From Mediterraneibacter catenae (GTDB taxonomy: Bacteria > Bacillota > Clostridia > Lachnospirales > Lachnospiraceae), in assembly GCF_008691045.1 (NCBI RefSeq), contig NZ_VMSO01000006.1, positions 1-64,000 of the forward strand: 64,000 bases of DNA. The letters are read 5' to 3'. The translations under genes were made by a program, and so were the position numbers. The notes beneath the pieces were generated by a model. The model saw only the letters and a list, made by a program, of their open reading frames with translations. It had not been told where the DNA came from and ran no database searches. Of the stretch, positions 1 through 64,000 are shown piece after piece (the first letter of the stretch is position 1; each line of letters begins with the position of its first letter).

Positions 1-111
1 CCGTTCCCATTTGTTGACCGCCGGAGCGGATACCCCGAGACGCTGCGCCATCTGCTCCTGAGTAAGTCCCTGTTCTTTTCTCTTCCTACGTATTACTTCA
101 CCAACCGGCAT
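1..111 (-). CDS. XRE-family helix-turn-helix regulator, N-terminal part (runs off left edge)
   Basis: Thirty-seven codons are visible, beginning MPVGEVIRRKRKEQGLTQEQ and running into a typical Cro/C1-type helix-turn-helix (LTQEQMAQRLGVSAPAVNKWE). The rest lies outside the window. The ATG is preceded by GGAGG at good spacing, which fixes the start. The family binds DNA as a repressor or activator; the target cannot be told from this fragment. Its own upstream region carries repeated TTGTGAG-type words over the promoter, which suggests autoregulation. This is inference from position. Confidence 0.85.
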   Translation of the reverse strand, partial: MPVGEVIRRKRKEQGLTQEQMAQRLGVSAPAVNKWER

Positions 112-176
112 ACTTGTATCCTCCTCATTCTCTTTCACCCGCGCATATTTCGGCCATATACTTTCTTTCTACACAC

Positions 177-224
177 ATTATACCAGCTCACAAATACACC
201 TCACAACTGAACTGTCTTCACAAA
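177..224 (-). promoter_or_regulatory. promoter with repeated operator words upstream of the XRE gene
   Basis: On the minus strand a TATAAT -10 (177-182) lies 18 bp from a TTGTGA -35 (201-206). Three related words, TTTGTGAAG, TTGTGAGGTG and TTTGTGAGCTG, are spread over 184-224. Two overlap the promoter, so the XRE product could repress itself here. The words are seen directly; the regulatory role is inferred. Confidence 0.5.
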
Positions 225-228
225 TACT

Positions 229-270
229 GACAAAAAACTAACCGGCAGTTAAAACGGATAACTGCCGGTT
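229..270 (-). terminator. rho-independent terminator of the C39-like peptidase gene
   Basis: An 11-bp perfect stem, AACCGGCAGTT paired with AACTGCCGGTT, is followed on the minus strand by TAGTTTTTTG. It sits just downstream of the peptidase stop codon. Confidence 0.85.
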
Positions 271-286
271 ATGCATTTATCTGATT

Positions 287-1129
287 TCAGGTTGTAAATA
301 CCCACAGATTATTGATCTGATACTCAAGCCTGCTGTAATCCCACAGCTTCCCGCTGCGTTCCCGGCTGTTCGGATCATTCACCCGGATCTTCCCGTCCTC
401 AACTCCGGTCAGCACGACAAAGTGCCCTGTCGTCGTAAAATCCCCCGGTCTCATGCTGCATATGATAGGGTGACCATTCTCCAGCGCTGTAAGGACCTCG
501 CTCTCACTCAGCCCCATCTCCTCTCCGTATATCCCGAACTGCCGCGCTCCCTCTGTCATCAGAGACCAGCTTGTGCCGGAGTCTCCTGCATAGTAACCGT
601 TTTCCGCTGAGAACTGCGCGACTCTATAGGGAGTGATCGTATTATCTCCGGTCAGCCCCGCCGCCACCATTGAGATCACGGTCGGTCCGCATCCGTTGAT
701 CGCGATCATATCGTCTGCATAATACGCATAACCCCAGCGTTCATCCCACTGGAGAAGGAGGGGAATCTCCCCCTGTGTGACGTCGCCGACTGTCTCCGCG
801 GGTGCCGCGTCCTTCTTCTCCGGATATCCCAGCACAAAATCCACCGTCTCTGCATTGCCTTCCAGCAGTTGTATCAGTTCCTCGGGATACTGGTCTTTAT
901 GAGCCATCACTTCCCAGACTTTCGGGTTTGTCAGCGCCATTACCCCAAGCTTTCCCTTTCCAGTGATCATATCCTTAGCCCACAGAACCGCTGTAATCAT
1001 AGGAAAAATCAGCGCGACACAGAAAATACCTTTTATGATCCTGCGTATTCTGTGTCTCTTCCTTCTTTTACCTCGTCGTTCGGTCCGCCTTCCCGTATAC
1101 CTGCTGTTACTCTCCCATTCTTCCCTCAT
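287..1129 (-). CDS. membrane-anchored C39-like cysteine peptidase
   Basis: 280 residues. A very basic N-terminus (residues 8-30) leads into one membrane segment (about 33-50), so the C-terminal domain should face outside. Residues about 120-278 resemble the papain-fold C39-like peptidase domain: the catalytic Cys is in NGCGPT (C147), the His in TGHFVVL (H236), followed by VNDPNS. Such domains cleave peptides or act on cell-wall peptides; no leader-peptide ABC transporter is fused or adjacent, so a bacteriocin-processing role is not indicated. Single-gene unit with its own terminator. Family call is firm, substrate unknown. Confidence 0.8.
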   Translation of the reverse strand: MREEWESNSRYTGRRTERRGKRRKRHRIRRIIKGIFCVALIFPMITAVLWAKDMITGKGKLGVMALTNPKVWEVMAHKDQYPEELIQLLEGNAETVDFVLGYPEKKDAAPAETVGDVTQGEIPLLLQWDERWGYAYYADDMIAINGCGPTVISMVAAGLTGDNTITPYRVAQFSAENGYYAGDSGTSWSLMTEGARQFGIYGEEMGLSESEVLTALENGHPIICSMRPGDFTTTGHFVVLTGVEDGKIRVNDPNSRERSGKLWDYSRLEYQINNLWVFTT

Positions 1130-1221
1130 AAGGGCGTCGCCTCCTTTTCACATAAGGGAATTATATCTTCCCTTTTCGGCGTTTTTTTTGAATGGATTCT
1201 TAATATTTGCAGATATTATTT

Positions 1222-1255
1222 TTAAGAAAAAATTAGCGCCGACATATGCCGGCGC
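1222..1255 (-). terminator. terminator after the uracil permease gene
   Basis: GCGCCG at 1236-1241 pairs with CGGCGC at 1250-1255. On the minus strand the hairpin is followed by TAATTTTTTC. It lies between the permease stop and the next gene on the same strand. Confidence 0.8.
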
Positions 1256-1271
1256 AGTTTCAATCATTCAT

Positions 1272-2531
1272 TTAATCATCTCTGTCGTTCGTAAGGTTCA
1301 GTCTGTCGAAGATATAGAACATCAGTCCCATCAGCATGCCGACCACGCACGCCAGCACCATTCCGGTAAGCTCGATACTTCCGAACTGTACCGTAATGCC
1401 GGACAGGCCGACAACGAAGATAACAGAAGTCATAGCCATATTCCTTGACTTATTGTAATCCACCTGAGATTCCACCAGAATGCGGATACCCGAAGTACCG
1501 ATCATACCGTACAACAGGAAGGAAATGCCGCCGATGACCGGACCGGGGATCGTGTTGATCAGCGTCGTCATCTTCCCGATGAAGGAACAGATGATGGAGA
1601 GTACTGCAGCCCCACCGATCACGTATACGCTGTACACTTTCGTCATCGCCATGACGCCGATGTTCTCCCCGTAGGTTGTCGTCGGCACGGAACCGATCAG
1701 ACCGGAGAGCATGCTTGAGAAGTTATCCGCAAAAAGTGAACGGTGAAGCCCCGGATCTTTTAACAGATCCCGTCCCACAATCTTGCTGGTAACGATCTGG
1801 TGCCCGATGTGCTCCGATGTAATAACAAGCAGCACCGGTATGAGGATCACGATCGCCTCCCACTTAAACTTCGGAGTGGAGAAATTCGGGATAGAAAAGA
1901 GCGGAGCAGCTGCAACATCCGAGAAATCCACGATGCCGCAGACAAGCGCCGCAACATATCCGGCGATGATGGCGATCAGAATCGGAATGACCGACAAAAA
2001 GCCGCGGAATAGGACGGAACCAAGTACTGCTGTCAGAAGAGTTACCAGAAATACGATCACATTTCTGACATCAATCACTTCTTCTGTAAGTTTGGCATTG
2101 GATGCCGCTGTTCCTGCGAGTTCAAGGCCAATCAAAGCCACGACCGGCCCCATAGCCGCGGGCGGGAGCACCACGTCGATCCAGTCTGAACCGAACTTAT
2201 ATATAATGAGCGCCAGTACGCATCCGAGGAATCCGACCACGACGAATCCGCCCAGAGCATACTCATATCCCCACTTTGAGATGACAACGCCTGCCGGTGC
2301 CAGAAATGCGAAACTGGAACCAAGGTACGCCGGCGCCCTTCCTTTTGTGATCAGGATAAAGAGCAGTGTGCCAACTCCGTTCATGAACAGTACCACCGCC
2401 GGGTTGATACCAAACATAAAAGGCACAAGCACCGAGGCGCCGAACATTGCGAACATATGCTGAATGCTTAGAGGCGCCAGCAGTTTAAAGGGTACTTTCT
2501 CATCTACCTGAATGATTCTTTTGTTTTCCAT
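1272..2531 (-). CDS. uraA: uracil permease (NCS2 / nucleobase:cation symporter-2)
   Basis: 419 residues, strongly hydrophobic with about 12-14 membrane segments. The N-terminal stretch with LSIQHMFAMFGASVLVP is the NCS2 signature of UraA/PyrP proteins, and the GENIGVMAMT motif in the C-terminal half belongs to the substrate-binding region. The family imports uracil with protons for pyrimidine salvage at the cytoplasmic membrane. An AGGAGG-type site precedes the ATG. Xanthine or another base as substrate cannot be ruled out. No pyr gene is next to it here; carAB is 37 kb away. Confidence 0.85.
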   Translation of the reverse strand: MENKRIIQVDEKVPFKLLAPLSIQHMFAMFGASVLVPFMFGINPAVVLFMNGVGTLLFILITKGRAPAYLGSSFAFLAPAGVVISKWGYEYALGGFVVVGFLGCVLALIIYKFGSDWIDVVLPPAAMGPVVALIGLELAGTAASNAKLTEEVIDVRNVIVFLVTLLTAVLGSVLFRGFLSVIPILIAIIAGYVAALVCGIVDFSDVAAAPLFSIPNFSTPKFKWEAIVILIPVLLVITSEHIGHQIVTSKIVGRDLLKDPGLHRSLFADNFSSMLSGLIGSVPTTTYGENIGVMAMTKVYSVYVIGGAAVLSIICSFIGKMTTLINTIPGPVIGGISFLLYGMIGTSGIRILVESQVDYNKSRNMAMTSVIFVVGLSGITVQFGSIELTGMVLACVVGMLMGLMFYIFDRLNLTNDRDD

Positions 2532-2618
2532 GTAAGTCCTCCTGTTTTCTCATTCTCATCAGTAACCTTATACATTCTACCATACTATGGGAGTATGGAA
2601 AAGATAATTCTGTCCTCA

Positions 2619-3662
2619 TCACCGCCATACTTCTCGGATCACCCTCATCACATTCCCATATGCGATCTTATCAAGCTGCCGCGGCGTGATGCCTTTCTTC
2701 CTCATCGCATCCCACACCTTTTCAATGTCTTCCACACCGCGAATGCCCTCCGGCAGAGAAGCAGGCTCAAATCCGTCAAAATCCGTACCCAAGGCGACGG
2801 CATCCTCACCGGCTTTTCGTATCATCCATACAGCGTGATCCGCTATGTCCTCCACGGACGCCCTGCGGCCTGCGTTCATCTGGCTGTCTGCCTGTATTCC
2901 GCGTCCTTTTCTCAGAAACTCAGAATAAAAATTAAGACCTGCCACACCGCCCTTCTCCCCGAGGGCCCGCAGCATCTCATCACTCAAGTTGCGGGGATGC
3001 GCGCAGATGCTCCTTGCATTTGAATGTGAAGCGGCAACCGGCGCCCTGCTGTGCCTGATGCAGTCCCAAAAGCCGCCGTCAGACAAATGGGACACATCGA
3101 CGATCATACCGAGAGTATTCATCTTTTCCACCACTTCTATTCCAAATTTACTGAGTCCTTTCTCCATTATATTTCTATTCCGGCTGTTGGGAGCTCCAAT
3201 ACAGTTCACATAGTTCCAGGTAAGAGTTACAAGGCGTATTCCCAGTTTATACAAATTCTCCAGTCTGGAGAGCTGCCCGTTCAGGACGCCTCCCTCTTCT
3301 AAAGTGAGGATGCCTGCCACTACATCTGTCATCCTGCTGTTCTCCTCTCGCATCCTGATATCTGCCGCCTTCCCGACAATCAAAAAATCCCCGTCCGTCC
3401 CGGCTTCCTCATGCGCCAGTGCGATCATATCCAGCACAGCCTGATACGCAGTGTCCCAGCATCTTGTACCATCAGCCCTGTCTCCATATTCAGCCGCATT
3501 TACATAGCAAGCAAAAAACTGTGCCGATGCTTTTGCTTTCTTCAGCCGTTCTATGTCTACAGAGAGATGATTTCTTTCCAGACTCTCTTTTGTATTTTCA
3601 TCTGTTTTCATTTGTTTTGCAATCTCACTCAGCGTGTCACAGTGCATATCAATCCATCTCAT
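2619..3662 (-). CDS. membrane dipeptidase (peptidase M19, renal dipeptidase family)
   Basis: 347 residues, usual length for M19. The N-terminal WIDMHCDTL holds the first two zinc ligands (HxD); later VDVSHLSD, AASHSNAR and ALGTDFDGFE are further M19 motifs with metal and substrate residues. The family hydrolyses dipeptides, including D-residue dipeptides, through a two-zinc centre. No signal peptide is seen, so it is probably cytosolic despite the family name. It is divergent from the amidotransferase-like gene at 3828 across 165 bp, which must hold both promoters. Confidence 0.85.
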   Translation of the reverse strand: MRWIDMHCDTLSEIAKQMKTDENTKESLERNHLSVDIERLKKAKASAQFFACYVNAAEYGDRADGTRCWDTAYQAVLDMIALAHEEAGTDGDFLIVGKAADIRMREENSRMTDVVAGILTLEEGGVLNGQLSRLENLYKLGIRLVTLTWNYVNCIGAPNSRNRNIMEKGLSKFGIEVVEKMNTLGMIVDVSHLSDGGFWDCIRHSRAPVAASHSNARSICAHPRNLSDEMLRALGEKGGVAGLNFYSEFLRKGRGIQADSQMNAGRRASVEDIADHAVWMIRKAGEDAVALGTDFDGFEPASLPEGIRGVEDIEKVWDAMRKKGITPRQLDKIAYGNVMRVIREVWR

Positions 3663-3827
3663 ACTGTGTTCACCTCTTGATAAATAATTATATAAATTTG
3701 TCCCCGCAATCCTGATGCTGACAAATTACTCTTTCTAATATTATGTATAAATCGCTGTTTTCTTACATACTCTATCATACATCATAACAGCCTGACGGTA
3801 TAAAACAAAAGGAGATAATGAGAACCT

Positions 3828-4559
3828 ATGGAACCGAAGATCGGAATCGTTGTATGCGGCTTTACACAGAACCGCCAGTTCGTCACCAACCCGTATATCC
3901 AGTCAATCCGCTATGCAAAGGGCTTACCGCTCGTACTTCCTATTGTAAGGAGCGACCGGCTGCTCGACGAGTATACCGGGCTGTGTGACGGCTTTCTATT
4001 CTGCGGAGGAGATGACATTACTCCGCTCCTGTTTGGCGAAGAGCCCCGGAAAGGAAACGGAAAAACTAATGTCACCGTAGATCTCTTTCAGATCCGTCTT
4101 ATGAAAAGAGTCTTAAACTCGCGTAAACCTGTCTTCGCCATCTGCCGGGGAATGCAGGTCATGAGCGTTGCCTGCGGCGGTACGATCTGGCAGGATCTGT
4201 CACTGATCCCCGGAAAGACCATCGACCACATGCAGCAGACTACAGCGCGCGGTGAGGTGAGCCACCGCATCCGGACAGAAGAAAACAGCCGTCTCAGAAA
4301 ATATATCGGTTCATGCCTTTTTGTCAACAGCTTCCACCATCAGGCTGTCAACTCTCCCGGAAAAGATGTCTTCGTGAGCGCCCGCGCCCAGGACGATACT
4401 ATAGAAGCTGTCGAAATCAGCAGCCATCCCTTCGCGATCGGCGTACAATGGCATCCGGAATGTATGTACCGCACTTCTCCGGAAATGCGCGGACTTTTTC
4501 ACGAATTCGTCTTCCATTCACTCATAAATGAGAAAGATTCCGGGCATACTAGCCTCTGA
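3828..4559 (+). CDS. gamma-glutamyl-gamma-aminobutyrate hydrolase-like class I glutamine amidotransferase (C26)
   Basis: 243 residues. The nucleophile elbow FAICRGMQ (Cys about 106) and the C-terminal GVQWHPE, with catalytic His and Glu, give the class I amidotransferase triad; FCGGDDITP is typical of the PuuD/peptidase C26 branch. These enzymes cut gamma-glutamyl amide bonds, for example gamma-glutamyl-GABA in putrescine breakdown. No other puu gene is nearby, so the substrate is uncertain. An AAAGGAG site precedes the ATG. The two small coat-type genes follow closely on the same strand and may be co-transcribed. Confidence 0.8.
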   Translation: MEPKIGIVVCGFTQNRQFVTNPYIQSIRYAKGLPLVLPIVRSDRLLDEYTGLCDGFLFCGGDDITPLLFGEEPRKGNGKTNVTVDLFQIRLMKRVLNSRKPVFAICRGMQVMSVACGGTIWQDLSLIPGKTIDHMQQTTARGEVSHRIRTEENSRLRKYIGSCLFVNSFHHQAVNSPGKDVFVSARAQDDTIEAVEISSHPFAIGVQWHPECMYRTSPEMRGLFHEFVFHSLINEKDSGHTSL

Positions 4560-4588
4560 ATTCATTTATAACAAGGAGGGTAATAACA

Positions 4589-4771
4589 ATGTCGGAAATT
4601 TCAATTCTTGATCTTCAGAATCTGCGCCATCTCATCGGCGGCTATTCAACTACGCACTGCAAGATGACAGACTACGCTGCAAAGGCCGAAGATCCGGAAA
4701 TCAAAAAACTGTTTCAGGATGCAGCAGACTCTGCTATGAAAAACAAGCAGGAGCTTATGAAATTCCTGTAA
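4589..4771 (+). CDS. small coat-type / ferritin-like helical protein
   Basis: 60 residues starting after AAGGAGG. The sequence is nearly all helix-forming, with NLRHLIGGYSTTHCKMTDYA near the start and a QELMKFL end. It resembles the short spore coat F-like proteins found in pairs in Lachnospiraceae, but the match is by feel and no catalytic residues are visible. It is 67 bp upstream of a clearer coat-F-like gene, and the two probably act together in spore coat assembly. Function is inferred. Confidence 0.6.
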   Translation: MSEISILDLQNLRHLIGGYSTTHCKMTDYAAKAEDPEIKKLFQDAADSAMKNKQELMKFL

Positions 4772-4838
4772 CGCAATGATAACAGCTTACCGAATCAGAC
4801 ACCGAAACAAAGAAAAATTATATCAGCGAGGTATCATA

Positions 4839-5087
4839 ATGGACGAAAAGACAATGGTCGCCGACGCCCTGGTCGGCATAAACGGAGAACTGAAAATGTT
4901 TGGAGACATGATTCCCCAGACTGAGAACAAAGAACTGAAACAGTGCTTAAAACAGATTCGTAACCAGTGCGAAATGTCACAGGAGAAAATGTATGATGCA
5001 GCCAGAGAACGCAGCTATTACGTTCCGGCTGAAAAAGCAACACAGGCGGAGATCGATCATGTAAAATCGATCGTACAGGCTAAATAG
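4839..5087 (+). CDS. spore coat F-domain-like small protein
   Basis: 82 residues from an ATG preceded by a weak GAGGTATCATA site; a longer in-frame start at 4776 exists but has no ribosome site. The middle, with FGDMIPQTENKELKQ and the tail RSYYVPAEKAT, fits the helical coat F family in which a YY(V/P)PA motif near the end is common. Coat F proteins are part of the outer spore layer. It is the last gene of a run starting at 3828 and is followed by a long hairpin. Confidence 0.65.
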   Translation: MDEKTMVADALVGINGELKMFGDMIPQTENKELKQCLKQIRNQCEMSQEKMYDAARERSYYVPAEKATQAEIDHVKSIVQAK

Positions 5088-5094
5088 TTGATTG

Positions 5095-5127
5095 GGGACG
5101 TAGTAAAATCGGATTTTACTACGTCCC
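5095..5127. terminator. 15-bp perfect hairpin between convergent genes
   Basis: GGGACGTAGTAAAAT (5095-5109) pairs perfectly with ATTTTACTACGTCCC (5113-5127) around a 3-base loop. A T-run begins about 11 bases later, so it may end transcription from the left and, less well, from the right. The unusually symmetric GGGACG...CGTCCC shape also resembles interspersed REP-type palindromes. Confidence 0.6.
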
Positions 5128-5141
5128 TGTTCACAGTTTTT

Positions 5142-5984
5142 TCACAAAATATATTTTTCGATTGCTCTTGCCGCGCCATCACGGCTGTTTGTATCCACGA
5201 CATGATCCGCCTGAATCTTCAACTTGTCTACTGCGTTCCCCATAGCAATCTTAACCCCGGACGATACAAACATAGATAAGTCGTTTTCTCCGTCTCCGAT
5301 ACAGGCTATCTCTTCCTGCCTGATTCCCAGATGATCCGCAAGCGCCGAAAGAGCATTTCCCTTTGAGGCGTTCTTCGAATATACCTCTACATATATCGGC
5401 GTATATGCAGCATGAAGAGCCGGATACTCGTTTAAGACAGAACGCACCTTGCTTTTTGCTCCCGGGGCGAGGAAATAGAACTGGAATTCTTCTACCTGAC
5501 AGTTATTTTGGCTGATAAACTCTTCCATATCGCGTACGCAATAAACACCTTTTGCATCTTTCCCATATATCGCAAGACCTGCAGCGGTAAGAAAACGTCC
5601 TTGCAGAAGGTAGCGGTGCCGGACATGTGAGGCAATTCCCAGCCCTTTCCCGCGGCACTTTTGAAGAAGAGACTTCGCATCCTCATGCGGCACTGATGCG
5701 CGGAAAATCGTCTTTCTCTCCCGGATATCTGTCACCCTTGCACCGTTCGAACTGATCACATACCGGAACAGTCCCTCATTTGCATGGTCGTCAGACGTAC
5801 CTGTCTTCCTCAGAATCCCCGCCGCCAGCCTGTGAGGGATACATTCCAGATTGCGCCCTGTAGTCGGTACGATGATGACTCCTTTCCCGGCCGCTTTCCT
5901 GAGTGCGTAAAGTGTTCTGTCTGTCATACGGCTGCGCCCGTCCAGACAGGTGCCATCCATATCAACTGCAAGTAATTTTATCAT
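5142..5984 (-). CDS. Cof-type HAD-family phosphatase
   Basis: 280 residues. Motif I is AVDMDGT (Asp 8 nucleophile, Asp 10), motif II TTGRN, and motif IV GDGENDLSMF near residue 235, with the C2B cap between them: the Cof/YidA layout. These cytosolic enzymes dephosphorylate sugar phosphates, FMN or similar small metabolites; the substrate cannot be predicted. It heads a run of minus-strand genes with 6012 and 6237. Confidence 0.85.
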   Translation of the reverse strand: MIKLLAVDMDGTCLDGRSRMTDRTLYALRKAAGKGVIIVPTTGRNLECIPHRLAAGILRKTGTSDDHANEGLFRYVISSNGARVTDIRERKTIFRASVPHEDAKSLLQKCRGKGLGIASHVRHRYLLQGRFLTAAGLAIYGKDAKGVYCVRDMEEFISQNNCQVEEFQFYFLAPGAKSKVRSVLNEYPALHAAYTPIYVEVYSKNASKGNALSALADHLGIRQEEIACIGDGENDLSMFVSSGVKIAMGNAVDKLKIQADHVVDTNSRDGAARAIEKYIL

Positions 5985-6011
5985 AATGTCTCCTTATTGT
6001 ACTTCCTGCTG

Positions 6012-6230
6012 TCAGTCTCTGACCTCACTTTTGTCGATCAGATCATACAGATCATACATGGAAAGCATGTTCTGATATGTCATTTTTCTCGCAAAAAGCT
6101 GCTGGTATGTCACTGACTTCATCTTGCCCCTTTCTTTTAGTTCATCCATCTCTCTGACGATGCTTCCATATTCCGTCTGCACTGCGGCAAGCATCTTTTC
6201 AAACTGTTCCAGACGTTTTTCATTATCCAT
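6012..6230 (-). CDS. small conserved hypothetical protein
   Basis: 72 residues, highly charged and helical (EKRLEQFEKMLAA at the start, ELKERGKMKSVTYQQLFARK in the middle). No known motif is recognised. It lies 6 bp after the stop of the MBL gene and 27 bp before the HAD gene on the same strand, so it is almost surely co-transcribed with both. A coding gene is supported by this tight packing rather than by homology. Confidence 0.65.
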   Translation of the reverse strand: MDNEKRLEQFEKMLAAVQTEYGSIVREMDELKERGKMKSVTYQQLFARKMTYQNMLSMYDLYDLIDKSEVRD

Positions 6231-6236
6231 GATTAT

Positions 6237-7049
6237 TTAATCCCCCAGCTCAATTGTTTCCAGATCATCCGGTACATATAGATTCCCGCAGAAATACCGT
6301 CCGCCCTCAGCAGTATATCTTTCCTTTCTCGTGCCCATATCCGAATCCTCCGTATGGTAAAGCACCAGGTTTTCCGCATGGAGCATTTCTGCTGCCGTAC
6401 ATGCGTCTTTTACTGTTGAATGATGCTTCTCATACGGATTATACTGTTCCGCTTCCGAATCAAGGCAGAACGCCTCGTGGAGCAGCCATTTGCATCCCTG
6501 CACATACATACGCTCCGATTCATTATAAGGCTCATCACCGCAGCAGACCAGTTTATCCGTTTTATTCAGATAGATTGCAAAGCCGTGCTGCTTTGTCTTT
6601 GTAGAATGTATATTGAAAAATGTCGTCTTATGACCGATGATCTCATACACGTCTCCGTCGCACACCGGGACAAAACGAATACGTTCCCCGATAAACTCCG
6701 CCTCTTTTTTCGAGAGGAGCATGTGCGACATATCGTCCAGGATACAGAGAACTTTTTTATGCCCGTATATTCGGACTTTTCCGTCGTAACGGCCGCGCTT
6801 CATCGCCTGAACCGCCATGCGGATCATCCACATAACGCCAAGGATATGATCCATATGCTTATGTGTGACGAAAATGTCATGAATATCCTGCCAGTCAATC
6901 CCGGCATCTTTGAGCTGCTTCAGGATTCCGCTGCCGCCCCCGCCGTCCACAAGGAAATGCCTGTTCTTATCACTGAGCACAAAACATGTATTGTAGCATT
7001 CTGTTACTACGGCTTTCCCGGTTCCGAGCATTGTCAGTTTCATCGCCAT
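6237..7049 (-). CDS. MBL-fold metallohydrolase, ribonuclease Z-like
   Basis: 270 residues. The metallo-beta-lactamase motif THKHMDH (H63, H65, D67, H68) follows a DGGGGSG strand-turn, and CCGDEP and LLHEAF fit later metal-ligand strands of the RNase Z/ElaC branch. Canonical RNase Z trims the 3' ends of tRNA precursors, but the length and divergence here also allow an unrelated phosphodiesterase. First gene of the run 7049 to 5142. Confidence 0.75.
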   Translation of the reverse strand: MAMKLTMLGTGKAVVTECYNTCFVLSDKNRHFLVDGGGGSGILKQLKDAGIDWQDIHDIFVTHKHMDHILGVMWMIRMAVQAMKRGRYDGKVRIYGHKKVLCILDDMSHMLLSKKEAEFIGERIRFVPVCDGDVYEIIGHKTTFFNIHSTKTKQHGFAIYLNKTDKLVCCGDEPYNESERMYVQGCKWLLHEAFCLDSEAEQYNPYEKHHSTVKDACTAAEMLHAENLVLYHTEDSDMGTRKERYTAEGGRYFCGNLYVPDDLETIELGD

Positions 7050-7148
7050 TCTCCTTTCTGCGTCAGATCTGTCATTCTATCCGGTATCAGTCTGTTTTCT
7101 GTCCGAGTCTTCCTGTGTTTGTCTCTCTGCAGCAAATACGGCACTTCG

Positions 7149-8525
7149 TCACCGTACATTTTCCGCGATCTCTCTTGCAACATACACTCCGCTCGCCGAA
7201 GCATGAGACAGCGAATGAGTTACACCGCTGCCATCTCCGATCACATAAAGACCTTTGTGGATTGTCTCAAGATGCTCATCGAGCTGTACCTCCATATTGT
7301 AGAACTTCACTTCCACACCGTAAAGCAGTGTATCGTCGTTGGCTGTACCGGGCGCAATTTTATCCAGCGCATATACCATCTCAATTATTCCGTCAAGAAT
7401 ACGCTTCGGAAGTACAAGGCTTAAGTCTCCCGGCTCCGCAGAGAGCGTCGGACGCACAAACCCTTCTTCAATCCTCTTTGCCGTACTCCTTCTGCCCCTG
7501 ATGAGATCCCCGAATCTCTGTACGAGAACTCCGCCTCCAAGCATATTGGAAAGCCGTGCGATACTCTCGCCGTATCCGTTGCTGTCTTTAAACGGCTCTG
7601 AGAAATGCTTCTCCACCAGCAGGGCAAAGTTCGTATTCTCTGTCTGTTTCGCAGGGTCTTCATAGCTGTGGCCGTTGACCGTAACAATACCGTTCGTATT
7701 CTCATTTACAACGATACCATAAGGATTCATACAGAATGTCCTTACTTTATCCTCAAATTTTTCCGTCCGGTATACGATCTTGCTCTCGTATAACTCATCT
7801 GTCAGGTGCGAGAATATCACTGCCGGAATTTCGACCCTCACGCCGATATCCACACGGTTGGATTTCGTCGGAATATCCAGTCCTTCGCAAATCTTCTCCA
7901 TCCATTTGCTGCCGCTTCTGCCCACAGACACAATACATTTCTCACATTCAGCTGTATCACCAGCACTTGTCACTCTGTAGCCTTTGTCAATTTTCTCAAG
8001 ACTGTCCACACGGCAGTTGAAATGAAACGCCACTTTTTCCTTTAATTCTTTGAAAATATTCTCCAACACGACATAATTAATGTCAGTTCCGAGATGGCGC
8101 ACCGAAGCATCCAGAAGTTTGAGTTTGTTCTGCATACAGAGCTTTTTGAATTTTGTCCCTGCTGTAGAATACATTTTCGTACCTTCTCCGCCATAGCGCA
8201 CATTGATCTCATCAACATAATGCATCAGGCTGATGGCAGTGTCCTTCCCTATATATTCATAGAGCGTGCCGCCGAAATCATTGGTGATATTATATTTTCC
8301 GTCTGAAAACGCTCCTGCACCGCCAAATCCGCTCATAATCGCACACGTCTTACAGTTAATACAGCTCTTTACCTTCTTTCCGTCAATCGGACATTTTCTC
8401 TTCTCCAGCGGATTCCCCGACTCGTATACCGCCACCTTAAGCCGGGGCGCTTTCTGCATCAGTTCATATGCCGCAAATATTCCGCCCGGTCCTGCTCCGA
8501 TAATGATTACATCATACTTATTCAT
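7149..8525 (-). CDS. NAD(P)/FAD-dependent oxidoreductase
   Basis: 458 residues. The N-terminal IIGAGPGGIFAAYEL (residues about 8-22) is a dinucleotide-binding GxGxxG fold, and YVIGDGSGVTHSL near the C-terminus is the second FAD contact. A cluster CPIDGKKVKSCINCKTC at about 45-61 is distinctive of the uncharacterised FAD-dependent dehydrogenase family; it could bind a metal or an iron-sulphur centre, but this is inference. Substrate and electron acceptor are unknown. A monocistronic unit, with an ATG start and no other in-frame option needed. Confidence 0.8.
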   Translation of the reverse strand: MNKYDVIIIGAGPGGIFAAYELMQKAPRLKVAVYESGNPLEKRKCPIDGKKVKSCINCKTCAIMSGFGGAGAFSDGKYNITNDFGGTLYEYIGKDTAISLMHYVDEINVRYGGEGTKMYSTAGTKFKKLCMQNKLKLLDASVRHLGTDINYVVLENIFKELKEKVAFHFNCRVDSLEKIDKGYRVTSAGDTAECEKCIVSVGRSGSKWMEKICEGLDIPTKSNRVDIGVRVEIPAVIFSHLTDELYESKIVYRTEKFEDKVRTFCMNPYGIVVNENTNGIVTVNGHSYEDPAKQTENTNFALLVEKHFSEPFKDSNGYGESIARLSNMLGGGVLVQRFGDLIRGRRSTAKRIEEGFVRPTLSAEPGDLSLVLPKRILDGIIEMVYALDKIAPGTANDDTLLYGVEVKFYNMEVQLDEHLETIHKGLYVIGDGSGVTHSLSHASASGVYVAREIAENVR

Positions 8526-8616
8526 CTATATTTTTCCTTTCCCACCGGCAGCGCTCTGCCTGCACAAATCTTCCGGTGCCTTCTCTATCTCATTATATTG
8601 ACGTCACGGATCTCAG

Positions 8617-9315
8617 CTATGATGCCTGCGGATTGTTCTGCACTGTACTTTCCTCGTGAAGCACTGCCTGTACAGCTTTCTTTGTCTTAGGCAGCCAGAA
8701 CTGTACCAGCGGACCTGTGAGAAACACTGCCACTACTGTGCCCGCTCCCACTGTGCCGCCCAGGATAAACCCAAGCACAACAAAGAACAGATCGCATCCC
8801 ACTCTCACCCAGCGGAACTGCACACGTTCGATCTTATCCGACAGGATAACCGCCACCAGATCGTTTGGCCCTGTGCCTGCATTGCTGTTGATCACGATCG
8901 ACATTCCTGCCGAAAGGATCACGCACCCGAGCACCATACTGACGATGCGTACAGCCATCTGTGCTTCGCCGTTTATATACTCTCCCAGTCCCCATGTGAA
9001 CAGATCAATAATCGGTCCGCCGCAGAAGGCACAAACTACCGTTCCCGGTTTCACATATCCTTTCGTCGTCAGGAGCATTACGATCATCAGGATGCACAGC
9101 ACAATCACATGCACTGTCCCAACCGTCAGGCCGAACACTCTGGACAATCCCTGGATAAATACTGTAAAAGTATCTGTTCCGAGTTCAGATAAGAGAAACA
9201 ATGTTACGCCAAGATGGGCAATCGTCAGTCCTATCAGAAGTATGATCAGCGCCTTGGCCCATCCGGCCGCGCTTCTCCCCGATGTATCCGAGGCAAATTT
9301 TTCTTTTTTTCCCAT
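8617..9315 (-). CDS. YczE/YitT-type integral membrane protein
   Basis: 232 residues from the ATG at 9315, which has GGAGG 11 bp upstream; a longer frame to 9363 would overlap the rubredoxin terminator and is less likely. Five to six membrane segments. The N-terminal LGVTLFLLSELGTDTF and GMSIVINSNAGTGPNDLV are the paired half-repeats of the YczE family (proteins of unknown transport function, seen next to Sfp in Bacillus). No substrate can be assigned. Confidence 0.75.
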   Translation of the reverse strand: MGKKEKFASDTSGRSAAGWAKALIILLIGLTIAHLGVTLFLLSELGTDTFTVFIQGLSRVFGLTVGTVHVIVLCILMIVMLLTTKGYVKPGTVVCAFCGGPIIDLFTWGLGEYINGEAQMAVRIVSMVLGCVILSAGMSIVINSNAGTGPNDLVAVILSDKIERVQFRWVRVGCDLFFVVLGFILGGTVGAGTVVAVFLTGPLVQFWLPKTKKAVQAVLHEESTVQNNPQAS

Positions 9316-9326
9316 ATCACAATTTT

Positions 9327-9350
9327 CCTCCGGGCGTATCGCACAAAAAA
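9327..9350. repeat. short sequence shared with 39081-39104
   Basis: CCTCCGGGCGTATCGC at 9327-9342 is identical to 39081-39096. In both places one variable base, then CAAAAAA, follows. In both places the A-run is the T-run of a minus-strand terminator, so the shared word begins exactly where transcription of the upstream gene should stop. Confidence 0.6.
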
Positions 9351-9391
9351 TCTGCCGCCCCATTCCTCCGCAAAGGTCCGTGGGACGGCAG
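9344..9391 (-). terminator. terminator of the rubredoxin gene
   Basis: On the minus strand CTGCCG (from 9391) pairs with CGGCAG (to 9352), with further TCCC/GGGG pairing inside, and is followed by ATTTTTTG. It separates the rubredoxin gene from the membrane protein downstream. Confidence 0.8.
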
Positions 9392-9417
9392 TCTTACTTC
9401 TTCTTATCAAGTGGGGA

Positions 9418-9579
9418 TTATTCAACTTCTGAAAACTGATCTTTTCCCACACCACACAGCGGACAGAGGAAATCTTCCGGTACATCTTCCCATTTTGTGC
9501 CAGCCTCGATGCCGTTGTCCGGATCGCCTGCTGCCTCATCATAAATGTATCCGCATACGTCACATACATATTTTTTCAT
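9418..9579 (-). CDS. rubredoxin
   Basis: 53 residues, [18 protein letters not shown] at the start and [13 protein letters not shown] at the end. The two CxxC pairs (C6, C9, C39, C42) bind one iron; the length and Gly/Pro spacing are textbook rubredoxin. It is a one-electron carrier in the cytosol, often feeding oxygen or peroxide reductases in anaerobes. AGGAGGT lies upstream of the ATG and a terminator follows, so it is a single-gene unit. No partner reductase is adjacent. Confidence 0.97.
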
Positions 9580-9680
9580 ATTCTGCTACCTCCTGTGATC
9601 ACTATAATTATTCTGTATTTCGTCTTTTAATATACAGGTAATTTACCCTTTAATCATAATAGCATACCTCTGCGGCTTTT

Positions 9681-10814
9681 TCAACGTTCTTTTGGCTCTT
9701 CCCTGAGTCCCAGTATTCCGTCCACAAGGATCTTCACATCATCGAAAATATAATCGAACGCTCCTGCCTGGCACATATTGATGAGCACCATACCGATCGG
9801 CACTGCGAGGATCATCCACAGAATACCGCCCATGCGGTAGCCGATATAGAGCAGAAAGAGCGTGACCAGCGGATTTAATCCCACACTGTCGCCCACAAGT
9901 TTCGGCTGAAGAAGCTGATGGACTGCCTGTGTGATCACATAGATAACTATAAGCGCGACCGTCATCTTGTAGTCTCCCATGAAGAATTCGTAGACAGCCC
10001 ATGGGATCATAGCTGTTCCCGTCCCAAAAAACGGAAGAAAGTCCAGAAAAGCGATCAAAAATGCCACGAGGACAAAGTATCCTGTGCCGAGGATGCCCAG
10101 TCCCACAAGCAGGATCAGGAATACGATCCCCATGATCTTAAACTGGGCTTTGAAATACCCGCCAACGGCATACCTCAGATTGTCTATCACGAGAGTCATT
10201 CTTTTCTGTACAGACTCCGGAGAGACTCTTTTCATCCAGGCCAGTACCTCCTCGCGCTCAACGATAAAGAAATAAGCAGAAAGCACAGCCACAATGAATG
10301 AGATCAGATAATATGGCACACTCTTGGCAATATTTCCAGCAGCCATAACGGTCGGTTCGCTCATATTTGAGACCAGGTTGCCCATATACTGATCCAGATT
10401 CTGGACTACCGTCTTCCAGCCGTTCTGGATACCGGTCGGAAGACGCTCGAAAATACCCGAGAGCGTATCACCGATCTGACGCAGCCCGATTTCAAGCTGG
10501 GCATACATATCCGGGAAATTCCGGATCAGATCGCTGATTTCCGATGCCAGCCGGCTGATACCAAAATAGAGAGCCAATATGATCGCTGCCAGCACAAGGA
10601 TCACGATAAGGGCCGAACCCAGCTTCTTGACGATCTTAAGTCTCTTTTCCAGCCAGTTGACAAGGGGAGACGCGATTGCCGCAATGATCCACCCGATTAC
10701 AAACGGCATGAAAAAACGAATCAGATTCCATCCTATGACTACAAATGCTACAGTGGCGAGCAGGCTGAACAGCAGCCGCAGCGCCACCTGCCAGTACGGA
10801 CGACTATTTTCCAT
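9681..10814 (-). CDS. AI-2E family (PerM-type) transporter
   Basis: 377 residues with about seven to eight membrane segments. The N-terminal pair ends in FVIGWIIAAIASPLVNWLEK, and the C-terminal half has FLDFLPFFGTGTAMIPW and PKLVGDSVGLNPLVTLFLLY, the conserved region of this family. Members are exporters of varied function (AI-2 in one case, ions in others), so the name is historical. Its start is 1 bp after the stop of engB, so it is the last gene of the clpX/lon/engB run. Confidence 0.85.
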   Translation of the reverse strand: MENSRPYWQVALRLLFSLLATVAFVVIGWNLIRFFMPFVIGWIIAAIASPLVNWLEKRLKIVKKLGSALIVILVLAAIILALYFGISRLASEISDLIRNFPDMYAQLEIGLRQIGDTLSGIFERLPTGIQNGWKTVVQNLDQYMGNLVSNMSEPTVMAAGNIAKSVPYYLISFIVAVLSAYFFIVEREEVLAWMKRVSPESVQKRMTLVIDNLRYAVGGYFKAQFKIMGIVFLILLVGLGILGTGYFVLVAFLIAFLDFLPFFGTGTAMIPWAVYEFFMGDYKMTVALIVIYVITQAVHQLLQPKLVGDSVGLNPLVTLFLLYIGYRMGGILWMILAVPIGMVLINMCQAGAFDYIFDDVKILVDGILGLREEPKER

Positions 10815-10815
10815 C

Positions 10816-11418
10816 CTATTCCTCCACAGTTACGCCAAAACATTCATTTTCGATCAGTTCCCAAATCTCGTCTTTTCCCTGTTTTGTCGCCGATGAAAAC
10901 GGGATTACTTTTGTGCCGGGGACAAGAGCGAGACCTTCCTTTATCATTTTAACATGTTTCTGTACCTGTGAGCGTTTTATTTTATCGAGTTTTGTTGCAA
11001 TAATGACCGGCTGGTATCCTTGTTCTACCACCCACCGGTACATCATTTTATCATTGGCAGACGGATCATGACGGATATCAATGAGCAGGAACACTGCTTT
11101 GAGCTGCTTGGAACTGTGCAGATACCGCTCGATCATCTTCCCCCACTGCTCTTTCTCTTTTTCCGATACTCTGGCATACCCGTAACCGGGCAGATCCACC
11201 AGATAAAGCTCATCATTGATATTATAGAAATTGATCGTCTGTGTCTTGCCGGGAGTCGCCGAAATGCGCGCATACGCTTTCCGGTTCATAAGAGTATTGA
11301 TCAGCGAGGATTTCCCTACGTTGGATTTCCCGGCAAATGCCACTTCCGGTTTATCGTTTACCGGCAGGGTACTTGTGACCCCGCACACTGTTTCCAGATT
11401 AATACTTCTGATTACCAT
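10816..11418 (-). CDS. engB: ribosome biogenesis GTPase YsxC/EngB
   Basis: 200 residues, standard length. G1 is GKSNVGKSS, G3 DLPGYGYA, G4 TKLDK and G5 FSSATK, in the TrmE-Era-like order. EngB helps late assembly of the 50S subunit. It directly abuts lon (1-bp gap), a gene order conserved in Bacillus and Clostridia, which supports the identification. Confidence 0.95.
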   Translation of the reverse strand: MVIRSINLETVCGVTSTLPVNDKPEVAFAGKSNVGKSSLINTLMNRKAYARISATPGKTQTINFYNINDELYLVDLPGYGYARVSEKEKEQWGKMIERYLHSSKQLKAVFLLIDIRHDPSANDKMMYRWVVEQGYQPVIIATKLDKIKRSQVQKHVKMIKEGLALVPGTKVIPFSSATKQGKDEIWELIENECFGVTVEE

Positions 11419-11419
11419 A

Positions 11420-13741
11420 TTATTCTCCTGTCAGCGCTCTTTCCAGCACTTCATCCATATTCTCTACCGGTATGATCTCCAGACCCTTGGTGATCTCGGA
11501 AGAGAGTTCCTCCACGTCCGCCACATTTTCTTTCGGCACGAGCACGGTCCTGATTCCGGCGCTCTTAGCCGCGAGCAGTTTCTCTTTGAGTCCTCCGATC
11601 GGAAGCACCCTGCCGCGCAGCGTGATCTCTCCTGTCATGGCCAGGTCTGCCCTGACTTTCTTGTCCGTCACCGCCGAGAGCATAGCCGTCGCCATTGTGA
11701 TGCCGGCGGACGGACCGTCTTTTGGTACTGCTCCCTCTGGGATATGAACATGTAAGTCGTGTTTTTCAAAGAAATCTTCGGCAATGCCGTATTTCCCGCT
11801 GACCGAACGGATATAGCTGATACCCGCTCTGGCGGATTCTTTCATCACATCCCCGAGCTGGCCTGTCAGCATCAGTTCTCCATTTCCCGGCATTACATTG
11901 ACCTCGATCTGCAGTGTATCGCCGCCGACGCTTGTCCATGCCAGACCTCTTACGATACCGACTTCCGGAGCGGTATTCGCCATCTGGTATGTATATTTCT
12001 CTTTTCCGAGGAATTTCTGGATATTACGGTCTGTTACATTGATCTTCTTCCGCTCTGTCGTGAGGATCTCTTTTGCAGCTTTTCTGCAGACATTTCCTAT
12101 TTCACGCTCGAGCTGCCGCACTCCAGCCTCTTTCGTGTAATTGCGGGCCATCTTCCAGATCGCATGTCTGCTGAAAGTAAGCTGTTCCGGTGTAAGACCA
12201 TGCTTCTCAAGCTGTTTCGGAATCAGATGCTCCTGCGCGATATGCAGCTTTTCATTCTCTGTGTAGCTGCTGATCTCGATCACTTCCATACGGTCGAGGA
12301 GCGGTCTGGGGATTGTCTGCAGTGTATTCGCCGTCGTGATGAACATTACTTCAGACAGATCAAGAGGGACTTCGAGATAATGGTCACGGAACTTGCTGTT
12401 CTGTTCGCTGTCAAGTACTTCCAGGAGCGCTGAAAATGTATCTCCTTTATAGTCTGTGCTGACTTTATCGATTTCATCCAGAAGCATGACCGGATTTTTC
12501 ACTCCGGCAGTCCTGATTCCGTTTGCAATACGTCCCGGCATAGCTCCTACATAAGTCTTTCTGTGTCCCCGGATCTCCGCCTCATCACGTACGCCTCCGA
12601 GAGAGATGCGGACATACGGCTTCTTCATTGCCCGCGCCAGTGATTTTGCGATAGAAGTCTTTCCTGTTCCGGGCGGTCCCGCAAGACAGAGAATAGGGCT
12701 GTCACCTTTCTTTGTCAGCGTGCGCACCGCAAGGAACTCCAGGATACGCTCCTTGACCTGTTCCAGACCGTAATGGTCCTCATCCAGCACCTGCTTTGCA
12801 TACTCTATGTCATTATTATCCTTAGCAGCCTTATCCCATGGCATCTCCAGAAGTGTCTCGATATAAGTACGGATAACCCCGTTCTCCGCCGGAGAATTCA
12901 GCGAACTCTTGAAACGGTTGATCTCCTTTTGCAGCTTCTCTTTGACTTCTTTCGGAGCTTTTAGTTTTTTCAGACTGTTCTCAAACTCTTCTGCGTCTGA
13001 TATGGTCGAATCTTCCCCAAGCTCTTCACGGATCAGTTTTAACTGTTCTCTTAAGATATATTCGCGCTGGTGTTTATCTACGCGTTCTTTGACCTTTTTC
13101 TGAATCTCTTCCTTGATATTCATGATCTGGACTTCATTGACCAGTTTGAAGCAGAGTCTCTCATACCGCTTCTGGAAATCCGTCTCATCCAGTATCTCCT
13201 GCTGATCCGTATAGTAAAGCGGGATATTGGCTGCGATCTCATCAACCAGTTTTTTAACCCCTTTGATATCGAGGAGCTGAGCCACGGATTCCTTTGACAT
13301 CTTTCCGTTTTTGGCCGCATATTCGACCAGAATGTCTTTGAGTCCCCGCTCCATTGCCTCTGCGCCCGGGTCATCAGGTATCATCAGGTCAGCCTCATCG
13401 ATAACCTCCACTTTTGCGCGGAGATACGGATCCTGATATTCAATCTCCTTCAGTCTGCCTCTCGTCTCACCAGCGACAAGCACCCTCACGATATGTTTCG
13501 GCAGCTTAATGATCTGCTTGATCGTTCCGACCGTGCCGACCTCATAGACGTCTCCCATGCCCGGATTTTCCGTATCGATGGATTTCTGTGCAGTCAGAAA
13601 GATTTTCTGTTCCTCTACCATTGCCTCCTGGACCGCTGCAATGGAGCGTTCCCTGCTCACATCAAAATGCACGACCATCTCCGGCATGATCGTCATTCCT
13701 CTGAGGGCTACCATGGGCAGACTCTTTATCTCGTTGTCCAT
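11420..13741 (-). CDS. lon: ATP-dependent Lon protease
   Basis: 773 residues from the ATG at 13741, which has AGGAGGAGAA directly upstream; a 23-codon longer frame has no such site. Order: N-terminal LAN domain (1-200), coiled middle, AAA+ domain with Walker A GPPGTGKTS (about 350) and Walker B LLDEIDK, then the S16 protease domain with the Ser of PKDGPSAG (about 675) and the Lys partner in GGLKEKLLAA. Degrades damaged and regulatory proteins in the cytosol. It is flanked by clpX and engB. A TATAAT at 13841-13846 (minus) is a likely promoter. Confidence 0.97.
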   Translation of the reverse strand: MDNEIKSLPMVALRGMTIMPEMVVHFDVSRERSIAAVQEAMVEEQKIFLTAQKSIDTENPGMGDVYEVGTVGTIKQIIKLPKHIVRVLVAGETRGRLKEIEYQDPYLRAKVEVIDEADLMIPDDPGAEAMERGLKDILVEYAAKNGKMSKESVAQLLDIKGVKKLVDEIAANIPLYYTDQQEILDETDFQKRYERLCFKLVNEVQIMNIKEEIQKKVKERVDKHQREYILREQLKLIREELGEDSTISDAEEFENSLKKLKAPKEVKEKLQKEINRFKSSLNSPAENGVIRTYIETLLEMPWDKAAKDNNDIEYAKQVLDEDHYGLEQVKERILEFLAVRTLTKKGDSPILCLAGPPGTGKTSIAKSLARAMKKPYVRISLGGVRDEAEIRGHRKTYVGAMPGRIANGIRTAGVKNPVMLLDEIDKVSTDYKGDTFSALLEVLDSEQNSKFRDHYLEVPLDLSEVMFITTANTLQTIPRPLLDRMEVIEISSYTENEKLHIAQEHLIPKQLEKHGLTPEQLTFSRHAIWKMARNYTKEAGVRQLEREIGNVCRKAAKEILTTERKKINVTDRNIQKFLGKEKYTYQMANTAPEVGIVRGLAWTSVGGDTLQIEVNVMPGNGELMLTGQLGDVMKESARAGISYIRSVSGKYGIAEDFFEKHDLHVHIPEGAVPKDGPSAGITMATAMLSAVTDKKVRADLAMTGEITLRGRVLPIGGLKEKLLAAKSAGIRTVLVPKENVADVEELSSEITKGLEIIPVENMDEVLERALTGE

Positions 13742-13775
13742 TCCTTCTCCTCCTGTGTCAATGCATTCCTGTAAT

Positions 13776-13820
13776 AAGACAAAAGGCGGGTACACATGGG
13801 AATATACCACTGCACCCGCC
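13776..13820 (-). terminator. hairpin between clpX and lon
   Basis: GGCGGGT (13785-13791) pairs with ACCCGCC (13814-13820). On the minus strand it is followed by TTTTGTCTTATT. It lies downstream of clpX and upstream of the lon start, so it probably attenuates read-through while a separate promoter serves lon. Confidence 0.6.
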
Positions 13821-13859
13821 CACGGCTGTCTCTATACCGTATTATATCTTAGTGCATCA

Positions 13860-15131
13860 TCATGCACTCTCTGATGTCAGAAATGATTTTCTCTCTTCCC
13901 CGTCACGTATATACAACGGCGTCCCCGTTCCAAGCACTGTATCCTTTGTAATGCGGCATTCCTTTATCGTCTCGTCCGAGGGTACCTGGAACATGGTATC
14001 CATCATGATCTTCTCCATGATAGCACGCAGTCCTCTTGCGCCCGTCTTCCGTTTCAGCGTTGTCTCCGCAATGGCTGTAAGAGCATCTCTGTCGAATTCC
14101 AGTTTCACTCCGTCCAGTTCCAGGAGCTTCTGATACTGTTTCACAATCGCGCTCTTCGGTTCCGTCAGGATCCGGATCAGAGCCTCTTTGTCCAGCAGAT
14201 CCAGTGAAACTGTGACCGGGAGTCTTCCCACCAGTTCCGGGATCAGTCCGTACTTCACAAGATCCTGCGGAAGGACTTCATGAAGCAGGACGTCCATATC
14301 ATACTCATGTTTCGTGGCAATCTCCGCATTAAAACCAATTGATTTTCTGTCGAGGCGTGTCTCAATGATCTTGTCGATCCCCTCAAATGCTCCTCCGCAG
14401 ATGAACAAAATATTGGTCGTATCTATCTGGATCAGTTCCTGATGCGGATGCTTTCTTCCGCCCTGTGGAGGAACAGATGCCACGGTTCCTTCTATGATTT
14501 TAAGGAGAGCCTGCTGTACGCCTTCTCCGGAGACGTCTCTCGTAATAGAAGGATTTTCCGACTTTCTTGTAATTTTATCGATTTCATCGATATAAATGAT
14601 GCCGTGCTCTGCCCTTTCAATATCTCCGTCCGCTGCCTGTATCACTTTCAGGAGGATATTCTCCACATCTTCTCCTACATATCCTGCCTCTGTCAAAGCA
14701 GTCGCATCAGCAATCGCAAACGGAACATTCAATATCTTAGCCAGTGTCTGCGCAAGCAGTGTCTTGCCGCAGCCAGTCGGTCCGAGCATCAGGATGTTGC
14801 TCTTCTGGAGCTCCACACCGAGATCCTGCTCAGCCATTATTCTTTTATAATGATTGTAAACTGCCACCGAGAGGACTTTCTTTGCCTCATCCTGCCCGAT
14901 CACATAATCGTCAAGAAAAGCTTTCATCTCCTCCGGAGTCAGAAGATTAATATCATCAAATGCCCTGTCATCGCTGTAGTCCAGTTCTTCTTCAATGATT
15001 TCCGAACAAATACCGATACATTCGTCACAGATATATGTGCCGTTGGGTCCTGCAATCAGTTTTCTCACCTGAGCCTGCGTCTTATTGCAGAATGAGCATC
15101 TTACGATATCATCCATCATTTTCCCTGCCAT
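13860..15131 (-). CDS. clpX: ATP-dependent Clp protease ATPase subunit ClpX
   Basis: 423 residues from the ATG at 15131, preceded by GAGGTGAAGA; a GTG three codons earlier is less likely. The N-terminal zinc-binding domain has CSFC and CDEC (C12, C15, C35, C38). The AAA+ core has Walker A GPTGCGKT, Walker B IYIDEIDK and sensor motifs, with a [10 protein letters not shown]-domain. It unfolds tagged substrates and feeds them to ClpP, whose gene lies 24 bp upstream. Confidence 0.97.
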
Positions 15132-15155
15132 ATTCTTCACCTCATACTGCCTGTC

Positions 15156-15737
15156 TTAGTGATTTACGATCACTTCGTCGATCAGACCGTAAGCTTTTGC
15201 CTCTTCTGCAGACATAAAGTTATCACGTTCTGTATCTGCTTTGATCGTTTCAATATCCTGCCCTGTGTTTGCAGCAAGGATCTCGTTCAATTTCTGTTTT
15301 GTGCGGAGAATATGTTCCGCTGCGATCTGAATCTCTGTCGCCTGGCCCTGAGCGCCGCCTGACGGCTGGTGGATCATAATCTCTGCATTCGGCAGTGCAA
15401 ATCTCTTGCCTTTCTTACCACCGGAAAGCAGGAATGCCCCCATGCTTGCAGCCATACCGATACATACAGTAGACACATCACACTTGATATACTGCATCGT
15501 GTCATAAATCGCCATTCCGGCGGTAACTGATCCTCCCGGGCTGTTAATATAGAGCTGGATATCCTTATCCGGATCATCAGCCTCAAGGAAGAGCAGCTGC
15601 GCCACTACGACACTCGCCGATACATCATTTACTTCCTCGCCGAGGAAGATGATCCTCTCTTTTAAAAGTCTTGAATAAATATCATAAGACCGCTCACCGC
15701 GGCTTGTCTGCTCAATGACATAAGGTACTAAACTCAT
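15156..15737 (-). CDS. clpP: ATP-dependent Clp protease proteolytic subunit
   Basis: 193 residues, usual length. Catalytic Ser98 is in [11 protein letters not shown], His123 in MIHQPSGG, and the Asp lies near residue 172 in [10 protein letters not shown]. Fourteen copies form the chamber that ClpX docks on. The order tig-clpP-clpX-lon is the standard Clostridia arrangement and makes the identification secure. No CtsR-type box was noticed upstream. Confidence 0.97.
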
Positions 15738-15818
15738 AAATAAGCCTTCTTTCTGTGTTTTTATACTATATAAGAGCTGAAAGGTGCACCATGCGGCACA
15801 CCTTTCCCTTCATACTGC

Positions 15819-17108
15819 TTAACCCTCTACTGCCGCGTCTGCAATGAGTGTCACTGCCTCCTGGACTGCAATGTCCTCTTTCATCTGTTTCTTCTCATTT
15901 TCACCCATGAATTCTTTGAGCTTGTCAACTTCCATCTGATAAGCATCTGCCATCTTCTGAAGTTCTTCATCCAGACGTTCATCTGACACTTCAATATTCT
16001 CTGCAGCCACGACTGCCTCCAGCACAAGTCTTGTGCGGATGCGCTTCTCAGCCTGCGGCTTAAACTCTTCCATCATTTTTTCTTCATTGAGACCTGTGAA
16101 CTGGAAGTACTGTTCCAGGCTCATGCCCTGCTGCATGATGCGGCGTGCGAAATCATCTGCCATCTGTCTTGCCTGAAGGTCGATCATCGGCTCCGGTATA
16201 TCGATTTCCGCATTGGCTACAGCCTGCTCTACAGACTGATCTTCTCTCTTCTGTTTTCCTTCATTTTCTTTGCGCTCTTTGATCTTAGCCTTAACTTCAG
16301 CCTTGTAATCATCTACAGTCTCGCTCTTATCGGAAACATCGGATACGAACTCGTCATCCAGCTCCGGAATCTCTTTCGCTTTGATCTCATGAACTGTGCA
16401 TTTAAATACAGCAGCTTTTCCTGCAAGATCTTTTGCCTGATAATCCTCCGGGAATGTTACGTTAACTTCCACTTCTTTACCGATCTCGGCTCCGATAAGC
16501 TGATCCTCAAATCCCGGAATGAAAGAACCTGATCCGATCGTCAGCGGATATTTTTCGCCTTTTCCGCCTTCAAAAGCCTCGCCGTCAACAAAGCCCTCAA
16601 AATCAAGGATAACCTGGTCTTTGTCCTGAACGGCCCTGTCTGTCACTTCTATTGTTCTTGCACTGCGCTCCAGCTCTTTCTGGATTTCCTCGTCAACTTC
16701 TTTCTGTGTAACTCTTGTAGAAACTTTATCCACTTTCAGACCTTTATATTCGCCAAGCGTTACTTCCGGTTTCACTGCAACCTCTGCTGTGAAGATGAAA
16801 GGTTTGCCTTTCTCAAGCTGTGTGATATCCACTTTTGGCTGGGATACGATTTCAAGCTCGCATTCATCGTAAGCTTTTCCGTATGCCTCTGATATCATAT
16901 GATTTGCAGCCTCATCATAGAACACTTCCGGACCGTACATCTTTTCGATCATCTGACGCGGTACTTTGCCCTTACGAAATCCCGGAAGGCTGATCTTGCT
17001 GCGTTCTTTCAAGTATGCTGCCTGAAGTGCTTTCTCCACATCCTCCGCCGGCACCTCGATCGTCAGTTTCGCCATATTATGTTCTAATTTTTCTACCTGT
17101 AAACTCAT
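15819..17108 (-). CDS. tig: trigger factor (ribosome-bound chaperone and prolyl isomerase)
   Basis: 429 residues. The N-terminal ribosome-binding domain includes FRKGKVPRQMIE (the FRxGxxP signature). The FKBP-type domain is at about 160-245 (LDFEGFVDGEAFEGG, SGSFIPGFEDQL). The helical arm domain follows. It shields nascent chains at the ribosome exit. It is first in the quality-control run, with AGGAGGAAGA upstream of its ATG. Confidence 0.96.
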   Translation of the reverse strand: MSLQVEKLEHNMAKLTIEVPAEDVEKALQAAYLKERSKISLPGFRKGKVPRQMIEKMYGPEVFYDEAANHMISEAYGKAYDECELEIVSQPKVDITQLEKGKPFIFTAEVAVKPEVTLGEYKGLKVDKVSTRVTQKEVDEEIQKELERSARTIEVTDRAVQDKDQVILDFEGFVDGEAFEGGKGEKYPLTIGSGSFIPGFEDQLIGAEIGKEVEVNVTFPEDYQAKDLAGKAAVFKCTVHEIKAKEIPELDDEFVSDVSDKSETVDDYKAEVKAKIKERKENEGKQKREDQSVEQAVANAEIDIPEPMIDLQARQMADDFARRIMQQGMSLEQYFQFTGLNEEKMMEEFKPQAEKRIRTRLVLEAVVAAENIEVSDERLDEELQKMADAYQMEVDKLKEFMGENEKKQMKEDIAVQEAVTLIADAAVEG

Positions 17109-17272
17109 TTTCTTCCTCCTTGCATGCGCAAAGTTCTAATTACCCTGTTCTTCAATAAATTCTGTCCCGGGGCATACCTTTGCAGTCATTAAAGTAGTAT
17201 AGCACATAAAACCGCATATTTCCAGTGTTTTTTCCTGAACTGTTGCCTTTAACTTCTCGGCAGCTATGTTCC

Positions 17273-17824
17273 TTATACTTCATATACAATTGATGCCTTT
17301 ACTTCTTCCGCTTTTTCCTCTCCGCAGAGAATGGCAGTCAGTTCAAGCGCAAACGGAATAGCCGCTCCCATTCCGCGCCCCGTTGTAATATTACCGTCCG
17401 TGACTTTCGGTGCTTTGAGCACTTCTGCGCAGTCAAGCCCTTCCTCAAAGGACGGATACGCACACGCCTTTTTTCCCTTCAGCAGTCCGAGTTCACTCAG
17501 TATGCTCGGCGCCGCGCAGATTGCCGCAAGATGCTTTCCGGCCTTATCAAATCCAATAAGCTGTCCTCTGAGCCCCTCGTGTGCTTTCAGATTAAGCGTT
17601 CCCGGCATCCCGCCTGGAAGCACGAGCATATCTGCTCCGGCAATATCGGCTTCTTCAAACAGTTTGTCTGCTTCTACAAGAATCTCATGAGCCCCGTGGA
17701 TCTGCTTTGTTCCCATCACCGATACCGTCTCAGTCTCAACGCCGGCCCGGCGCAGAATATCTACCACGGTCAGGCCCTCGATCTCCTCAAATCCGTCTGC
17801 AAGAAATACACACACTTTCTTCAT
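17273..17824 (-). CDS. DJ-1/PfpI family protein
   Basis: 183 residues from the ATG at 17824, preceded by AGGAGGTAATT; a longer frame to 17872 lacks a site. MKKVCVFLADGFEEIE at the start and HLAAICAAPSIL, with the reactive Cys103, are the DJ-1/ThiJ/YajL signature, and the Glu of DGFEEIE completes the active site. Proteins of this group act as deglycases, chaperones or hydrolases on stress-modified molecules; which one applies is not visible. Single gene, divergent from the CYTH gene at 18006. Confidence 0.85.
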   Translation of the reverse strand: MKKVCVFLADGFEEIEGLTVVDILRRAGVETETVSVMGTKQIHGAHEILVEADKLFEEADIAGADMLVLPGGMPGTLNLKAHEGLRGQLIGFDKAGKHLAAICAAPSILSELGLLKGKKACAYPSFEEGLDCAEVLKAPKVTDGNITTGRGMGAAIPFALELTAILCGEEKAEEVKASIVYEV

Positions 17825-18005
17825 TTTTGAATTACCTCCTACCGTCGAATATACTGTATTGCTGTTTTTCATTATATCGAATGTTTTATGCAGTTACAAG
17901 CAATTGATTTTTATCACTGAAACAGCTCCTTTTCTGTGCAAGGGTATACTTTTTCTGCATAAACCTTTATACTGATAAAAACAATTGTTTTCAGGAGGAA
18001 AGCTT

Positions 18006-18455
18006 ATGGAAATCGAACGCAAATTTCTGCCGCTTATGGATCAGCTCCCATTTTGTCCGGAAGACTATCCGTGCCGTCAGATTGAGCAGGGTTATCTCTG
18101 CACTGAACCTGTCGTGCGTATCCGAAAGGATAACGACGATTATTTTCTGACCTATAAATCCAAAGGACTTATGGTCCGTGAAGAATATAATCTGCCGCTC
18201 ACTGCAGACAGCTATGCACACCTGCGCGCCAAGGCAGACGGACGGATCATCACGAAAAAAAGATATGTAATTCCGCTTGAGAATAATCTGAAACTTGAAC
18301 TTGATATATTTGAAGGCGATCTCGCACCGCTCGTCATCGCTGAGATTGAATTTCCCGATGAGGAAACCGCCTGTGCCTACTGTCCTCCGGAATGGCTCGG
18401 AAAAGACGTTACGCACTCATCCCTGTATCACAACAGCACATTGAGCCGTTCCTGA
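18006..18455 (+). CDS. CYTH-domain protein (triphosphate tunnel metalloenzyme)
   Basis: 149 residues from an ATG 8 bases after AGGAGG; the longer frame starting at 17985 is rejected for this reason. The chain opens with the MEIERKF signature (E2, E4, K6) that binds metal and triphosphate. Basic residues in VVRIRKD and the Glu-rich LELDIFEGDL strand line the tunnel. Family members hydrolyse inorganic triphosphate, thiamine triphosphate or make cAMP; the short bacterial type usually acts on triphosphate. A weak AGCAAC/GTTGCT hairpin follows. Confidence 0.85.
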   Translation: MEIERKFLPLMDQLPFCPEDYPCRQIEQGYLCTEPVVRIRKDNDDYFLTYKSKGLMVREEYNLPLTADSYAHLRAKADGRIITKKRYVIPLENNLKLELDIFEGDLAPLVIAEIEFPDEETACAYCPPEWLGKDVTHSSLYHNSTLSRS

Positions 18456-18532
18456 TTATTACTCCAAGCCGGCAAGCCAGCAACGTTTTGTTGCTATTTT
18501 ATGCAATTCCTCATTATGTTGCATAACCTCTT

Positions 18533-18586
18533 ATTTACAGGAAATATTGATATAATTGATGAAGAATTTTGTAGTTTCCTGTAAAT
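18533..18586 (+). promoter_or_regulatory. 12-bp inverted repeat before the XRE gene
   Basis: ATTTACAGGAAA (18533-18544) and TTTCCTGTAAAT (18575-18586) are perfect inverted copies 30 bp apart. A TATAAT (18551-18556) lies between them. A second pair, TATGCAA/TTGCATA, lies at 18500-18525. The right arm touches the ribosome binding site of the XRE gene, so a looped autorepressor site is plausible. Confidence 0.5.
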
Positions 18587-18598
18587 GGAGGTGTTTTC

Positions 18599-18973
18599 GT
18601 GTCAAATATCCAACTTGCGGCTAATCTGCTCCGTCTCAGAACAGATCACGAGTATACGCAGACACAGATCGGCGCAAAACTGAATATCTCACGACAGGCA
18701 TATTCCAATTACGAGACAGGAAAACGGATTCCTGACCTGGATATCCTGATCAGGATTGCTGATCTGTATCATGTCACGCTTGAACAGCTTATCCTTCAGC
18801 CGTGCACCGGCGCAGGAGTTGTTAACGAGAATACCGGTCCGTATTATATTGGTATGGAAGTAGAAAGCGCTGATACGATATATCTCTCAAAAGAAGAGGT
18901 AGAACTTCTGTCGCATTACAGAAACGCAGATGAAGATGACAGAAAACTGACACGGAAAGTGCTGAAGATGTGA
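18599..18973 (+). CDS. XRE-family helix-turn-helix regulator
   Basis: 124 residues with a GTG start 7 bases after GGAGG. Residues 5-62 form a Cro/C1 helix-turn-helix (EYTQTQIGAKLNISRQAYSN, then YETGKRIPDLDILIRIADLY). The C-terminal 60 residues are acidic and have no recognised domain (KEEVELLSHYRNADEDDRKL). It probably regulates itself through the inverted repeat upstream; no obvious operon partner lies downstream. Confidence 0.85.
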   Translation: MSNIQLAANLLRLRTDHEYTQTQIGAKLNISRQAYSNYETGKRIPDLDILIRIADLYHVTLEQLILQPCTGAGVVNENTGPYYIGMEVESADTIYLSKEEVELLSHYRNADEDDRKLTRKVLKM

Positions 18974-19330
18974 ATTCATGTTTGTTTAAAGGAAGGACGC
19001 TGCAACAGTAAGAATAAATATCAGACTCGAACAAAGTACGCAGAAAAAGAGGATCCTGCAACACTGTGCCGACCCGCTTTGCCTCATCCCCTCGAATCCA
19101 TGTAACGCGGGATCCTTTTTTTCCGCTGTCTCATCCGGTCGGTAGTCTTTTCTTCCGCCGCAGCGTCATCCTTCAACAAACACTCATGCAAACCGGAAGA
19201 GATCGTAACTTAGTCGACAAAGTTCACCATTTCGACCAGTTTTAGTTTAAACTTCGTGATTGCCGGGGAGATACTTCCGATTGGATGAATGCAGAAAATC
19301 AAGCGGATACAGCCTCTTTGATGAACCTTT

Positions 19331-19541
19331 CGGGACGGGCGGGGATAGGATGCTGACGGTGACTGTGGAAGGGAATTAGAGATAGTTAAAGCCCGTGGTG
19401 CGGCGTTAATCCGGGAAAGGATGTTGTCTGAACGAAGTGAGTTCTTCCTTTTCCGGATTGCTTTTAGCCGTATCACGGGCTTATTACTATCTCTTATACC
19501 CTGTAACCGGAACCGGAAGCATCCTATCCCCGCCTGTCCCG
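19331..19541. repeat. 211-base imperfect hairpin, non-coding
   Basis: The gap between 18974 and 19625 has no gene. Its right part folds on itself: 19331-19354 pairs with 19518-19541 (24 bp, one difference), AGAGATAGT 19378-19386 with 19486-19494, AAGCCCGTG 19389-19397 with 19474-19482, and AATCCGG 19408-19414 with 19453-19459, with a GAACGAAGTGAGTTC tip. The left part (about 19015-19120) holds a GGATCC-based hairpin ending in TTTTTTT, probably the XRE terminator. The long fold could be a miniature mobile repeat or a structured RNA. Confidence 0.7.
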
Positions 19542-19625
19542 ATAACGTGGATCAACATATTGTGTCCGATTGATTTTCGGATGTTTCATGTTTTATCGCA
19601 AAGTATCTCGCCGACAAACACGAAT

Positions 19626-20537
19626 TTACAAAATATGCTTCTTCTTGAAGATGATGATACATCCGACGATGACAACTATACTCAGCACCACGACAAACGG
19701 GAATCCGTCTTCGAGCCCCGGCATGTCTTTGAAGTTCATCCCGTACCATCCCGTGATCAATGTCAGCGGAAAGAAGATGGTGGATATCACGGTCAGGAAC
19801 TGCATGTTACTGTTCTGTTTTGCGTCAATCTGAGCCTGATACGCCTCCTTTACCTGCTGGGCATATTCGAGCAGATGACTCGTCCGGCTCATGAGCCGGT
19901 CCGCCCGGTCAGTCAGCGTTCCGAAGTATTTCAGGTGTTTCTTTAAGAAGAAGCCGTTTTCGTTCTCCTCAAGTTCTTTCGTCAAGTCCATGATCTCATC
20001 ATAATAACTGCGGAGATTTAACAGCTCACGCCGCAGCGGCATCAGCTTTGTCTGAAAATTGGCAGTATGCTCCTGGCTGACGTCTTCTTCCATCCGCAGG
20101 AGTCTTCGCTCGTATGCCACGAGCATCTCCAGATCCCGGCTTATAAACTCAGAAATATAATTGTACAGAAAACGCTCTTTCGTCTCTCCCTGATGCGTCT
20201 TCTTCTGCTGGATACGCCGGATGAGCCGCTCAGAGAAATCCTCATCGTCCACGATTACTACATTACTGCGGTTGACGAAGAAATACATCCGATATCTGCT
20301 CCCCAGTACATCCAGCAGCTTGGGGATGCAGAGAGTTCCGACCACACAGTCCTGCTGGTTCTCTAACCTGCAGAATCCGATCTTTGCCACCTGGATTTCA
20401 TTTTCGTAGATGATCCCCGCCTTTGCAAGCGTCTCATCTGCATGGCGGGAATCTGTTACAAAGACGGCCGGCACCTGATCTGTCTCCCATTCTTCCGTTG
20501 TCACCGGAACAAGCTGTTCCCCAAATTTGTAAATCAT
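19626..20537 (-). CDS. CorA-family divalent cation transporter
   Basis: 303 residues. A large soluble N-terminal part is followed by two C-terminal membrane segments. The signature YGMNF sits at the end of the first (ITGWYGMNFKDMP), and the chain ends with a lysine-rich KKKHIL. The family forms pentameric magnesium (or cobalt/nickel) channels. The gene ends 85 bp from the long hairpin. It is 27 bp downstream of ppk and probably co-transcribed with it. Confidence 0.9.
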   Translation of the reverse strand: MIYKFGEQLVPVTTEEWETDQVPAVFVTDSRHADETLAKAGIIYENEIQVAKIGFCRLENQQDCVVGTLCIPKLLDVLGSRYRMYFFVNRSNVVIVDDEDFSERLIRRIQQKKTHQGETKERFLYNYISEFISRDLEMLVAYERRLLRMEEDVSQEHTANFQTKLMPLRRELLNLRSYYDEIMDLTKELEENENGFFLKKHLKYFGTLTDRADRLMSRTSHLLEYAQQVKEAYQAQIDAKQNSNMQFLTVISTIFFPLTLITGWYGMNFKDMPGLEDGFPFVVVLSIVVIVGCIIIFKKKHIL

Positions 20538-20564
20538 CTTATCACCTGCCGCTTCTTTTTGTCG

Positions 20565-22649
20565 CTACACTTCGTTGGCTCCCTCCGGCGTCTGACCTGC
20601 ATTTCGCTGTGCAGCTTTGTCATAAGCCTCCTGATAAAGAGCCTCCTGGGAATTGACCGGTTCTCCATCACATTTCACCAGAGTATAGACGCCTTCTGCA
20701 TTTTCTTCTCTTGCCTTCTTATTATCGCTGAGCATCAGATCGAAAATGCCCTGGATGCGCGCCCGGATCGCCGGATCATAGACCGGTGATGCGACTTCTA
20801 CACGCTTTACTGTATTTCTTGTCATAAAGTCAGCTGAAGAGATATAGTATTTTCTCCTCTCGCCGCACCCGAAAATATAGATTCTCGAATGTTCCAGAAA
20901 ACGTCCGACAATACTTATTATGCGGATATTCTCGGTCTGGCCTTTTACTCCCGGGATCAGACAGCTTATTCCGCGGATGATCATGTCAATGTGTACACCT
21001 GCCTTGGACGCCTCCACAAGTTTATCGATGATCTTCTTATCTGTCAGGGAGTTGAGTTTCAGCCCGATATAGGCATCTTCTCCGTTCTTCCTGTGTTCGA
21101 TCTCCTCGTCGATCATATCGATAATACGGTTCTGCAGACACTTCGGCGCCACTAGCAGATGCTCGGACTCCTCGACAGCTTCACCCTTTGTAAGTGCCTG
21201 GAATACCTTCGCCGCATCTGTACCAATCTGCTCATTTGCCGTCATGAGCGACAGGTCCGTATAGAGTCTGGCTGTCTTTTCATTGTAGTTTCCAGTTCCG
21301 ATCTGCGTAATATATTCAATGCCGTCTTTGCCTTTTTTCGTGATCAGGCACAGTTTAGAATGTACTTTGAAGCCTTCCAGTCCGTAAATAATCTGGCACC
21401 CGGCCTTCTCGAGCATACGCGACCAGCGGATATTATTTTCCTCGTCAAAACGCGCCCTCAGCTCCACCAGGACAACGACCTCTTTTCCATTCTCCGCCGC
21501 CTCGCAGAGAGCCTCGACAATCTTGCTCTGTTTCGCCAGACGGTAGAGCGTCATCTTGATAGAAATGACATTGTCATCTTCTGCCGCCTCATTCAGCATG
21601 CGGAGGAAAGGACGGATTGACTCATACGGATAGGAGAGAAGTTTATCTTCCTGCTCGATCTGTTTTATGATACTCTCACCGTCACGGAAAGCTGCAGATT
21701 TCTGAGGCACCCTCCTTTCATAGAACAGCTCCGGATTCATACGCAGATGATCCTGTATCGCAAAGATAAATGAAAGATCCAGAGGTGCTTCGCTGCGGAA
21801 CACCCTTTCCGGAGATACATCCAGATAACGGCACAGAGACTCCACGACGGAGCCATCGATCTCTCTCGACATATCGAGACGCACCGGAGAGAGCTTCTTT
21901 CTCTCCTTCATGAGATCCGCCATAAACTCGCGGTAATCCAAGTCTTCATCATACAGGGCATCCGCATCGATATCTGCATTTCTCACAACACGGATCAAAG
22001 ATTTTCCAAGTACTTTATACCCTTTGAATACCTTGCCGATATAGTGAAGGATCAGATTTTCAGAAAGGATATATCTTCCCTGTCCGCCTGGAATTTCGAT
22101 CAGACGCTCCACCATATTATTCGTACACGGAATAATACCGATTCTCTCTTTTCCGCTCCTTGTCTGGAGTACGACCACAGCATAGATCTCCTGATTTCTG
22201 AGAAACGGGAATGGCTGCCTCTTTCCTACGATCGTCGGTGAGCTTAAAGGCACGATTTCATGGTTAAAGTACTGCTCGAGAAATTTCTTTTCTTCTGATT
22301 TCGCAGTCGTAAAATCGATCAGCGTAATCCCATACTCTTTTACTTTATCCATCACATCCATATAAGCCGCGTCTTTTCTCTTATTGAGTTTCTTTACGCC
22401 TTTTAAGATCGCCTTGATCTGCTCCTCGGATGTCATATTCGTCTTATTATCCCGGATCTTTCTGTTCACCAACATCTGGTCCTGAAGAGATCCGACTCTG
22501 ACCCGGAAGAATTCGTCCAGATTGCTCTGGTAGATTGACACAAAATTCATGCGCTCACAGAGCGGCACTTCCTTATTCTCCGCCTCCTCGAGTACTCTCT
22601 CATTAAATTTCAGCCAGGACAGTTCCCTGTTCATATAAATGTTTTCCAT
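20565..22649 (-). CDS. ppk1: polyphosphate kinase 1
   Basis: 694 residues from the ATG at 22649, preceded by AAGGAGGAGAA; the longer frame to 22712 has no site. The start YMNRELSWLKFNERVLEEA is the PPK1 N-domain; GFKVHSKLCLITKK holds the phosphorylated His, and QIGTGNYNEKTARLYTDL is the second active-site block. It reversibly makes polyphosphate from ATP. Followed by corA on the same strand; polyphosphate binds magnesium, so joint expression would make sense. Confidence 0.95.
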   Translation of the reverse strand: MENIYMNRELSWLKFNERVLEEAENKEVPLCERMNFVSIYQSNLDEFFRVRVGSLQDQMLVNRKIRDNKTNMTSEEQIKAILKGVKKLNKRKDAAYMDVMDKVKEYGITLIDFTTAKSEEKKFLEQYFNHEIVPLSSPTIVGKRQPFPFLRNQEIYAVVVLQTRSGKERIGIIPCTNNMVERLIEIPGGQGRYILSENLILHYIGKVFKGYKVLGKSLIRVVRNADIDADALYDEDLDYREFMADLMKERKKLSPVRLDMSREIDGSVVESLCRYLDVSPERVFRSEAPLDLSFIFAIQDHLRMNPELFYERRVPQKSAAFRDGESIIKQIEQEDKLLSYPYESIRPFLRMLNEAAEDDNVISIKMTLYRLAKQSKIVEALCEAAENGKEVVVLVELRARFDEENNIRWSRMLEKAGCQIIYGLEGFKVHSKLCLITKKGKDGIEYITQIGTGNYNEKTARLYTDLSLMTANEQIGTDAAKVFQALTKGEAVEESEHLLVAPKCLQNRIIDMIDEEIEHRKNGEDAYIGLKLNSLTDKKIIDKLVEASKAGVHIDMIIRGISCLIPGVKGQTENIRIISIVGRFLEHSRIYIFGCGERRKYYISSADFMTRNTVKRVEVASPVYDPAIRARIQGIFDLMLSDNKKAREENAEGVYTLVKCDGEPVNSQEALYQEAYDKAAQRNAGQTPEGANEV

Positions 22650-22725
22650 GTTCTCCTCCTTCGTAACTAACACGCTTAATTGTATCATACGCTTTTCTTT
22701 GTCAATAATCAACTTTTGTCTTCGT

Positions 22726-24099
22726 TTACAGCCTTCTTACTGCTTCCATCGCCAACGCTGACCGTTCACACTCTCCTGCAGTCATCGTAATCTGCCAGCA
22801 TAGCGGGCTTCCTTTCATATGTTCGGACGCATAGCTCAGCCCGTTCGTCCTCTCATCGAGAAACGGGCGGTCGATCTGGTTCGGGTCGCCGAGCAGGATG
22901 ATCTTCGTGTCTTTTCCCGCTCTGGTGATGATCCCCTTGATCTGATCCGGCGTCGTGTTCTGCGCCTCATCAATGATCAGATATGTTTTCACGATAGATC
23001 GTCCTCTTATGTAATTGAGCGCTTCTGCCTGGATGATGCCCCTGGCAAATATTTCTTCTACTTTTCCTTTCAGCTCTTCTTCATCCCGGTAGCGCTCCTC
23101 CTCGCTGGAATCGATGAGCTGCTCCAGGTTATCGATGACAGGCCGCATCAGAGGCGATATCTTCTCCTGCTCATCTCCCGGAAGGAATCCGATGTCGTCG
23201 TCGAACTGTGCATTGGGCCGGCAGATCAGGATTCTGCGATACTCGCCTGTAGGATGATTAAGAAGTTTTTCAAGTCCTACTGCCAGCGAGTAAAATGTCT
23301 TGCTTGTTCCGGCCATTCCTTTTACAATAACCAGAGGCGCCTTCTCCGCCGGCTGCATCAGTGCTTCCTGCAGGAAGTACTGACCTGTGTTCCTCGGAGT
23401 GATACCGTATGGCGCACTCTTTCTGTACTCCAGTTTGCGTATCACCCCTCCCGATACCCGACCGAGCTGCGTCTTCTTGGCCGACTGGTCCGCCTTTAAA
23501 ACAACGAACTGATTTTCTGAAAGCTTAGGCACATAGTTTTCCCCGTCTTCTCCGAGCACATACGTCTGATCTGCAGGAACACCTTTTTTCTTAAAATCTT
23601 TGAAGATTTCTTCCGGAACATACAGTTCGCATCTGCCGCTGTACTGATTCTCATGTTCCAGCACCTGGTCTGTTGTAAAATCCTCCGCACAGATGCCGAG
23701 AATCTGGGCTTTGATGCGCAGCAGAATATCTTTAGTAACCAGGATGACCTGCTCGCCGCAGGACTGTGCCAGTCCGAGACACACCCTCAAAATCCTGTTA
23801 TCAGCCGCTTCCTCCGCCAGGTCTCCCGGGAGCTTTACATCGACAAAATTCTTTTCTACACGGATCACGCCGCCGTTACCAAGCGGAACCCCTTTCAGGA
23901 GATCCCCTTTCTGCCGGATCTGTTCAAGACAGCGTATCACCCTGCGGGCATTCGCCCCGACCTCACCCTCAGCCTTCTTGAAATGATCCAGTTCCTCAAG
24001 GACCACCATCGGCAATACGACAGCATTGTCCTCGAAGCTTTCGATGGCATAAGGCGCCTGGAGCAGAATATTTGTATCGACTACATAAATCTTTACCAT
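22726..24099 (-). CDS. PIN-PhoH family protein (PhoH2 type)
   Basis: 457 residues from the ATG at 24099 (AGAGGATACTGT upstream). An N-terminal PIN RNase domain (MVKIYVVDTNILL with the first acidic residue, LEELDHFK with others) is fused to a PhoH ATPase domain with Walker A KGMAGTSKT and LIIDEAQN as Walker B. PhoH2 proteins unwind and cut RNA. Upstream of ppk1 on the same strand with a short gap. Confidence 0.92.
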   Translation of the reverse strand: MVKIYVVDTNILLQAPYAIESFEDNAVVLPMVVLEELDHFKKAEGEVGANARRVIRCLEQIRQKGDLLKGVPLGNGGVIRVEKNFVDVKLPGDLAEEAADNRILRVCLGLAQSCGEQVILVTKDILLRIKAQILGICAEDFTTDQVLEHENQYSGRCELYVPEEIFKDFKKKGVPADQTYVLGEDGENYVPKLSENQFVVLKADQSAKKTQLGRVSGGVIRKLEYRKSAPYGITPRNTGQYFLQEALMQPAEKAPLVIVKGMAGTSKTFYSLAVGLEKLLNHPTGEYRRILICRPNAQFDDDIGFLPGDEQEKISPLMRPVIDNLEQLIDSSEEERYRDEEELKGKVEEIFARGIIQAEALNYIRGRSIVKTYLIIDEAQNTTPDQIKGIITRAGKDTKIILLGDPNQIDRPFLDERTNGLSYASEHMKGSPLCWQITMTAGECERSALAMEAVRRL

Positions 24100-24199
24100 A
24101 CAGTATCCTCTCAAGTCTGTTTTTCATTTTACACGAAGTCTATTTTATAATAAAGTTGCGGCAGATGGGATGATAAAAATGTTAAATATAAGTAAAGAC

Positions 24200-24245
24200 G
24201 CCGGATACGTATGGTGGTCATACTGGTACGTATCCGGCATTTTTC
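24200..24245 (-). terminator. hairpin after the acyltransferase gene
   Basis: GCCGGATACGTA (24200-24211) pairs perfectly with TACGTATCCGGC (24227-24238). On the plus strand it is followed by ATTTTT; on the minus strand T-richness is weak. It lies between two minus-strand genes, so its main job is probably to stop transcripts of the upstream acyltransferase. Confidence 0.65.
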
Positions 24246-24267
24246 TCCTTTCCTATTTGTTTTTTCA

Positions 24268-25404
24268 TTAACGTGGGCCGTCTGCCCTGCCTTTTTCAAT
24301 ATGTTCTCTTTTCAAACAGTAATAGATATATGTGAATACTGCCGCTGCCGCGAAAGATATGACTGCGACACATAAAAACTGCACCAGCGTATTTGTCTCC
24401 AGAAGTCCCGTAACCCCGGCAGCTCCGGCAGCTCCTCTCAGGCCGATCCGGACTGCAGGATGAATGATATACACAAGCATGGATACATTCCTCGCCCATC
24501 CCGGAGCTTTTCCCGTAACTAACAGGAGCAGCCGGAACAGGAAATACATAACCGGGATGAGACACAGATACATGCTGTTATGACGCTGCAGATTATGACT
24601 ATATGTAAAATATCCTTCAGCAAACATAAGAAGCAGACTCACACTCAGGCCGATAACGAGTCCTGTCATACCTTTATGCGTTTTCCGTTTTCCGTCTTCT
24701 CCTGTGTTGTCCCGCATCATCATACCCAGGGTCAGAAATACCGGTGCGTAAAACACTCCGTTTCTCGTATAACTACTGACAGTAAAAATCATTTTATACA
24801 GATGTTCAAGCACAGGTATCCGGTTTACAACCCCGTAATAGATGTCCCCGCCAGCCCCTATCACATAGAGCAGGACAGCAATGGCAAAGACCGCCTGCAC
24901 GGAGAAGCGTTTCATCAGTGCCACGATAATAATACATCCGAGGATCACCGCAGGAAAATACCAGAGATGATAAAAACCGCCGTCAAAAATGATCATCTGG
25001 AGGAACCTGCCTGCACTTTTGGGCACAACTCCTGTATAAAAGTTGACCGGAAGATAGAAGACAAATGCCGCCGCATACAGAAATAATGCTTTCTTCATTG
25101 ACCGGATCACTTTTTCATCCTCCGTACAGCCGCTCAGTTTCCATGCTCCCAGCATAAAGTATCCTGTCGTCATCAGGAAAAAGGGAACGGCCACCCGTCC
25201 CAGGCAATAAGTCAGGATAAAATCCAGATTTCCGCTGAGTCCGGCAAGCGGTGCTGTATGGATGGCGATCACCATAACCGATGCCAGCAGCCGGAAACCA
25301 TCGATACCCGCATATACCACACTCTCTGTCTTATCCTTTCGCCTGGTATATATTCCTGTTCTTTGATGTTTCTGCTCTGTCATCCCATATCCGTTTTCTT
25401 CCAT
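24268..25404 (-). CDS. acyltransferase 3-family membrane protein
   Basis: 378 residues from the ATG at 25404 (GAGAGGG upstream, weak); a frame to 25464 and an ATG at 25383 are alternatives. About ten membrane segments. GIDGFRLLASVMVIAIHTAPL with the conserved His is the acyltransferase-3 start, and FYHLWYFPAVILG holds the second conserved block. The family O-acetylates cell-surface sugars or peptidoglycan. No polysaccharide genes are adjacent, so the target is unknown. Confidence 0.85.
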   Translation of the reverse strand: MEENGYGMTEQKHQRTGIYTRRKDKTESVVYAGIDGFRLLASVMVIAIHTAPLAGLSGNLDFILTYCLGRVAVPFFLMTTGYFMLGAWKLSGCTEDEKVIRSMKKALFLYAAAFVFYLPVNFYTGVVPKSAGRFLQMIIFDGGFYHLWYFPAVILGCIIIVALMKRFSVQAVFAIAVLLYVIGAGGDIYYGVVNRIPVLEHLYKMIFTVSSYTRNGVFYAPVFLTLGMMMRDNTGEDGKRKTHKGMTGLVIGLSVSLLLMFAEGYFTYSHNLQRHNSMYLCLIPVMYFLFRLLLLVTGKAPGWARNVSMLVYIIHPAVRIGLRGAAGAAGVTGLLETNTLVQFLCVAVISFAAAAVFTYIYYCLKREHIEKGRADGPR

Positions 25405-25631
25405 ACTCTGACCCTCTCCCGCGTTCTTCGCCCTGTCCGGCAGTAATTTTGCATTCATTAGCAAATGGTATCAGTACAGAATTAATGATTTTTAACGGAA
25501 ACCTGATGATTTAGTGTATAGAATTATTAAGATTTTATTTAGCGTCATTGCCGGCCGGCATATCCTGACAGGATCATTGTTCCGACAGGAGTGATATATG
25601 CTCTCACGCAGCTTCACGACTGAACTGTTGC

Positions 25632-25659
25632 TTGACAAAAGTTATATCTGTGTTACGAT
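25632..25659 (+). promoter_or_regulatory. promoter of proB
   Basis: TTGACA at 25632-25637 and TACGAT at 25654-25659 are 16 bp apart. A small hairpin TGCCCG...CGGGCA lies in the leader (about 25671-25693). Further upstream a GCCGGCCGGC palindrome and ATCCTGACAGGAT are seen without an assigned role. Confidence 0.65.
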
Positions 25660-25717
25660 ATCACAGTAAGTGCCCGCATACTGAGTACGGGCAGATCAGT
25701 TCTAAAGGAGTAAGACA

Positions 25718-26521
25718 ATGGCACTTTATAATAACAGAATTGTAGTAAAAGTAGGAACTTCGACACTCACAAACGACTCGGGCAAGAGCGATCTTCGCGC
25801 TACCGACCGTCTCGTCTGCACACTGGCCGATATCCAGAACATGGGATATGAGGTCATTCTTGTTTCCTCGGGCGCCATCGCCGTTGGCAGGAACAAGCTG
25901 AACATGCAGGGACGAGCAGACAATAATACCATGCGTATGAAACAGGCCGCAGCAGCTGTCGGCCAGTGCAGCCTGATGTATCTGTACGACAAGTTTTTCG
26001 GGGATTATGATAAGACTGTGGCTCAGATTCTCTTAAACGCCGAAGATATCGAACAGGAAGAAAAGAAAGAAAACCTGACAAACACATTTAATGCGCTTCT
26101 TGAAATGGGCGTAATTCCGATTGTAAATGAAAATGATTCCGTAAGCTATACCGAAATCGAATCCGAAGACAGGCTGTTCGGCGACAACGACATGCTCTCC
26201 TCAGTCGTAGCTGTCCTGTGCCGGGCAAAACGCCTTGTCATCTTATCTGACATCGACGGATTCTATGACAGCGATCCCCGTCTTCATCCAAACGCCAAAC
26301 TCATAGAACAGATTGATGCCATTGATGAGAGCGTCTACTCTCTCGCTGGAGGAGCCGGCTCCAGAAGAGGTACCGGCGGTATGCGCACAAAACTCCAGGC
26401 CGCACAGCTTGCCACATCCAACGGGATCGATACGATCGTCACAAACGGAAAGCGCCCGGAGGTTCTTTATGACATCGTCAGGGGCGGAAAAGCGGGCACA
26501 CTGTTCACTGGGAAATTGTAA
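25718..26521 (+). CDS. proB: glutamate 5-kinase (short form, no PUA domain)
   Basis: 267 residues, a single amino acid kinase domain: VVKVGTSTLT at the N-terminus binds phosphate, IVNENDSVS binds glutamate, and GTGGMRTKLQAA closes the nucleotide site. It phosphorylates glutamate in proline synthesis. The C-terminal PUA domain of the E. coli type is absent, as in many Firmicutes. proA is not downstream: the next gene is convergent ogt. AAAGGAG precedes the ATG. Confidence 0.93.
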   Translation: MALYNNRIVVKVGTSTLTNDSGKSDLRATDRLVCTLADIQNMGYEVILVSSGAIAVGRNKLNMQGRADNNTMRMKQAAAAVGQCSLMYLYDKFFGDYDKTVAQILLNAEDIEQEEKKENLTNTFNALLEMGVIPIVNENDSVSYTEIESEDRLFGDNDMLSSVVAVLCRAKRLVILSDIDGFYDSDPRLHPNAKLIEQIDAIDESVYSLAGGAGSRRGTGGMRTKLQAAQLATSNGIDTIVTNGKRPEVLYDIVRGGKAGTLFTGKL

Positions 26522-26542
26522 GCTGACAATCCTCTCATACAT

Positions 26543-27070
26543 TTAAATTCCAGAAATTGTAAGATCCGCTTTCTCCAGTGTGAGAAGGCGGATTTTTTTA
26601 TCAACCCCGCCCGCATAACCGGTCATACTGCCGTCCGTACCGAGCACCCTGTGGCAGGGTACGATAATAGACACAGGGTTATGTCCCACCGCTCCTCCCA
26701 CCGCCTGGGCCGACATTGACTCAATCCCTCTCCGAGACGCAATCTCGCGCGCAATTTCCTTATAGGTCGTCGTCCGCCCGTAGGGAATCTCTAAAAGAAT
26801 CTCCCATACCGAATGACGGAACTCACTTCCCGTCAAATGCAGAGGCGGGGTAAAATCGGGCGCCTGGCCGTCAAAATAAAGATCCAGCCACTTTTTCGTC
26901 TGCTCCAGAACAGGCGGATTTTCTTTTGAATATTTGTATTTCATATCTCCTTTCAGTATCCCGCCGCCGAAATACTTCTGCCCGTCGAACCACAGACCGG
27001 TCAGCCCTTTCTCGTCACAGGCAAGCGTAATCCCGCCCAGCGGAGAATCATAGTGACAGATATCGTACAT
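26543..27070 (-). CDS. ogt: methylated-DNA--protein-cysteine methyltransferase
   Basis: 175 residues. IIVPCHRVLG carries the acceptor Cys in the PCHR motif, preceded by the helix-turn-helix YKEIAREIASRRG and the AVGGAVGHNPV loop. It removes alkyl groups from O6-guanine by suicidal transfer. Its last 17 codons overlap the plus-strand proB terminator hairpin, and the genes converge 21 bp apart. Confidence 0.93.
   Translation of the reverse strand: MYDICHYDSPLGGITLACDEKGLTGLWFDGQKYFGGGILKGDMKYKYSKENPPVLEQTKKWLDLYFDGQAPDFTPPLHLTGSEFRHSVWEILLEIPYGRTTTYKEIAREIASRRGIESMSAQAVGGAVGHNPVSIIVPCHRVLGTDGSMTGYAGGVDKKIRLLTLEKADLTISGI
26564..26599 (+). terminator. proB terminator lying inside the 3' end of ogt
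   Basis: ATCCGC (26564-26569) pairs with GCGGAT (26588-26593), with TTTCTC/GAGAAG pairing inside, then seven T residues. The hairpin is encoded within the last codons of the convergent ogt gene. Confidence 0.85.
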
Positions 27071-27085
27071 AAATTTTCTCTCCTT

Positions 27086-27331
27086 TTAACAATTTTTCAG
27101 AAATTTCTCTACAGCGTGGTTAAACTCTATGTAATTCTCCTTTGCGATAAAGTGTGTTCCACGCAGTATGCGGATCTGTGCATTCGGAAGACTCGCATAA
27201 ATAAGCCTTGTATGTTCGTCCTTTATCATATCTTTATTTCCAGCGATGACAAGTTTTTTTATTCTGACGAAGTCCGGCTCTTTATTTTCAACCAACTCCT
27301 CCGGACGGATATTCGGATCATTTTCGCCCAT
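27086..27331 (-). pseudogene. C-terminal remnant of an alpha/beta hydrolase
   Basis: An 81-residue frame whose NDPNIRPEEL, KKLVIAGNKDMI and RGTHFIAKEN are the last third of an alpha/beta hydrolase, including the acid (AGNKD) and His (GTHF) regions. The nucleophile elbow is not here but at the end of the neighbouring chimeric frame, in a different phase. About 50 residues that should lie between the two are missing, so an internal deletion plus frame change broke this gene. Confidence 0.75.
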
Positions 27332-28094
27332 TTAAAATAAGATGATCCACACGCTCCGGATATTTCAGCGCAAAGACAAGAGCAATATTCCCGCCGTCCG
27401 AAAAGCCCAGGATATGCGCTCCTTTTCCAGAACGAGAACGCTCTGTCAGGATATCCACTCCATAAATCCTGCAAATCTCGCGCAGAGCATTTACTTCTTC
27501 CCTCCAGAGTTCATCTGTATTGGCATAATCATCCCCATTCGTAGTATCATCATGATTGTCAAAATCAAATACAAGGAAATTGCAAGTCTCATCAGGCAGC
27601 ATCGGGTAGACGCCTATCACGTCCGAACAGTCTTCTCTTGCACCTGTCAAATGCTGCATGATCACTTTGCCTGTAAGCTCTTTGTAATGCTGTTCCGGGC
27701 AGTCTGCACATTTTATTTTCTTTTTTTCATATTTCGGACAAATACCCGGCTTCCAGTAATTCCAGCACTGCGTATAATATCCTGTTTTCCCGGTCTTAGG
27801 ATTCGGCTTTCCTGCTCTTTTACTGTATACATCTTTCCGTCCTTTGAAAAAAGAATAGAAATACTGGGCGTGCTTCTGAGTGATCGTTTCCGGGATGATA
27901 AATTGCTCCCTGACTGTTTCCGTTTCACTCATGACAGAATCCTTCTGCAGAGCAGCCGGTCTTTCCTTTTCCTGAATACCTTTTCCATAGGGAATACCTG
28001 CTTGGGACAAAAGTAACTGAAGGCGCTTAATTTCTTCATTTAATAAACATATTTCTTCTCTCTGTTCCTGAATGATCTTATCTTTATTATCCAT
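27318..28094 (-). pseudogene. chimera: TOTE-type primase N-terminus fused to an alpha/beta hydrolase fragment
   Basis: 258 codons. The first ~227 residues match the archaeo-eukaryotic-type primase domain of TOTE conflict-system proteins: N-terminal coiled coil (residues 1-30), GRKDVYSKRAGKPNPKTGK, a Cys cluster CWNYWKPGICPKY/CADCPEQH, then FLVFDFDNHDDT (acidic motif) and LTERSRSGKGAH. At 27413/27414 the sequence switches to ILGFSDGGNIALVFALKYPE, the nucleophile elbow of an alpha/beta hydrolase. The rest of the primase and its helicase are gone. A deletion joined two unrelated genes in frame. A folded primase half could still be made, but function is unlikely. Confidence 0.75.
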
Positions 28095-28113
28095 ATTTTT
28101 GGCTGTTTGATTT

Positions 28114-28940
28114 CTAAAAAGAAATGTTCTGTATAATTTTTCTCATATTCTTGATGGTATCCTCATAAGACACAAAATCTTCTGTAAAGTAGCTTGTAAT
28201 AGCTTGATAATCTTCTTCATAAAAAGAGTTGTCACAAAACTCCGTAATGACGTCAGACACATCTACTCCTTCCTTTGCAGACGGACATATCGACATTTCA
28301 GCCCGATGCTCCCGGATCTCTTTGATTTTCCCTGTATATAATAATCACAAAGCGCAAAAATCTTGTCAATATACGTTCTTTCAAGGGACTGTAGATTCAT
28401 TGAAAATCTGTCAAGGAAAAATTGTTCTGCAAGATCTTTTCTATTGTGATTTTCCAGATAATCTCCAATATAATTATGTATCTCTACTGACTGTGTCGGA
28501 AATGCATATGACCCCAATGCAGTTTCCAGCTTTATATACTGCGGCAGTCTTTCATCTTCCAGTTCAAATACAGAAGTATATGAAAAAAAATAAACGTTAT
28601 AGTCCCTGTCGCTCTGGGTTTCATTCCAGTTTGCAATCGGCATTTCCAGTTCTTCGCTTATTCCTTTTAAAACAACATTCTTAAGTTTTTTCCTTCTGCT
28701 CTCTCCTATATGCTCTTTGAAAGTAATATCAATATCTTCTGAAAAACGATTGATTACGTGATATCCTTTGGATAAAGATGTTCCCCCTTTAAAAACACAC
28801 AGATCGAGCTGCTCTGCCAATAATTTCAGAATCAGTGTAACATAGTAATCCTTTTCTACTACTATAGGTGTTCTTCCACTTTGCTCAGCAGTCTGTTCCA
28901 CCACGTCCTTAAACATTTCCCTATCCTTATGAAGATACAT
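28114..28940 (-). pseudogene. AbiEii-type nucleotidyltransferase toxin with internal deletion and frameshift
   Basis: The first frame (28263-28940) has the AbiEii core: EKDYYVTLIL, FKGGTSLSKGY and FSEDIDITF, the GGTSL and DxD nucleotidyltransferase motifs. After CDYYIQGK it shifts phase. The true C-terminal part continues in the other frame as IKEIREHRAEM, then CPSAKEGVDVSDVI to IIQNISF (stop at 28114). Roughly 25-40 residues expected between the two halves, including the usual His/Asp-rich helix, are missing. The family pyrophosphorylates or nucleotidylates tRNA; this copy is probably inactive or attenuated. Confidence 0.75.
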
Positions 28941-29457
28941 ACTCTACCTCCGTTTCATATATTGCTTTATATACCTTAATCGGATAATTTGCAATAATCA
29001 TATCAATCTTTTTCTTTGTAATAGCATTTTTCCTGGCAAATTCTGTCAAAATCTTTCCGCATTTTTCCGGTTCTAGCTCTGTGCATTTTTCAATATCCTT
29101 CAAACAGTCAAGAAACTGCAGCACCGGCGCATTTTCTTCCGTCACTTCCACCACTGGTCTTCTGATAATGTATTGCCTGTTTTTAATCGTCATTTTCCTT
29201 ACCAATGCCGGAGCAAAATTGCTGCTTATCTCCTGAGTAAACGGAACCTGCGTGGATAATCCCATGCGGTTTGCCAGTGTATAACCGGAATAGTACCCCA
29301 CCCGCTTTCCCCTGCGCATGATATACTTATGAACAGCTACTGTATCCGGGGACAAAGACATCCGCTCACCGAAAATATCCGTTTTAGGGAAATAGTATAC
29401 TCCCGGTTCAAATCGGCATATGGTTCCACTGTCAGCAAGTTTTTTTAAATGATGCAT
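28927..29457 (-). CDS. AbiEi-like antitoxin / transcriptional regulator
   Basis: 176 residues from the ATG at 29457, preceded by GGAGAGAAAAT; a GTG eight codons earlier is possible. CRFEPGVYYFPK belongs to the winged-helix region, and RVGYYSGYTLANRMGLSTQVP with the following strand is typical of the AbiEi/DUF6088 type IV antitoxins. About 20-25 residues present in relatives appear to be missing at the N-terminus. It overlaps the toxin gene by 14 bp. The antitoxin normally represses its own promoter through inverted repeats, and one is seen at 29505-29521. Confidence 0.7.
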   Translation of the reverse strand: MHHLKKLADSGTICRFEPGVYYFPKTDIFGERMSLSPDTVAVHKYIMRRGKRVGYYSGYTLANRMGLSTQVPFTQEISSNFAPALVRKMTIKNRQYIIRRPVVEVTEENAPVLQFLDCLKDIEKCTELEPEKCGKILTEFARKNAITKKKIDMIIANYPIKVYKAIYETEVEYVSS

Positions 29458-29494
29458 TATGATTTTCTCTCCATAATACACCTTTACAAAAAGA

Positions 29495-29525
29495 AGTATA
29501 CTCTCCGATAGTAACCATCGGTCAA
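29495..29525 (-). promoter_or_regulatory. promoter and palindromic operator of the AbiE pair
   Basis: On the minus strand TTGACC (29520-29525) serves as -35, with TATACT/AGTATA around 29495-29502 as -10. Between them CCGAT and ATCGG (29505-29521) form a near-palindrome. AbiEi proteins are known to bind inverted repeats in this position; the link here is inferred. Confidence 0.55.
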
Positions 29526-29543
29526 TATTTTTTTACCTGTTTC

Positions 29544-29927
29544 CTATAAATTTTTTATAAAATTCAAATCCTGTTTCCGTAATGCTTTCTGCAGTTTTTC
29601 ATTCGCTTTTTTCAGTTCTCTGTTTTCTCTGGTCAGAGCTGTTACTTTCTGGTTCAGCAGTTCAATTTGTTTTTCCATCGCCATGTTCAGGTTTTCTCTT
29701 CTTGGATCAATCATCCCTGCCTGTTGCTCTATCGCCTCGTTCATCGTATCCCGGACAATTGGATTTTTATAGAAGAATCCTCTGGACAGTCCGGTTTTCT
29801 TCATCAGTTTCGGAACGCTGATACGTTCTTTATTTGATATCATGTCTTGTATTGTACGTTGTGCCAGTTCAATTTTTTCTTTACTTTTTTTCTGATTTTC
29901 TTCAATCATCTTGTCGTATTTGTTCAT
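29544..29927 (-). CDS. Tn554 TnpC-like / DUF6262 transposon protein
   Basis: 127 residues from the ATG at 29927 (GGGGTGAAGAAT upstream). ISVPKLMKKTGLSRGFFYKN is a helix-turn-helix and the C-terminal 60 residues are a coiled coil (LLNQKVTALTRENRELKKAN). This is the small third gene of Tn554-type transposons, which travels with two tyrosine recombinases. Its start overlaps the 3' end of the recombinase remnant, the original operon arrangement. Intact by itself, but its partners are gone. Confidence 0.8.
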   Translation of the reverse strand: MNKYDKMIEENQKKSKEKIELAQRTIQDMISNKERISVPKLMKKTGLSRGFFYKNPIVRDTMNEAIEQQAGMIDPRRENLNMAMEKQIELLNQKVTALTRENRELKKANEKLQKALRKQDLNFIKNL

Positions 29928-30069
29928 ATTCTTCACCCCATCCAGCCAGACTCTTATAAATAATATCACTCATCATCTGCCGTACTTCTCTGGTTTCATC
30001 TGCCATTTGCTGATTGCTCATTTTGCGATAATGCTTTACACTCGATACTCTCTTATGTCCGAGAATCAT
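29902..30069 (-). pseudogene. C-terminal end of a Tn554-type tyrosine recombinase
   Basis: About 55 codons remain: ILGHKRVSSVKHYRKMSNQQ is the last conserved block of a tyrosine recombinase (LGH..., with the nucleophile Tyr in KHYRK), followed by a helical tail. Upstream of it the frame is closed at once, so the catalytic domain is deleted. It overlaps the start of the TnpC-like gene. Confidence 0.75.
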
Positions 30070-30124
30070 TCATTTTATAGACTCTTCTAAAAACATTGGA
30101 ATGAGGTAATTCAAAAAAATTTAT

Positions 30125-30156
30125 TGAAAAAGACAGTGAAATCACTGCCTTTTTTC
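30125..30156 (-). terminator. terminator of the NagD-like gene (works both ways)
   Basis: AAGACAGTGA pairs with TCACTGCCTT with one mismatch around a 2-base loop, with A-runs on one side and T-runs on the other. It marks the right limit of the transposon remnant. Confidence 0.75.
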
Positions 30157-30223
30157 TCATTCAATAGGTTAATTTTGTTTAAATTCTCCCCACACGTATT
30201 TTAACTTGCTTCTAACAAATTTA

Positions 30224-31036
30224 TTACTCTGCTTTTGCCTTTGCCATCGTAGCAATATCTCCCACACCATTTAAAACCAAAGTTGGACGATATGCATAAG
30301 TTTTAAGTGTATCTTTCGTTGAGCATCCTGAGAGAACCAATACAGTAGACATACCACTTTCCATACCTGAAATCACATCTGTATCCATGCGGTCCCCAAC
30401 CATTACTGCTTCTGCGGAATGACATCCAAGCATATTTAAACCTGTTCGCATCATCAATGGATTCGGTTTCCCACAGAAATATGCCTGTGTGCCTGTTGCC
30501 ATTTCTATAGGTGCAACCAATGCACGACAAGCAGGAGCAATGCCGTTCTCAATCGGTCCGGAAACATCTGAGTTTGCTCCGATCAGCTTTGCACCTTTCA
30601 GAACCAAATTCGTTGCTTTTGTTAATGTATCCAATGAATAGGATCGTCCCTCTCCCACAACAACATAATCCGGATTCACATCATTCATTGTGATACCTAC
30701 ATCATAAAGTGCATTTAACAGACCGGCTTCTCCTATCACAAATGCTGAACATCCTGCCGCCTGTTCTTTTAAAAAAGCTGCTGTTGCCAATGCACTGGTA
30801 TAAAAATGTTCTTCCGACACATCAAGTCCCATCCTTGCCAGTTTCTGATTTAATTCCCGTGGTGTATACCCGCTATTATTTGTCAAAAATAAGTATTCCT
30901 TCTTTTCATCATGTAACCACTGAATGAATTCTGGAACACCTGGCAATATCTGATTGCCATGATAAATCACACCATCCATATCGCAGATAAACCCTTTTTT
31001 CTCGTTAAAATCAATTATGGAATTTCCCATATTCAT
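30224..31036 (-). CDS. HAD-IIA (NagD-like) sugar phosphatase
   Basis: 270 residues from the ATG at 31036 (AGGCAGGGC upstream); the 25 extra codons to 31111 lack a site. ICDMDGVIYHG is motif I, LFLTNNSG motif II, and VMVGDRMDTDV motif IV, with the C2A cap between, typical of NagD and p-nitrophenyl phosphatases. It dephosphorylates nucleotides or sugar phosphates. It sits next to the lactose module and may share its transfer history. Confidence 0.85.
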   Translation of the reverse strand: MNMGNSIIDFNEKKGFICDMDGVIYHGNQILPGVPEFIQWLHDEKKEYLFLTNNSGYTPRELNQKLARMGLDVSEEHFYTSALATAAFLKEQAAGCSAFVIGEAGLLNALYDVGITMNDVNPDYVVVGEGRSYSLDTLTKATNLVLKGAKLIGANSDVSGPIENGIAPACRALVAPIEMATGTQAYFCGKPNPLMMRTGLNMLGCHSAEAVMVGDRMDTDVISGMESGMSTVLVLSGCSTKDTLKTYAYRPTLVLNGVGDIATMAKAKAE

Positions 31037-31192
31037 ATATGCCCTGCCTTTCTTTTTCTTTAGAGTACGCCTTGTTCTTTTACTTCTGAAAAATCTATTT
31101 TCTACGACCATTGTAATATCGTATCATACGCACATAAAATCAAATACATAACGGCGTGAAATCAAAGTAAATTATTCTATCAGCAGAACCTT

Positions 31193-31993
31193 TTATGACA
31201 ATATATCTTTTACACATGTACTCCGATAGTCACTAGGCGATATTTTATATCTTTCCTTAAATACCCGGTTAAATGTTCTCTGACTTTCAAAGCCACTATC
31301 CAGGCAAATATTTGTAATAGAATCACTCGTATTTTCCAAACGATGACATGCGTAGTTGAGCCTTGCATCGTTAAGATACTGGTTGAAATTCCTATGAAAT
31401 GTTTTGGAAAAGAGTCTGGATAAGACATATTTGCTTACTCCAAGGTCTTTCGCCATCTCTTCCAGTGAAAGCTTCTTTTTGAAATTTGCTGATATATAGG
31501 AAACCGTCTGGTAAATAAGGTCATTGCTCCCCACATGGCTCTTCTCTACCAGATTCAGTTTTCCTATGCAGCGTGCCAACACAATTTGAAGATAAGCCTG
31601 TGCGACTGTAATATCCGACTGTTCTGTCTCTAAGATCGCATTGATAACCCTATATACCTCCGGCTCAACCTTTTCCGCTTTGATAACTGGATATTCAGGA
31701 GCCATGGACTGCATGATATCTGCAAATTTACCAATCGTAAAGGGCGATGCGATCAGATAAGTCGCTTTATTTACACCGGGTGTCAGTACCTGATAGTGAT
31801 GAATAATATCCGGAAATACAAAGCCTATATCTCCTTTTTCCATATGGTAAAGTTCCTGTCCGACACCAAGCTCTAATGTTCCACTTGTTACACAAACAAT
31901 CTCCAGTGCATTATGAAGATGTGGTTCAATATGTTTTGACTTTTTATTTACTGCTATGATCTCCTCTTTTGTGTCAACATATTTTAACTGCAT
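31193..31993 (-). CDS. AraC-family regulator with cupin sensor domain
   Basis: 266 residues from the ATG at 31993 (AGGGGAGTATTT upstream); the longer frame to 32110 lies over the divergent promoter. An N-terminal cupin with HIEPHLHNALEIVCV binds ligand, and the C-terminal 100 residues carry two helix-turn-helix units (MAKDLGVSKYVLSRLFSKTF and ICLDSGFESQRTFNRVFKER). It probably controls the lactose genes or the divergent peptide gene. Confidence 0.87.
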   Translation of the reverse strand: MQLKYVDTKEEIIAVNKKSKHIEPHLHNALEIVCVTSGTLELGVGQELYHMEKGDIGFVFPDIIHHYQVLTPGVNKATYLIASPFTIGKFADIMQSMAPEYPVIKAEKVEPEVYRVINAILETEQSDITVAQAYLQIVLARCIGKLNLVEKSHVGSNDLIYQTVSYISANFKKKLSLEEMAKDLGVSKYVLSRLFSKTFHRNFNQYLNDARLNYACHRLENTSDSITNICLDSGFESQRTFNRVFKERYKISPSDYRSTCVKDILS

Positions 31994-32064
31994 GAAATAC
32001 TCCCCTTTGCAACATTTGTCTATATCTTCTTTCGATTTGGCAAGCAATCCTTTTTCATCTATCC

Positions 32065-32094
32065 TATAATCAACTTGTAAACAAGGAAAGGAGG
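32065..32094 (+). promoter_or_regulatory. -10 box and ribosome site of the 25-residue peptide gene
   Basis: TATAAT at 32065-32070 has no clear -35 at 17 bp, which fits a promoter needing an activator such as the divergent AraC protein. AAAGGAGG at 32087-32094 is 8 bases before an ATG. Confidence 0.55.
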
Positions 32095-32102
32095 AATCGC
32101 AA

Positions 32103-32180
32103 ATGAGCAATCTTAAAAAATATCTGAACGACCTTTTAGTATTCTACGCTGACTATTTTGAGCATCCATATCATGTATAA
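32103..32180 (+). CDS. 25-residue peptide gene
   Basis: MSNLKKYLNDLLVFYADYFE followed by HPYHV and a stop. It has an excellent ribosome site, a TATAAT upstream and a strong plus-strand terminator 45 bp downstream, which together argue for a real transcription unit although it is far too short for usual ORF calling. The peptide is aromatic-rich, without a signal sequence. It is divergent from an AraC regulator. Function is not recognised: a regulatory leader peptide or a small intracellular protein are both possible. Confidence 0.55.
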   Translation: MSNLKKYLNDLLVFYADYFEHPYHV

Positions 32181-32191
32181 ATACTAAAAGG
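32132..32191 (+). repeat. 12-bp perfect inverted repeat around the peptide stop codon
   Basis: CCTTTTAGTATT (32132-32143) and AATACTAAAAGG (32180-32191) are exact reverse complements. In the transcript they would enclose the second half of the peptide coding region in a 36-base loop, so translation of the peptide would disrupt the stem. Confidence 0.7.
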
Positions 32192-32222
32192 ACTATTTTG
32201 TGAAAACTGAATATTTTTTCTT

Positions 32223-32258
32223 AAGACCATTTCACAAAAATGAAGTGGTCCTTTTTTT
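32223..32258 (+). terminator. terminator of the peptide transcript
   Basis: GACCATTTCA pairs with TGAAGTGGTC with one mismatch, followed by C and seven T residues on the plus strand. It has no matching T-run on the minus strand, so it serves plus-strand transcription. Its T-run touches the stop of the next gene. Confidence 0.8.
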
Positions 32259-32493
32259 ATAAACTTTCAATAAATCTTTTGAATGCAGCTTTCCCTTCCT
32301 CTGTTCTCTTATAAACTCCTGCATCCTCCAGGACTTTCGTAAATACAATCCCAATTTCTTTCTGTACGATAGAATGAATATTACTGTCTGTAATCTCGTA
32401 TTTTGGCATCCATTCCTCTGCCCAGTCAGCATGGGCAGCCATCCCGTTAAGCATTCCAATTGCTTCTTCTATATTCAAAATACTGTCCCCCAC
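32257..32493 (-). CDS. small hypothetical protein in the lactose module
   Basis: 78 residues: MGDSILNIEEAIGMLNGMAA at the start, then DWAEEWMPKYEI and EDAGVYKRTEEGKAAFKRFI. Mostly helical and soluble, no family recognised. It lies just downstream of the GPH symporter gene, separated by a strong hairpin, and may be read at a low level after it. Coding status is supported by amino acid composition and context only. Confidence 0.5.
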   Translation of the reverse strand: MGDSILNIEEAIGMLNGMAAHADWAEEWMPKYEITDSNIHSIVQKEIGIVFTKVLEDAGVYKRTEEGKAAFKRFIESL

Positions 32494-32523
32494 TCTTTTG
32501 CCTGTTTCATTGTTTCATAATAT

Positions 32524-32569
32524 GTAAAAGCATTGTCTAATTGAAGATTCAATCAGACAATGCTTTTAC
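32524..32569 (-). terminator. hairpin after the GPH symporter gene
   Basis: GTAAAAGCATTGTCT (32524-32538) pairs perfectly with AGACAATGCTTTTAC (32555-32569), with ATTGA/TCAAT pairing in the loop. It starts 10 bp after the symporter stop. T-runs are short, so it may also protect the mRNA end. Confidence 0.75.
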
Positions 32570-32578
32570 CTTCAAATT

Positions 32579-33976
32579 TTACTCCATGTCTGATGCATCT
32601 GTTACTTCATCTGCAGTGATTCCTTTTTCTGCTTTCAGTTTCTTATTTGCACCTTCTACATTCATTCTTGAAAGTACAAACATAATCAATACATCAAAGA
32701 TTAATGGAAGCCACAGATACATAAACTGCATCATATCAAGTGCGGACTGTGGCTGAGTTGCATTTGTTCCAACGTAACCACTGAAATCAAGCATCCATCC
32801 AACAACAGCCGTTCCAATACCTCCACCGATCTTTACACCAAGAGACGTACAAGAGTACATAGTTCCGTCAATTCTCTTTCCCTGTGTAAGATAAGTGTAT
32901 TCAGAGCAGGATGCGATAACCGCATTCATATCTCCCTGCCATGGTCCCTGTCCTAATGCTGCAAGAGCCGTAAATGCCATCATCAGCGGAACGCTACCCA
33001 TATATCCGGCAACAACAACAAGTGCTCTACCGATAACTGCTAAGATATAACCTCTTAAGTTCAGTTTGTACATACCTTTCCACTTACCAACTAAAGTTGG
33101 TGTGAAAATCAAAGCAATGATCAGTGGAATATTAACTGCCCATGCAAACTGTCCGAACAAGTTTTTGTTTTTCAGTACCCATGTCATGTAATAAATACCG
33201 GCTCCAATCATGGCACTGTATAACTGCTGTAAAATGTAAGTTCCACAGATCATCATGTAATATTTGTTTTTGATAAGAAGCTTAAATGCCTGTGCCATTC
33301 CGTACTTCTCATCCTCATTTTTTACTCCCCCTTCGTTAAGTTCCTCTTCTGGAAGTTCTTTAACAGAAAGAGCAGAAATTGTATTTACAATAAGACCAAT
33401 AATTGCATAAATAATTGCTACAGTTCTCCATGCAGCTGCATCTCCACCACACTTATCTACAAATCCAACTGTAATTGCCTGAATCAGAAGGCTTGTTAAA
33501 AATGCAAAAATGAAACGGTATGATCCCATCTGCACACGTTCTTTGCTGTTCTTTGTGATGAGTGATGTAAGTGCTGAATATGCAATATTATTAGCTGTAT
33601 AAAACACACCATTTAACAGTGTATAAGAAATAAAGAACCATGCATATTTAGCGGTTGTTCCCCAGCTGACTGGTACTGCAAAACAGCAGACTAATGTAAT
33701 GGCACATCCAATATAGCCATATAACATCCAAGGCTTTGCTTTTCCCATTTTGCTGTGTGTTTTGTCGATCATTGATCCAAAGAATATATCTGTAAAACCA
33801 TCAATTAATTTTGATACGGCAATCAGGGTACCTACGACACCAGCAGCAAGTCCTACTGAGTCTGTCAAATAGACCATCATAAAAGATGTCAGGAACGCAT
33901 AGACTACATTACCTGCGATATCACCTGAACCATATCCAATTTTGTTATACCATTTTAAATACTTTTTTTCTTCCAT
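32579..33976 (-). CDS. GPH-family sugar:cation symporter
   Basis: 465 residues, 12 membrane segments, opening LKWYNKIGYGSGDIAGNVVY and with FFGSMIDKTHSKMGKAKPWM, the conserved loop of glycoside-pentoside-hexuronide symporters (MelB/LacS class). It has no C-terminal IIA domain, unlike LacS. Being upstream-adjacent to a GH2 beta-galactosidase, it most likely brings in lactose or another galactoside. Two GATGCCTAA direct repeats lie upstream. Confidence 0.87.
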   Translation of the reverse strand: MEEKKYLKWYNKIGYGSGDIAGNVVYAFLTSFMMVYLTDSVGLAAGVVGTLIAVSKLIDGFTDIFFGSMIDKTHSKMGKAKPWMLYGYIGCAITLVCCFAVPVSWGTTAKYAWFFISYTLLNGVFYTANNIAYSALTSLITKNSKERVQMGSYRFIFAFLTSLLIQAITVGFVDKCGGDAAAWRTVAIIYAIIGLIVNTISALSVKELPEEELNEGGVKNEDEKYGMAQAFKLLIKNKYYMMICGTYILQQLYSAMIGAGIYYMTWVLKNKNLFGQFAWAVNIPLIIALIFTPTLVGKWKGMYKLNLRGYILAVIGRALVVVAGYMGSVPLMMAFTALAALGQGPWQGDMNAVIASCSEYTYLTQGKRIDGTMYSCTSLGVKIGGGIGTAVVGWMLDFSGYVGTNATQPQSALDMMQFMYLWLPLIFDVLIMFVLSRMNVEGANKKLKAEKGITADEVTDASDME

Positions 33977-34019
33977 AGAATTCTTTTGCTCCTCATATTC
34001 ATCGCACTTAGAATCTCAA

Positions 34020-34043
34020 GATGCCTAACAGTATGATGCCTAA
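34020..34043. promoter_or_regulatory. direct repeats upstream of the symporter gene
   Basis: GATGCCTAA occurs at 34020-34028 and again at 34035-34043, a 15-bp period. Tandem direct repeats between the symporter and beta-galactosidase genes are what AraC-type activators usually bind. The role is inferred. Confidence 0.35.
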
Positions 34044-34146
34044 TTCTAAATTTTTTTGCTTTGTTTTTGTCTGATTGTTCTGTATATCCGGACTTTACAA
34101 AACACCCAGACTCTCCTTCCTTGTTAACGGGTTACTTAAAACTTTA

Positions 34147-37251
<3,105 letters not shown>

Positions 37252-37297
37252 TTACTTTTTTGTTTACGTTTCTTTGTTTTTCTATACATAGCTTATC

Positions 37298-37357
37298 CTA
37301 ATCCGCAAAATATGTCTATGAATTGGATTAGACAAAATATGCACTAAATGATACAAT
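37298..37357. promoter_or_regulatory. divergent regulatory region between lacZ and araC
   Basis: CTAATCC (37298-37304) and GGATTAG (37325-37331) are inverted; CAAAATATG occurs at 37306-37314 and 37333-37341 as a direct repeat. TTAGAC (37328-37333) and TACAAT (37352-37357), 18 bp apart, form a likely promoter for the AraC gene. The repeats are candidate AraC half-sites. Confidence 0.5.
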
Positions 37358-37387
37358 GGTAAAAAGTAGGAAAAGAGGTGCTGCCCT

Positions 37388-38251
37388 ATGTATATGAATA
37401 CTGGTTATCTGAACCACTCCCATATGGATTTCAAAGACAAAAGTCGCCCACTGATTGTAGGAAGCTGTGGTACTTATCGCCTTTCCAGCCATCCAAAATT
37501 ACCAACCTACCGTCCAAGGGGACGCCTGGATTATCAGATCATCTATATCACCGCTGGTTGTGGGCATTTTCATTTTGGCAATGTAGGTAACGAAACGATT
37601 GTTCCCGCCGGTAATATTGTGCTGTACAGACCGAAGGAACTTCAGAAATATGAATATTATGGGGAAGATAAGACAGAAGTATACTGGATTCATTTTACAG
37701 GCAGCAATGTTAAAAATATCTTGCGTCAGTATGGATTTCCGGATAAAGAACGGGTTTTCCAAGTTGGCACATCTATGGAATATGAACGGGTTTTTAAGCG
37801 TATTATCATCGAACTCCAACGCTGTCAGGATGATTATGAGGAAATGCTTGTTCTTCTGCTTCGTCATCTACTAATCACTTTCCACCGAGAACTGACACGA
37901 GAACATATCCTGAAAAACGAATACCTGGATCAGGAAATGAACACTGCAGTTACCTATTTCAGCGAAAATTATAATCAGGACATCAACATAGAGGATTACG
38001 CAGCCTCACGAGGCATGAGTGTCAGTTGGTTTATCCGGAATTTCAAAAAATACACCGGTTCCACACCAATGCAATTCATCGTAGGAATCCGGATCAACAA
38101 TGCTCAGATGTTACTTGAAACAACAACCTATTCCATCAATGAAATCTCTAAAATCGTCGGATATGATAACCAGCTGTATTTCAGTCGGCTTTTTCACAAG
38201 CTGAAAGGATATTCACCGAGAGAATACCGAAAACTGAGAAACAAATTCTGA
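37388..38251 (+). CDS. AraC-family regulator of the lactose module
   Basis: 287 residues. An N-terminal cupin-like sensor (DYQIIYITAGCGHFHFGN, PAGNIVLYRPKELQ) precedes two C-terminal helix-turn-helix units (YAASRGMSVSWFIRNFKKYT and ISKIVGYDNQLYFSRLFHKL). The gene is divergent from lacZ over about 200 bp, so it most probably activates lacZ and the symporter in response to a sugar. AGAGGTG precedes the ATG. Confidence 0.9.
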   Translation: MYMNTGYLNHSHMDFKDKSRPLIVGSCGTYRLSSHPKLPTYRPRGRLDYQIIYITAGCGHFHFGNVGNETIVPAGNIVLYRPKELQKYEYYGEDKTEVYWIHFTGSNVKNILRQYGFPDKERVFQVGTSMEYERVFKRIIIELQRCQDDYEEMLVLLLRHLLITFHRELTREHILKNEYLDQEMNTAVTYFSENYNQDINIEDYAASRGMSVSWFIRNFKKYTGSTPMQFIVGIRINNAQMLLETTTYSINEISKIVGYDNQLYFSRLFHKLKGYSPREYRKLRNKF

Positions 38252-38259
38252 AATCCACA

Positions 38260-38307
38260 AAGAGGATACCACCGAATCATCAAAACAATGATTTGTGATA
38301 TCCTCTT
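38260..38307 (+). terminator. terminator of the AraC gene
   Basis: AAGAGGATA (38260-38268) pairs with TATCCTCTT (38299-38307), with AATCAT/ATGATT nested inside. It lies 8 bp after the stop codon. The T-run is weak. Confidence 0.65.
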
Positions 38308-38309
38308 CG

Positions 38310-38595
38310 CACTTTTGCTAAGCTGTATAATGGTGGAGCAATTGGTATATCGGCTTCCTTTCTTGGACTTCGCGTCCGTAAAACAGACTGATAACCAGCT
38401 CCTCATTCGCAGCGTTCGTTTTATGCAGGTTGAATCGTCGTAGACGCATTCGTGTCACACCACAGTAGATTGAATAGGCAATGAGTAAAACTGGCACTTA
38501 TCCATTGCAATAATCTTAAGGAGTGACAAATTTATGAACGCAGTAGGTATCGATGTTTCTAAGGGTAAAAGTATGGTTGCTATCATGCGGCCTTT
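38310..38595 (+). mobile_element. 5' end of an IS110-family element with its non-coding leader
   Basis: About 220 non-coding bases (38310-38533) precede an IS110 transposase start. In this family the leader between the left end and the recombinase gene encodes the bridge RNA that guides recombination; the small stem GGAC-TTCGC-GTCC and other pairings here fit a structured RNA. The element is cut off at about 38594 after 20 transposase codons, so it cannot move. Confidence 0.65.
38534..38594 (+). pseudogene. IS110 transposase, first 20 codons only
   Basis: MNAVGIDVSKGKSMVAIMRP is the RuvC-like start of IS110 DEDD transposases, with the first catalytic Asp in GIDVSK. AGGAGTGACAAATTT precedes the ATG. 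After the RP codons the sequence leaves the IS and enters an unrelated gene fragment on the opposite strand. Confidence 0.8.
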
Positions 38596-38755
38596 ACAGC
38601 CCGTATATGCCCCCAGCTGATGCTCAATTAAATGGCATCCGAAGTCCCCCCTTTTCCCAAGTTTGATCAGACGGTTTTCAGACAATGTGGAGGTCCACAT
38701 CAGATTACTCCTTGCCGTATAATCCTTTGGATGTTTTGTTTTCGTTGAAACATCA
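38595..38755 (-). pseudogene. fragment of an iron-containing alcohol dehydrogenase
   Basis: In the frame read from about 38755 the codons give KHPKDYTARSNLMW, SENRLIKLGKRGDFGCH and LIEHQLGAYTGC. This is the stretch before and at the metal site of group III (iron) alcohol dehydrogenases, where the His residues of GCHLIEH bind metal. The next motif expected (NHGQGLAV-like) is lost at the IS110 junction. Both ends of the gene are missing. Confidence 0.65.
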
Positions 38756-38960
38756 CCTCATATACTACGAGCGCAGACTATTATGCAGCCTGCGCTCAGA
38801 TTTCTCTGAATTATTACATACACTCTTCTGATATGAATTATAGAACCGCTTTTATATTAATTGAAGAAACAATAAGTTCTTCTGTTTATACCCTGAACTT
38901 TAAACTCATTGCCATACAGTACCGGAAATCAGGCTTTTTCAGGGGAATTTCCTTTCGGGC

Positions 38961-39097
38961 ATCGGGTAGGGGAAGCTTCCTTCCCCTACCCGATCACCGC
39001 GATACCTCGCTCATCTCACGGCATTGCCGCTCGATGACCGTTGCCCGTCGGATGCCCGCTCGTGCAAGCACGGCGGTCGCCCTCCGGGCGTATCGCG
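38961..39097. other. G+C-rich structured segment, probable mobile-element scrap
   Basis: The stretch 38800-39157 has no gene. ATCGGGTAGGGGAA (38961-38974) pairs with TTCCCCTACCCGAT (38981-38994), and CGCGATAC (38998-39005) with GTATCGCG (39090-39097). On the minus strand an open stretch of about 34 codons reads YARRATAVLARAGIRRATVI and on to ERQCREMSEVSR before a stop. The base composition is unlike the A+T-rich lactose module beside it. Origin from a conjugative element is suspected but unproven. Confidence 0.45.
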
Positions 39098-39104
39098 CAA
39101 AAAA
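39081..39104. repeat. second copy of the short repeat at 9327-9350
   Basis: CCTCCGGGCGTATCGC is identical to the copy at 9327-9342 and is likewise followed, after one variable base, by CAAAAAA, the T-run of the minus-strand carB terminator. Confidence 0.6.
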
Positions 39105-39143
39105 AAGAGGATGCCGCACATGATATGCAATATCCTCTTTTTC
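39098..39143 (-). terminator. carB terminator
   Basis: AAGAGGAT (39105-39112) pairs with ATCCTCTT (39132-39139). On the minus strand eight T residues follow; on the plus strand TTTTT follows, so it can work in both directions. Confidence 0.8.
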
Positions 39144-39157
39144 TGTGTCCGCTATTT

Positions 39158-42100
39158 CTAAACCGTCGCGATATCGATTAACGTCAGCTTCTTAATATCC
39201 GTATTCTCAAGACTTGTGATCAGTGCTTCCGCAGTATCAATTGCCGTCAGCACGTTGACCCCCGTCTCGATAGCATTTCTTCGGATAACAAAACCGTCTT
39301 TGGAGTGTTCTGCTCCCTGTGCCGGGATATCAATAACAAGATCGATCTTATGTCCTAAAATCAAGTCAAGAAGATTCGGTGACTCCTGCTCGATCTTACG
39401 CACAGGTGTTGCCTTTACTCCCGCCTCCTTAAGTGCTCTTGCTGTTCCGCTCGTAGCAAAGATATGGTAGCCGATATCTGCGAATCTGCGGCCGATCTCC
39501 ACTGCAGCCGGATGTTCCTCATCACGGACGGTCATGATCATGTTCTTGAACTTCGGCAGCTTGATCCCCGCGCCGAGGAATGCCTTATAGAGAGCCTCAT
39601 CAAATGTCTTAGCGATACCAAGGCACTCTCCGGTAGACTTCATCTCCGGTCCGAGACTGATATCTGCGCCTCTGATCTTCTCAAAGGAGAATACCGGCAT
39701 CTTCACCGCCACGTAGTCCGCCTCAGGCTGCAGTCCCGGCGTGTATCCAAGATCTTTTATCTTCTTCCCGATTATGACCTGTGTCGCCAGCGGCACGATC
39801 GGAATTCCCGTCACTTTGCTGATATACGGTACAGTACGGCTGGAACGCGGATTAACCTCAATTACATACACATCGTCCTCGCCGCAGACAATGAACTGAA
39901 TATTGATCATACCGATAACATGAAGAGATTTTGCAAGCCTTCTCGTATATTCTGCAATCTTTGTCTTTGCGCTCTCTGTCAGGCTCTGTGCCGGATAAAC
40001 GGAGATACTGTCTCCTGAATGGATACCTGCGCGCTCTATATGCTCCATGATGCCCGGGATCAGAATATCCGTGCCGTCGCACACGGCATCGACTTCGATC
40101 TCCTTACCCTGCAGGTATTTATCCACGAGGATCGGATGGTCCTGGGCGATCCGGTTGATAATACCGATGAACTGGTCGATGTCATTATCATTGATAGCGA
40201 TCTGCATGCCCTGTCCGCCAAGCACGTAGGACGGACGCACGAGCACCGGATAACCGAGACGGTTTGCCACTTCTTTCGCTTCTTCTGCTGTGAATACGGT
40301 ACCGCCGGTCGGACGCGGAATCCCGCACTCTTCAAGGATCTCGTCAAAGAGCTCCCTGTCTTCAGCCTTGTCCACGTTCTCCGCGGAAGTTCCGAGGATC
40401 GGAACACCCATCTTCATAAGCGCTTCTGTCAGCTTGATAGCTGTCTGACCGCCGAACTGTACGACTGCACCGTCCGGTTTCTCGATATCCACGATGCTCT
40501 CCACATCTTCCGGTGTGAGCGGTTCAAAATACAGCTTATCCGCAATATCGAAATCTGTACTTACGGTCTCCGGGTTATTGTTGACGATGATCGTCTCATA
40601 TCCTTCTTTGGCGAATGCCCAGGTACAGTGTACGGAGCAGAAGTCGAACTCGATACCCTGACCGATACGGATCGGGCCGGATCCAAGCACGAGAACTTTC
40701 TTCTTGCCCTCTGTTTTCTCCACTTCGTTCTCACTGCCGTATACAGAATAATAGTAAGGCGTCTCCGCCGCAAATTCTGCCGCGCATGTGTCCACGATCT
40801 TGTACGCCGCAACGATACCGTTTTCATGGCGCATATCATGGATCTCCCGCTCGCTCTTTCCTGTCAGACGTGCGATCACATTGTCCGGGAACTCGATACG
40901 TTTTGCTTCTCTTAAGAGATCAACTGTCAGTTCCTGAGTTTTTAACGCGTTCTCCATCTCCACTATAATGGCGAATTTGTCAATGAACCATTTATCTACT
41001 TTTGTGATATTGTAGATCGTATCGTAGTCGATGCCCCTGCGGATTGCCTCTGCGATCTTCCACATACGCATATCGTCTACTATAGCAAGCTGCTCTAAAA
41101 GGTCGTCCCTGGAAAGCCCTGTAAAGTCATAGGACATAAGGCTGTCCACATGCTGCTCGAGGGAGCGGATTGCTTTCATCAGCGCGCCCTCAAAGTTATC
41201 GCAGATACTCATAACCTCACCGGTAGCCTTCATCTGCGTTGTCAGCGTCCTCTTTGCACTGATAAATTTATCAAAAGGCAGACGCGGAAGTTTTACGACT
41301 ACATAGTCAAGCATCGGCTCGAAGCTTGCGTATGTCTTCTGCGTAATGGCATTCTTTATCTCATCCAGTGTATAGCCCAGTGCAATCTTTGCGGAAACTT
41401 TTGCGATCGGATAACCCGTAGCCTTAGAGGCCAGAGCGGAGGAACGGCTTACTCGGGGATTCACCTCGATAACGCAGTATTCAAACGTATCCGGATTCAG
41501 CGCGTACTGCACGTTGCATCCGCCTGTGATATTCAGCTCACTGATGATATTCAATGCTGAAGTACGGAGCATCTGGTACTCCTTATCTCCCAATGTCTGT
41601 GACGGAGCCACGACGATACTGTCTCCGGTGTGGACGCCTACAGGATCGATATTTTCCATATTACATACAGTAATGCAGTTACCCGCACTATCGCGCATTA
41701 CCTCATACTCAATCTCTTTCCATCCTGCGATGCAGCGCTCCACAAGAACCTGTCCCACACGGGAGAGACGGAGACCATTCTCCAGGATCTCTACGAGCTG
41801 ATGTGAGTCATGGGCGATACCGCCGCCGCTGCCACCCAGTGTATATGCGGGACGGAGCACGACCGGGTAACCGATCTTATTGGCGAATGCAAGACCGTCG
41901 TCCACACTCTCCACGACGAGAGAAGCTGCGACAGGTTCGCCGATCTTCTCCATTGTCGCCTTGAATTCCAGACGGTCCTCAGCCTTTTTGATCGTCTCCG
42001 ATGTCGTTCCGATCAGGCGTACGCCGTTCTCGCGCAGGAATCCTGCCTCTTCAAGCTCCATGGCAAGATTCAGCCCTGCCTGTCCGCCGAGAGTAGGAAG

Positions 42101-42358
42101 CACACTGTCCGGCTTTTCTTTCTTGATAAGCTGCTCTACCACTTCCACGGTAAGGGGCTCAATGTATACACTGTCCGCGATATCTTTATCTGTCATGATG
42201 GTCGCCGGGTTTGAATTCAACAGTACGACCTCAATACCTTCTTCTTTGAGTGAACGGCATGCCTGAGTTCCCGCATAGTCAAACTCCGCCGCCTGTCCGA
42301 TGACGATCGGACCGGAACCGATGACCAGTACCTTCTTAATACTTAAATCTCTTGGCAT
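39158..42358 (-). CDS. carB: carbamoyl-phosphate synthase large chain
   Basis: 1066 residues, full length. Two homologous ATP-grasp halves (KVLVIGSGPIVIGQAAEFDY near residue 10 and KVLVLGSGPIRIGQGIEFDF near 560) make carboxyphosphate and carbamoyl phosphate. The C-terminal allosteric MGS-like domain begins around 940 (FATSGTARALKEAG). Its ATG shares one base with the carA stop (TAATG), so translation is coupled. The product feeds pyrimidine and arginine synthesis. Confidence 0.97.
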   Translation of the reverse strand: MPRDLSIKKVLVIGSGPIVIGQAAEFDYAGTQACRSLKEEGIEVVLLNSNPATIMTDKDIADSVYIEPLTVEVVEQLIKKEKPDSVLPTLGGQAGLNLAMELEEAGFLRENGVRLIGTTSETIKKAEDRLEFKATMEKIGEPVAASLVVESVDDGLAFANKIGYPVVLRPAYTLGGSGGGIAHDSHQLVEILENGLRLSRVGQVLVERCIAGWKEIEYEVMRDSAGNCITVCNMENIDPVGVHTGDSIVVAPSQTLGDKEYQMLRTSALNIISELNITGGCNVQYALNPDTFEYCVIEVNPRVSRSSALASKATGYPIAKVSAKIALGYTLDEIKNAITQKTYASFEPMLDYVVVKLPRLPFDKFISAKRTLTTQMKATGEVMSICDNFEGALMKAIRSLEQHVDSLMSYDFTGLSRDDLLEQLAIVDDMRMWKIAEAIRRGIDYDTIYNITKVDKWFIDKFAIIVEMENALKTQELTVDLLREAKRIEFPDNVIARLTGKSEREIHDMRHENGIVAAYKIVDTCAAEFAAETPYYYSVYGSENEVEKTEGKKKVLVLGSGPIRIGQGIEFDFCSVHCTWAFAKEGYETIIVNNNPETVSTDFDIADKLYFEPLTPEDVESIVDIEKPDGAVVQFGGQTAIKLTEALMKMGVPILGTSAENVDKAEDRELFDEILEECGIPRPTGGTVFTAEEAKEVANRLGYPVLVRPSYVLGGQGMQIAINDNDIDQFIGIINRIAQDHPILVDKYLQGKEIEVDAVCDGTDILIPGIMEHIERAGIHSGDSISVYPAQSLTESAKTKIAEYTRRLAKSLHVIGMINIQFIVCGEDDVYVIEVNPRSSRTVPYISKVTGIPIVPLATQVIIGKKIKDLGYTPGLQPEADYVAVKMPVFSFEKIRGADISLGPEMKSTGECLGIAKTFDEALYKAFLGAGIKLPKFKNMIMTVRDEEHPAAVEIGRRFADIGYHIFATSGTARALKEAGVKATPVRKIEQESPNLLDLILGHKIDLVIDIPAQGAEHSKDGFVIRRNAIETGVNVLTAIDTAEALITSLENTDIKKLTLIDIATV

Positions 42359-43428
42359 TATTTCGCTCCTTTCATCATCTCAATAAATCTGTCAAACAGG
42401 TAGCCGGAATCCTGAGGTCCCGGGCATGCTTCCGGATGGAACTGTACTGTAAAAATATTCTTGCCTACATATGCAAGTCCCTCATTTGTACCGTCGTTTA
42501 CATTAATAAATGCCGGTACAGCAACCTGCGGATCCACTGATTCCTCGTCAACCACGTAGCCGTGATTCTGTGATGAGATATAGACTCTTCCTGTATCCAG
42601 GTCTTTCACCGGATGGTTTCCGCCCCTGTGCCCGTATTTCAGTTTGTGCGTGGACGCACCTGTAGCAAGCGCCATGAGCTGGTGTCCGAGGCAGATGGCG
42701 AATATCGGAATATCTGTATTGTACAGCTTTCTGATTTCTTCGATAATAGATGTGCAGTCCGCCGGATCGCCAGGTCCGTTGGAGAGCATAATACCGTCAG
42801 GATTGGATGAAATGATCTCTTGGGCGGTGGTGTGAGCCGGATAGACAGTCACCTCGCAGCCGCGCTGATTTAAAGACTTTGCGATATTATTTTTTGCGCC
42901 CAGGTCGAGAAGAGCGACTTTTAACCCCTCACCCTTAAGGACGTATTTTTCGGAACATGTCACTTTAGAGACGACATCTCCCACTGTATATGCTTTCAGT
43001 TTCGGGATGACCTGATCCAGATCATAATTCTCATCTGTTGTGATCATGCCATTCATAGTACCTTTTTCTCTCAGGATCTTTGTGAGAGCCCTTGTGTCGA
43101 TTCCTGCAATACCGGGAATGTCCTGCTCTTTTAAGAAATCCTGTATAGTGCCCTCGCAGCGGAAGTTGCTGGGCATTCTCGATAATTCCCTTACAATATA
43201 ACCGTCCGGCCACGCTTTCCCAGACTCCATGTCCGGCGTGATACCGTAGTTCCCGATCAGGGGATAGGTCATGACCACTGCCTGTCCTGCATAAGACGGA
43301 TCGGTCAGCACCTCAAGATAACCTGTCATAGATGTATTAAATACGATCTCACTGATACACTCACGCTCTGAGCCGATGCTCGTACCGGTGAATACTGTAC
43401 CGTCTTCCAATATTAGAAACGCTTTCAT
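42358..43428 (-). CDS. carA: carbamoyl-phosphate synthase small chain (glutaminase)
   Basis: 356 residues. The N-terminal CPSase domain (LILEDGTVFTGTSIGSE) is followed by a class I glutaminase with the Cys in FAICLGHQLM and the His/Glu in VQFHPEACPGP; NGPGDP is the oxyanion-loop motif. It delivers ammonia to CarB. It is first in the carAB operon, behind a strong promoter and a structured leader of about 150 bases. Confidence 0.97.
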   Translation of the reverse strand: MKAFLILEDGTVFTGTSIGSERECISEIVFNTSMTGYLEVLTDPSYAGQAVVMTYPLIGNYGITPDMESGKAWPDGYIVRELSRMPSNFRCEGTIQDFLKEQDIPGIAGIDTRALTKILREKGTMNGMITTDENYDLDQVIPKLKAYTVGDVVSKVTCSEKYVLKGEGLKVALLDLGAKNNIAKSLNQRGCEVTVYPAHTTAQEIISSNPDGIMLSNGPGDPADCTSIIEEIRKLYNTDIPIFAICLGHQLMALATGASTHKLKYGHRGGNHPVKDLDTGRVYISSQNHGYVVDEESVDPQVAVPAFINVNDGTNEGLAYVGKNIFTVQFHPEACPGPQDSGYLFDRFIEMMKGAK

Positions 43429-43466
43429 CTGTTCACCCTTTCCCTTTGTAGATTCAATAACTGCCC

Positions 43467-43567
43467 GTTACAGTCTGCACTGTAACATCTTCTCCTCTGA
43501 GAACAGATATGCCGTTGCATAGCAAAGGCACTCTTGGAGTCTTTTGATCCAGAGCGCCCTCGTTCTC
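43467..43567 (-). promoter_or_regulatory. structured leader of carAB
   Basis: In the transcript, GAGAAC (from 43567) pairs with GTTCTC (to 43499). Inside, GGGCGCTCT pairs with AAGAGTGCC with GGA/TCC above it. Next comes a perfect 8-bp hairpin GTTACAGT-loop-ACTGTAAC (43467-43486), which also holds a six-codon frame MLQCRL after GAGGAGAAG. No T-run follows, so control would be at translation or by a bound factor. No PyrR-box consensus was recognised, and the class is unknown to me. Confidence 0.55.
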
Positions 43568-43578
43568 AAATTGTAAAG

Positions 43579-43607
43579 ATTATACTACAACTGAGCTTAT
43601 AATTCAA
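43579..43607 (-). promoter_or_regulatory. carAB promoter
   Basis: On the minus strand TTGAAT (43602-43607) and TATAAT (43579-43584) are exactly 17 bp apart. Confidence 0.8.
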
Positions 43608-43696
43608 CTGATAAATCCTGCAAAATATTCAGAAATACTTCTTAATATTCAAAACTTCTGCTGATAATTATGTAAGCCAGACAGCTCCTCCAATGT

Positions 43697-45115
43697 CTAT
43701 TTTGCCACTTCGAGTCCGAATCCGAAGTATCTGACAGCATTATTATAGGAAATATCCTTTACGATTGAACTTAACACTTTCATATCTTTCGGATACTCTC
43801 CGTTTTCAACCCATCCGCCCAGCAGGTCGCAGAGGATTCTGCGGAAATACTCATGACGTGTATACGACAGGAAACTCCTTGAATCCGTCAGCATTCCGAC
43901 AAAATTCCCCAGGGCTCCCAGATTGGCCAGGGATGTCATCTGCTTTGTCATACCGGTTTTGTGGTCATTAAACCACCACGCGGATCCCTGCTGGATTTTA
44001 GCTGCAGCGGATGAATCCTGGAAGCAGCCGAGGATCGTTCCGATAGCTTCATCATCATTGGGGTTCAGACTGTAAATGATCGTTTTCGGGAGTTCTCCCG
44101 TCATATTCAGTGCATTCAGGAAGTCCGCCATCTGGCCGGACGGCGCATAATTGTTGATGCAGTCATATCCGGTATCAGGACCGAGCCGGTCAAACATCGG
44201 AGTGTTATTATCTCTCTTGCACCCGTAATGAAGCTGCATGACCCATCCGAGTCTGCTGTACTCTCTTCCGACAAAAATCATAAAGGCTGTCTTATATTTC
44301 AGCTCTTCTTCTTTTGTGACCGTTCCTCCGGCAAGCTTTTTCGCAACAATTGCCTCGATTTCCTCCTCGGAAGCCGGCACATACATCACATACTCAAGTG
44401 CATGGTCGGATGCACGGCATCCCATTTCATCGAAGAACGCCATCCTTTTCTTCAGTGCCTCTTTAATATCGGCAAAGGTTTTTACTTCCATGTCTGCCGC
44501 TTTTCCGAGTTCTTTCAGATAGTCGGCAAATCCCGGCTTTTCAATCCCGTTCGCCTTATCCGGACGCCACGCAGGGAACACCTGTACGTCAAATGTATCA
44601 TCCTCTTTCAGGACCTGATGCCACTTAAGAGAATCCACCGGATCATCTGTTGTACAGATCAGTGTGACGCCGGACTGCCTGATGATATTTCTTACACTCA
44701 TACCATCCTCCGCCAGTTTTGCATTGCAAAGATTCCACACCTCTTCCGCAGTCTCTTTATTCAGCACGCCGTGATAACCGAAGTACCTCTGCAGTTCGAG
44801 ATGGCTCCAGTGATACAGCGGATTACCGATCCCTCTCTCCAGCGTCTCTGCCCATTTCTGGAACTTCTCGCGGTCAGATGCATCGCCAGTGATATATTTT
44901 TCATCTACTCCGTTGGAGCGCATAAGGCGCCACTTGTAATGGTCTCCTCCAAGCCATACCTGCGTGATATTGTCAAATTTCCTGTCCTCTGCGATCTCTT
45001 TCGGATCAATGTGGCAGTGATAGTCCAGAATCGGCGTGCCTTCCGCATATCCGTGGAAGAGTTCCTTTGCCGTTTCAGTACTAAGCAGAAAATCTTTGTC
45101 CATAAACTGTTTCAT
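43697..45115 (-). CDS. uxaC: glucuronate (uronate) isomerase
   Basis: 472 residues, usual length. ILDYHCHIDPKEIAEDR holds the metal-binding HxH of the amidohydrolase-like fold, and GCRASDHALEYV and DSRSFLSYTRHEYFRR are further conserved blocks. It converts glucuronate to fructuronate and galacturonate to tagaturonate. Its partners here are broken: the TRAP permease gene downstream in genome order and uxaB are both truncated, so it may no longer be part of a working route unless copies exist elsewhere. Confidence 0.95.
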   Translation of the reverse strand: MKQFMDKDFLLSTETAKELFHGYAEGTPILDYHCHIDPKEIAEDRKFDNITQVWLGGDHYKWRLMRSNGVDEKYITGDASDREKFQKWAETLERGIGNPLYHWSHLELQRYFGYHGVLNKETAEEVWNLCNAKLAEDGMSVRNIIRQSGVTLICTTDDPVDSLKWHQVLKEDDTFDVQVFPAWRPDKANGIEKPGFADYLKELGKAADMEVKTFADIKEALKKRMAFFDEMGCRASDHALEYVMYVPASEEEIEAIVAKKLAGGTVTKEEELKYKTAFMIFVGREYSRLGWVMQLHYGCKRDNNTPMFDRLGPDTGYDCINNYAPSGQMADFLNALNMTGELPKTIIYSLNPNDDEAIGTILGCFQDSSAAAKIQQGSAWWFNDHKTGMTKQMTSLANLGALGNFVGMLTDSRSFLSYTRHEYFRRILCDLLGGWVENGEYPKDMKVLSSIVKDISYNNAVRYFGFGLEVAK

Positions 45116-45139
45116 AATTGTTTTTGTCTCCTTTCCAGA

Positions 45140-45661
45140 TTATACATATCCCATAAGACCTGGCAGCCACAATGAGAGCTGCGGAATATATGTTACAAAC
45201 ATAAGCACGATGATGATTGCCGCAAAATACCATAACAGCTGCTTAAATACTGTCTCGATCTTAACTTTTCCCACCTTGACACCGACAAACAATGTTGTTC
45301 CAACCGGGGGTGTGATCGTTCCGATACAAAGGTTGAAGATCAGCATAATACCGAAGTGGATCGTATTCATTCCGAGAGCTGTGCACACCGGAAGGAAGAT
45401 CGGTGTGAAGATCAGGCAGGCCGGCGTCATATCCATAAATGTTCCCACAAACAGAAGCAGGATATTGATGATAAACAGGATCACGAACTTATTGTCTGTA
45501 AGGCCCAGGAGCGCTGTGGAGATCGCTGTCGGGATTCCTGTAAAGGCCATGATCCATGACATAATATTGGACACGCCGATCAGGAAGATGATGATACCTG
45601 TCATCTCTGCGCTCTCCTTTCAGATCTTCGGGATCTCTTTCCATGTGATGGACTTATCACG
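45140..45661 (-). pseudogene. 3' remnant of a TRAP transporter large permease (DctM)
   Basis: Reading from 45661 gives RDKSITWKEIPKI, a stop (TGA, where TGG for Trp is expected), then KESAEMTGIIIFLIGVSNIM and the last four to five membrane segments, with GTFMDMTPACLIFTPIFLP and IGTITPPVGTTLFVG, the DctM signatures. Only about 175 of some 430 codons remain and they carry a nonsense codon. It lies 24 bp upstream (on its strand) of uxaC, so it was the hexuronate importer of this operon. Confidence 0.8.
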
Positions 45662-46746
45662 CCGGAGATCAGCTCAACGACCGGCCGCCGGTGTCTTTCC
45701 CGGCAAAAGTCACAGCATTCCTCTACGAAAGATATAAAGCATTTGACGGAGCTGCCGACAAAGGACTGCTCTTCCTTCCGGTCGAACTCATCGACAACAA
45801 TGGTGCGGAATTAAAAAGAATAATCCTGCAGTACGCAGACGAGTGGGAACTGGGAGAAGATTTCATCAACTGGATCATTACTGCCAACGAATTCACCAGT
45901 ACACTCGTGGATCGTATCGTAACCGGATACCCAAGAGATGAAGTCTCTTATTTTGAAGAAAAACTGGGATATAAAGATAATATCATCGATACAAGCGAGC
46001 TTTTCAACCTGTGGGTGATTGAGGGCGACAAGAAATGGGCAGAAAAACTTCCTGTCCACAGGACTGATGCCAATGTCATCTGGACTGATGATGTAAAACC
46101 GTACAAAAAACGCAAGGTGCGCATTCTCAACGGTGCTCACACATCCACTGTACTTGCAGCCTATCTGGCAGGCTATGATATAGTTATGGATTTCATGAAA
46201 GATGATACGATACGTTCATTCATGAATACCGTGATATACGATGAAGTCATACCGACTCTGGACCTTCCGAAGGAGGAGCTGGAAGACTTTGCCGCCGCAG
46301 TAAATGACAGGTTTGCCAATCCTTACATTAAACACAAGCTCCTTGACATTGCCCTGAACTCCTGCTCCAAATTCAATGCAAGGTGCCTCCCTTCCCTTCT
46401 CGGATATGTGGAGGAAAAGGGTGAGCTTCCGAAATGTCTGACCTTTTCGCTTGCTGCATTCATCCGCTTTTACAAAGGCCAGATGAATGACGGTGTCTGC
46501 ACAGGCGTAAGAAAGGATGGTACACAGTATCAGATCCGCGATGACGCCGATGTGCTCACATTCTTTGCTGAAATATGGACCTGCAACGATGCAGACAAGA
46601 TTGCAGGAGCCGCACTATCTAACACATCCTTCTGGAGCGGAAAAGATCTGACACAGATCCCGGGGCTTAAAGACGCTGTTGCAGGATATTTAAAACGCAT
46701 GGATACCGAAGACATCCGCAGCATTATGACAGAACTCATCGGATAA
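45649..46746 (+). pseudogene. uxaB: tagaturonate reductase, 5'-truncated
   Basis: About 365 codons survive, from TYHAGDQLNDRPPVSFPAK to the natural stop, with PVELIDNNGAELKRIIL and the catalytic-type KVRILNGAHT block of the mannitol dehydrogenase superfamily. The N-terminal NAD-binding part (roughly 125 residues) is missing, and an in-frame stop lies just before the junction. A GTG at 45691 could start a 351-residue product, but without the nucleotide fold it should not reduce tagaturonate. Confidence 0.8.
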
Positions 46747-46774
46747 TCTCCTCCTTCCTGATACAGTAAAGTAT

Positions 46775-46813
46775 GAGCCGGTTATATGCACTGGATATGC
46801 ATGTAACCGGCTC
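46775..46813. terminator. terminator between convergent uxaB remnant and transglutaminase gene
   Basis: GAGCCGGTTA (46775-46784) pairs perfectly with TAACCGGCTC (46804-46813), with TGCA/TGCA in the loop. No long T-run on either side. Confidence 0.6.
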
Positions 46814-46843
46814 AGCTTATATCAGAGCACCTCATAGTATATG

Positions 46844-48100
46844 TCACCCGGCGTTGTAATTCCAGAATACCATGATCTTGTTATGCGTTTCATCCTCCAC
46901 ATAAGTGTAGGACACACGCTCCAGCCCGTAAGTGGAAGCCAGTGTCCTGGCCGCCCTTGGGAACAGACCATCGATCATCTCATTTCGGGCCTGTGCATAA
47001 GTTTCTCTATCCGGGAACTTGCACACAAACAGCTCTTCTTTTTTATAGATGCTGTCATTCATAGCGCCGAGGAGGATCTGTGAATCATAGGAATCATAAT
47101 ACATTCCGTTCATCCGGTAATAATTCAGATCATCCGATACGCAGGACGGATAAGGCACCTCGTCACTCTGCACATGGTCCGCCGCGATCTCTTCATCTGT
47201 ACAGCACAGATAGTCATAATATATTATACTTTCAGGCAGGTCATCGCCGCTTTCTGCAGCCATAAACACAGGGTCACCAAACGTCACATCCATCTGATAA
47301 TAATTACCGCCGCAGTTCACGATATTCCAGGCATGGGCTTCCTGCCCCTGTGCAGTTCCCACCACATAGATACATTCAATCCCCATATGATCCAGAAGAT
47401 ACTGGGCTGCTCTGGAATACCCTGCGCACACGGAACTCGTTCCGACAAGCGCGCTGTAAATATTCTGATTATCCGGCGCATTCTCATCGTAATCCACTGT
47501 ATTGACAAGATACTCAAATACATAACGTATCCTGTCATATTCTCCCGCAGAGGCATCAATTCCCGCCATGCAGTCTGTGACCGCCGCATCAATCTCATTC
47601 TGTCTGGTTTCCCTTTCTTCCAAGGAGCAGGAATATTCCGGATAAAACTCTGTATATGTGTCATACATCGTCATCTGGGAACTCCCGATACACCAGAAGA
47701 GTTCCGGGCAGTCATAAAGGAGATATTCGTACGCCTTCTCCGGCCGCTCACCTTTTCCTGCATGGACGAGGATACACTCTTCCATGTCGTTAACTCCCTG
47801 GAGAAGTTCTCTGTACACAGTCTGTTCCTCTTCCGTGAGCTGCTGATAATAGAAATGATCCGCCACATCATCTGCTGCCACAGTAAGGTCAGGGAAATCC
47901 GCCCCTGACGGCTGCAGCGTATTCACTGCGTTCTCTACAGTCTCATTGAATGTCTCCCGTACCTGTCCTCCAAACTTATCAATGACCCAGGGGATCCCGT
48001 AAGCTGCCCCTGCACCGAGTATTGCGATCATCACAAGGGCAGTCACACATCCTGTCCTGCATTTTTGTCCCGCTCTTCGTCTTCTCCTTCTTTCTGCCAT
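46844..48100 (-). CDS. membrane-anchored transglutaminase-like protein
   Basis: 418 residues. A basic start (RRRRRAGQ) and one membrane segment (about 20-45) anchor the protein; the rest should be outside. The transglutaminase-like core has Cys in TSSVCAGYSR, His in QEAHAWNIV and Asp in YYQMDVTFGDP. Such domains act as proteases or amide-forming enzymes on envelope proteins. The gene precedes (on its strand, follows) the interrupted SleC-like gene by about 70 bp. Substrate unknown. Confidence 0.82.
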   Translation of the reverse strand: MAERRRRRRAGQKCRTGCVTALVMIAILGAGAAYGIPWVIDKFGGQVRETFNETVENAVNTLQPSGADFPDLTVAADDVADHFYYQQLTEEEQTVYRELLQGVNDMEECILVHAGKGERPEKAYEYLLYDCPELFWCIGSSQMTMYDTYTEFYPEYSCSLEERETRQNEIDAAVTDCMAGIDASAGEYDRIRYVFEYLVNTVDYDENAPDNQNIYSALVGTSSVCAGYSRAAQYLLDHMGIECIYVVGTAQGQEAHAWNIVNCGGNYYQMDVTFGDPVFMAAESGDDLPESIIYYDYLCCTDEEIAADHVQSDEVPYPSCVSDDLNYYRMNGMYYDSYDSQILLGAMNDSIYKKEELFVCKFPDRETYAQARNEMIDGLFPRAARTLASTYGLERVSYTYVEDETHNKIMVFWNYNAG

Positions 48101-48173
48101 AGGACTCCTCTCTGATATTCCTGCATATCCGCTGTATTGTCTGCTGCGTTCATCCCATTCTTCTCTCAGATTC

Positions 48174-48761
48174 TTATGTCAGCTCTGCGATCCTGGACAC
48201 TCCGACATAAATCTCTGATATCTTATACCATGTAGGATAATCCACCTTTCCCGTCGCCGGAAGTCCGAACACAGACTGAAATTCTTTCACGGCTTCTTCT
48301 GTTGCCGGACCATAGATACCGTCCGCCGTGATCTTCGGAAGCGCCGGATAGGCTCCTGCGATTACATTAAGCTGTTCCTGCATCTGCTTTACTTTAGCTC
48401 CGCTGGACCCTTCTTCCAGAGTATATCCCGGCCAGGATGCTGGTATTCCCGAGATTTCCTCTGCAGTGTTGATGTACATATCGTCCCCGTAGAAATACCG
48501 CAGGATTTCTATCGGAGAATAGCCCTGGTCTCCCAGTTCTTTTGACCCCCACTGTGTCATCCAGTCCGGACAGCTTACCCGCCTTCCGTCACAGTACTGT
48601 GTCAGAATCGGCTGTCTCACATTCGGTCTTGACAGATAGGCGGCAAATAATTCGTCTACGATCACTGATATGGTATCATAATAATTCCGCTCCGGAATCC
48701 ATTTATGATCAAAAGCTGTAGAGGATGTAATAGTAAAATCATATCCGCGGTTTCTGTACCA
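48174..48761 (-). CDS. SleC-like spore cortex-lytic protein, 3' part (interrupted gene)
   Basis: From the core outward the codons read WYRNRGYDFTITSSTAFDHK and continue to a peptidoglycan-binding domain (SSGAKVKQMQEQLNVIAGAY, then ITADGIYGPATEEAVKEFQS) and a VSRIAELT end. This is the C-terminal half of SleC-type proteins, which hydrolyse spore cortex in germination. The first codons of the local open frame (MNFYRNPES) are element DNA. Joined to 55558-56235 it gives a 421-residue protein, the normal family length. As it stands it lacks its own start. Confidence 0.85.
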   Translation of the reverse strand, partial: WYRNRGYDFTITSSTAFDHKWIPERNYYDTISVIVDELFAAYLSRPNVRQPILTQYCDGRRVSCPDWMTQWGSKELGDQGYSPIEILRYFYGDDMYINTAEEISGIPASWPGYTLEEGSSGAKVKQMQEQLNVIAGAYPALPKITADGIYGPATEEAVKEFQSVFGLPATGKVDYPTWYKISEIYVGVSRIAELT

Positions 48762-50445
48762 ATTCGTTATTGGTGATTCGGGGTTGCGGTAAAAATTCAT
48801 CTAGGTTAATTTTAAACCGGATAATCACCTGATTCTCAGTAATATCAATCCGTTCGATTAATTTATTTACTAGTACACGTTTATCGGGTGTATCCGCCTT
48901 TAAAAAGACTTCTCGCCATGTTGGAATCTTAGTACGCAGTGTTTCCCAATCGGTAATAGATGCCGAAGTGTTTTGAAGTTCTTTTTCTAATTCAGCTATC
49001 TGTGCAGTTTGTTCTTGTTCTTTTCTTTTTTGCTTTTCAATAATATGTACCAATTCTTCAAGAGACAATGGATATTCGCCAGTGATTGCCTGAGGAATCT
49101 TATCTTCTAGTACATCAATATTACTTCTTATTTTACTAAGCTCTGCTTTTTCCTGTTGTAATATCTTTTTTTGTTGTTCTCTTTCCTTGTTTTGATTATC
49201 CAGAATTTCTTCAAATACGTTTTTGTTTTCTTGCAGCTTACCAATGTATTCTGCAAGAGCCTCAAATACAATCGGTTCGATTTTGCTTGCATGAATCAAT
49301 TTCATTTTTTCATGAGGAACTCCCTGCCAAACATTCTGACATCTATAAATTACTTTTCTGGATGTTCTTCGTTCACCAGTTGCTTTAATTGTCCAATAAT
49401 CATATTTTGTTCCATTTGTCAGCTTACACCCACAATAACCACAATGAGCCACGTCTATCAAAGCAAGCATACCGTCATTACGTGAAATCACAGTCGCATT
49501 CTCATTTTTCGCACTCTTCTTATACTTTTCTCCTCGGTCTTTTCTTTTTTTCTGTACCTTTTGCCAGAGTTCCCTGTCTATAATAGTAATTGCATCATTG
49601 GGTTTCTCCGCGAGAATCCAGTTTTTACTTTCCAGACGAATATATTTACCATCTATGTGTTCTCGCCTTTTATACGCCGTATAACCGGCATAAATCGGAT
49701 TTGTTAAAATACTGGTAATTGTTCCACTTTTCCAAACATCATTTGGTGCCATTTTTCTATACTTTTCATCTGAATTTAAGATAGTTGCAATTTTGTATGA
49801 CCCAAATTCTTTATAAAAAGATAAGTTGTAAATATATTTTACTATATTTGCCTGCTCAGGAACAACTACAAGATGTTTCAATGCTCTTTGATGTTTGCTG
49901 TATTCACCAGAAAATTCCAGAGTATATCCATAAGGAGCCTTTCCCCCCATAAATTTGCCTTGCTGAACCAATTTTTGTGCAGTATCTTTTACCCTCATAC
50001 CAGTATCAGAACTACTCTTTTGTGCCATACCGTAGCGCATAGTCAACATAATAATTCCGTTCACATCATTAATATCTTTTGGTGATAGTAGACCGTCACT
50101 TACTGTATACACATCTACTCCTGCTTGTTTCAAAGATAAGATGTAACCTGGTATCTCCAGAACTCTTCTTCCCAATCGGTCATCTTTGTAAGCAGCTAGG
50201 ATATCATATTCTCCATGCTCTGCATCTTTTAAAGCCTCTTGTAAAACATCTCTGTCTGCTACAGAATTTTTATATCCACTGTTACTTCCTTCAAAATATT
50301 CCTTAGAATCCAACTGCCAATCCTGATGTTTTGCAATATACTCCGACACAATTTTTCTTTGAACTCCTAAATCACCATCAGCTTCTAACTGCTGGTCTGA
50401 ACTTACTCGAAGTAACACTCGTACTCTTTTTATTTTACTTTCCAT
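48739..50445 (-). CDS. large serine recombinase (site-specific integrase)
   Basis: 568 residues. The N-terminal resolvase domain has the catalytic Ser in LLRVSSDQQ (about residue 14) and the Arg block KDDRLGRR; a recombinase domain follows (GGKAPYGYTLEF, WKSGTITSILTNPIYAGYTA), then a zinc ribbon (CGYCGCKL ... YRCQNV) and a long coiled coil (about 425-510) that controls direction of integration. AAAAGGAGAAC precedes the ATG. The gene is complete and its last codons cross the left core into host DNA. It should catalyse both integration and, with a partner, excision. Confidence 0.95.
   Translation of the reverse strand: MESKIKRVRVLLRVSSDQQLEADGDLGVQRKIVSEYIAKHQDWQLDSKEYFEGSNSGYKNSVADRDVLQEALKDAEHGEYDILAAYKDDRLGRRVLEIPGYILSLKQAGVDVYTVSDGLLSPKDINDVNGIIMLTMRYGMAQKSSSDTGMRVKDTAQKLVQQGKFMGGKAPYGYTLEFSGEYSKHQRALKHLVVVPEQANIVKYIYNLSFYKEFGSYKIATILNSDEKYRKMAPNDVWKSGTITSILTNPIYAGYTAYKRREHIDGKYIRLESKNWILAEKPNDAITIIDRELWQKVQKKRKDRGEKYKKSAKNENATVISRNDGMLALIDVAHCGYCGCKLTNGTKYDYWTIKATGERRTSRKVIYRCQNVWQGVPHEKMKLIHASKIEPIVFEALAEYIGKLQENKNVFEEILDNQNKEREQQKKILQQEKAELSKIRSNIDVLEDKIPQAITGEYPLSLEELVHIIEKQKRKEQEQTAQIAELEKELQNTSASITDWETLRTKIPTWREVFLKADTPDKRVLVNKLIERIDITENQVIIRFKINLDEFLPQPRITNNELVQKPRI
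48751..48761. repeat. attachment core, left
   Basis: TTTCTGTACCA. The outer flank is host gene (ATATCCGCGG before it); the inner flank is ATTCGTTATTGGTGATTC, one arm of the attP dyad. Confidence 0.85.
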
Positions 50446-50501
50446 ATTTTAGTTCTCCTTTTGGTAAAAAGGGGTAAAGAATTAATTTTACCCCAAATCA
50501 A

Positions 50502-50798
50502 TTATACAATTTTCAGTAACTGTTCATGGAGTAGACTTGACATTAGCTGTTTTATCTCTCCATTAATACTGTCTTTGCATTTTGATTCATTCGGAAATTC
50601 TACAATGACCTTAAAACCATTATAATCTGTCTCAAATTTTTTATATTCTGTTTCTTCCATAGGACTCTCCAAACATAATTCGTTTACCATATCTTTATTT
50701 GAAGAAGGCTCGTCACATTCCATTATCTGAGACATATTAATTATATAATCTTCTTTAGTCTGAAATAAAGATGAGTCTTTAAGAATTTCTTTCTGCAT
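50502..50798 (-). CDS. small recombinase-associated protein
   Basis: 98 residues after GGAGGTGCGCG. An acidic N-terminal half is followed by YNGFKVIVEFPNESKCKDSI and EIKQLMSSLLHEQ. The pattern of an F-x-V-x-x-x-F-P strand then a helix resembles the small TnpW-like ORFs that precede large serine recombinases in Clostridia; this similarity is weak and from memory. Because it is 57 bp upstream of the recombinase on the same strand, a role as directionality factor or regulator is possible but unproven. Confidence 0.55.
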   Translation of the reverse strand: MQKEILKDSSLFQTKEDYIINMSQIMECDEPSSNKDMVNELCLESPMEETEYKKFETDYNGFKVIVEFPNESKCKDSINGEIKQLMSSLLHEQLLKIV

Positions 50799-50900
50799 CG
50801 CGCACCTCCATATGAATAATGTTGATGCCTTTAGATTTTGCGAAATAACCGCGCGGAGAAAGACAGTCTGAAATCAGTCCGCTATATCGTATATAACGAC

Positions 50901-51209
50901 TTATTTTTTCAATGGTGTATATGGGAAATGGTTCCAAATACGTAATCCTTCTAAAATTTCAGGTTTTTTCTTTAGTGCCCGTTTAAACATTGTAAACTGG
51001 CGTCTTAATGGAACAAGCCGTGGATTTATAGCAATCCCCACACTAGTTTCTTCGTCTTCCCATACTCCTCCCCGTATCTCGAGGAAGTAACCGCAATGAT
51101 GACAACAGAAATTTTCTTTTTTCAATGGTTTATTCTCAAACATTTGTTTCCATATAACATAAGTGTCCTTGTGCCCACATATAGGGCAGATTCTTTTTTC
51201 TTTTCTCAT
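50901..51209 (-). CDS. zinc-ribbon protein, copy 1
   Basis: 102 residues. Two pairs, CPICGHKDTYVIWK and CCHHCGYF, form a zinc ribbon; the C-terminal half is basic and helical (RRQFTMFKRALKKKPEILEG). No family name can be given. AAAGGGATAAAGAATT precedes the ATG. A second, related gene lies directly upstream at 51238-51532, so this is a tandem duplication. Both sit between the reverse transcriptase and the recombinase. Confidence 0.65.
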   Translation of the reverse strand: MRKEKRICPICGHKDTYVIWKQMFENKPLKKENFCCHHCGYFLEIRGGVWEDEETSVGIAINPRLVPLRRQFTMFKRALKKKPEILEGLRIWNHFPYTPLKK

Positions 51210-51237
51210 AATTCTTTATCCCTTTCCAATTTCATTT

Positions 51238-51532
51238 TTATTTTTTAGGTTTATAACGAAAATGGTCTGTAATACACAATCCCTCTAAAATCTTACGATT
51301 CTTTTTTAGTGTTTTTCTGATTATATTTATTTGCCTTTTCAATACGATTTTTCTTGAATCAAATGTAATTCCTTCAACCATATCTTCGTTTTCACGTTTA
51401 CGACAGAAAAAACCACATTCATGACACAGAAAAATTTCATTTTCTACGGAGACATTGTCAACTATTCCTTTCCATATGACATAAGTGTCTTCGTGTTTAC
51501 ATACAGGACATATTTCCTTTATGTCTAGCCAT
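51238..51532 (-). pseudogene. zinc-ribbon protein, copy 2, frameshifted near its start
   Basis: The frame with CPVCKHEDTYVIWK, LCHECGFFCRKR and KKNRKILEGLCITDHFRYKP is clearly related to copy 1 over its whole length. It has no start codon. The ATG at 51532, placed downstream of AAGGAGG, is in another phase: MARHK then shifts after AAAGG. Removing one G there would give a start like copy 1. So either a decayed gene or a frameshift-dependent one. Confidence 0.6.
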
Positions 51533-51563
51533 ATTGATATACCATACCTCCTTGTTGTATTTT

Positions 51564-52664
51564 CTATCTTTCAAATTTTTCAAAAATCTGATGAATAACT
51601 CCTGCGAGATACCGCATTCCGGCAAATTGATTTATGAACATTATTAGTTCATATTCGATATTCAAAAAGAATGGATATGTTGCTATCGAATAAAAATTCA
51701 GCCAGCCGGTTATAATTTGTTTTAACCTTTTAGCCTTTTCTTTTTCAGAAATATGATTCTGATTCAATACAACTTTTATCTTTTCAAAAAGTCTATTCTT
51801 ACTTTCTTGAGTAGGAATACGCTTTATGTTTTCATTCTTTTTGAATATCTTCCATCCAAGAAAAGTAATCCCATCATTGATATTAATAATTCGGGTCTTT
51901 TCTTGGGAAAGTTTTAACCCCCTTTTTTTCAAAAATTTTTCAATTGCCGGAATCACCTCTCGCACCAAAACCGCCCTATCATCACATATAATGATAAAAT
52001 CATCAGTATATCGAATAATATCTATAAAAATATCATCCATACAAATATCATTCATTGCATATTGATTATTTCTCATATAGTGAGCATCATTACATATGTC
52101 CGCAAGGCCATCTAACGTCAAATTGCAAATTACGCTAGATACACTGCCGCCTTGTGGTACTCCCTTTTCAGTTGAATGCCATATCCTATTTTCTATAAAT
52201 CCTGATTTCAGAAATTTTTTCAGAAGTTTTGGATTTATATAGATATATCTTAATAACCAGTCATGACTGATGTTATCAAAACACCCTTCAATGTCGGCTT
52301 TCAGAATCCATTCACATTTAGGATTCTCTGACAAATCATTTGTAAGATGTAATATAGCATCTGTTACACTACGTCCTTGTCTATAGCCATAAGATTGCTC
52401 GTCTGCATAGTATTCTGCAACGGGTTCAAGTGCAAACCTGTATAGTGTCTGCATTGCTCTGTCCTTTATCGTTGGTATTCCCAATGGACGTCGCTTATTG
52501 CCGGATTTTTGGATATAGACCCTTTTTAACGATTTTGGTTTATAACCTCTTAACTTCAAACTAAAAATAGCATTGAACTTATCGGTGTTACTTAACCAAA
52601 GAACTCTGTCTATTCCCGGCGTATGTTTACCATTAGTGGAACATACATGCTTAACAGCACAGGC
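51564..52664 (-). pseudogene. group II intron-type reverse transcriptase, 5'-truncated
   Basis: The frame is open from 52664 (ACAVKHVCSTNGKHTPGIDR, the RT0/RT1 region) to the stop; an ATG inside gives 331 residues. RPLGIPTIKDRAMQ, YGYRQGRSVTDAI, KADIEGCFDNISH, GVPQGGSVSS and the catalytic RYTDDF (usually YADD) are the RT blocks; the X/maturase-like stretch ends with GWLNFY. The N-terminus is cut by the IS21 scrap. No intron domain V was noticed downstream, so this is not an intact intron. Confidence 0.8.
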
Positions 52665-52676
52665 TTAAGGAGGACG

Positions 52677-53624
52677 ATGATCATGGTAGATTATCGCGAA
52701 ATCCTGAGGCTCCAGAGCCTTGGACACAACATCACTCAGATCGCCGGATCGCTGCACAGCTCCCGCAACACCGTAAGGGAAGTTGAACGGCTTGCGGATG
52801 AGAAAGGCATCCGGTGGCCGCTTGGAGAGGAGGTGACAAATCCACAGCTTTATGTCCTGCTTTATCCGGAACGACAGGAAAAAGCAAATGTTTATCTGGA
52901 ACCGGACTGTGCCTGGATTCATCGCGAACTGGCGAAAAAAGGAGTGAACCTGACATTGCTTTGGAAAGAATATCAGGTCAATTGCTCCAATGCCGGGCGT
53001 GTCCCATACCAGTATACACAGTTTTGTGACATTTACCGGGTATGGGCAAAAAAAGCCAAAGCTACGATGAGGATCCATCATAAGCCCGGAGATGCCATGG
53101 AAGTGGACTGGGCAGGCGGGACACTGCCGATCAAAGATCCTGTTACTGGGGAAACGGTTCCCGCATACCTTTTTGTAGGGGTTCTTCCCTGCAGCTGCTA
53201 TGTTTATGCCGAACTCTGCAGTGACATGAAGTCTGAAAACTGGCTGCTCTGCCATGTACATGCCTATGAGTATTTCGGGGGCGTCCCCAGGCTGACAATC
53301 CCGGACAATCTCCGTACCGGTGTGCTGAAAAACACCCGTCTGGATACAGTCCTGAACCGCAGCTATTCGGAGCTTGCCGATCACTATGGTACTGCGATTG
53401 TTCCTGCGCGCATTCACCGTCCGCAGGATAAGAGCCATGCCGAGGGCAGTGTCTCTTATGCGTCTACGTGGATCCTGGCAGCGCTGCGGAATGACACATT
53501 CTTTTCCCTGGCCGATGCCAAAGAGGCAGTTGCTGAAAAGCTGGAAGAGCTCAATGGTTATACCTTTAAAAAGCGGGAAGAGTATTTGACAAAGATAAGT
53601 ACAGCTGCTGGAATGAAGAGATGA
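52677..53624 (+). pseudogene. IS21-family transposase IstA, 3'-truncated
   Basis: Starts at the ATG after AAGGAGGACG. The N-terminal helix-turn-helix (GHNITQIAGSLHSSRNTVRE) and the DDE core are recognisable: GDAMEVDWAGGTLPI with the first Asp, GVPRLTIPDNLRTGV with the second, and HAEGSVSYAS with the Glu. Full IstA proteins are about 500 residues; here the frame leaves the family at about residue 300, and no istB follows. The IS terminal repeat before the gene is also missing. Confidence 0.8.
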
Positions 53625-53682
53625 AAGCCGAGGAGGGGAATGCCATTCATACGTTCCGGAGGAATGGAATCACAGTAAAGTT

Positions 53683-53975
53683 CCATTCGAAAACAGGACG
53701 AAGAATCTGTATGTTTCCCGGAAATTTAACCAGTACCGAAAGGAAGACCTGGAGAGGATTACCAGCGAAGAAGGGATCCTACTGCGGGTGAACAGGAGTA
53801 TCCAGTCCGAGGGAATTTTTGGTGATTTGAAAGAGGATACAGGCTTTCGAAGATTCCGGTATCGAGGGAAGCGAATGTAGAAGCACAAAGTATTCTGTTG
53901 GCAATTGCACATAATATCAGGAAACTACATCAAAAAATCCAAAACGGAAAACCGGAACACATCCGTTTGTGTTAA
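53683..53975 (+). pseudogene. IS1182-family transposase, C-terminal scrap with frameshift
   Basis: The codons give LYVSRKFNQYRKEDLERITS, NRSIQSEGIFGDLKED and FRRFRYRGK, then a one-base shift, then ANVEAQSILLAIAHNIRKLH and a stop. SxxxEGxFGxxKED...RFxxRG is the end of IS1182/IS5-like DDE transposases. The N-terminal two thirds are absent. After it, 53976-54197 holds a GAGGAAT/ATTCCTC hairpin and no gene. Confidence 0.7.
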
Positions 53976-54197
53976 AGAAGAGCGCGTAAATTTAAAAGGT
54001 TCAAAACGCCAAACAGACAGATCATCTGGATATTTTTCTGAAATAAGCGAGAAAAGAGGGGCATGACGTATGAGGAATTTCATTCCTCGTGCGACAGCCC
54101 CATAGCGGAATACCTTGTGAAAAGATATCCATTATTTTATTGAACGCTTACCTTGAATATGTTGATAAGTACAGTGTTTAAGGGGGCAATCAGATTA

Positions 54198-54722
54198 TTA
54201 GTTGTTTTTTTCATTGAAAAACTGTACTAGGAAAATATGAGCCAGATATACTGCATACCAAGTGCCAAGGCCATTGATTACACCAGAGAGTATTGCATGT
54301 CCCAGACGACCGATTCCGCCGGGATTGATGCCCCAGCTGGCCAAGAAACATGGAAGGCCAGAGCCGATCAACATCCCTGCAAAGAAAGAAGTGAAGATCA
54401 CATATGCCCACCATTTTGCAGGTACCCACAGGGGGAAGATCAGTTGTTTTTCGCGGCTATCCATAGGAGGGAGCTTTTTCCCATTCTTGGCAAACTGAGC
54501 TTTAAATGTCTTGCCAACGATCAGATACTGAAGGAAACAGCAGATTAAAGATGTGACGGTAACGGTACCACCAATTTTGACTCCGAATTCAGCCAGTGTC
54601 AGCGGATTTTCTGCGAATTCCCTGCTCAGAGAAAAATACATAATAATCGCAGTAAGTATTATGGTTGGAATACCACACACGATCGATTCTTTAAATGCCC
54701 ATTTTCTTGCTTCTTTTGTCAT
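54198..54722 (-). CDS. integral membrane protein of unknown function
   Basis: 174 residues with four predicted membrane segments (about 13-30, 48-67, 105-128, 143-165). AAAGGAGTAATAG precedes the ATG. The loop NGKKLPPMDSREKQL separates the two hairpins. No family could be recognised; the layout suggests a small transporter subunit or sensor. It is inside the serine-recombinase element and is the only cargo gene other than the recombinase cluster that looks intact. Confidence 0.6.
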   Translation of the reverse strand: MTKEARKWAFKESIVCGIPTIILTAIIMYFSLSREFAENPLTLAEFGVKIGGTVTVTSLICCFLQYLIVGKTFKAQFAKNGKKLPPMDSREKQLIFPLWVPAKWWAYVIFTSFFAGMLIGSGLPCFLASWGINPGGIGRLGHAILSGVINGLGTWYAVYLAHIFLVQFFNEKNN

Positions 54723-55018
54723 TTTTCTATTACTCCTTTATTATTATACTTACAGGTGATATGCTACCACAAAAATGAGATTTTTTCATGTGAATCATAT
54801 GGAATAAAATGGACATACAGGCAATAATATTCTTTTTACAAAGGCGAGCCCCGTTCCAAATGGATTATCCGAAGGCGACTGCGAAGTCGCATACCTTGGT
54901 GACGTCATGGCTGACAGCGGCCTTTCGAACGGGAATGCACAGATTGTTCTGGCAGAAATCCTCCCCACGGCTGCTTAGCGCCGGCGTTTGAGCAAAGATG
55001 AAAATGGGTGCTTGATCG

Positions 55019-55300
55019 TTGATCGTATCTTTGCAAAAGACTTTACAACTCAATCCGAGAGATATTGATTATGTTTATAACTGTTTACAATTTATCGAAT
55101 TGTTATGGTGTCAGATGATAAGCTGTAGAATAGAGCAAGTATTTATTTCCGAACTTGCTTATGCAGCTGATTATGTTATAAGTCGAAAAGGTAATATAGA
55201 GTCTCCTGCTTTTGTCAGTTACTCTCTGTTTCCACAAAATTACAATGATTTTCATTATGAAGAATATTATGAAAAATATGATGCATTATGGAATTCGTGA
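55019..55300 (+). CDS. hypothetical protein, possibly a truncated gene
   Basis: 93 codons, opening with TTG and no ribosome site, so the true start is unsure. The sequence (QFIELLWCQMISCRIEQVFI ... HYEEYYEKYDALWNS) is helical with an acidic, tyrosine-rich end. It is followed after 43 bp by a good plus-strand terminator, which supports transcription. The 300 bp before it (54723-55018) is mixed composition with no gene recognised, perhaps the lost 5' part. Confidence 0.35.
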   Translation: MIVSLQKTLQLNPRDIDYVYNCLQFIELLWCQMISCRIEQVFISELAYAADYVISRKGNIESPAFVSYSLFPQNYNDFHYEEYYEKYDALWNS

Positions 55301-55343
55301 TATTTAGAATTTCTGCTATGTATAGATAACATCAGATATGATA

Positions 55344-55390
55344 ACCGCTACATTGAGATTGAATAAATCACAAATGTAGCGGTGTTTTAT
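55344..55390 (+). terminator. terminator near the right end of the element
   Basis: ACCGCTACATT (55344-55354) pairs perfectly with AATGTAGCGGT (55373-55383), followed by GTTTTATG. From here to 55536 no gene is seen; the stretch holds the right attP arm. Confidence 0.7.
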
Positions 55391-55536
55391 GTAATTGAGC
55401 CTATGGCTGAATTAAGTCAGTCTTTCATTTTGAAAATGGTCTGCCTGTCCTGATTATAGATATTCCAGTTCGTATGATGTTTTACCAGTAAATCGAATAA
55501 CAAGCCCATTTAAAGTAAATGTTTTGCAACCATGAA

Positions 55537-56235
55537 TCACCGTATATTTCTGTACCACTCCGTGTATACTCTGTTAAGTGTAAATGACATGATCGCCAGC
55601 ACGTTTGCCCGGATCGTATCTGTCGGCCACGTGGCATAAATCTCGCTTGACGCTACGTTTTTAATATAGTCCTTGTATTTCACATAATAATTTGTCGCCG
55701 TTGTGTCTCTTGGCGAACCGTCATGGACAACGACATATTCCGGAACAACCACACGGCTTAGGACAATTTCCCCTGACTCATTTGTCGGCTTGATCTCGTC
55801 CTCTGCAATTTTCGGCGGATAATCTCCGTATAAAGTATGAGCGGGGATGACGAACACTTCTTCCTCCTCCCCGCCCGTATCACTCGGCCGCATCCTGACA
55901 TTCTGGATCGCCTTTACATTTGCAAGTATTTCTGTCCCGGCAATGCTCACCGGCTCATATCCCGGAGCACTGACGTCCAGTGTATATTCGGAATACGGCT
56001 GTCTCTCATTTTCCGGATCAAGGCTCCACGACTCAGGCGGAGCATCCAGTGTCAACACTTCACTCTGGCCGGAGGAATCTGTCGTCACCTGCTCCAGCGT
56101 CCGTTCGGGAACTCCCGTGTACGAAATGGATATCTTCGCCTCCGCTATGGGATGGGAATCCAATGTCGAGGTGACATTGATCTGAAGTTCTCCTTTTCCC
56201 GACGTCTCCTCCTGCATAGCTCTTATATACTGCAT
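55537..56235 (-). CDS. SleC-like spore cortex-lytic protein, 5' part (interrupted gene)
   Basis: 232 codons from an ATG 6 bases after GGGAG. Residues 15-125 form the beta-rich N-terminal domain of SleC-type proteins (INVTSTLDSHPIAEAKISIS, then YTLDVSAPGYEPVSI). The catalytic-type region begins at about 175 (VVHDGSPRD, YIKNVASSEIYATWPTDTIR) and reaches LNRVYTEWYRN, where the element starts; the last two codons (IR) and the stop are element DNA. No signal peptide is obvious. The intact protein would be about 421 residues and act on spore cortex. Confidence 0.85.
   Translation of the reverse strand: MQYIRAMQEETSGKGELQINVTSTLDSHPIAEAKISISYTGVPERTLEQVTTDSSGQSEVLTLDAPPESWSLDPENERQPYSEYTLDVSAPGYEPVSIAGTEILANVKAIQNVRMRPSDTGGEEEEVFVIPAHTLYGDYPPKIAEDEIKPTNESGEIVLSRVVVPEYVVVHDGSPRDTTATNYYVKYKDYIKNVASSEIYATWPTDTIRANVLAIMSFTLNRVYTEWYRNIR
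55547..55557. repeat. attachment core, right
   Basis: TTTCTGTACCA, identical to 48751-48761. The inner flank is GCAACCATGAATCACCGTATA, the second arm of the attP dyad; the outer flank CTCCGTGTATAC is host gene. Confidence 0.85.
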
Positions 56236-56288
56236 AAAAGTCTCCCGCGTAAAAATGATCTATTAATTATATATGCGGGAAACGTTCT

Positions 56289-57320
56289 TTAGAACAATTT
56301 CATAATATCATTGAACATGACTACGACCATGAGCACCATGAGCAGGGCAAAGCCGGCGAAATGCACCATGCCTTCTTTCTCCGGCGGAATACGCTTGCGC
56401 CGCACTGCCTCCACGATGAGGAACACAAGCCTGCCTCCATCCAGAGCCGGTATGGGCAGCAGGTTCACCACGCCCAGGTTTGCCGACAAAAATGTACCGA
56501 AGTTCATCAGGCTTAATATAATTGCCGCTATTCCTGCCGGAGCTGCCGATTCATATACACTGTCCACAACTGTAACAATCCCAACAGGTCCTGACATATC
56601 CTTTATTCCTACCTGTCCGCTCACCAGCATGCGCAAACTGTCCACCGTATAGTTCATCCAGTATTTCAGCCTGTACAGACCATACTGCATGGAACCGAAT
56701 ATCCCCGGACGTTCAAAGTTGCCGCCGGTCACTCCCAGCAGAGGAGACGCATCCCCCTCCAACTGTCTCGGCTCTATCTGCGCCGTATACGCTTTTCCGT
56801 CGCGTTCATATACTACCTCATAGGGCGTATCGTCCGGATGAGTCAGAGTATAGAGCTGTACATCATCCCAAATGTGGGTATTACGTCCGTTGATCTCTTT
56901 TATCACGTCACCTGCCTGAATCCCCTCTTCCTGTGCCGAATATCCGTCGGACACAGCACTTATTTCAGTGGACTGATAGCCCGTCGCCCCGACCAGGATC
57001 ACACAGAAGATCCATGCGAGGATCAGATTGAACACGGGACCCGCCGCAATGACAGATATTCTCGCCCACACGGATTTACTGTTGAAACTCCCCTCGGACA
57101 TATCATCGGTATCGTCCTCGCCCATCATGCACGCTCCCCCGAACGGAAGCAGCTTAAGAGAAAAAAATGTATCTCCGATCTGCTTTCCTATGATCGTCGG
57201 TCCAAGTCCCAAAGAAAATTCATCCACACGTATACCATTTAACTTGGCAAGGAGAAAATGTCCCAGCTCATGAAAAATGATTATAAAACTGAATAGTAGG
57301 ATCGCTATGATTATTCCCAT
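56289..57320 (-). CDS. rseP: RIP metalloprotease RseP
   Basis: 343 residues. HELGH at 17-21 in the first membrane segment and LLPIPALDGGRLVF in the third provide the zinc ligands of site-2 proteases; a PDZ domain (GIQAGDVIKEINGRN) lies between. It cleaves membrane proteins within the bilayer, such as anti-sigma factors. It is the last gene of the frr-uppS-cdsA-dxr-rseP run and ends about 50 bp before the SleC-like gene. Confidence 0.95.
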   Translation of the reverse strand: MGIIIAILLFSFIIIFHELGHFLLAKLNGIRVDEFSLGLGPTIIGKQIGDTFFSLKLLPFGGACMMGEDDTDDMSEGSFNSKSVWARISVIAAGPVFNLILAWIFCVILVGATGYQSTEISAVSDGYSAQEEGIQAGDVIKEINGRNTHIWDDVQLYTLTHPDDTPYEVVYERDGKAYTAQIEPRQLEGDASPLLGVTGGNFERPGIFGSMQYGLYRLKYWMNYTVDSLRMLVSGQVGIKDMSGPVGIVTVVDSVYESAAPAGIAAIILSLMNFGTFLSANLGVVNLLPIPALDGGRLVFLIVEAVRRKRIPPEKEGMVHFAGFALLMVLMVVVMFNDIMKLF

Positions 57321-57338
57321 GTATTACCACCTGTTTCT

Positions 57339-58496
57339 TTATTTGCAGAAGCGTGGCATTCTGCATTTTATAAATTCATATGTTTCCTGCTCTGTCTTTA
57401 GTATCTCTTCCACTGTCGGATCAGCGATATTTTTATGTTCTTCCATACAGGCCCGGATAATCTCAGGTATCTGAAGGTACCGGATCTTCCGATCGAGGAA
57501 AAGCGCTACCGCTTTTTCATTGGCAGCGTTAAAGACTGTCGGAAGAGATCCTCCCTTTTTCCCTGCTTCGATCGCCAGCTTTAATCCGTAGAATGTCTCT
57601 GTATCCGGCTTCTCAAATGTGATCTGTGTGAGAGTCTCAAAATCAAGCCGCTCCCCCGGCAGATATCTTCTCTCCGGATAGTACAGGGCATATTGGATCG
57701 GCAGTTTCATATCCGGTGTGCCGAGCTGTGCGATCACTGCCCCGTCCTCGTATTCCACCATAGAATGGATGATACTCTGCGGCTGAACGACCACCTGGAT
57801 CTGATCCACAGTAACACCAAACAGCCATTTCGCCTCGATCACTTCCAGCCCTTTATTTACCATGGTAGATGAATCGATGGTGATCTTGCGTCCCATCTCC
57901 CAGTTCGGATGCTTCAGTGCATCTTCCACCTGTATATTCTCAAGCTCCTCCCGTTTCTTTCCGCGGAATGGTCCGCCTGATGCGGTCAGCAGGATCTTGT
58001 GCAGAGACTTTCGCTGTCCTCCCTGGAGAGACTGGAAGATCGCACTGTGTTCGCTGTCCACAGGCAGGATAGATACATGATGTTTCTCTGCAAGAGGCAT
58101 GATGATATGGCCTGCAGTTACCAGTGTCTCTTTGTTTGCCAGTGCAATGTCCTTTCCCGCTTTGATCGCCTCGATCGTCGGCAGGATTCCGATCATCCCG
58201 ACGATTGCCGTGACCAGGATCTCAGACTCCTGCTCTGACGCCACAGCCAGAAGTCCGTCCATGCCGGACAGTATTTTAACCTGAATATCCCGGACGCGGG
58301 ATTTTAACTCTGATGCAAGTTCTTCACTCCACACTGCCGCAAGTTTCGGCTCGAATTCCCGGATCTGCTTTTCCAGAAGATCGATATTCCTGCCCGCTGC
58401 CAGAGCCGTCACTTTAATATCCTTATTTGTCCTTACGATTTCAAGAGTCTGGGTTCCAATAGAACCGGTCGAGCCCAGAATAGCTATTTTCTTCAT
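57339..58496 (-). CDS. dxr: 1-deoxy-D-xylulose 5-phosphate reductoisomerase
   Basis: 385 residues. IAILGSTGSIGTQTLE at the N-terminus binds NADPH; LPVDSEHSAIFQ, ASGGPFRGK and NWEMGRKITIDSSTMVNKG are the metal and substrate motifs. It makes methylerythritol phosphate, the first committed step of the non-mevalonate isoprenoid route, which supplies UppS two genes upstream. Confidence 0.97.
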   Translation of the reverse strand: MKKIAILGSTGSIGTQTLEIVRTNKDIKVTALAAGRNIDLLEKQIREFEPKLAAVWSEELASELKSRVRDIQVKILSGMDGLLAVASEQESEILVTAIVGMIGILPTIEAIKAGKDIALANKETLVTAGHIIMPLAEKHHVSILPVDSEHSAIFQSLQGGQRKSLHKILLTASGGPFRGKKREELENIQVEDALKHPNWEMGRKITIDSSTMVNKGLEVIEAKWLFGVTVDQIQVVVQPQSIIHSMVEYEDGAVIAQLGTPDMKLPIQYALYYPERRYLPGERLDFETLTQITFEKPDTETFYGLKLAIEAGKKGGSLPTVFNAANEKAVALFLDRKIRYLQIPEIIRACMEEHKNIADPTVEEILKTEQETYEFIKCRMPRFCK

Positions 58497-58514
58497 CTTA
58501 TATACTCCCCTTTC

Positions 58515-59327
58515 CTACAGCAGGATCGCCAGATAATATATGATCGGAGCCGTGAAGATGACACTGTCAAAACGGTCCAGTATCCCGCCGTGTCCGGGGA
58601 TCAGTTTCCCGTAATCCTTGATATTGTGATATCTCTTGATTGCCGACGCAGCCAGATCCCCGATCTGGGAGATCGCGCCGCCCGCTGCTCCGATGATCGC
58701 ATATGTCAGGGCACTCGCCTCTGCACCGCCCCAGTGATTGATCGCCAGTGCATAGAGCACACCGATGAGAGCTGCTCCGAGGATTCCGCCGATGCCGCCT
58801 TCTACAGATTTCTTCGGACTTAATACCGGAGCCATCTTATGTTTTCCGATCAGCATGCCCACACAGTATGCACATGTATCGCAGCCCCAGGAGCAGACAA
58901 ATACAAGCCATACTGTAAACACACCGCCCGGCAGGATTCTTGTCTGATAAATGTAAGAGAGCATCACAGCTACATAAAAGAGACCGAAGAATGCCGCAAA
59001 AATCTGCTGGGTATTGTATCTCGGATAGGCAAATACAAGCACCGCCATCAGACAGATCAGGTATGCCATAAAGAGCATCATAAACCAGGTCAGTTTTTCT
59101 CCCGGAAGCTGCGGTTCAGAATAGACAAGTGCATAATAGAGCACTGCGAAAATATATCCCACGATTCCCGGCGCTTTTCTTTCAATGGAGAATACTTTGT
59201 ACAGTTCGCTCATCCCGATCAGGCTGATCAGCAACAGGACTGCGAACAGAAGCTCTCCGCCCGTGATCAATGTCACAAGTGCGATGACCATCAACAGTAT
59301 TCCGCTTAACAGACGTGTTCTGAACAT
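58515..59327 (-). CDS. cdsA: phosphatidate cytidylyltransferase
   Basis: 270 residues with about eight membrane segments. The C-terminal KRYHNIKDYGKLIPGHGGIL with DRFDS is the CDP-alcohol signature, with metal-binding acidic residues. It forms CDP-diacylglycerol for phospholipid synthesis. It starts 4 bp after the uppS stop. Confidence 0.95.
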   Translation of the reverse strand: MFRTRLLSGILLMVIALVTLITGGELLFAVLLLISLIGMSELYKVFSIERKAPGIVGYIFAVLYYALVYSEPQLPGEKLTWFMMLFMAYLICLMAVLVFAYPRYNTQQIFAAFFGLFYVAVMLSYIYQTRILPGGVFTVWLVFVCSWGCDTCAYCVGMLIGKHKMAPVLSPKKSVEGGIGGILGAALIGVLYALAINHWGGAEASALTYAIIGAAGGAISQIGDLAASAIKRYHNIKDYGKLIPGHGGILDRFDSVIFTAPIIYYLAILL

Positions 59328-59331
59328 AAAC

Positions 59332-60039
59332 TTATGCCTCCTCTACTCCCCCGAATCTTCTGTGCCTGTGGTTATATTCCTCTATTGCTTTTACCAGCTC
59401 TTCTTTTGTGAAATCCGGCCATGGTACATCTGTAAAATAGAATTCCGAATATGCGAGCTGCCAGAGCAGATAATTAGAGAGCCGCTGCTCACCGCTCGTA
59501 CGGATCATAAGATCCGGATCCGGAATACCGTGAGTATCCAGATACGACTCAAACACAGCTTCATCAATCTCATCTGGTTTCAATTTGCCGTCCGCGCAGT
59601 CCTGAGCCATCTTTTTTGCCGCCCGTGTAAGTTCATCTCTGCTGCCGTAATTGAGCGCGATCGTGAAATTAAGCCCGCCATTATTGACTGTGGCCTCTTC
59701 AAGCTCTCTGATTCTTCCCTTGATATCGTCATCCAGCGGATCGATGTCTCCAATAACGCGGATCTTCATATCATTTTTCGCTGCTGTCTTTAAACAGGTT
59801 TTCATATAATTACGCAGCAAAGTCATAAGCGCTGCCACTTCATTCTCCGGACGGTTCCAGTTTTCTGTAGAAAATGCATAAACCGTCAAGTATTTAATTC
59901 CCATGCGCCATGCTTCTTCGCAGATACGTTCTACATTCTTGCTGCCCTGGGCATGACCGTAATTGCGGGGCATGCCTTTCGACTTTGCCCAGCGTCCGTT
60001 CCCGTCTAATATGATTGCAATATGCTGCGGTACTTTCAT
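59332..60039 (-). CDS. uppS: isoprenyl transferase (undecaprenyl diphosphate synthase)
   Basis: 235 residues. IAIILDGNGRWAKSKGMPR (catalytic Asp and phosphate-binding region), YAFSTENWNRP and DLMIRTSGEQRLSNYLLWQ are the cis-prenyltransferase blocks. It makes the C55 lipid carrier for peptidoglycan. The gap to frr (60040-60244) holds only a hairpin. Confidence 0.97.
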   Translation of the reverse strand: MKVPQHIAIILDGNGRWAKSKGMPRNYGHAQGSKNVERICEEAWRMGIKYLTVYAFSTENWNRPENEVAALMTLLRNYMKTCLKTAAKNDMKIRVIGDIDPLDDDIKGRIRELEEATVNNGGLNFTIALNYGSRDELTRAAKKMAQDCADGKLKPDEIDEAVFESYLDTHGIPDPDLMIRTSGEQRLSNYLLWQLAYSEFYFTDVPWPDFTKEELVKAIEEYNHRHRRFGGVEEA

Positions 60040-60167
60040 TTCCGTTTCCTCTCACTTTTCTATTTTCAGGACTCGCTCACGAATCCTGGCACAGGACCAG
60101 ATTAAGCCCCGGCCGACATAATACATCTCTGAATCTGTGCCCGCTCTTTCATCTGATATACACTGGA

Positions 60168-60195
60168 AAGGGGGCTTAAACTTTAAAGCCCCCTT
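60168..60195 (-). terminator. hairpin between frr and uppS
   Basis: AAGGGGGCTT (60168-60177) pairs with AAGCCCCCTT (60186-60195). The T-run is short, so partial read-through from frr into uppS is likely. Confidence 0.6.
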
Positions 60196-60244
60196 CTTAA
60201 CTTCCCGATGTAGTTATCCGTGTTTGCAGTTCACGCCAGTATTC

Positions 60245-60796
60245 CTATACTGTCATAATTTCTTTTGATTTTACTTCGACCATCTTATCGATCTTTGCAA
60301 TATATTTATCCGTGATTTTCTGAAGCTCGTCCTCGAGATCCTTAATACCGTCCTCAGAGACTTCGCTTCCCTTGAGTTTCTTAAACGCTACGTTTCCGTC
60401 ACGGCGGATGTTACGTACAGCTACCTTCGCTGCCTCACCCTTCTTCTTCACGTCTTTCGCCAGTTCTTTTCTGCGCTCCTCAGTAAGCTCCGGGAACACA
60501 AGACGGATTGAAGATCCGTCATTAGTCGGATTGATACCGATATCAGAAGTAAGAATTGCTTTCTCTATTGCTTTTAACATGCTCTTCTCCCACGGCTGGA
60601 TCTGGATCATCCTCGCCTCCGGGACAGATACATTCGCCACCTGCTGGATCGGTGTCGGCGCTCCGTAATAATCGACAGCCAGCTTGTCCAGCACATGCGG
60701 GTTTGCACGTCCCGCACGGATCGTAGCGAGTTCGCTGTCAAGATTGTTGATCGTCTTGGTCATCTTTGTGTCATACACAGCCACTTTTTCATTCAT
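60245..60796 (-). CDS. frr: ribosome recycling factor
   Basis: 183 residues, standard. TIRAGRANPHVLDKLAVDYYG and the RNIRRDGN motif are diagnostic of RRF. It splits the post-termination ribosome with EF-G. It follows pyrH by 12 bp, the usual order. Confidence 0.98.
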   Translation of the reverse strand: MNEKVAVYDTKMTKTINNLDSELATIRAGRANPHVLDKLAVDYYGAPTPIQQVANVSVPEARMIQIQPWEKSMLKAIEKAILTSDIGINPTNDGSSIRLVFPELTEERRKELAKDVKKKGEAAKVAVRNIRRDGNVAFKKLKGSEVSEDGIKDLEDELQKITDKYIAKIDKMVEVKSKEIMTV

Positions 60797-60808
60797 AGTG
60801 AAATCCTC

Positions 60809-61504
60809 CTACACTGTTACTTTTGTTCCGGTAAAGTTACCGCTCATCGTCTCCACGATGCTGTTTTCTTCATTCAGCCCGAATACGAGCATCGGCATCT
60901 TATTTTCGAGGCAGAGGATCGACGCCGTAAGATCCACCGCCGCAAGTTTCTTATCTATTACTTCCTGGATTGAAACTTCATCATACTTGACAGCGTTCGG
61001 ATTCACTTTCGGGTCACTGTCATAAATCCCGTCAATTGCCTTTGCAAGGAGCATGGCATCTGCCTCAATCTCGATCGCTCTCAGCACTGCTCCTGTATCT
61101 GTTGAGAAATACGGATGTCCGGTACCGCCTGCGAAAAAGATAACCTTGCCCTCCTCAAGTGCAGCCACTGCCGCATCCTTAGAAAACAGGGCTGTAAATG
61201 AACCGCACACGAACGGAGTAAATACTTCTGTCTTCATTCCTACATGTCTGAAGATATCGGACACATAGATACAGTTCATCACCGTTGCCAGCATCCCGAT
61301 CTGATCTGCCTTAGTCCGGTCGATTGTCTCGCTCGTACGGCCTCTCCAGAAATTTCCGCCGCCTGTCACGATCGCCACCTGGATTCCGTCGTCCACCAGT
61401 TTCTTCACCTGATTGGCAACGCCGATACAGGTCGCCTCATCAAAACCTGTCTTTTTATCTCCCGCGAGGGCTTCCCCGCTCAGCTTAAGTAACACTCTTT
61501 TCAT
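60809..61504 (-). CDS. pyrH: UMP kinase
   Basis: 231 residues from the ATG at 61504 (AAAGGAGCTTACC upstream); the frame to 61549 adds codons without a site. LLKLSGEALAG binds phosphate, VTGGGNFWRG the nucleotide, and AIDGIYDSDPKVN closes the site. It makes UDP for pyrimidine nucleotides. rpsB and tsf, which often precede it, are not here; a ClC transporter gene is instead. Confidence 0.95.
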   Translation of the reverse strand: MKRVLLKLSGEALAGDKKTGFDEATCIGVANQVKKLVDDGIQVAIVTGGGNFWRGRTSETIDRTKADQIGMLATVMNCIYVSDIFRHVGMKTEVFTPFVCGSFTALFSKDAAVAALEEGKVIFFAGGTGHPYFSTDTGAVLRAIEIEADAMLLAKAIDGIYDSDPKVNPNAVKYDEVSIQEVIDKKLAAVDLTASILCLENKMPMLVFGLNEENSIVETMSGNFTGTKVTV

Positions 61505-61530
61505 TATGGTAAGCTCCTTTGATTTCTCTG

Positions 61531-63183
61531 CTAAAATGAAGTATAACATAAGTTTTCCAATTTGTCATGTATATATCCTGCATCCCTCTCATCTGTCATA
61601 ACAGTCAGCCTGTCGCCCGCCATAAGCTTTGTCTTTCCCCGGGGGATAATCTCCTTTCCGTCACGCTCCAGCGCCACAAGAAGACAGTTCTTCGGCCAGT
61701 GGATTTCCATAACCGTCCGTTCTTCAAGGACTGAGCCGCTCATAATGACATACTCGCTTAAGACTTTTTGTCCTCCCGCAGAAGTGCTGTATCCCGAACT
61801 TTTACCGGTGTCCGTGCCCGCACTCTTCTCAGACTCTGATCTCCTCTCACCATTATTGATCCTGACCGCACCCTTCTGCTGCCCGCCCAGAAGACGGTTT
61901 AAAAGGCTTTCATAAATCGGCTCAGATCTTAAAAGTGTTGCCGTAATGTAAGCAGCAACCGAAACAATAGCAAGGGAAAGCATCTGGCTGACTGACCCTG
62001 ACATTTCAAACAGCAGGATAATCCCTGTAATCGGTGCCCTTACAATAGCAGTAAAGAATCCGGCCATAGAGAGCAGCACAAAGTTATTGACATACACCGG
62101 GTCAAGACCTAAGAATTCCGATGCTGTCATTGCAAACGCGCCGCCGATCAGCGCTCCCAGGATCAGCAGCGGGAAGAAAATACCGCCCGGTGCCCCAGAG
62201 CCGAAACTAACGGCTGAAAACAGAAATTTCACTACAAAAGTCAGGATGACAAGCCCGAGCACCATTTCCCCGCCTGTAAGAGAAACGATCAGGTCCCCTC
62301 CGCTCCCGAGTACAGAGGGCATTACAAGCCCCAAAACTCCCGCCGACAAAAATGCGATCACAAGTCTCGTCGTCTCGTTCAGCCACTTTGGTTTCTTATA
62401 GAGCTCCTGCGCTTTTATCATGACTTTATTATAGAGAGTGCCCATAAGTCCAAGAAGTACTCCAAGGAGAAGCAGCAGCCAGTAATGATTCTGAGGAAGC
62501 ACATGATCCAGCTTGAACTGGAATACAGGGTCAATTCCCATGATATAGGAACAGATATAGTCTGCCGTAACAGAGGATGTCATCACAGATACAAGAAGGC
62601 TTACAGAAAACCCTTTATGGATTTCTTCCAAAGCAAACATCATCCCCGCAAGCGGTGCATGAAAAGCTGCCGCAAGTCCCGCGCTGGCTCCACACGTCAT
62701 CAAATATCTCTCTTCTGTCTTTCCCCGATCCAGTAGTCTCGACACGCCCTGTCCTCCCATGGCTCCGAGCTGGATAGACGGGCCTTCCCTTCCAAGAGAA
62801 AGGCCACCGAACAGACAGAGGAAACCTCCGATAAATTTTGCAGGAAGGACGCGTTTCCAATCCTGGGTAAGTTTTCCCAGTACCTCCCCTTCTACCTGAG
62901 GGATGCCGCTCCCCGATATCATGGGTTCCCATTTTACCAGCCTGCCGACGACTACCGCCAGCAGAAGCAATACGACAAACCAGCCGATTATCCTGACAGG
63001 ATGACCTTTTATGTACCCCAATATCTCATTCAGCCACTGTCCTGCATAGGTAAGCGCGATCCGGTAAAACATCACGATCAGACCGGAAACCGCTCCTACG
63101 AGCAGTCCTTCCCCGATCAGGATGACCGGAAACCGCTGTGCTCTTTTCAGGGTGTGTGATGTATCTTTTTTCATCTTCCCCAC
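61531..63183 (-). CDS. ClC-family chloride/proton transporter with TrkA-C domain
   Basis: 550 residues. GSGIPQVEG, LGREGPSIQLG and GAPGGIFFP are the three selectivity-filter motifs. Around 425-455 a basic linker leads to a C-terminal TrkA-C regulatory domain (about 470-545). Proteins of this type exchange chloride (or fluoride) for protons across the membrane. It ends 27 bp before pyrH on the same strand. Confidence 0.92.
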   Translation of the reverse strand: MGKMKKDTSHTLKRAQRFPVILIGEGLLVGAVSGLIVMFYRIALTYAGQWLNEILGYIKGHPVRIIGWFVVLLLLAVVVGRLVKWEPMISGSGIPQVEGEVLGKLTQDWKRVLPAKFIGGFLCLFGGLSLGREGPSIQLGAMGGQGVSRLLDRGKTEERYLMTCGASAGLAAAFHAPLAGMMFALEEIHKGFSVSLLVSVMTSSVTADYICSYIMGIDPVFQFKLDHVLPQNHYWLLLLLGVLLGLMGTLYNKVMIKAQELYKKPKWLNETTRLVIAFLSAGVLGLVMPSVLGSGGDLIVSLTGGEMVLGLVILTFVVKFLFSAVSFGSGAPGGIFFPLLILGALIGGAFAMTASEFLGLDPVYVNNFVLLSMAGFFTAIVRAPITGIILLFEMSGSVSQMLSLAIVSVAAYITATLLRSEPIYESLLNRLLGGQQKGAVRINNGERRSESEKSAGTDTGKSSGYSTSAGGQKVLSEYVIMSGSVLEERTVMEIHWPKNCLLVALERDGKEIIPRGKTKLMAGDRLTVMTDERDAGYIHDKLENLCYTSF

Positions 63184-63203
63184 CTCCTCATATCACATGA
63201 TAT

Positions 63204-63884
63204 CTAAAGGACTGCCATCGAGAACAGCACGGTAATGATCCCGCAGATTCCGATCGCAAGACCGCTCATAGCGCCCTCTATTTCTCCCAGTTCGATTGCT
63301 TTTGACGTTCCCACCGCATGGCTGGACGCCCCAATCGCAAGACCTGCCGCTACCGGATCAGACACGCGGAACAGCCGGATAAGCAACGGTGCGAAGATCC
63401 CTCCCAGGATCCCCGTAAATATCACAGCCACAACTGTGATCGGCACCATGCCGCCCGCCGGCTCCGCGATACTGACTGCAATCGGTGTGGTCACGGATTT
63501 CGGCAGGAGCGATACAGTCAGGCTCTCGTCCAGTCCGAACATCCGGCATAACAAATACACGCTGCCCATAGACGCGGCAGATCCTGCGGCACATCCGATC
63601 AGAATCGGAAACCAGTACTGTTTCAGAATCTGCAGTTTTGTGTACACCGCCACTGCCAGACATGCTGTGGCCGGAGCAAGAAACATATTGATGATCTCAC
63701 CGCCTTTATTATAGGACTCGTATGGTATCCGGAAGATCAGCAGGACTGCTGAGACCAGAACAATAGCAATGATCAGTGGATTGCAAAACGGCGTTTTGAA
63801 TTTCTGATTCAGTTTAACCCCAATTCCGAAGGCGATCACACTTAAGCTCACACCGAAATAGGGGGATGCAAATATTTCATTCAT
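63204..63884 (-). CDS. lrgB: LrgB/CidB-family membrane protein
   Basis: 226 residues with about six membrane segments. PKSVTTPIAVSIAEPAGG and GASSHAVGTSKAIELGEIEG are the LrgB signatures. With LrgA it forms a holin-like or pyruvate-uptake system depending on the organism. AAAGGAGAACGG precedes its ATG, and the start overlaps the lrgA stop. Confidence 0.93.
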   Translation of the reverse strand: MNEIFASPYFGVSLSVIAFGIGVKLNQKFKTPFCNPLIIAIVLVSAVLLIFRIPYESYNKGGEIINMFLAPATACLAVAVYTKLQILKQYWFPILIGCAAGSAASMGSVYLLCRMFGLDESLTVSLLPKSVTTPIAVSIAEPAGGMVPITVVAVIFTGILGGIFAPLLIRLFRVSDPVAAGLAIGASSHAVGTSKAIELGEIEGAMSGLAIGICGIITVLFSMAVL

Positions 63885-64000
63885 TGCCCGTTCTCCTTTC
63901 TCTTAATCGGCTCAAAAGCCGGACCGTCAGCTTCACACTCCAAGCTGTCACAGCGAAGGTCACTACCGTGGAAATAACACAGACAGCCACCAGCTGCAGC
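63877..64000 (-). CDS. lrgA: LrgA/CidA-family protein, C-terminal end (runs off right edge)
   Basis: About 40 codons are visible: a membrane segment with LVAVCVISTVVTFAVTAWSV and a basic tail LLSRLRERRTGNE. The stop overlaps the lrgB start (AATGAATGA), the usual lrgAB coupling. The identification rests on that context and on the hydrophobic tail. Confidence 0.75.
   Translation of the reverse strand, partial: LQLVAVCVISTVVTFAVTAWSVKLTVRLLSRLRERRTGNE

Follow-up and report, generated by a model that had tools for sequence, protein, structure and literature searches.

Gene Content of the Locus

The window analyzed here, a stretch of 64,000 nucleotides from Mediterraneibacter catenae, contains on its minus strand an open frame of 258 codons that starts with an ATG at 28094 and closes with a TGA ending at 27318. 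An earlier note had read this frame as a fusion of a TOTE-system primase with an alpha/beta hydrolase, changing family abruptly after the motif SGKGAH; the plus-strand reading of the same interval is not the frame that the note meant. Features of the locus, together with related features in other genomes, are summarized in Table 1.

Table 1. Features of the chimeric frame, its surroundings, and the related element ends. Coordinates are those of the window unless a locus handle precedes them.
Feature	Coordinates	Strand	Basis
ogt-type methyltransferase gene, intact chromosomal flank	26543–27070	-	Pfam, relatives' gene order
Hydrolase C-terminal fragment, residues ~174–250, in a frame other than the chimera's	27086–27322	-	ORFs, orthologue alignment
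Chimeric open frame, 258 aa, pseudogene fusion	27318–28094	-	ORF list and Pfam
Second scar: cap region shortened by ~167–182 bp, a length not divisible by 3, frame shifted	27322–27327	-	orthologue alignments
Alpha/beta-hydrolase nucleophile-elbow fragment, 31 codons, residues ~81–111 of 251	27327–27419	-	orthologue alignment
Junction: 9-bp GCGCATATC common to both parents, Ala-His-Ile in both frames	27411–27419	-	parent alignments
5′ remnant of AEP-TOTE primase-helicase gene, first ~227 of ~1,028 codons	27411–28094	-	locus alignments, Pfam
abiEii, type IV toxin-like nucleotidyltransferase, frameshifted by 83-bp deletion at repeated TCAAAGAG (about 28316–28325)	28114–28940	-	Pfam, alignments
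abiEi-like (DUF6088), first 27 codons lost	28927–29469	-	Pfam, alignments
TnpC-like DUF6262 gene, Tn554-type recombination element, E 6.2e-43	29544–29969	-	Pfam
Tyrosine recombinase gene, C-terminal remnant; L105 homologue matches Phage_integrase	29970–30065	-	
lac cargo: HAD phosphatase, AraC regulator, GPH transporter, LacZ, AraC regulator	30224–38406	.	genome matches
carB, chromosomal flank; 0.7–1.3 kb from hydrolase gene in relatives	39158–42358	-	
Element right end and flavodoxin 3′ fragment	L031:4645–4817, 9076–9353; L033:9133–9398; L034:4359–4632; L064:1835–2110; L105:8329–8621; L114:3693–3963		

The domain searches proposed in the note, on residues 1–227 and 228–258, matched AEP-TOTE and Abhydrolase_1, and the abrupt change of family is borne out both by these Pfam matches and by orthologues. 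Residues 76–229 match AEP-TOTE (PF22548) with E 9.5e-40 and 137 bits, against a gathering cut-off of 27. The match is incomplete, covering profile positions 3–131 of 230 and cut in mid-domain, whereas the full parent covers 3–228. Residues 226–256 match Abhydrolase_1 (PF00561; E 2.8e-5, profile positions 71–101 of 245), with a score that falls below the gathering score because so little of the hydrolase remains. The identity of this tail is unambiguous because of its orthologue matches: AHILGFSDGGNIALVFALKYPERVDHLILNG matches the L050 orthologue without a difference (100% identity) and two further ones at 94–97%. The families switch directly after SGKGAHI, and hydrolase sequence runs on past the stop of the chimera, in another reading frame, as far as 27086.

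In relatives, carA-carB is followed within 0.7–1.3 kb by the hydrolase gene, ogt, and proB. The corresponding interval of the window, from the end of carB at 39158 to the start of the hydrolase remnant at 27419, holds 11.7 kb of inserted DNA. This island is a mosaic, the pieces of which are 97–99% identical to unlinked loci of other species: abiE-TOTE in L110, tnpC and the recombinase C-terminus in L105, and the lac cluster in L106, L107, L108, and L113. The island is built from the remains of elements resembling Tn554 (TnpC/DUF6262), with AbiE, TOTE, and lac genes as their cargo; we take DUF6262 to correspond to the TnpC of Tn554. Only the C-terminus of the recombinase is left, and the window retains neither the right-end motif of these elements nor a flavodoxin fragment that would mark the original insertion site. 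Near the carB side, 38207–38560 matches L102 and holds the start of a transposase frame that presumably is IS110-like. A repeat of ~145 bp (38961–39105) occurs in several copies in this genome and is shared by most genomes of the genus, with 75–98% identity. Two thrE-like genes lie between carB and the hydrolase gene in L050 and L051; the idea that the junction deletion had removed them was dropped, as L058, for example, lacks them at that position.

The genes directly upstream of the TOTE gene, both here and in L031–L033, correspond to the AbiE type IV toxin-antitoxin pair (PF08843, DUF6088), with the difference that both window copies are damaged, and an intact AbiEi plus AbiEii is not present in the window. 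In abiEii, the missing 83 bp lay between two TCAAAGAG repeats, and their loss is out of frame; abiEi is joined at 29469 to sequence that lies downstream of tnpC in L105. Elsewhere in this genome (L111:6173–7721, contig C62), another AbiE pair, apparently of full length, stands without a TOTE gene.

Parental Genes of the Two Parts

Full-length parents of both parts, which the earlier note had suggested seeking in related genomes, were found there. TOTE parents in relatives are 1,009–1,057 aa long, and the remnant shares 95–99% DNA identity with those in L031, L032, and L033. The L033 parent (6001–9087; Claveliimonas bilis c-25, complete genome) has 1,028 aa, with AEP-TOTE at 76–326, ResIII/DEAD at 504–663, Helicase_C at 735–839, and PLDc_2 at 907–1022. 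The alignment covers its codons 1–231, about 227 of them before the switch, in agreement with the ~227 primase residues that the note had counted as surviving. Residues 1–231 are 97% identical, and the Cys cluster, FDFDNH, and SGKGAH are found in both proteins. The window copy differs in lacking residues 232–1028, so that its primase domain is cut halfway and no helicase or PLD domain follows; ~40 positions after residue 231 that are near-invariant in an alignment of 16 homologues are all missing from the chimera.

TOTE denotes a combination of TPR, OB, TBP, and Effector (PMC12458937); this definition was used, and we found no paper in the literature that defines TOTE by a primase effector. 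TPR-OB/CSD and TBP genes were seen neither beside the window copy, whose neighbors are AbiE and DUF6262, nor among the scanned neighboring ORFs of the intact copies (AbiE, flavodoxin, MNT-HEPN, Fic, AAA-DUF4143, and others). The "TOTE-system" label given earlier thus stands at the level of the AEP-TOTE domain only.

The hydrolase parent, which has ~250–275 aa in relatives (251 aa in one of them), is located beside ogt and proB. Compared with the Lachnospiraceae hydrolases of L050, L055, and L058, the window copy has the same neighbors, and the identity is 94–100% over the 31 residues of the elbow and 76–80% over the C-terminal segment. It differs in lacking ~80 N-terminal residues and ~62 residues of the cap, and in its broken frame. 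The cap deletion (residues ~112–173) amounts to 182 bp relative to L055 and L058 and 167 bp relative to L050 and L051, out of frame in either case, and shifts the hydrolase frame 31 codons after the junction. The full alpha/beta-hydrolase fold has the oxyanion region, nucleophile elbow, acid, and His in one frame; here the N-terminus is gone, the C-terminus lies in another frame, and the elbow alone is in frame.

The Junction and Its Reading Frame

Homology to TOTE stops at 27411 in 10 of the 10 closest homologues, and homology to the hydrolase orthologues stops at 27419–27429. The parents read ...GGAGCGCATATCTGGATG... (TOTE) and ...AGGGCGCATATCCTGGGC... (hydrolase) at this point, and have GCGCATATC in common; among the four hydrolase orthologues shown, two depart from it by one base. 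When TOTE and hydrolase breakpoints were paired at random in a simulation, 0.011% of the pairs had at least 9 bp in common.

The earlier note was right that the fusion retains the frame, which is open across the junction. However, GCGCATATC encodes AHI in the same frame of both parents, so the frame is preserved automatically and its keeping needs no selection. Since the openness of the frame follows from the recombination site, the argument drawn from it in the note carries little weight.

Origin and Status of the Chimeric Frame

The chimeric frame is almost certainly a deletion scar, an ordinary pseudogene fusion in a decaying mobile island and not a gene; in it, the start of a primase gene of phage-defense type runs into the interior of a housekeeping hydrolase gene. 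A mobile cargo unit of abiEi, abiEii, and the TOTE-AEP helicase, stacked by a Tn554-like element with the lac cluster, would have arrived between carB and the chromosomal hydrolase gene, upstream of the latter and in the same orientation. The GCGCATATC copy at TOTE codons 226–228 would then have been joined to the copy at the AHI codons of the hydrolase gene by a deletion that removed the last ~800 TOTE codons, the end of the element, and the first ~80 hydrolase codons, merging the two frames. Further deletions, probably at short homologies, cost the hydrolase its cap, abiEii 83 bp, and abiEi its first codons; replication slippage or microhomology-based joining could account for all of these losses.

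What counts against reading the locus as a scar is the frame being open across the junction with its start codon kept. The same two features would suit a hybrid that is translated and functional, for instance as a shortened primase that still binds nucleic acid, a decoy, or a dominant-negative product. So would the zinc-type Cys cluster and the DxD and SxH-type motifs, all still present, and the lack of excess non-synonymous change: dN/dS of the TOTE fragment is ~0.14–0.21 against the intact or near-intact copies of L031–L033, compared to 0.12–0.24 among those copies, although there are only 9–13 codon differences. On that number of differences, dN/dS reveals no relaxed selection or sequence decay inside the fragment; the break may simply be recent, or the test too weak. 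Against function, half of the AEP domain and the whole of the helicase and PLD domains are gone, the hydrolase contributes a mere 31 codons, the fusion has no homologue, and the adjoining abiE genes are likewise broken. We give a functional hybrid only a very small chance; a working protein appears very unlikely, and any peptide that is made would probably be inactive. The earlier suggestion that a hybrid may be translated finds no support in the sense of a product that matters, as both halves are broken and GCGCATATC explains the retained frame.

The assembly is a draft of 63 contigs, which would allow a sequencing or assembly artefact to have joined unrelated contigs. Misassembly is unlikely because 9 bp in common is far below assembly overlaps and because this genome has no second copy of either parent. 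The C-terminus of the hydrolase is, moreover, followed by ogt-proB in the conserved order, and several deletions of the same type lie alongside; we therefore regard an artefact as highly improbable.

The earlier note held that homologues with the same two-part architecture over their full length would make this a real family. They were looked for, and none were found: the fusion is in no other genome among 146 relatives (protein search), the genomes of 84,980 species that were scanned, and 397 genomes of the family, searched with a junction pattern of 35 bases allowing up to 3 mismatches. Plasmids gave no match, and phages gave one unannotated, distant TOTE homologue (42% identity) and nothing else. 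Three viral contigs that match an 18-mer of the junction were rejected as kin, as they encode no relative. An inherited two-domain family of primase N-terminus plus hydrolase has the open frame in its favor and nothing further; with no second member in any of these three genome sets, and no relative encoded on the viral contigs, it is scarcely credible.

As a deletion scar, then, the frame does not matter as a gene, and we caution against annotating it as a TOTE-domain protein; it serves as an example of an in-frame "chimera" produced by a short-homology deletion.

Flavodoxin-Associated Elements in Relatives

More interesting than the chimera itself is the position of these elements in relatives, where they sit within flavodoxin genes; the surrounding island suggests that such genes may repeatedly serve as integration targets for small defense-carrying units in gut Lachnospiraceae. 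In L031, L033, L034, L064, L105, and L114, a right end of sequence ...TTAAGCCCAGTAAAATCAAGG...CCTCCGGTTTA, or one closely similar to it, recurs; it is followed by flavodoxin coding sequence that begins at the codon Tyr-Pro-Ile/Asn-Trp and makes up the 3′ portion of the gene. In L113, the lac element has a matching flavodoxin 5′ half at its opposite end. In L033, abiE-TOTE is flanked by an intact flavodoxin gene on its upstream side (3591–4190) and by a stranded flavodoxin 3′ fragment on its downstream side (9174–9398), which suggests that the abiE-TOTE unit may bring a replacement flavodoxin 3′ end. Taken from their sequences, these arrangements point to the flavodoxin codon as a probable recurrent integration site for Tn554-like elements and for recombinase-less cargo units (Fic, AbiE-TOTE, MNT-HEPN, and the lac cluster).

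We tentatively raise the possibility, short of an even chance, that the DNA around the scar is left over from a family of site-specific elements that seems not to have been described before. Members of such a family would use a TnpC of the Tn554 kind and as many as three tyrosine recombinases, target a single flavodoxin codon (before TyrProIleTrpTrp), have a right end of ~60 bp in common, bring a replacement flavodoxin 3′ end, and stack as tandem units that hold either defense-type cargo (Fic, AbiE-TOTE helicase, MNT-HEPN) or a lac cluster, some of them recombinase-less. A limited literature search found no description of flavodoxin-site elements of this kind, which is weak evidence of novelty. 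Tn554 itself, we assume, has its own unique site, radC. The likeness to Tn554-type transposons (TnpA/TnpB tyrosine recombinases plus TnpC; PMC3414803) lies in the DUF6262/TnpC-like gene of the window, which stands beside a recombinase C-terminus, and in the related locus L114, which has three Phage_integrase-type tyrosine recombinases and DUF6262. In contrast to those transposons, the related elements here sit in flavodoxin genes, and the copy in the window no longer has its recombinase genes or its ends.

Cargo of these types recurs in other genomes in varying condition. The lac cluster is 98–99% identical across several species of the genus, a level of identity that points to recent horizontal spread. 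Decayed TOTE copies occur in relatives too, with ~350 aa remaining in L110 and 22 aa in L112. At L042:4952–4962, abiEii (codons 1–198) is joined to TOTE from codon ~104 with an overlap of ~11 bp, the mark of a deletion that arose independently within this cargo unit.
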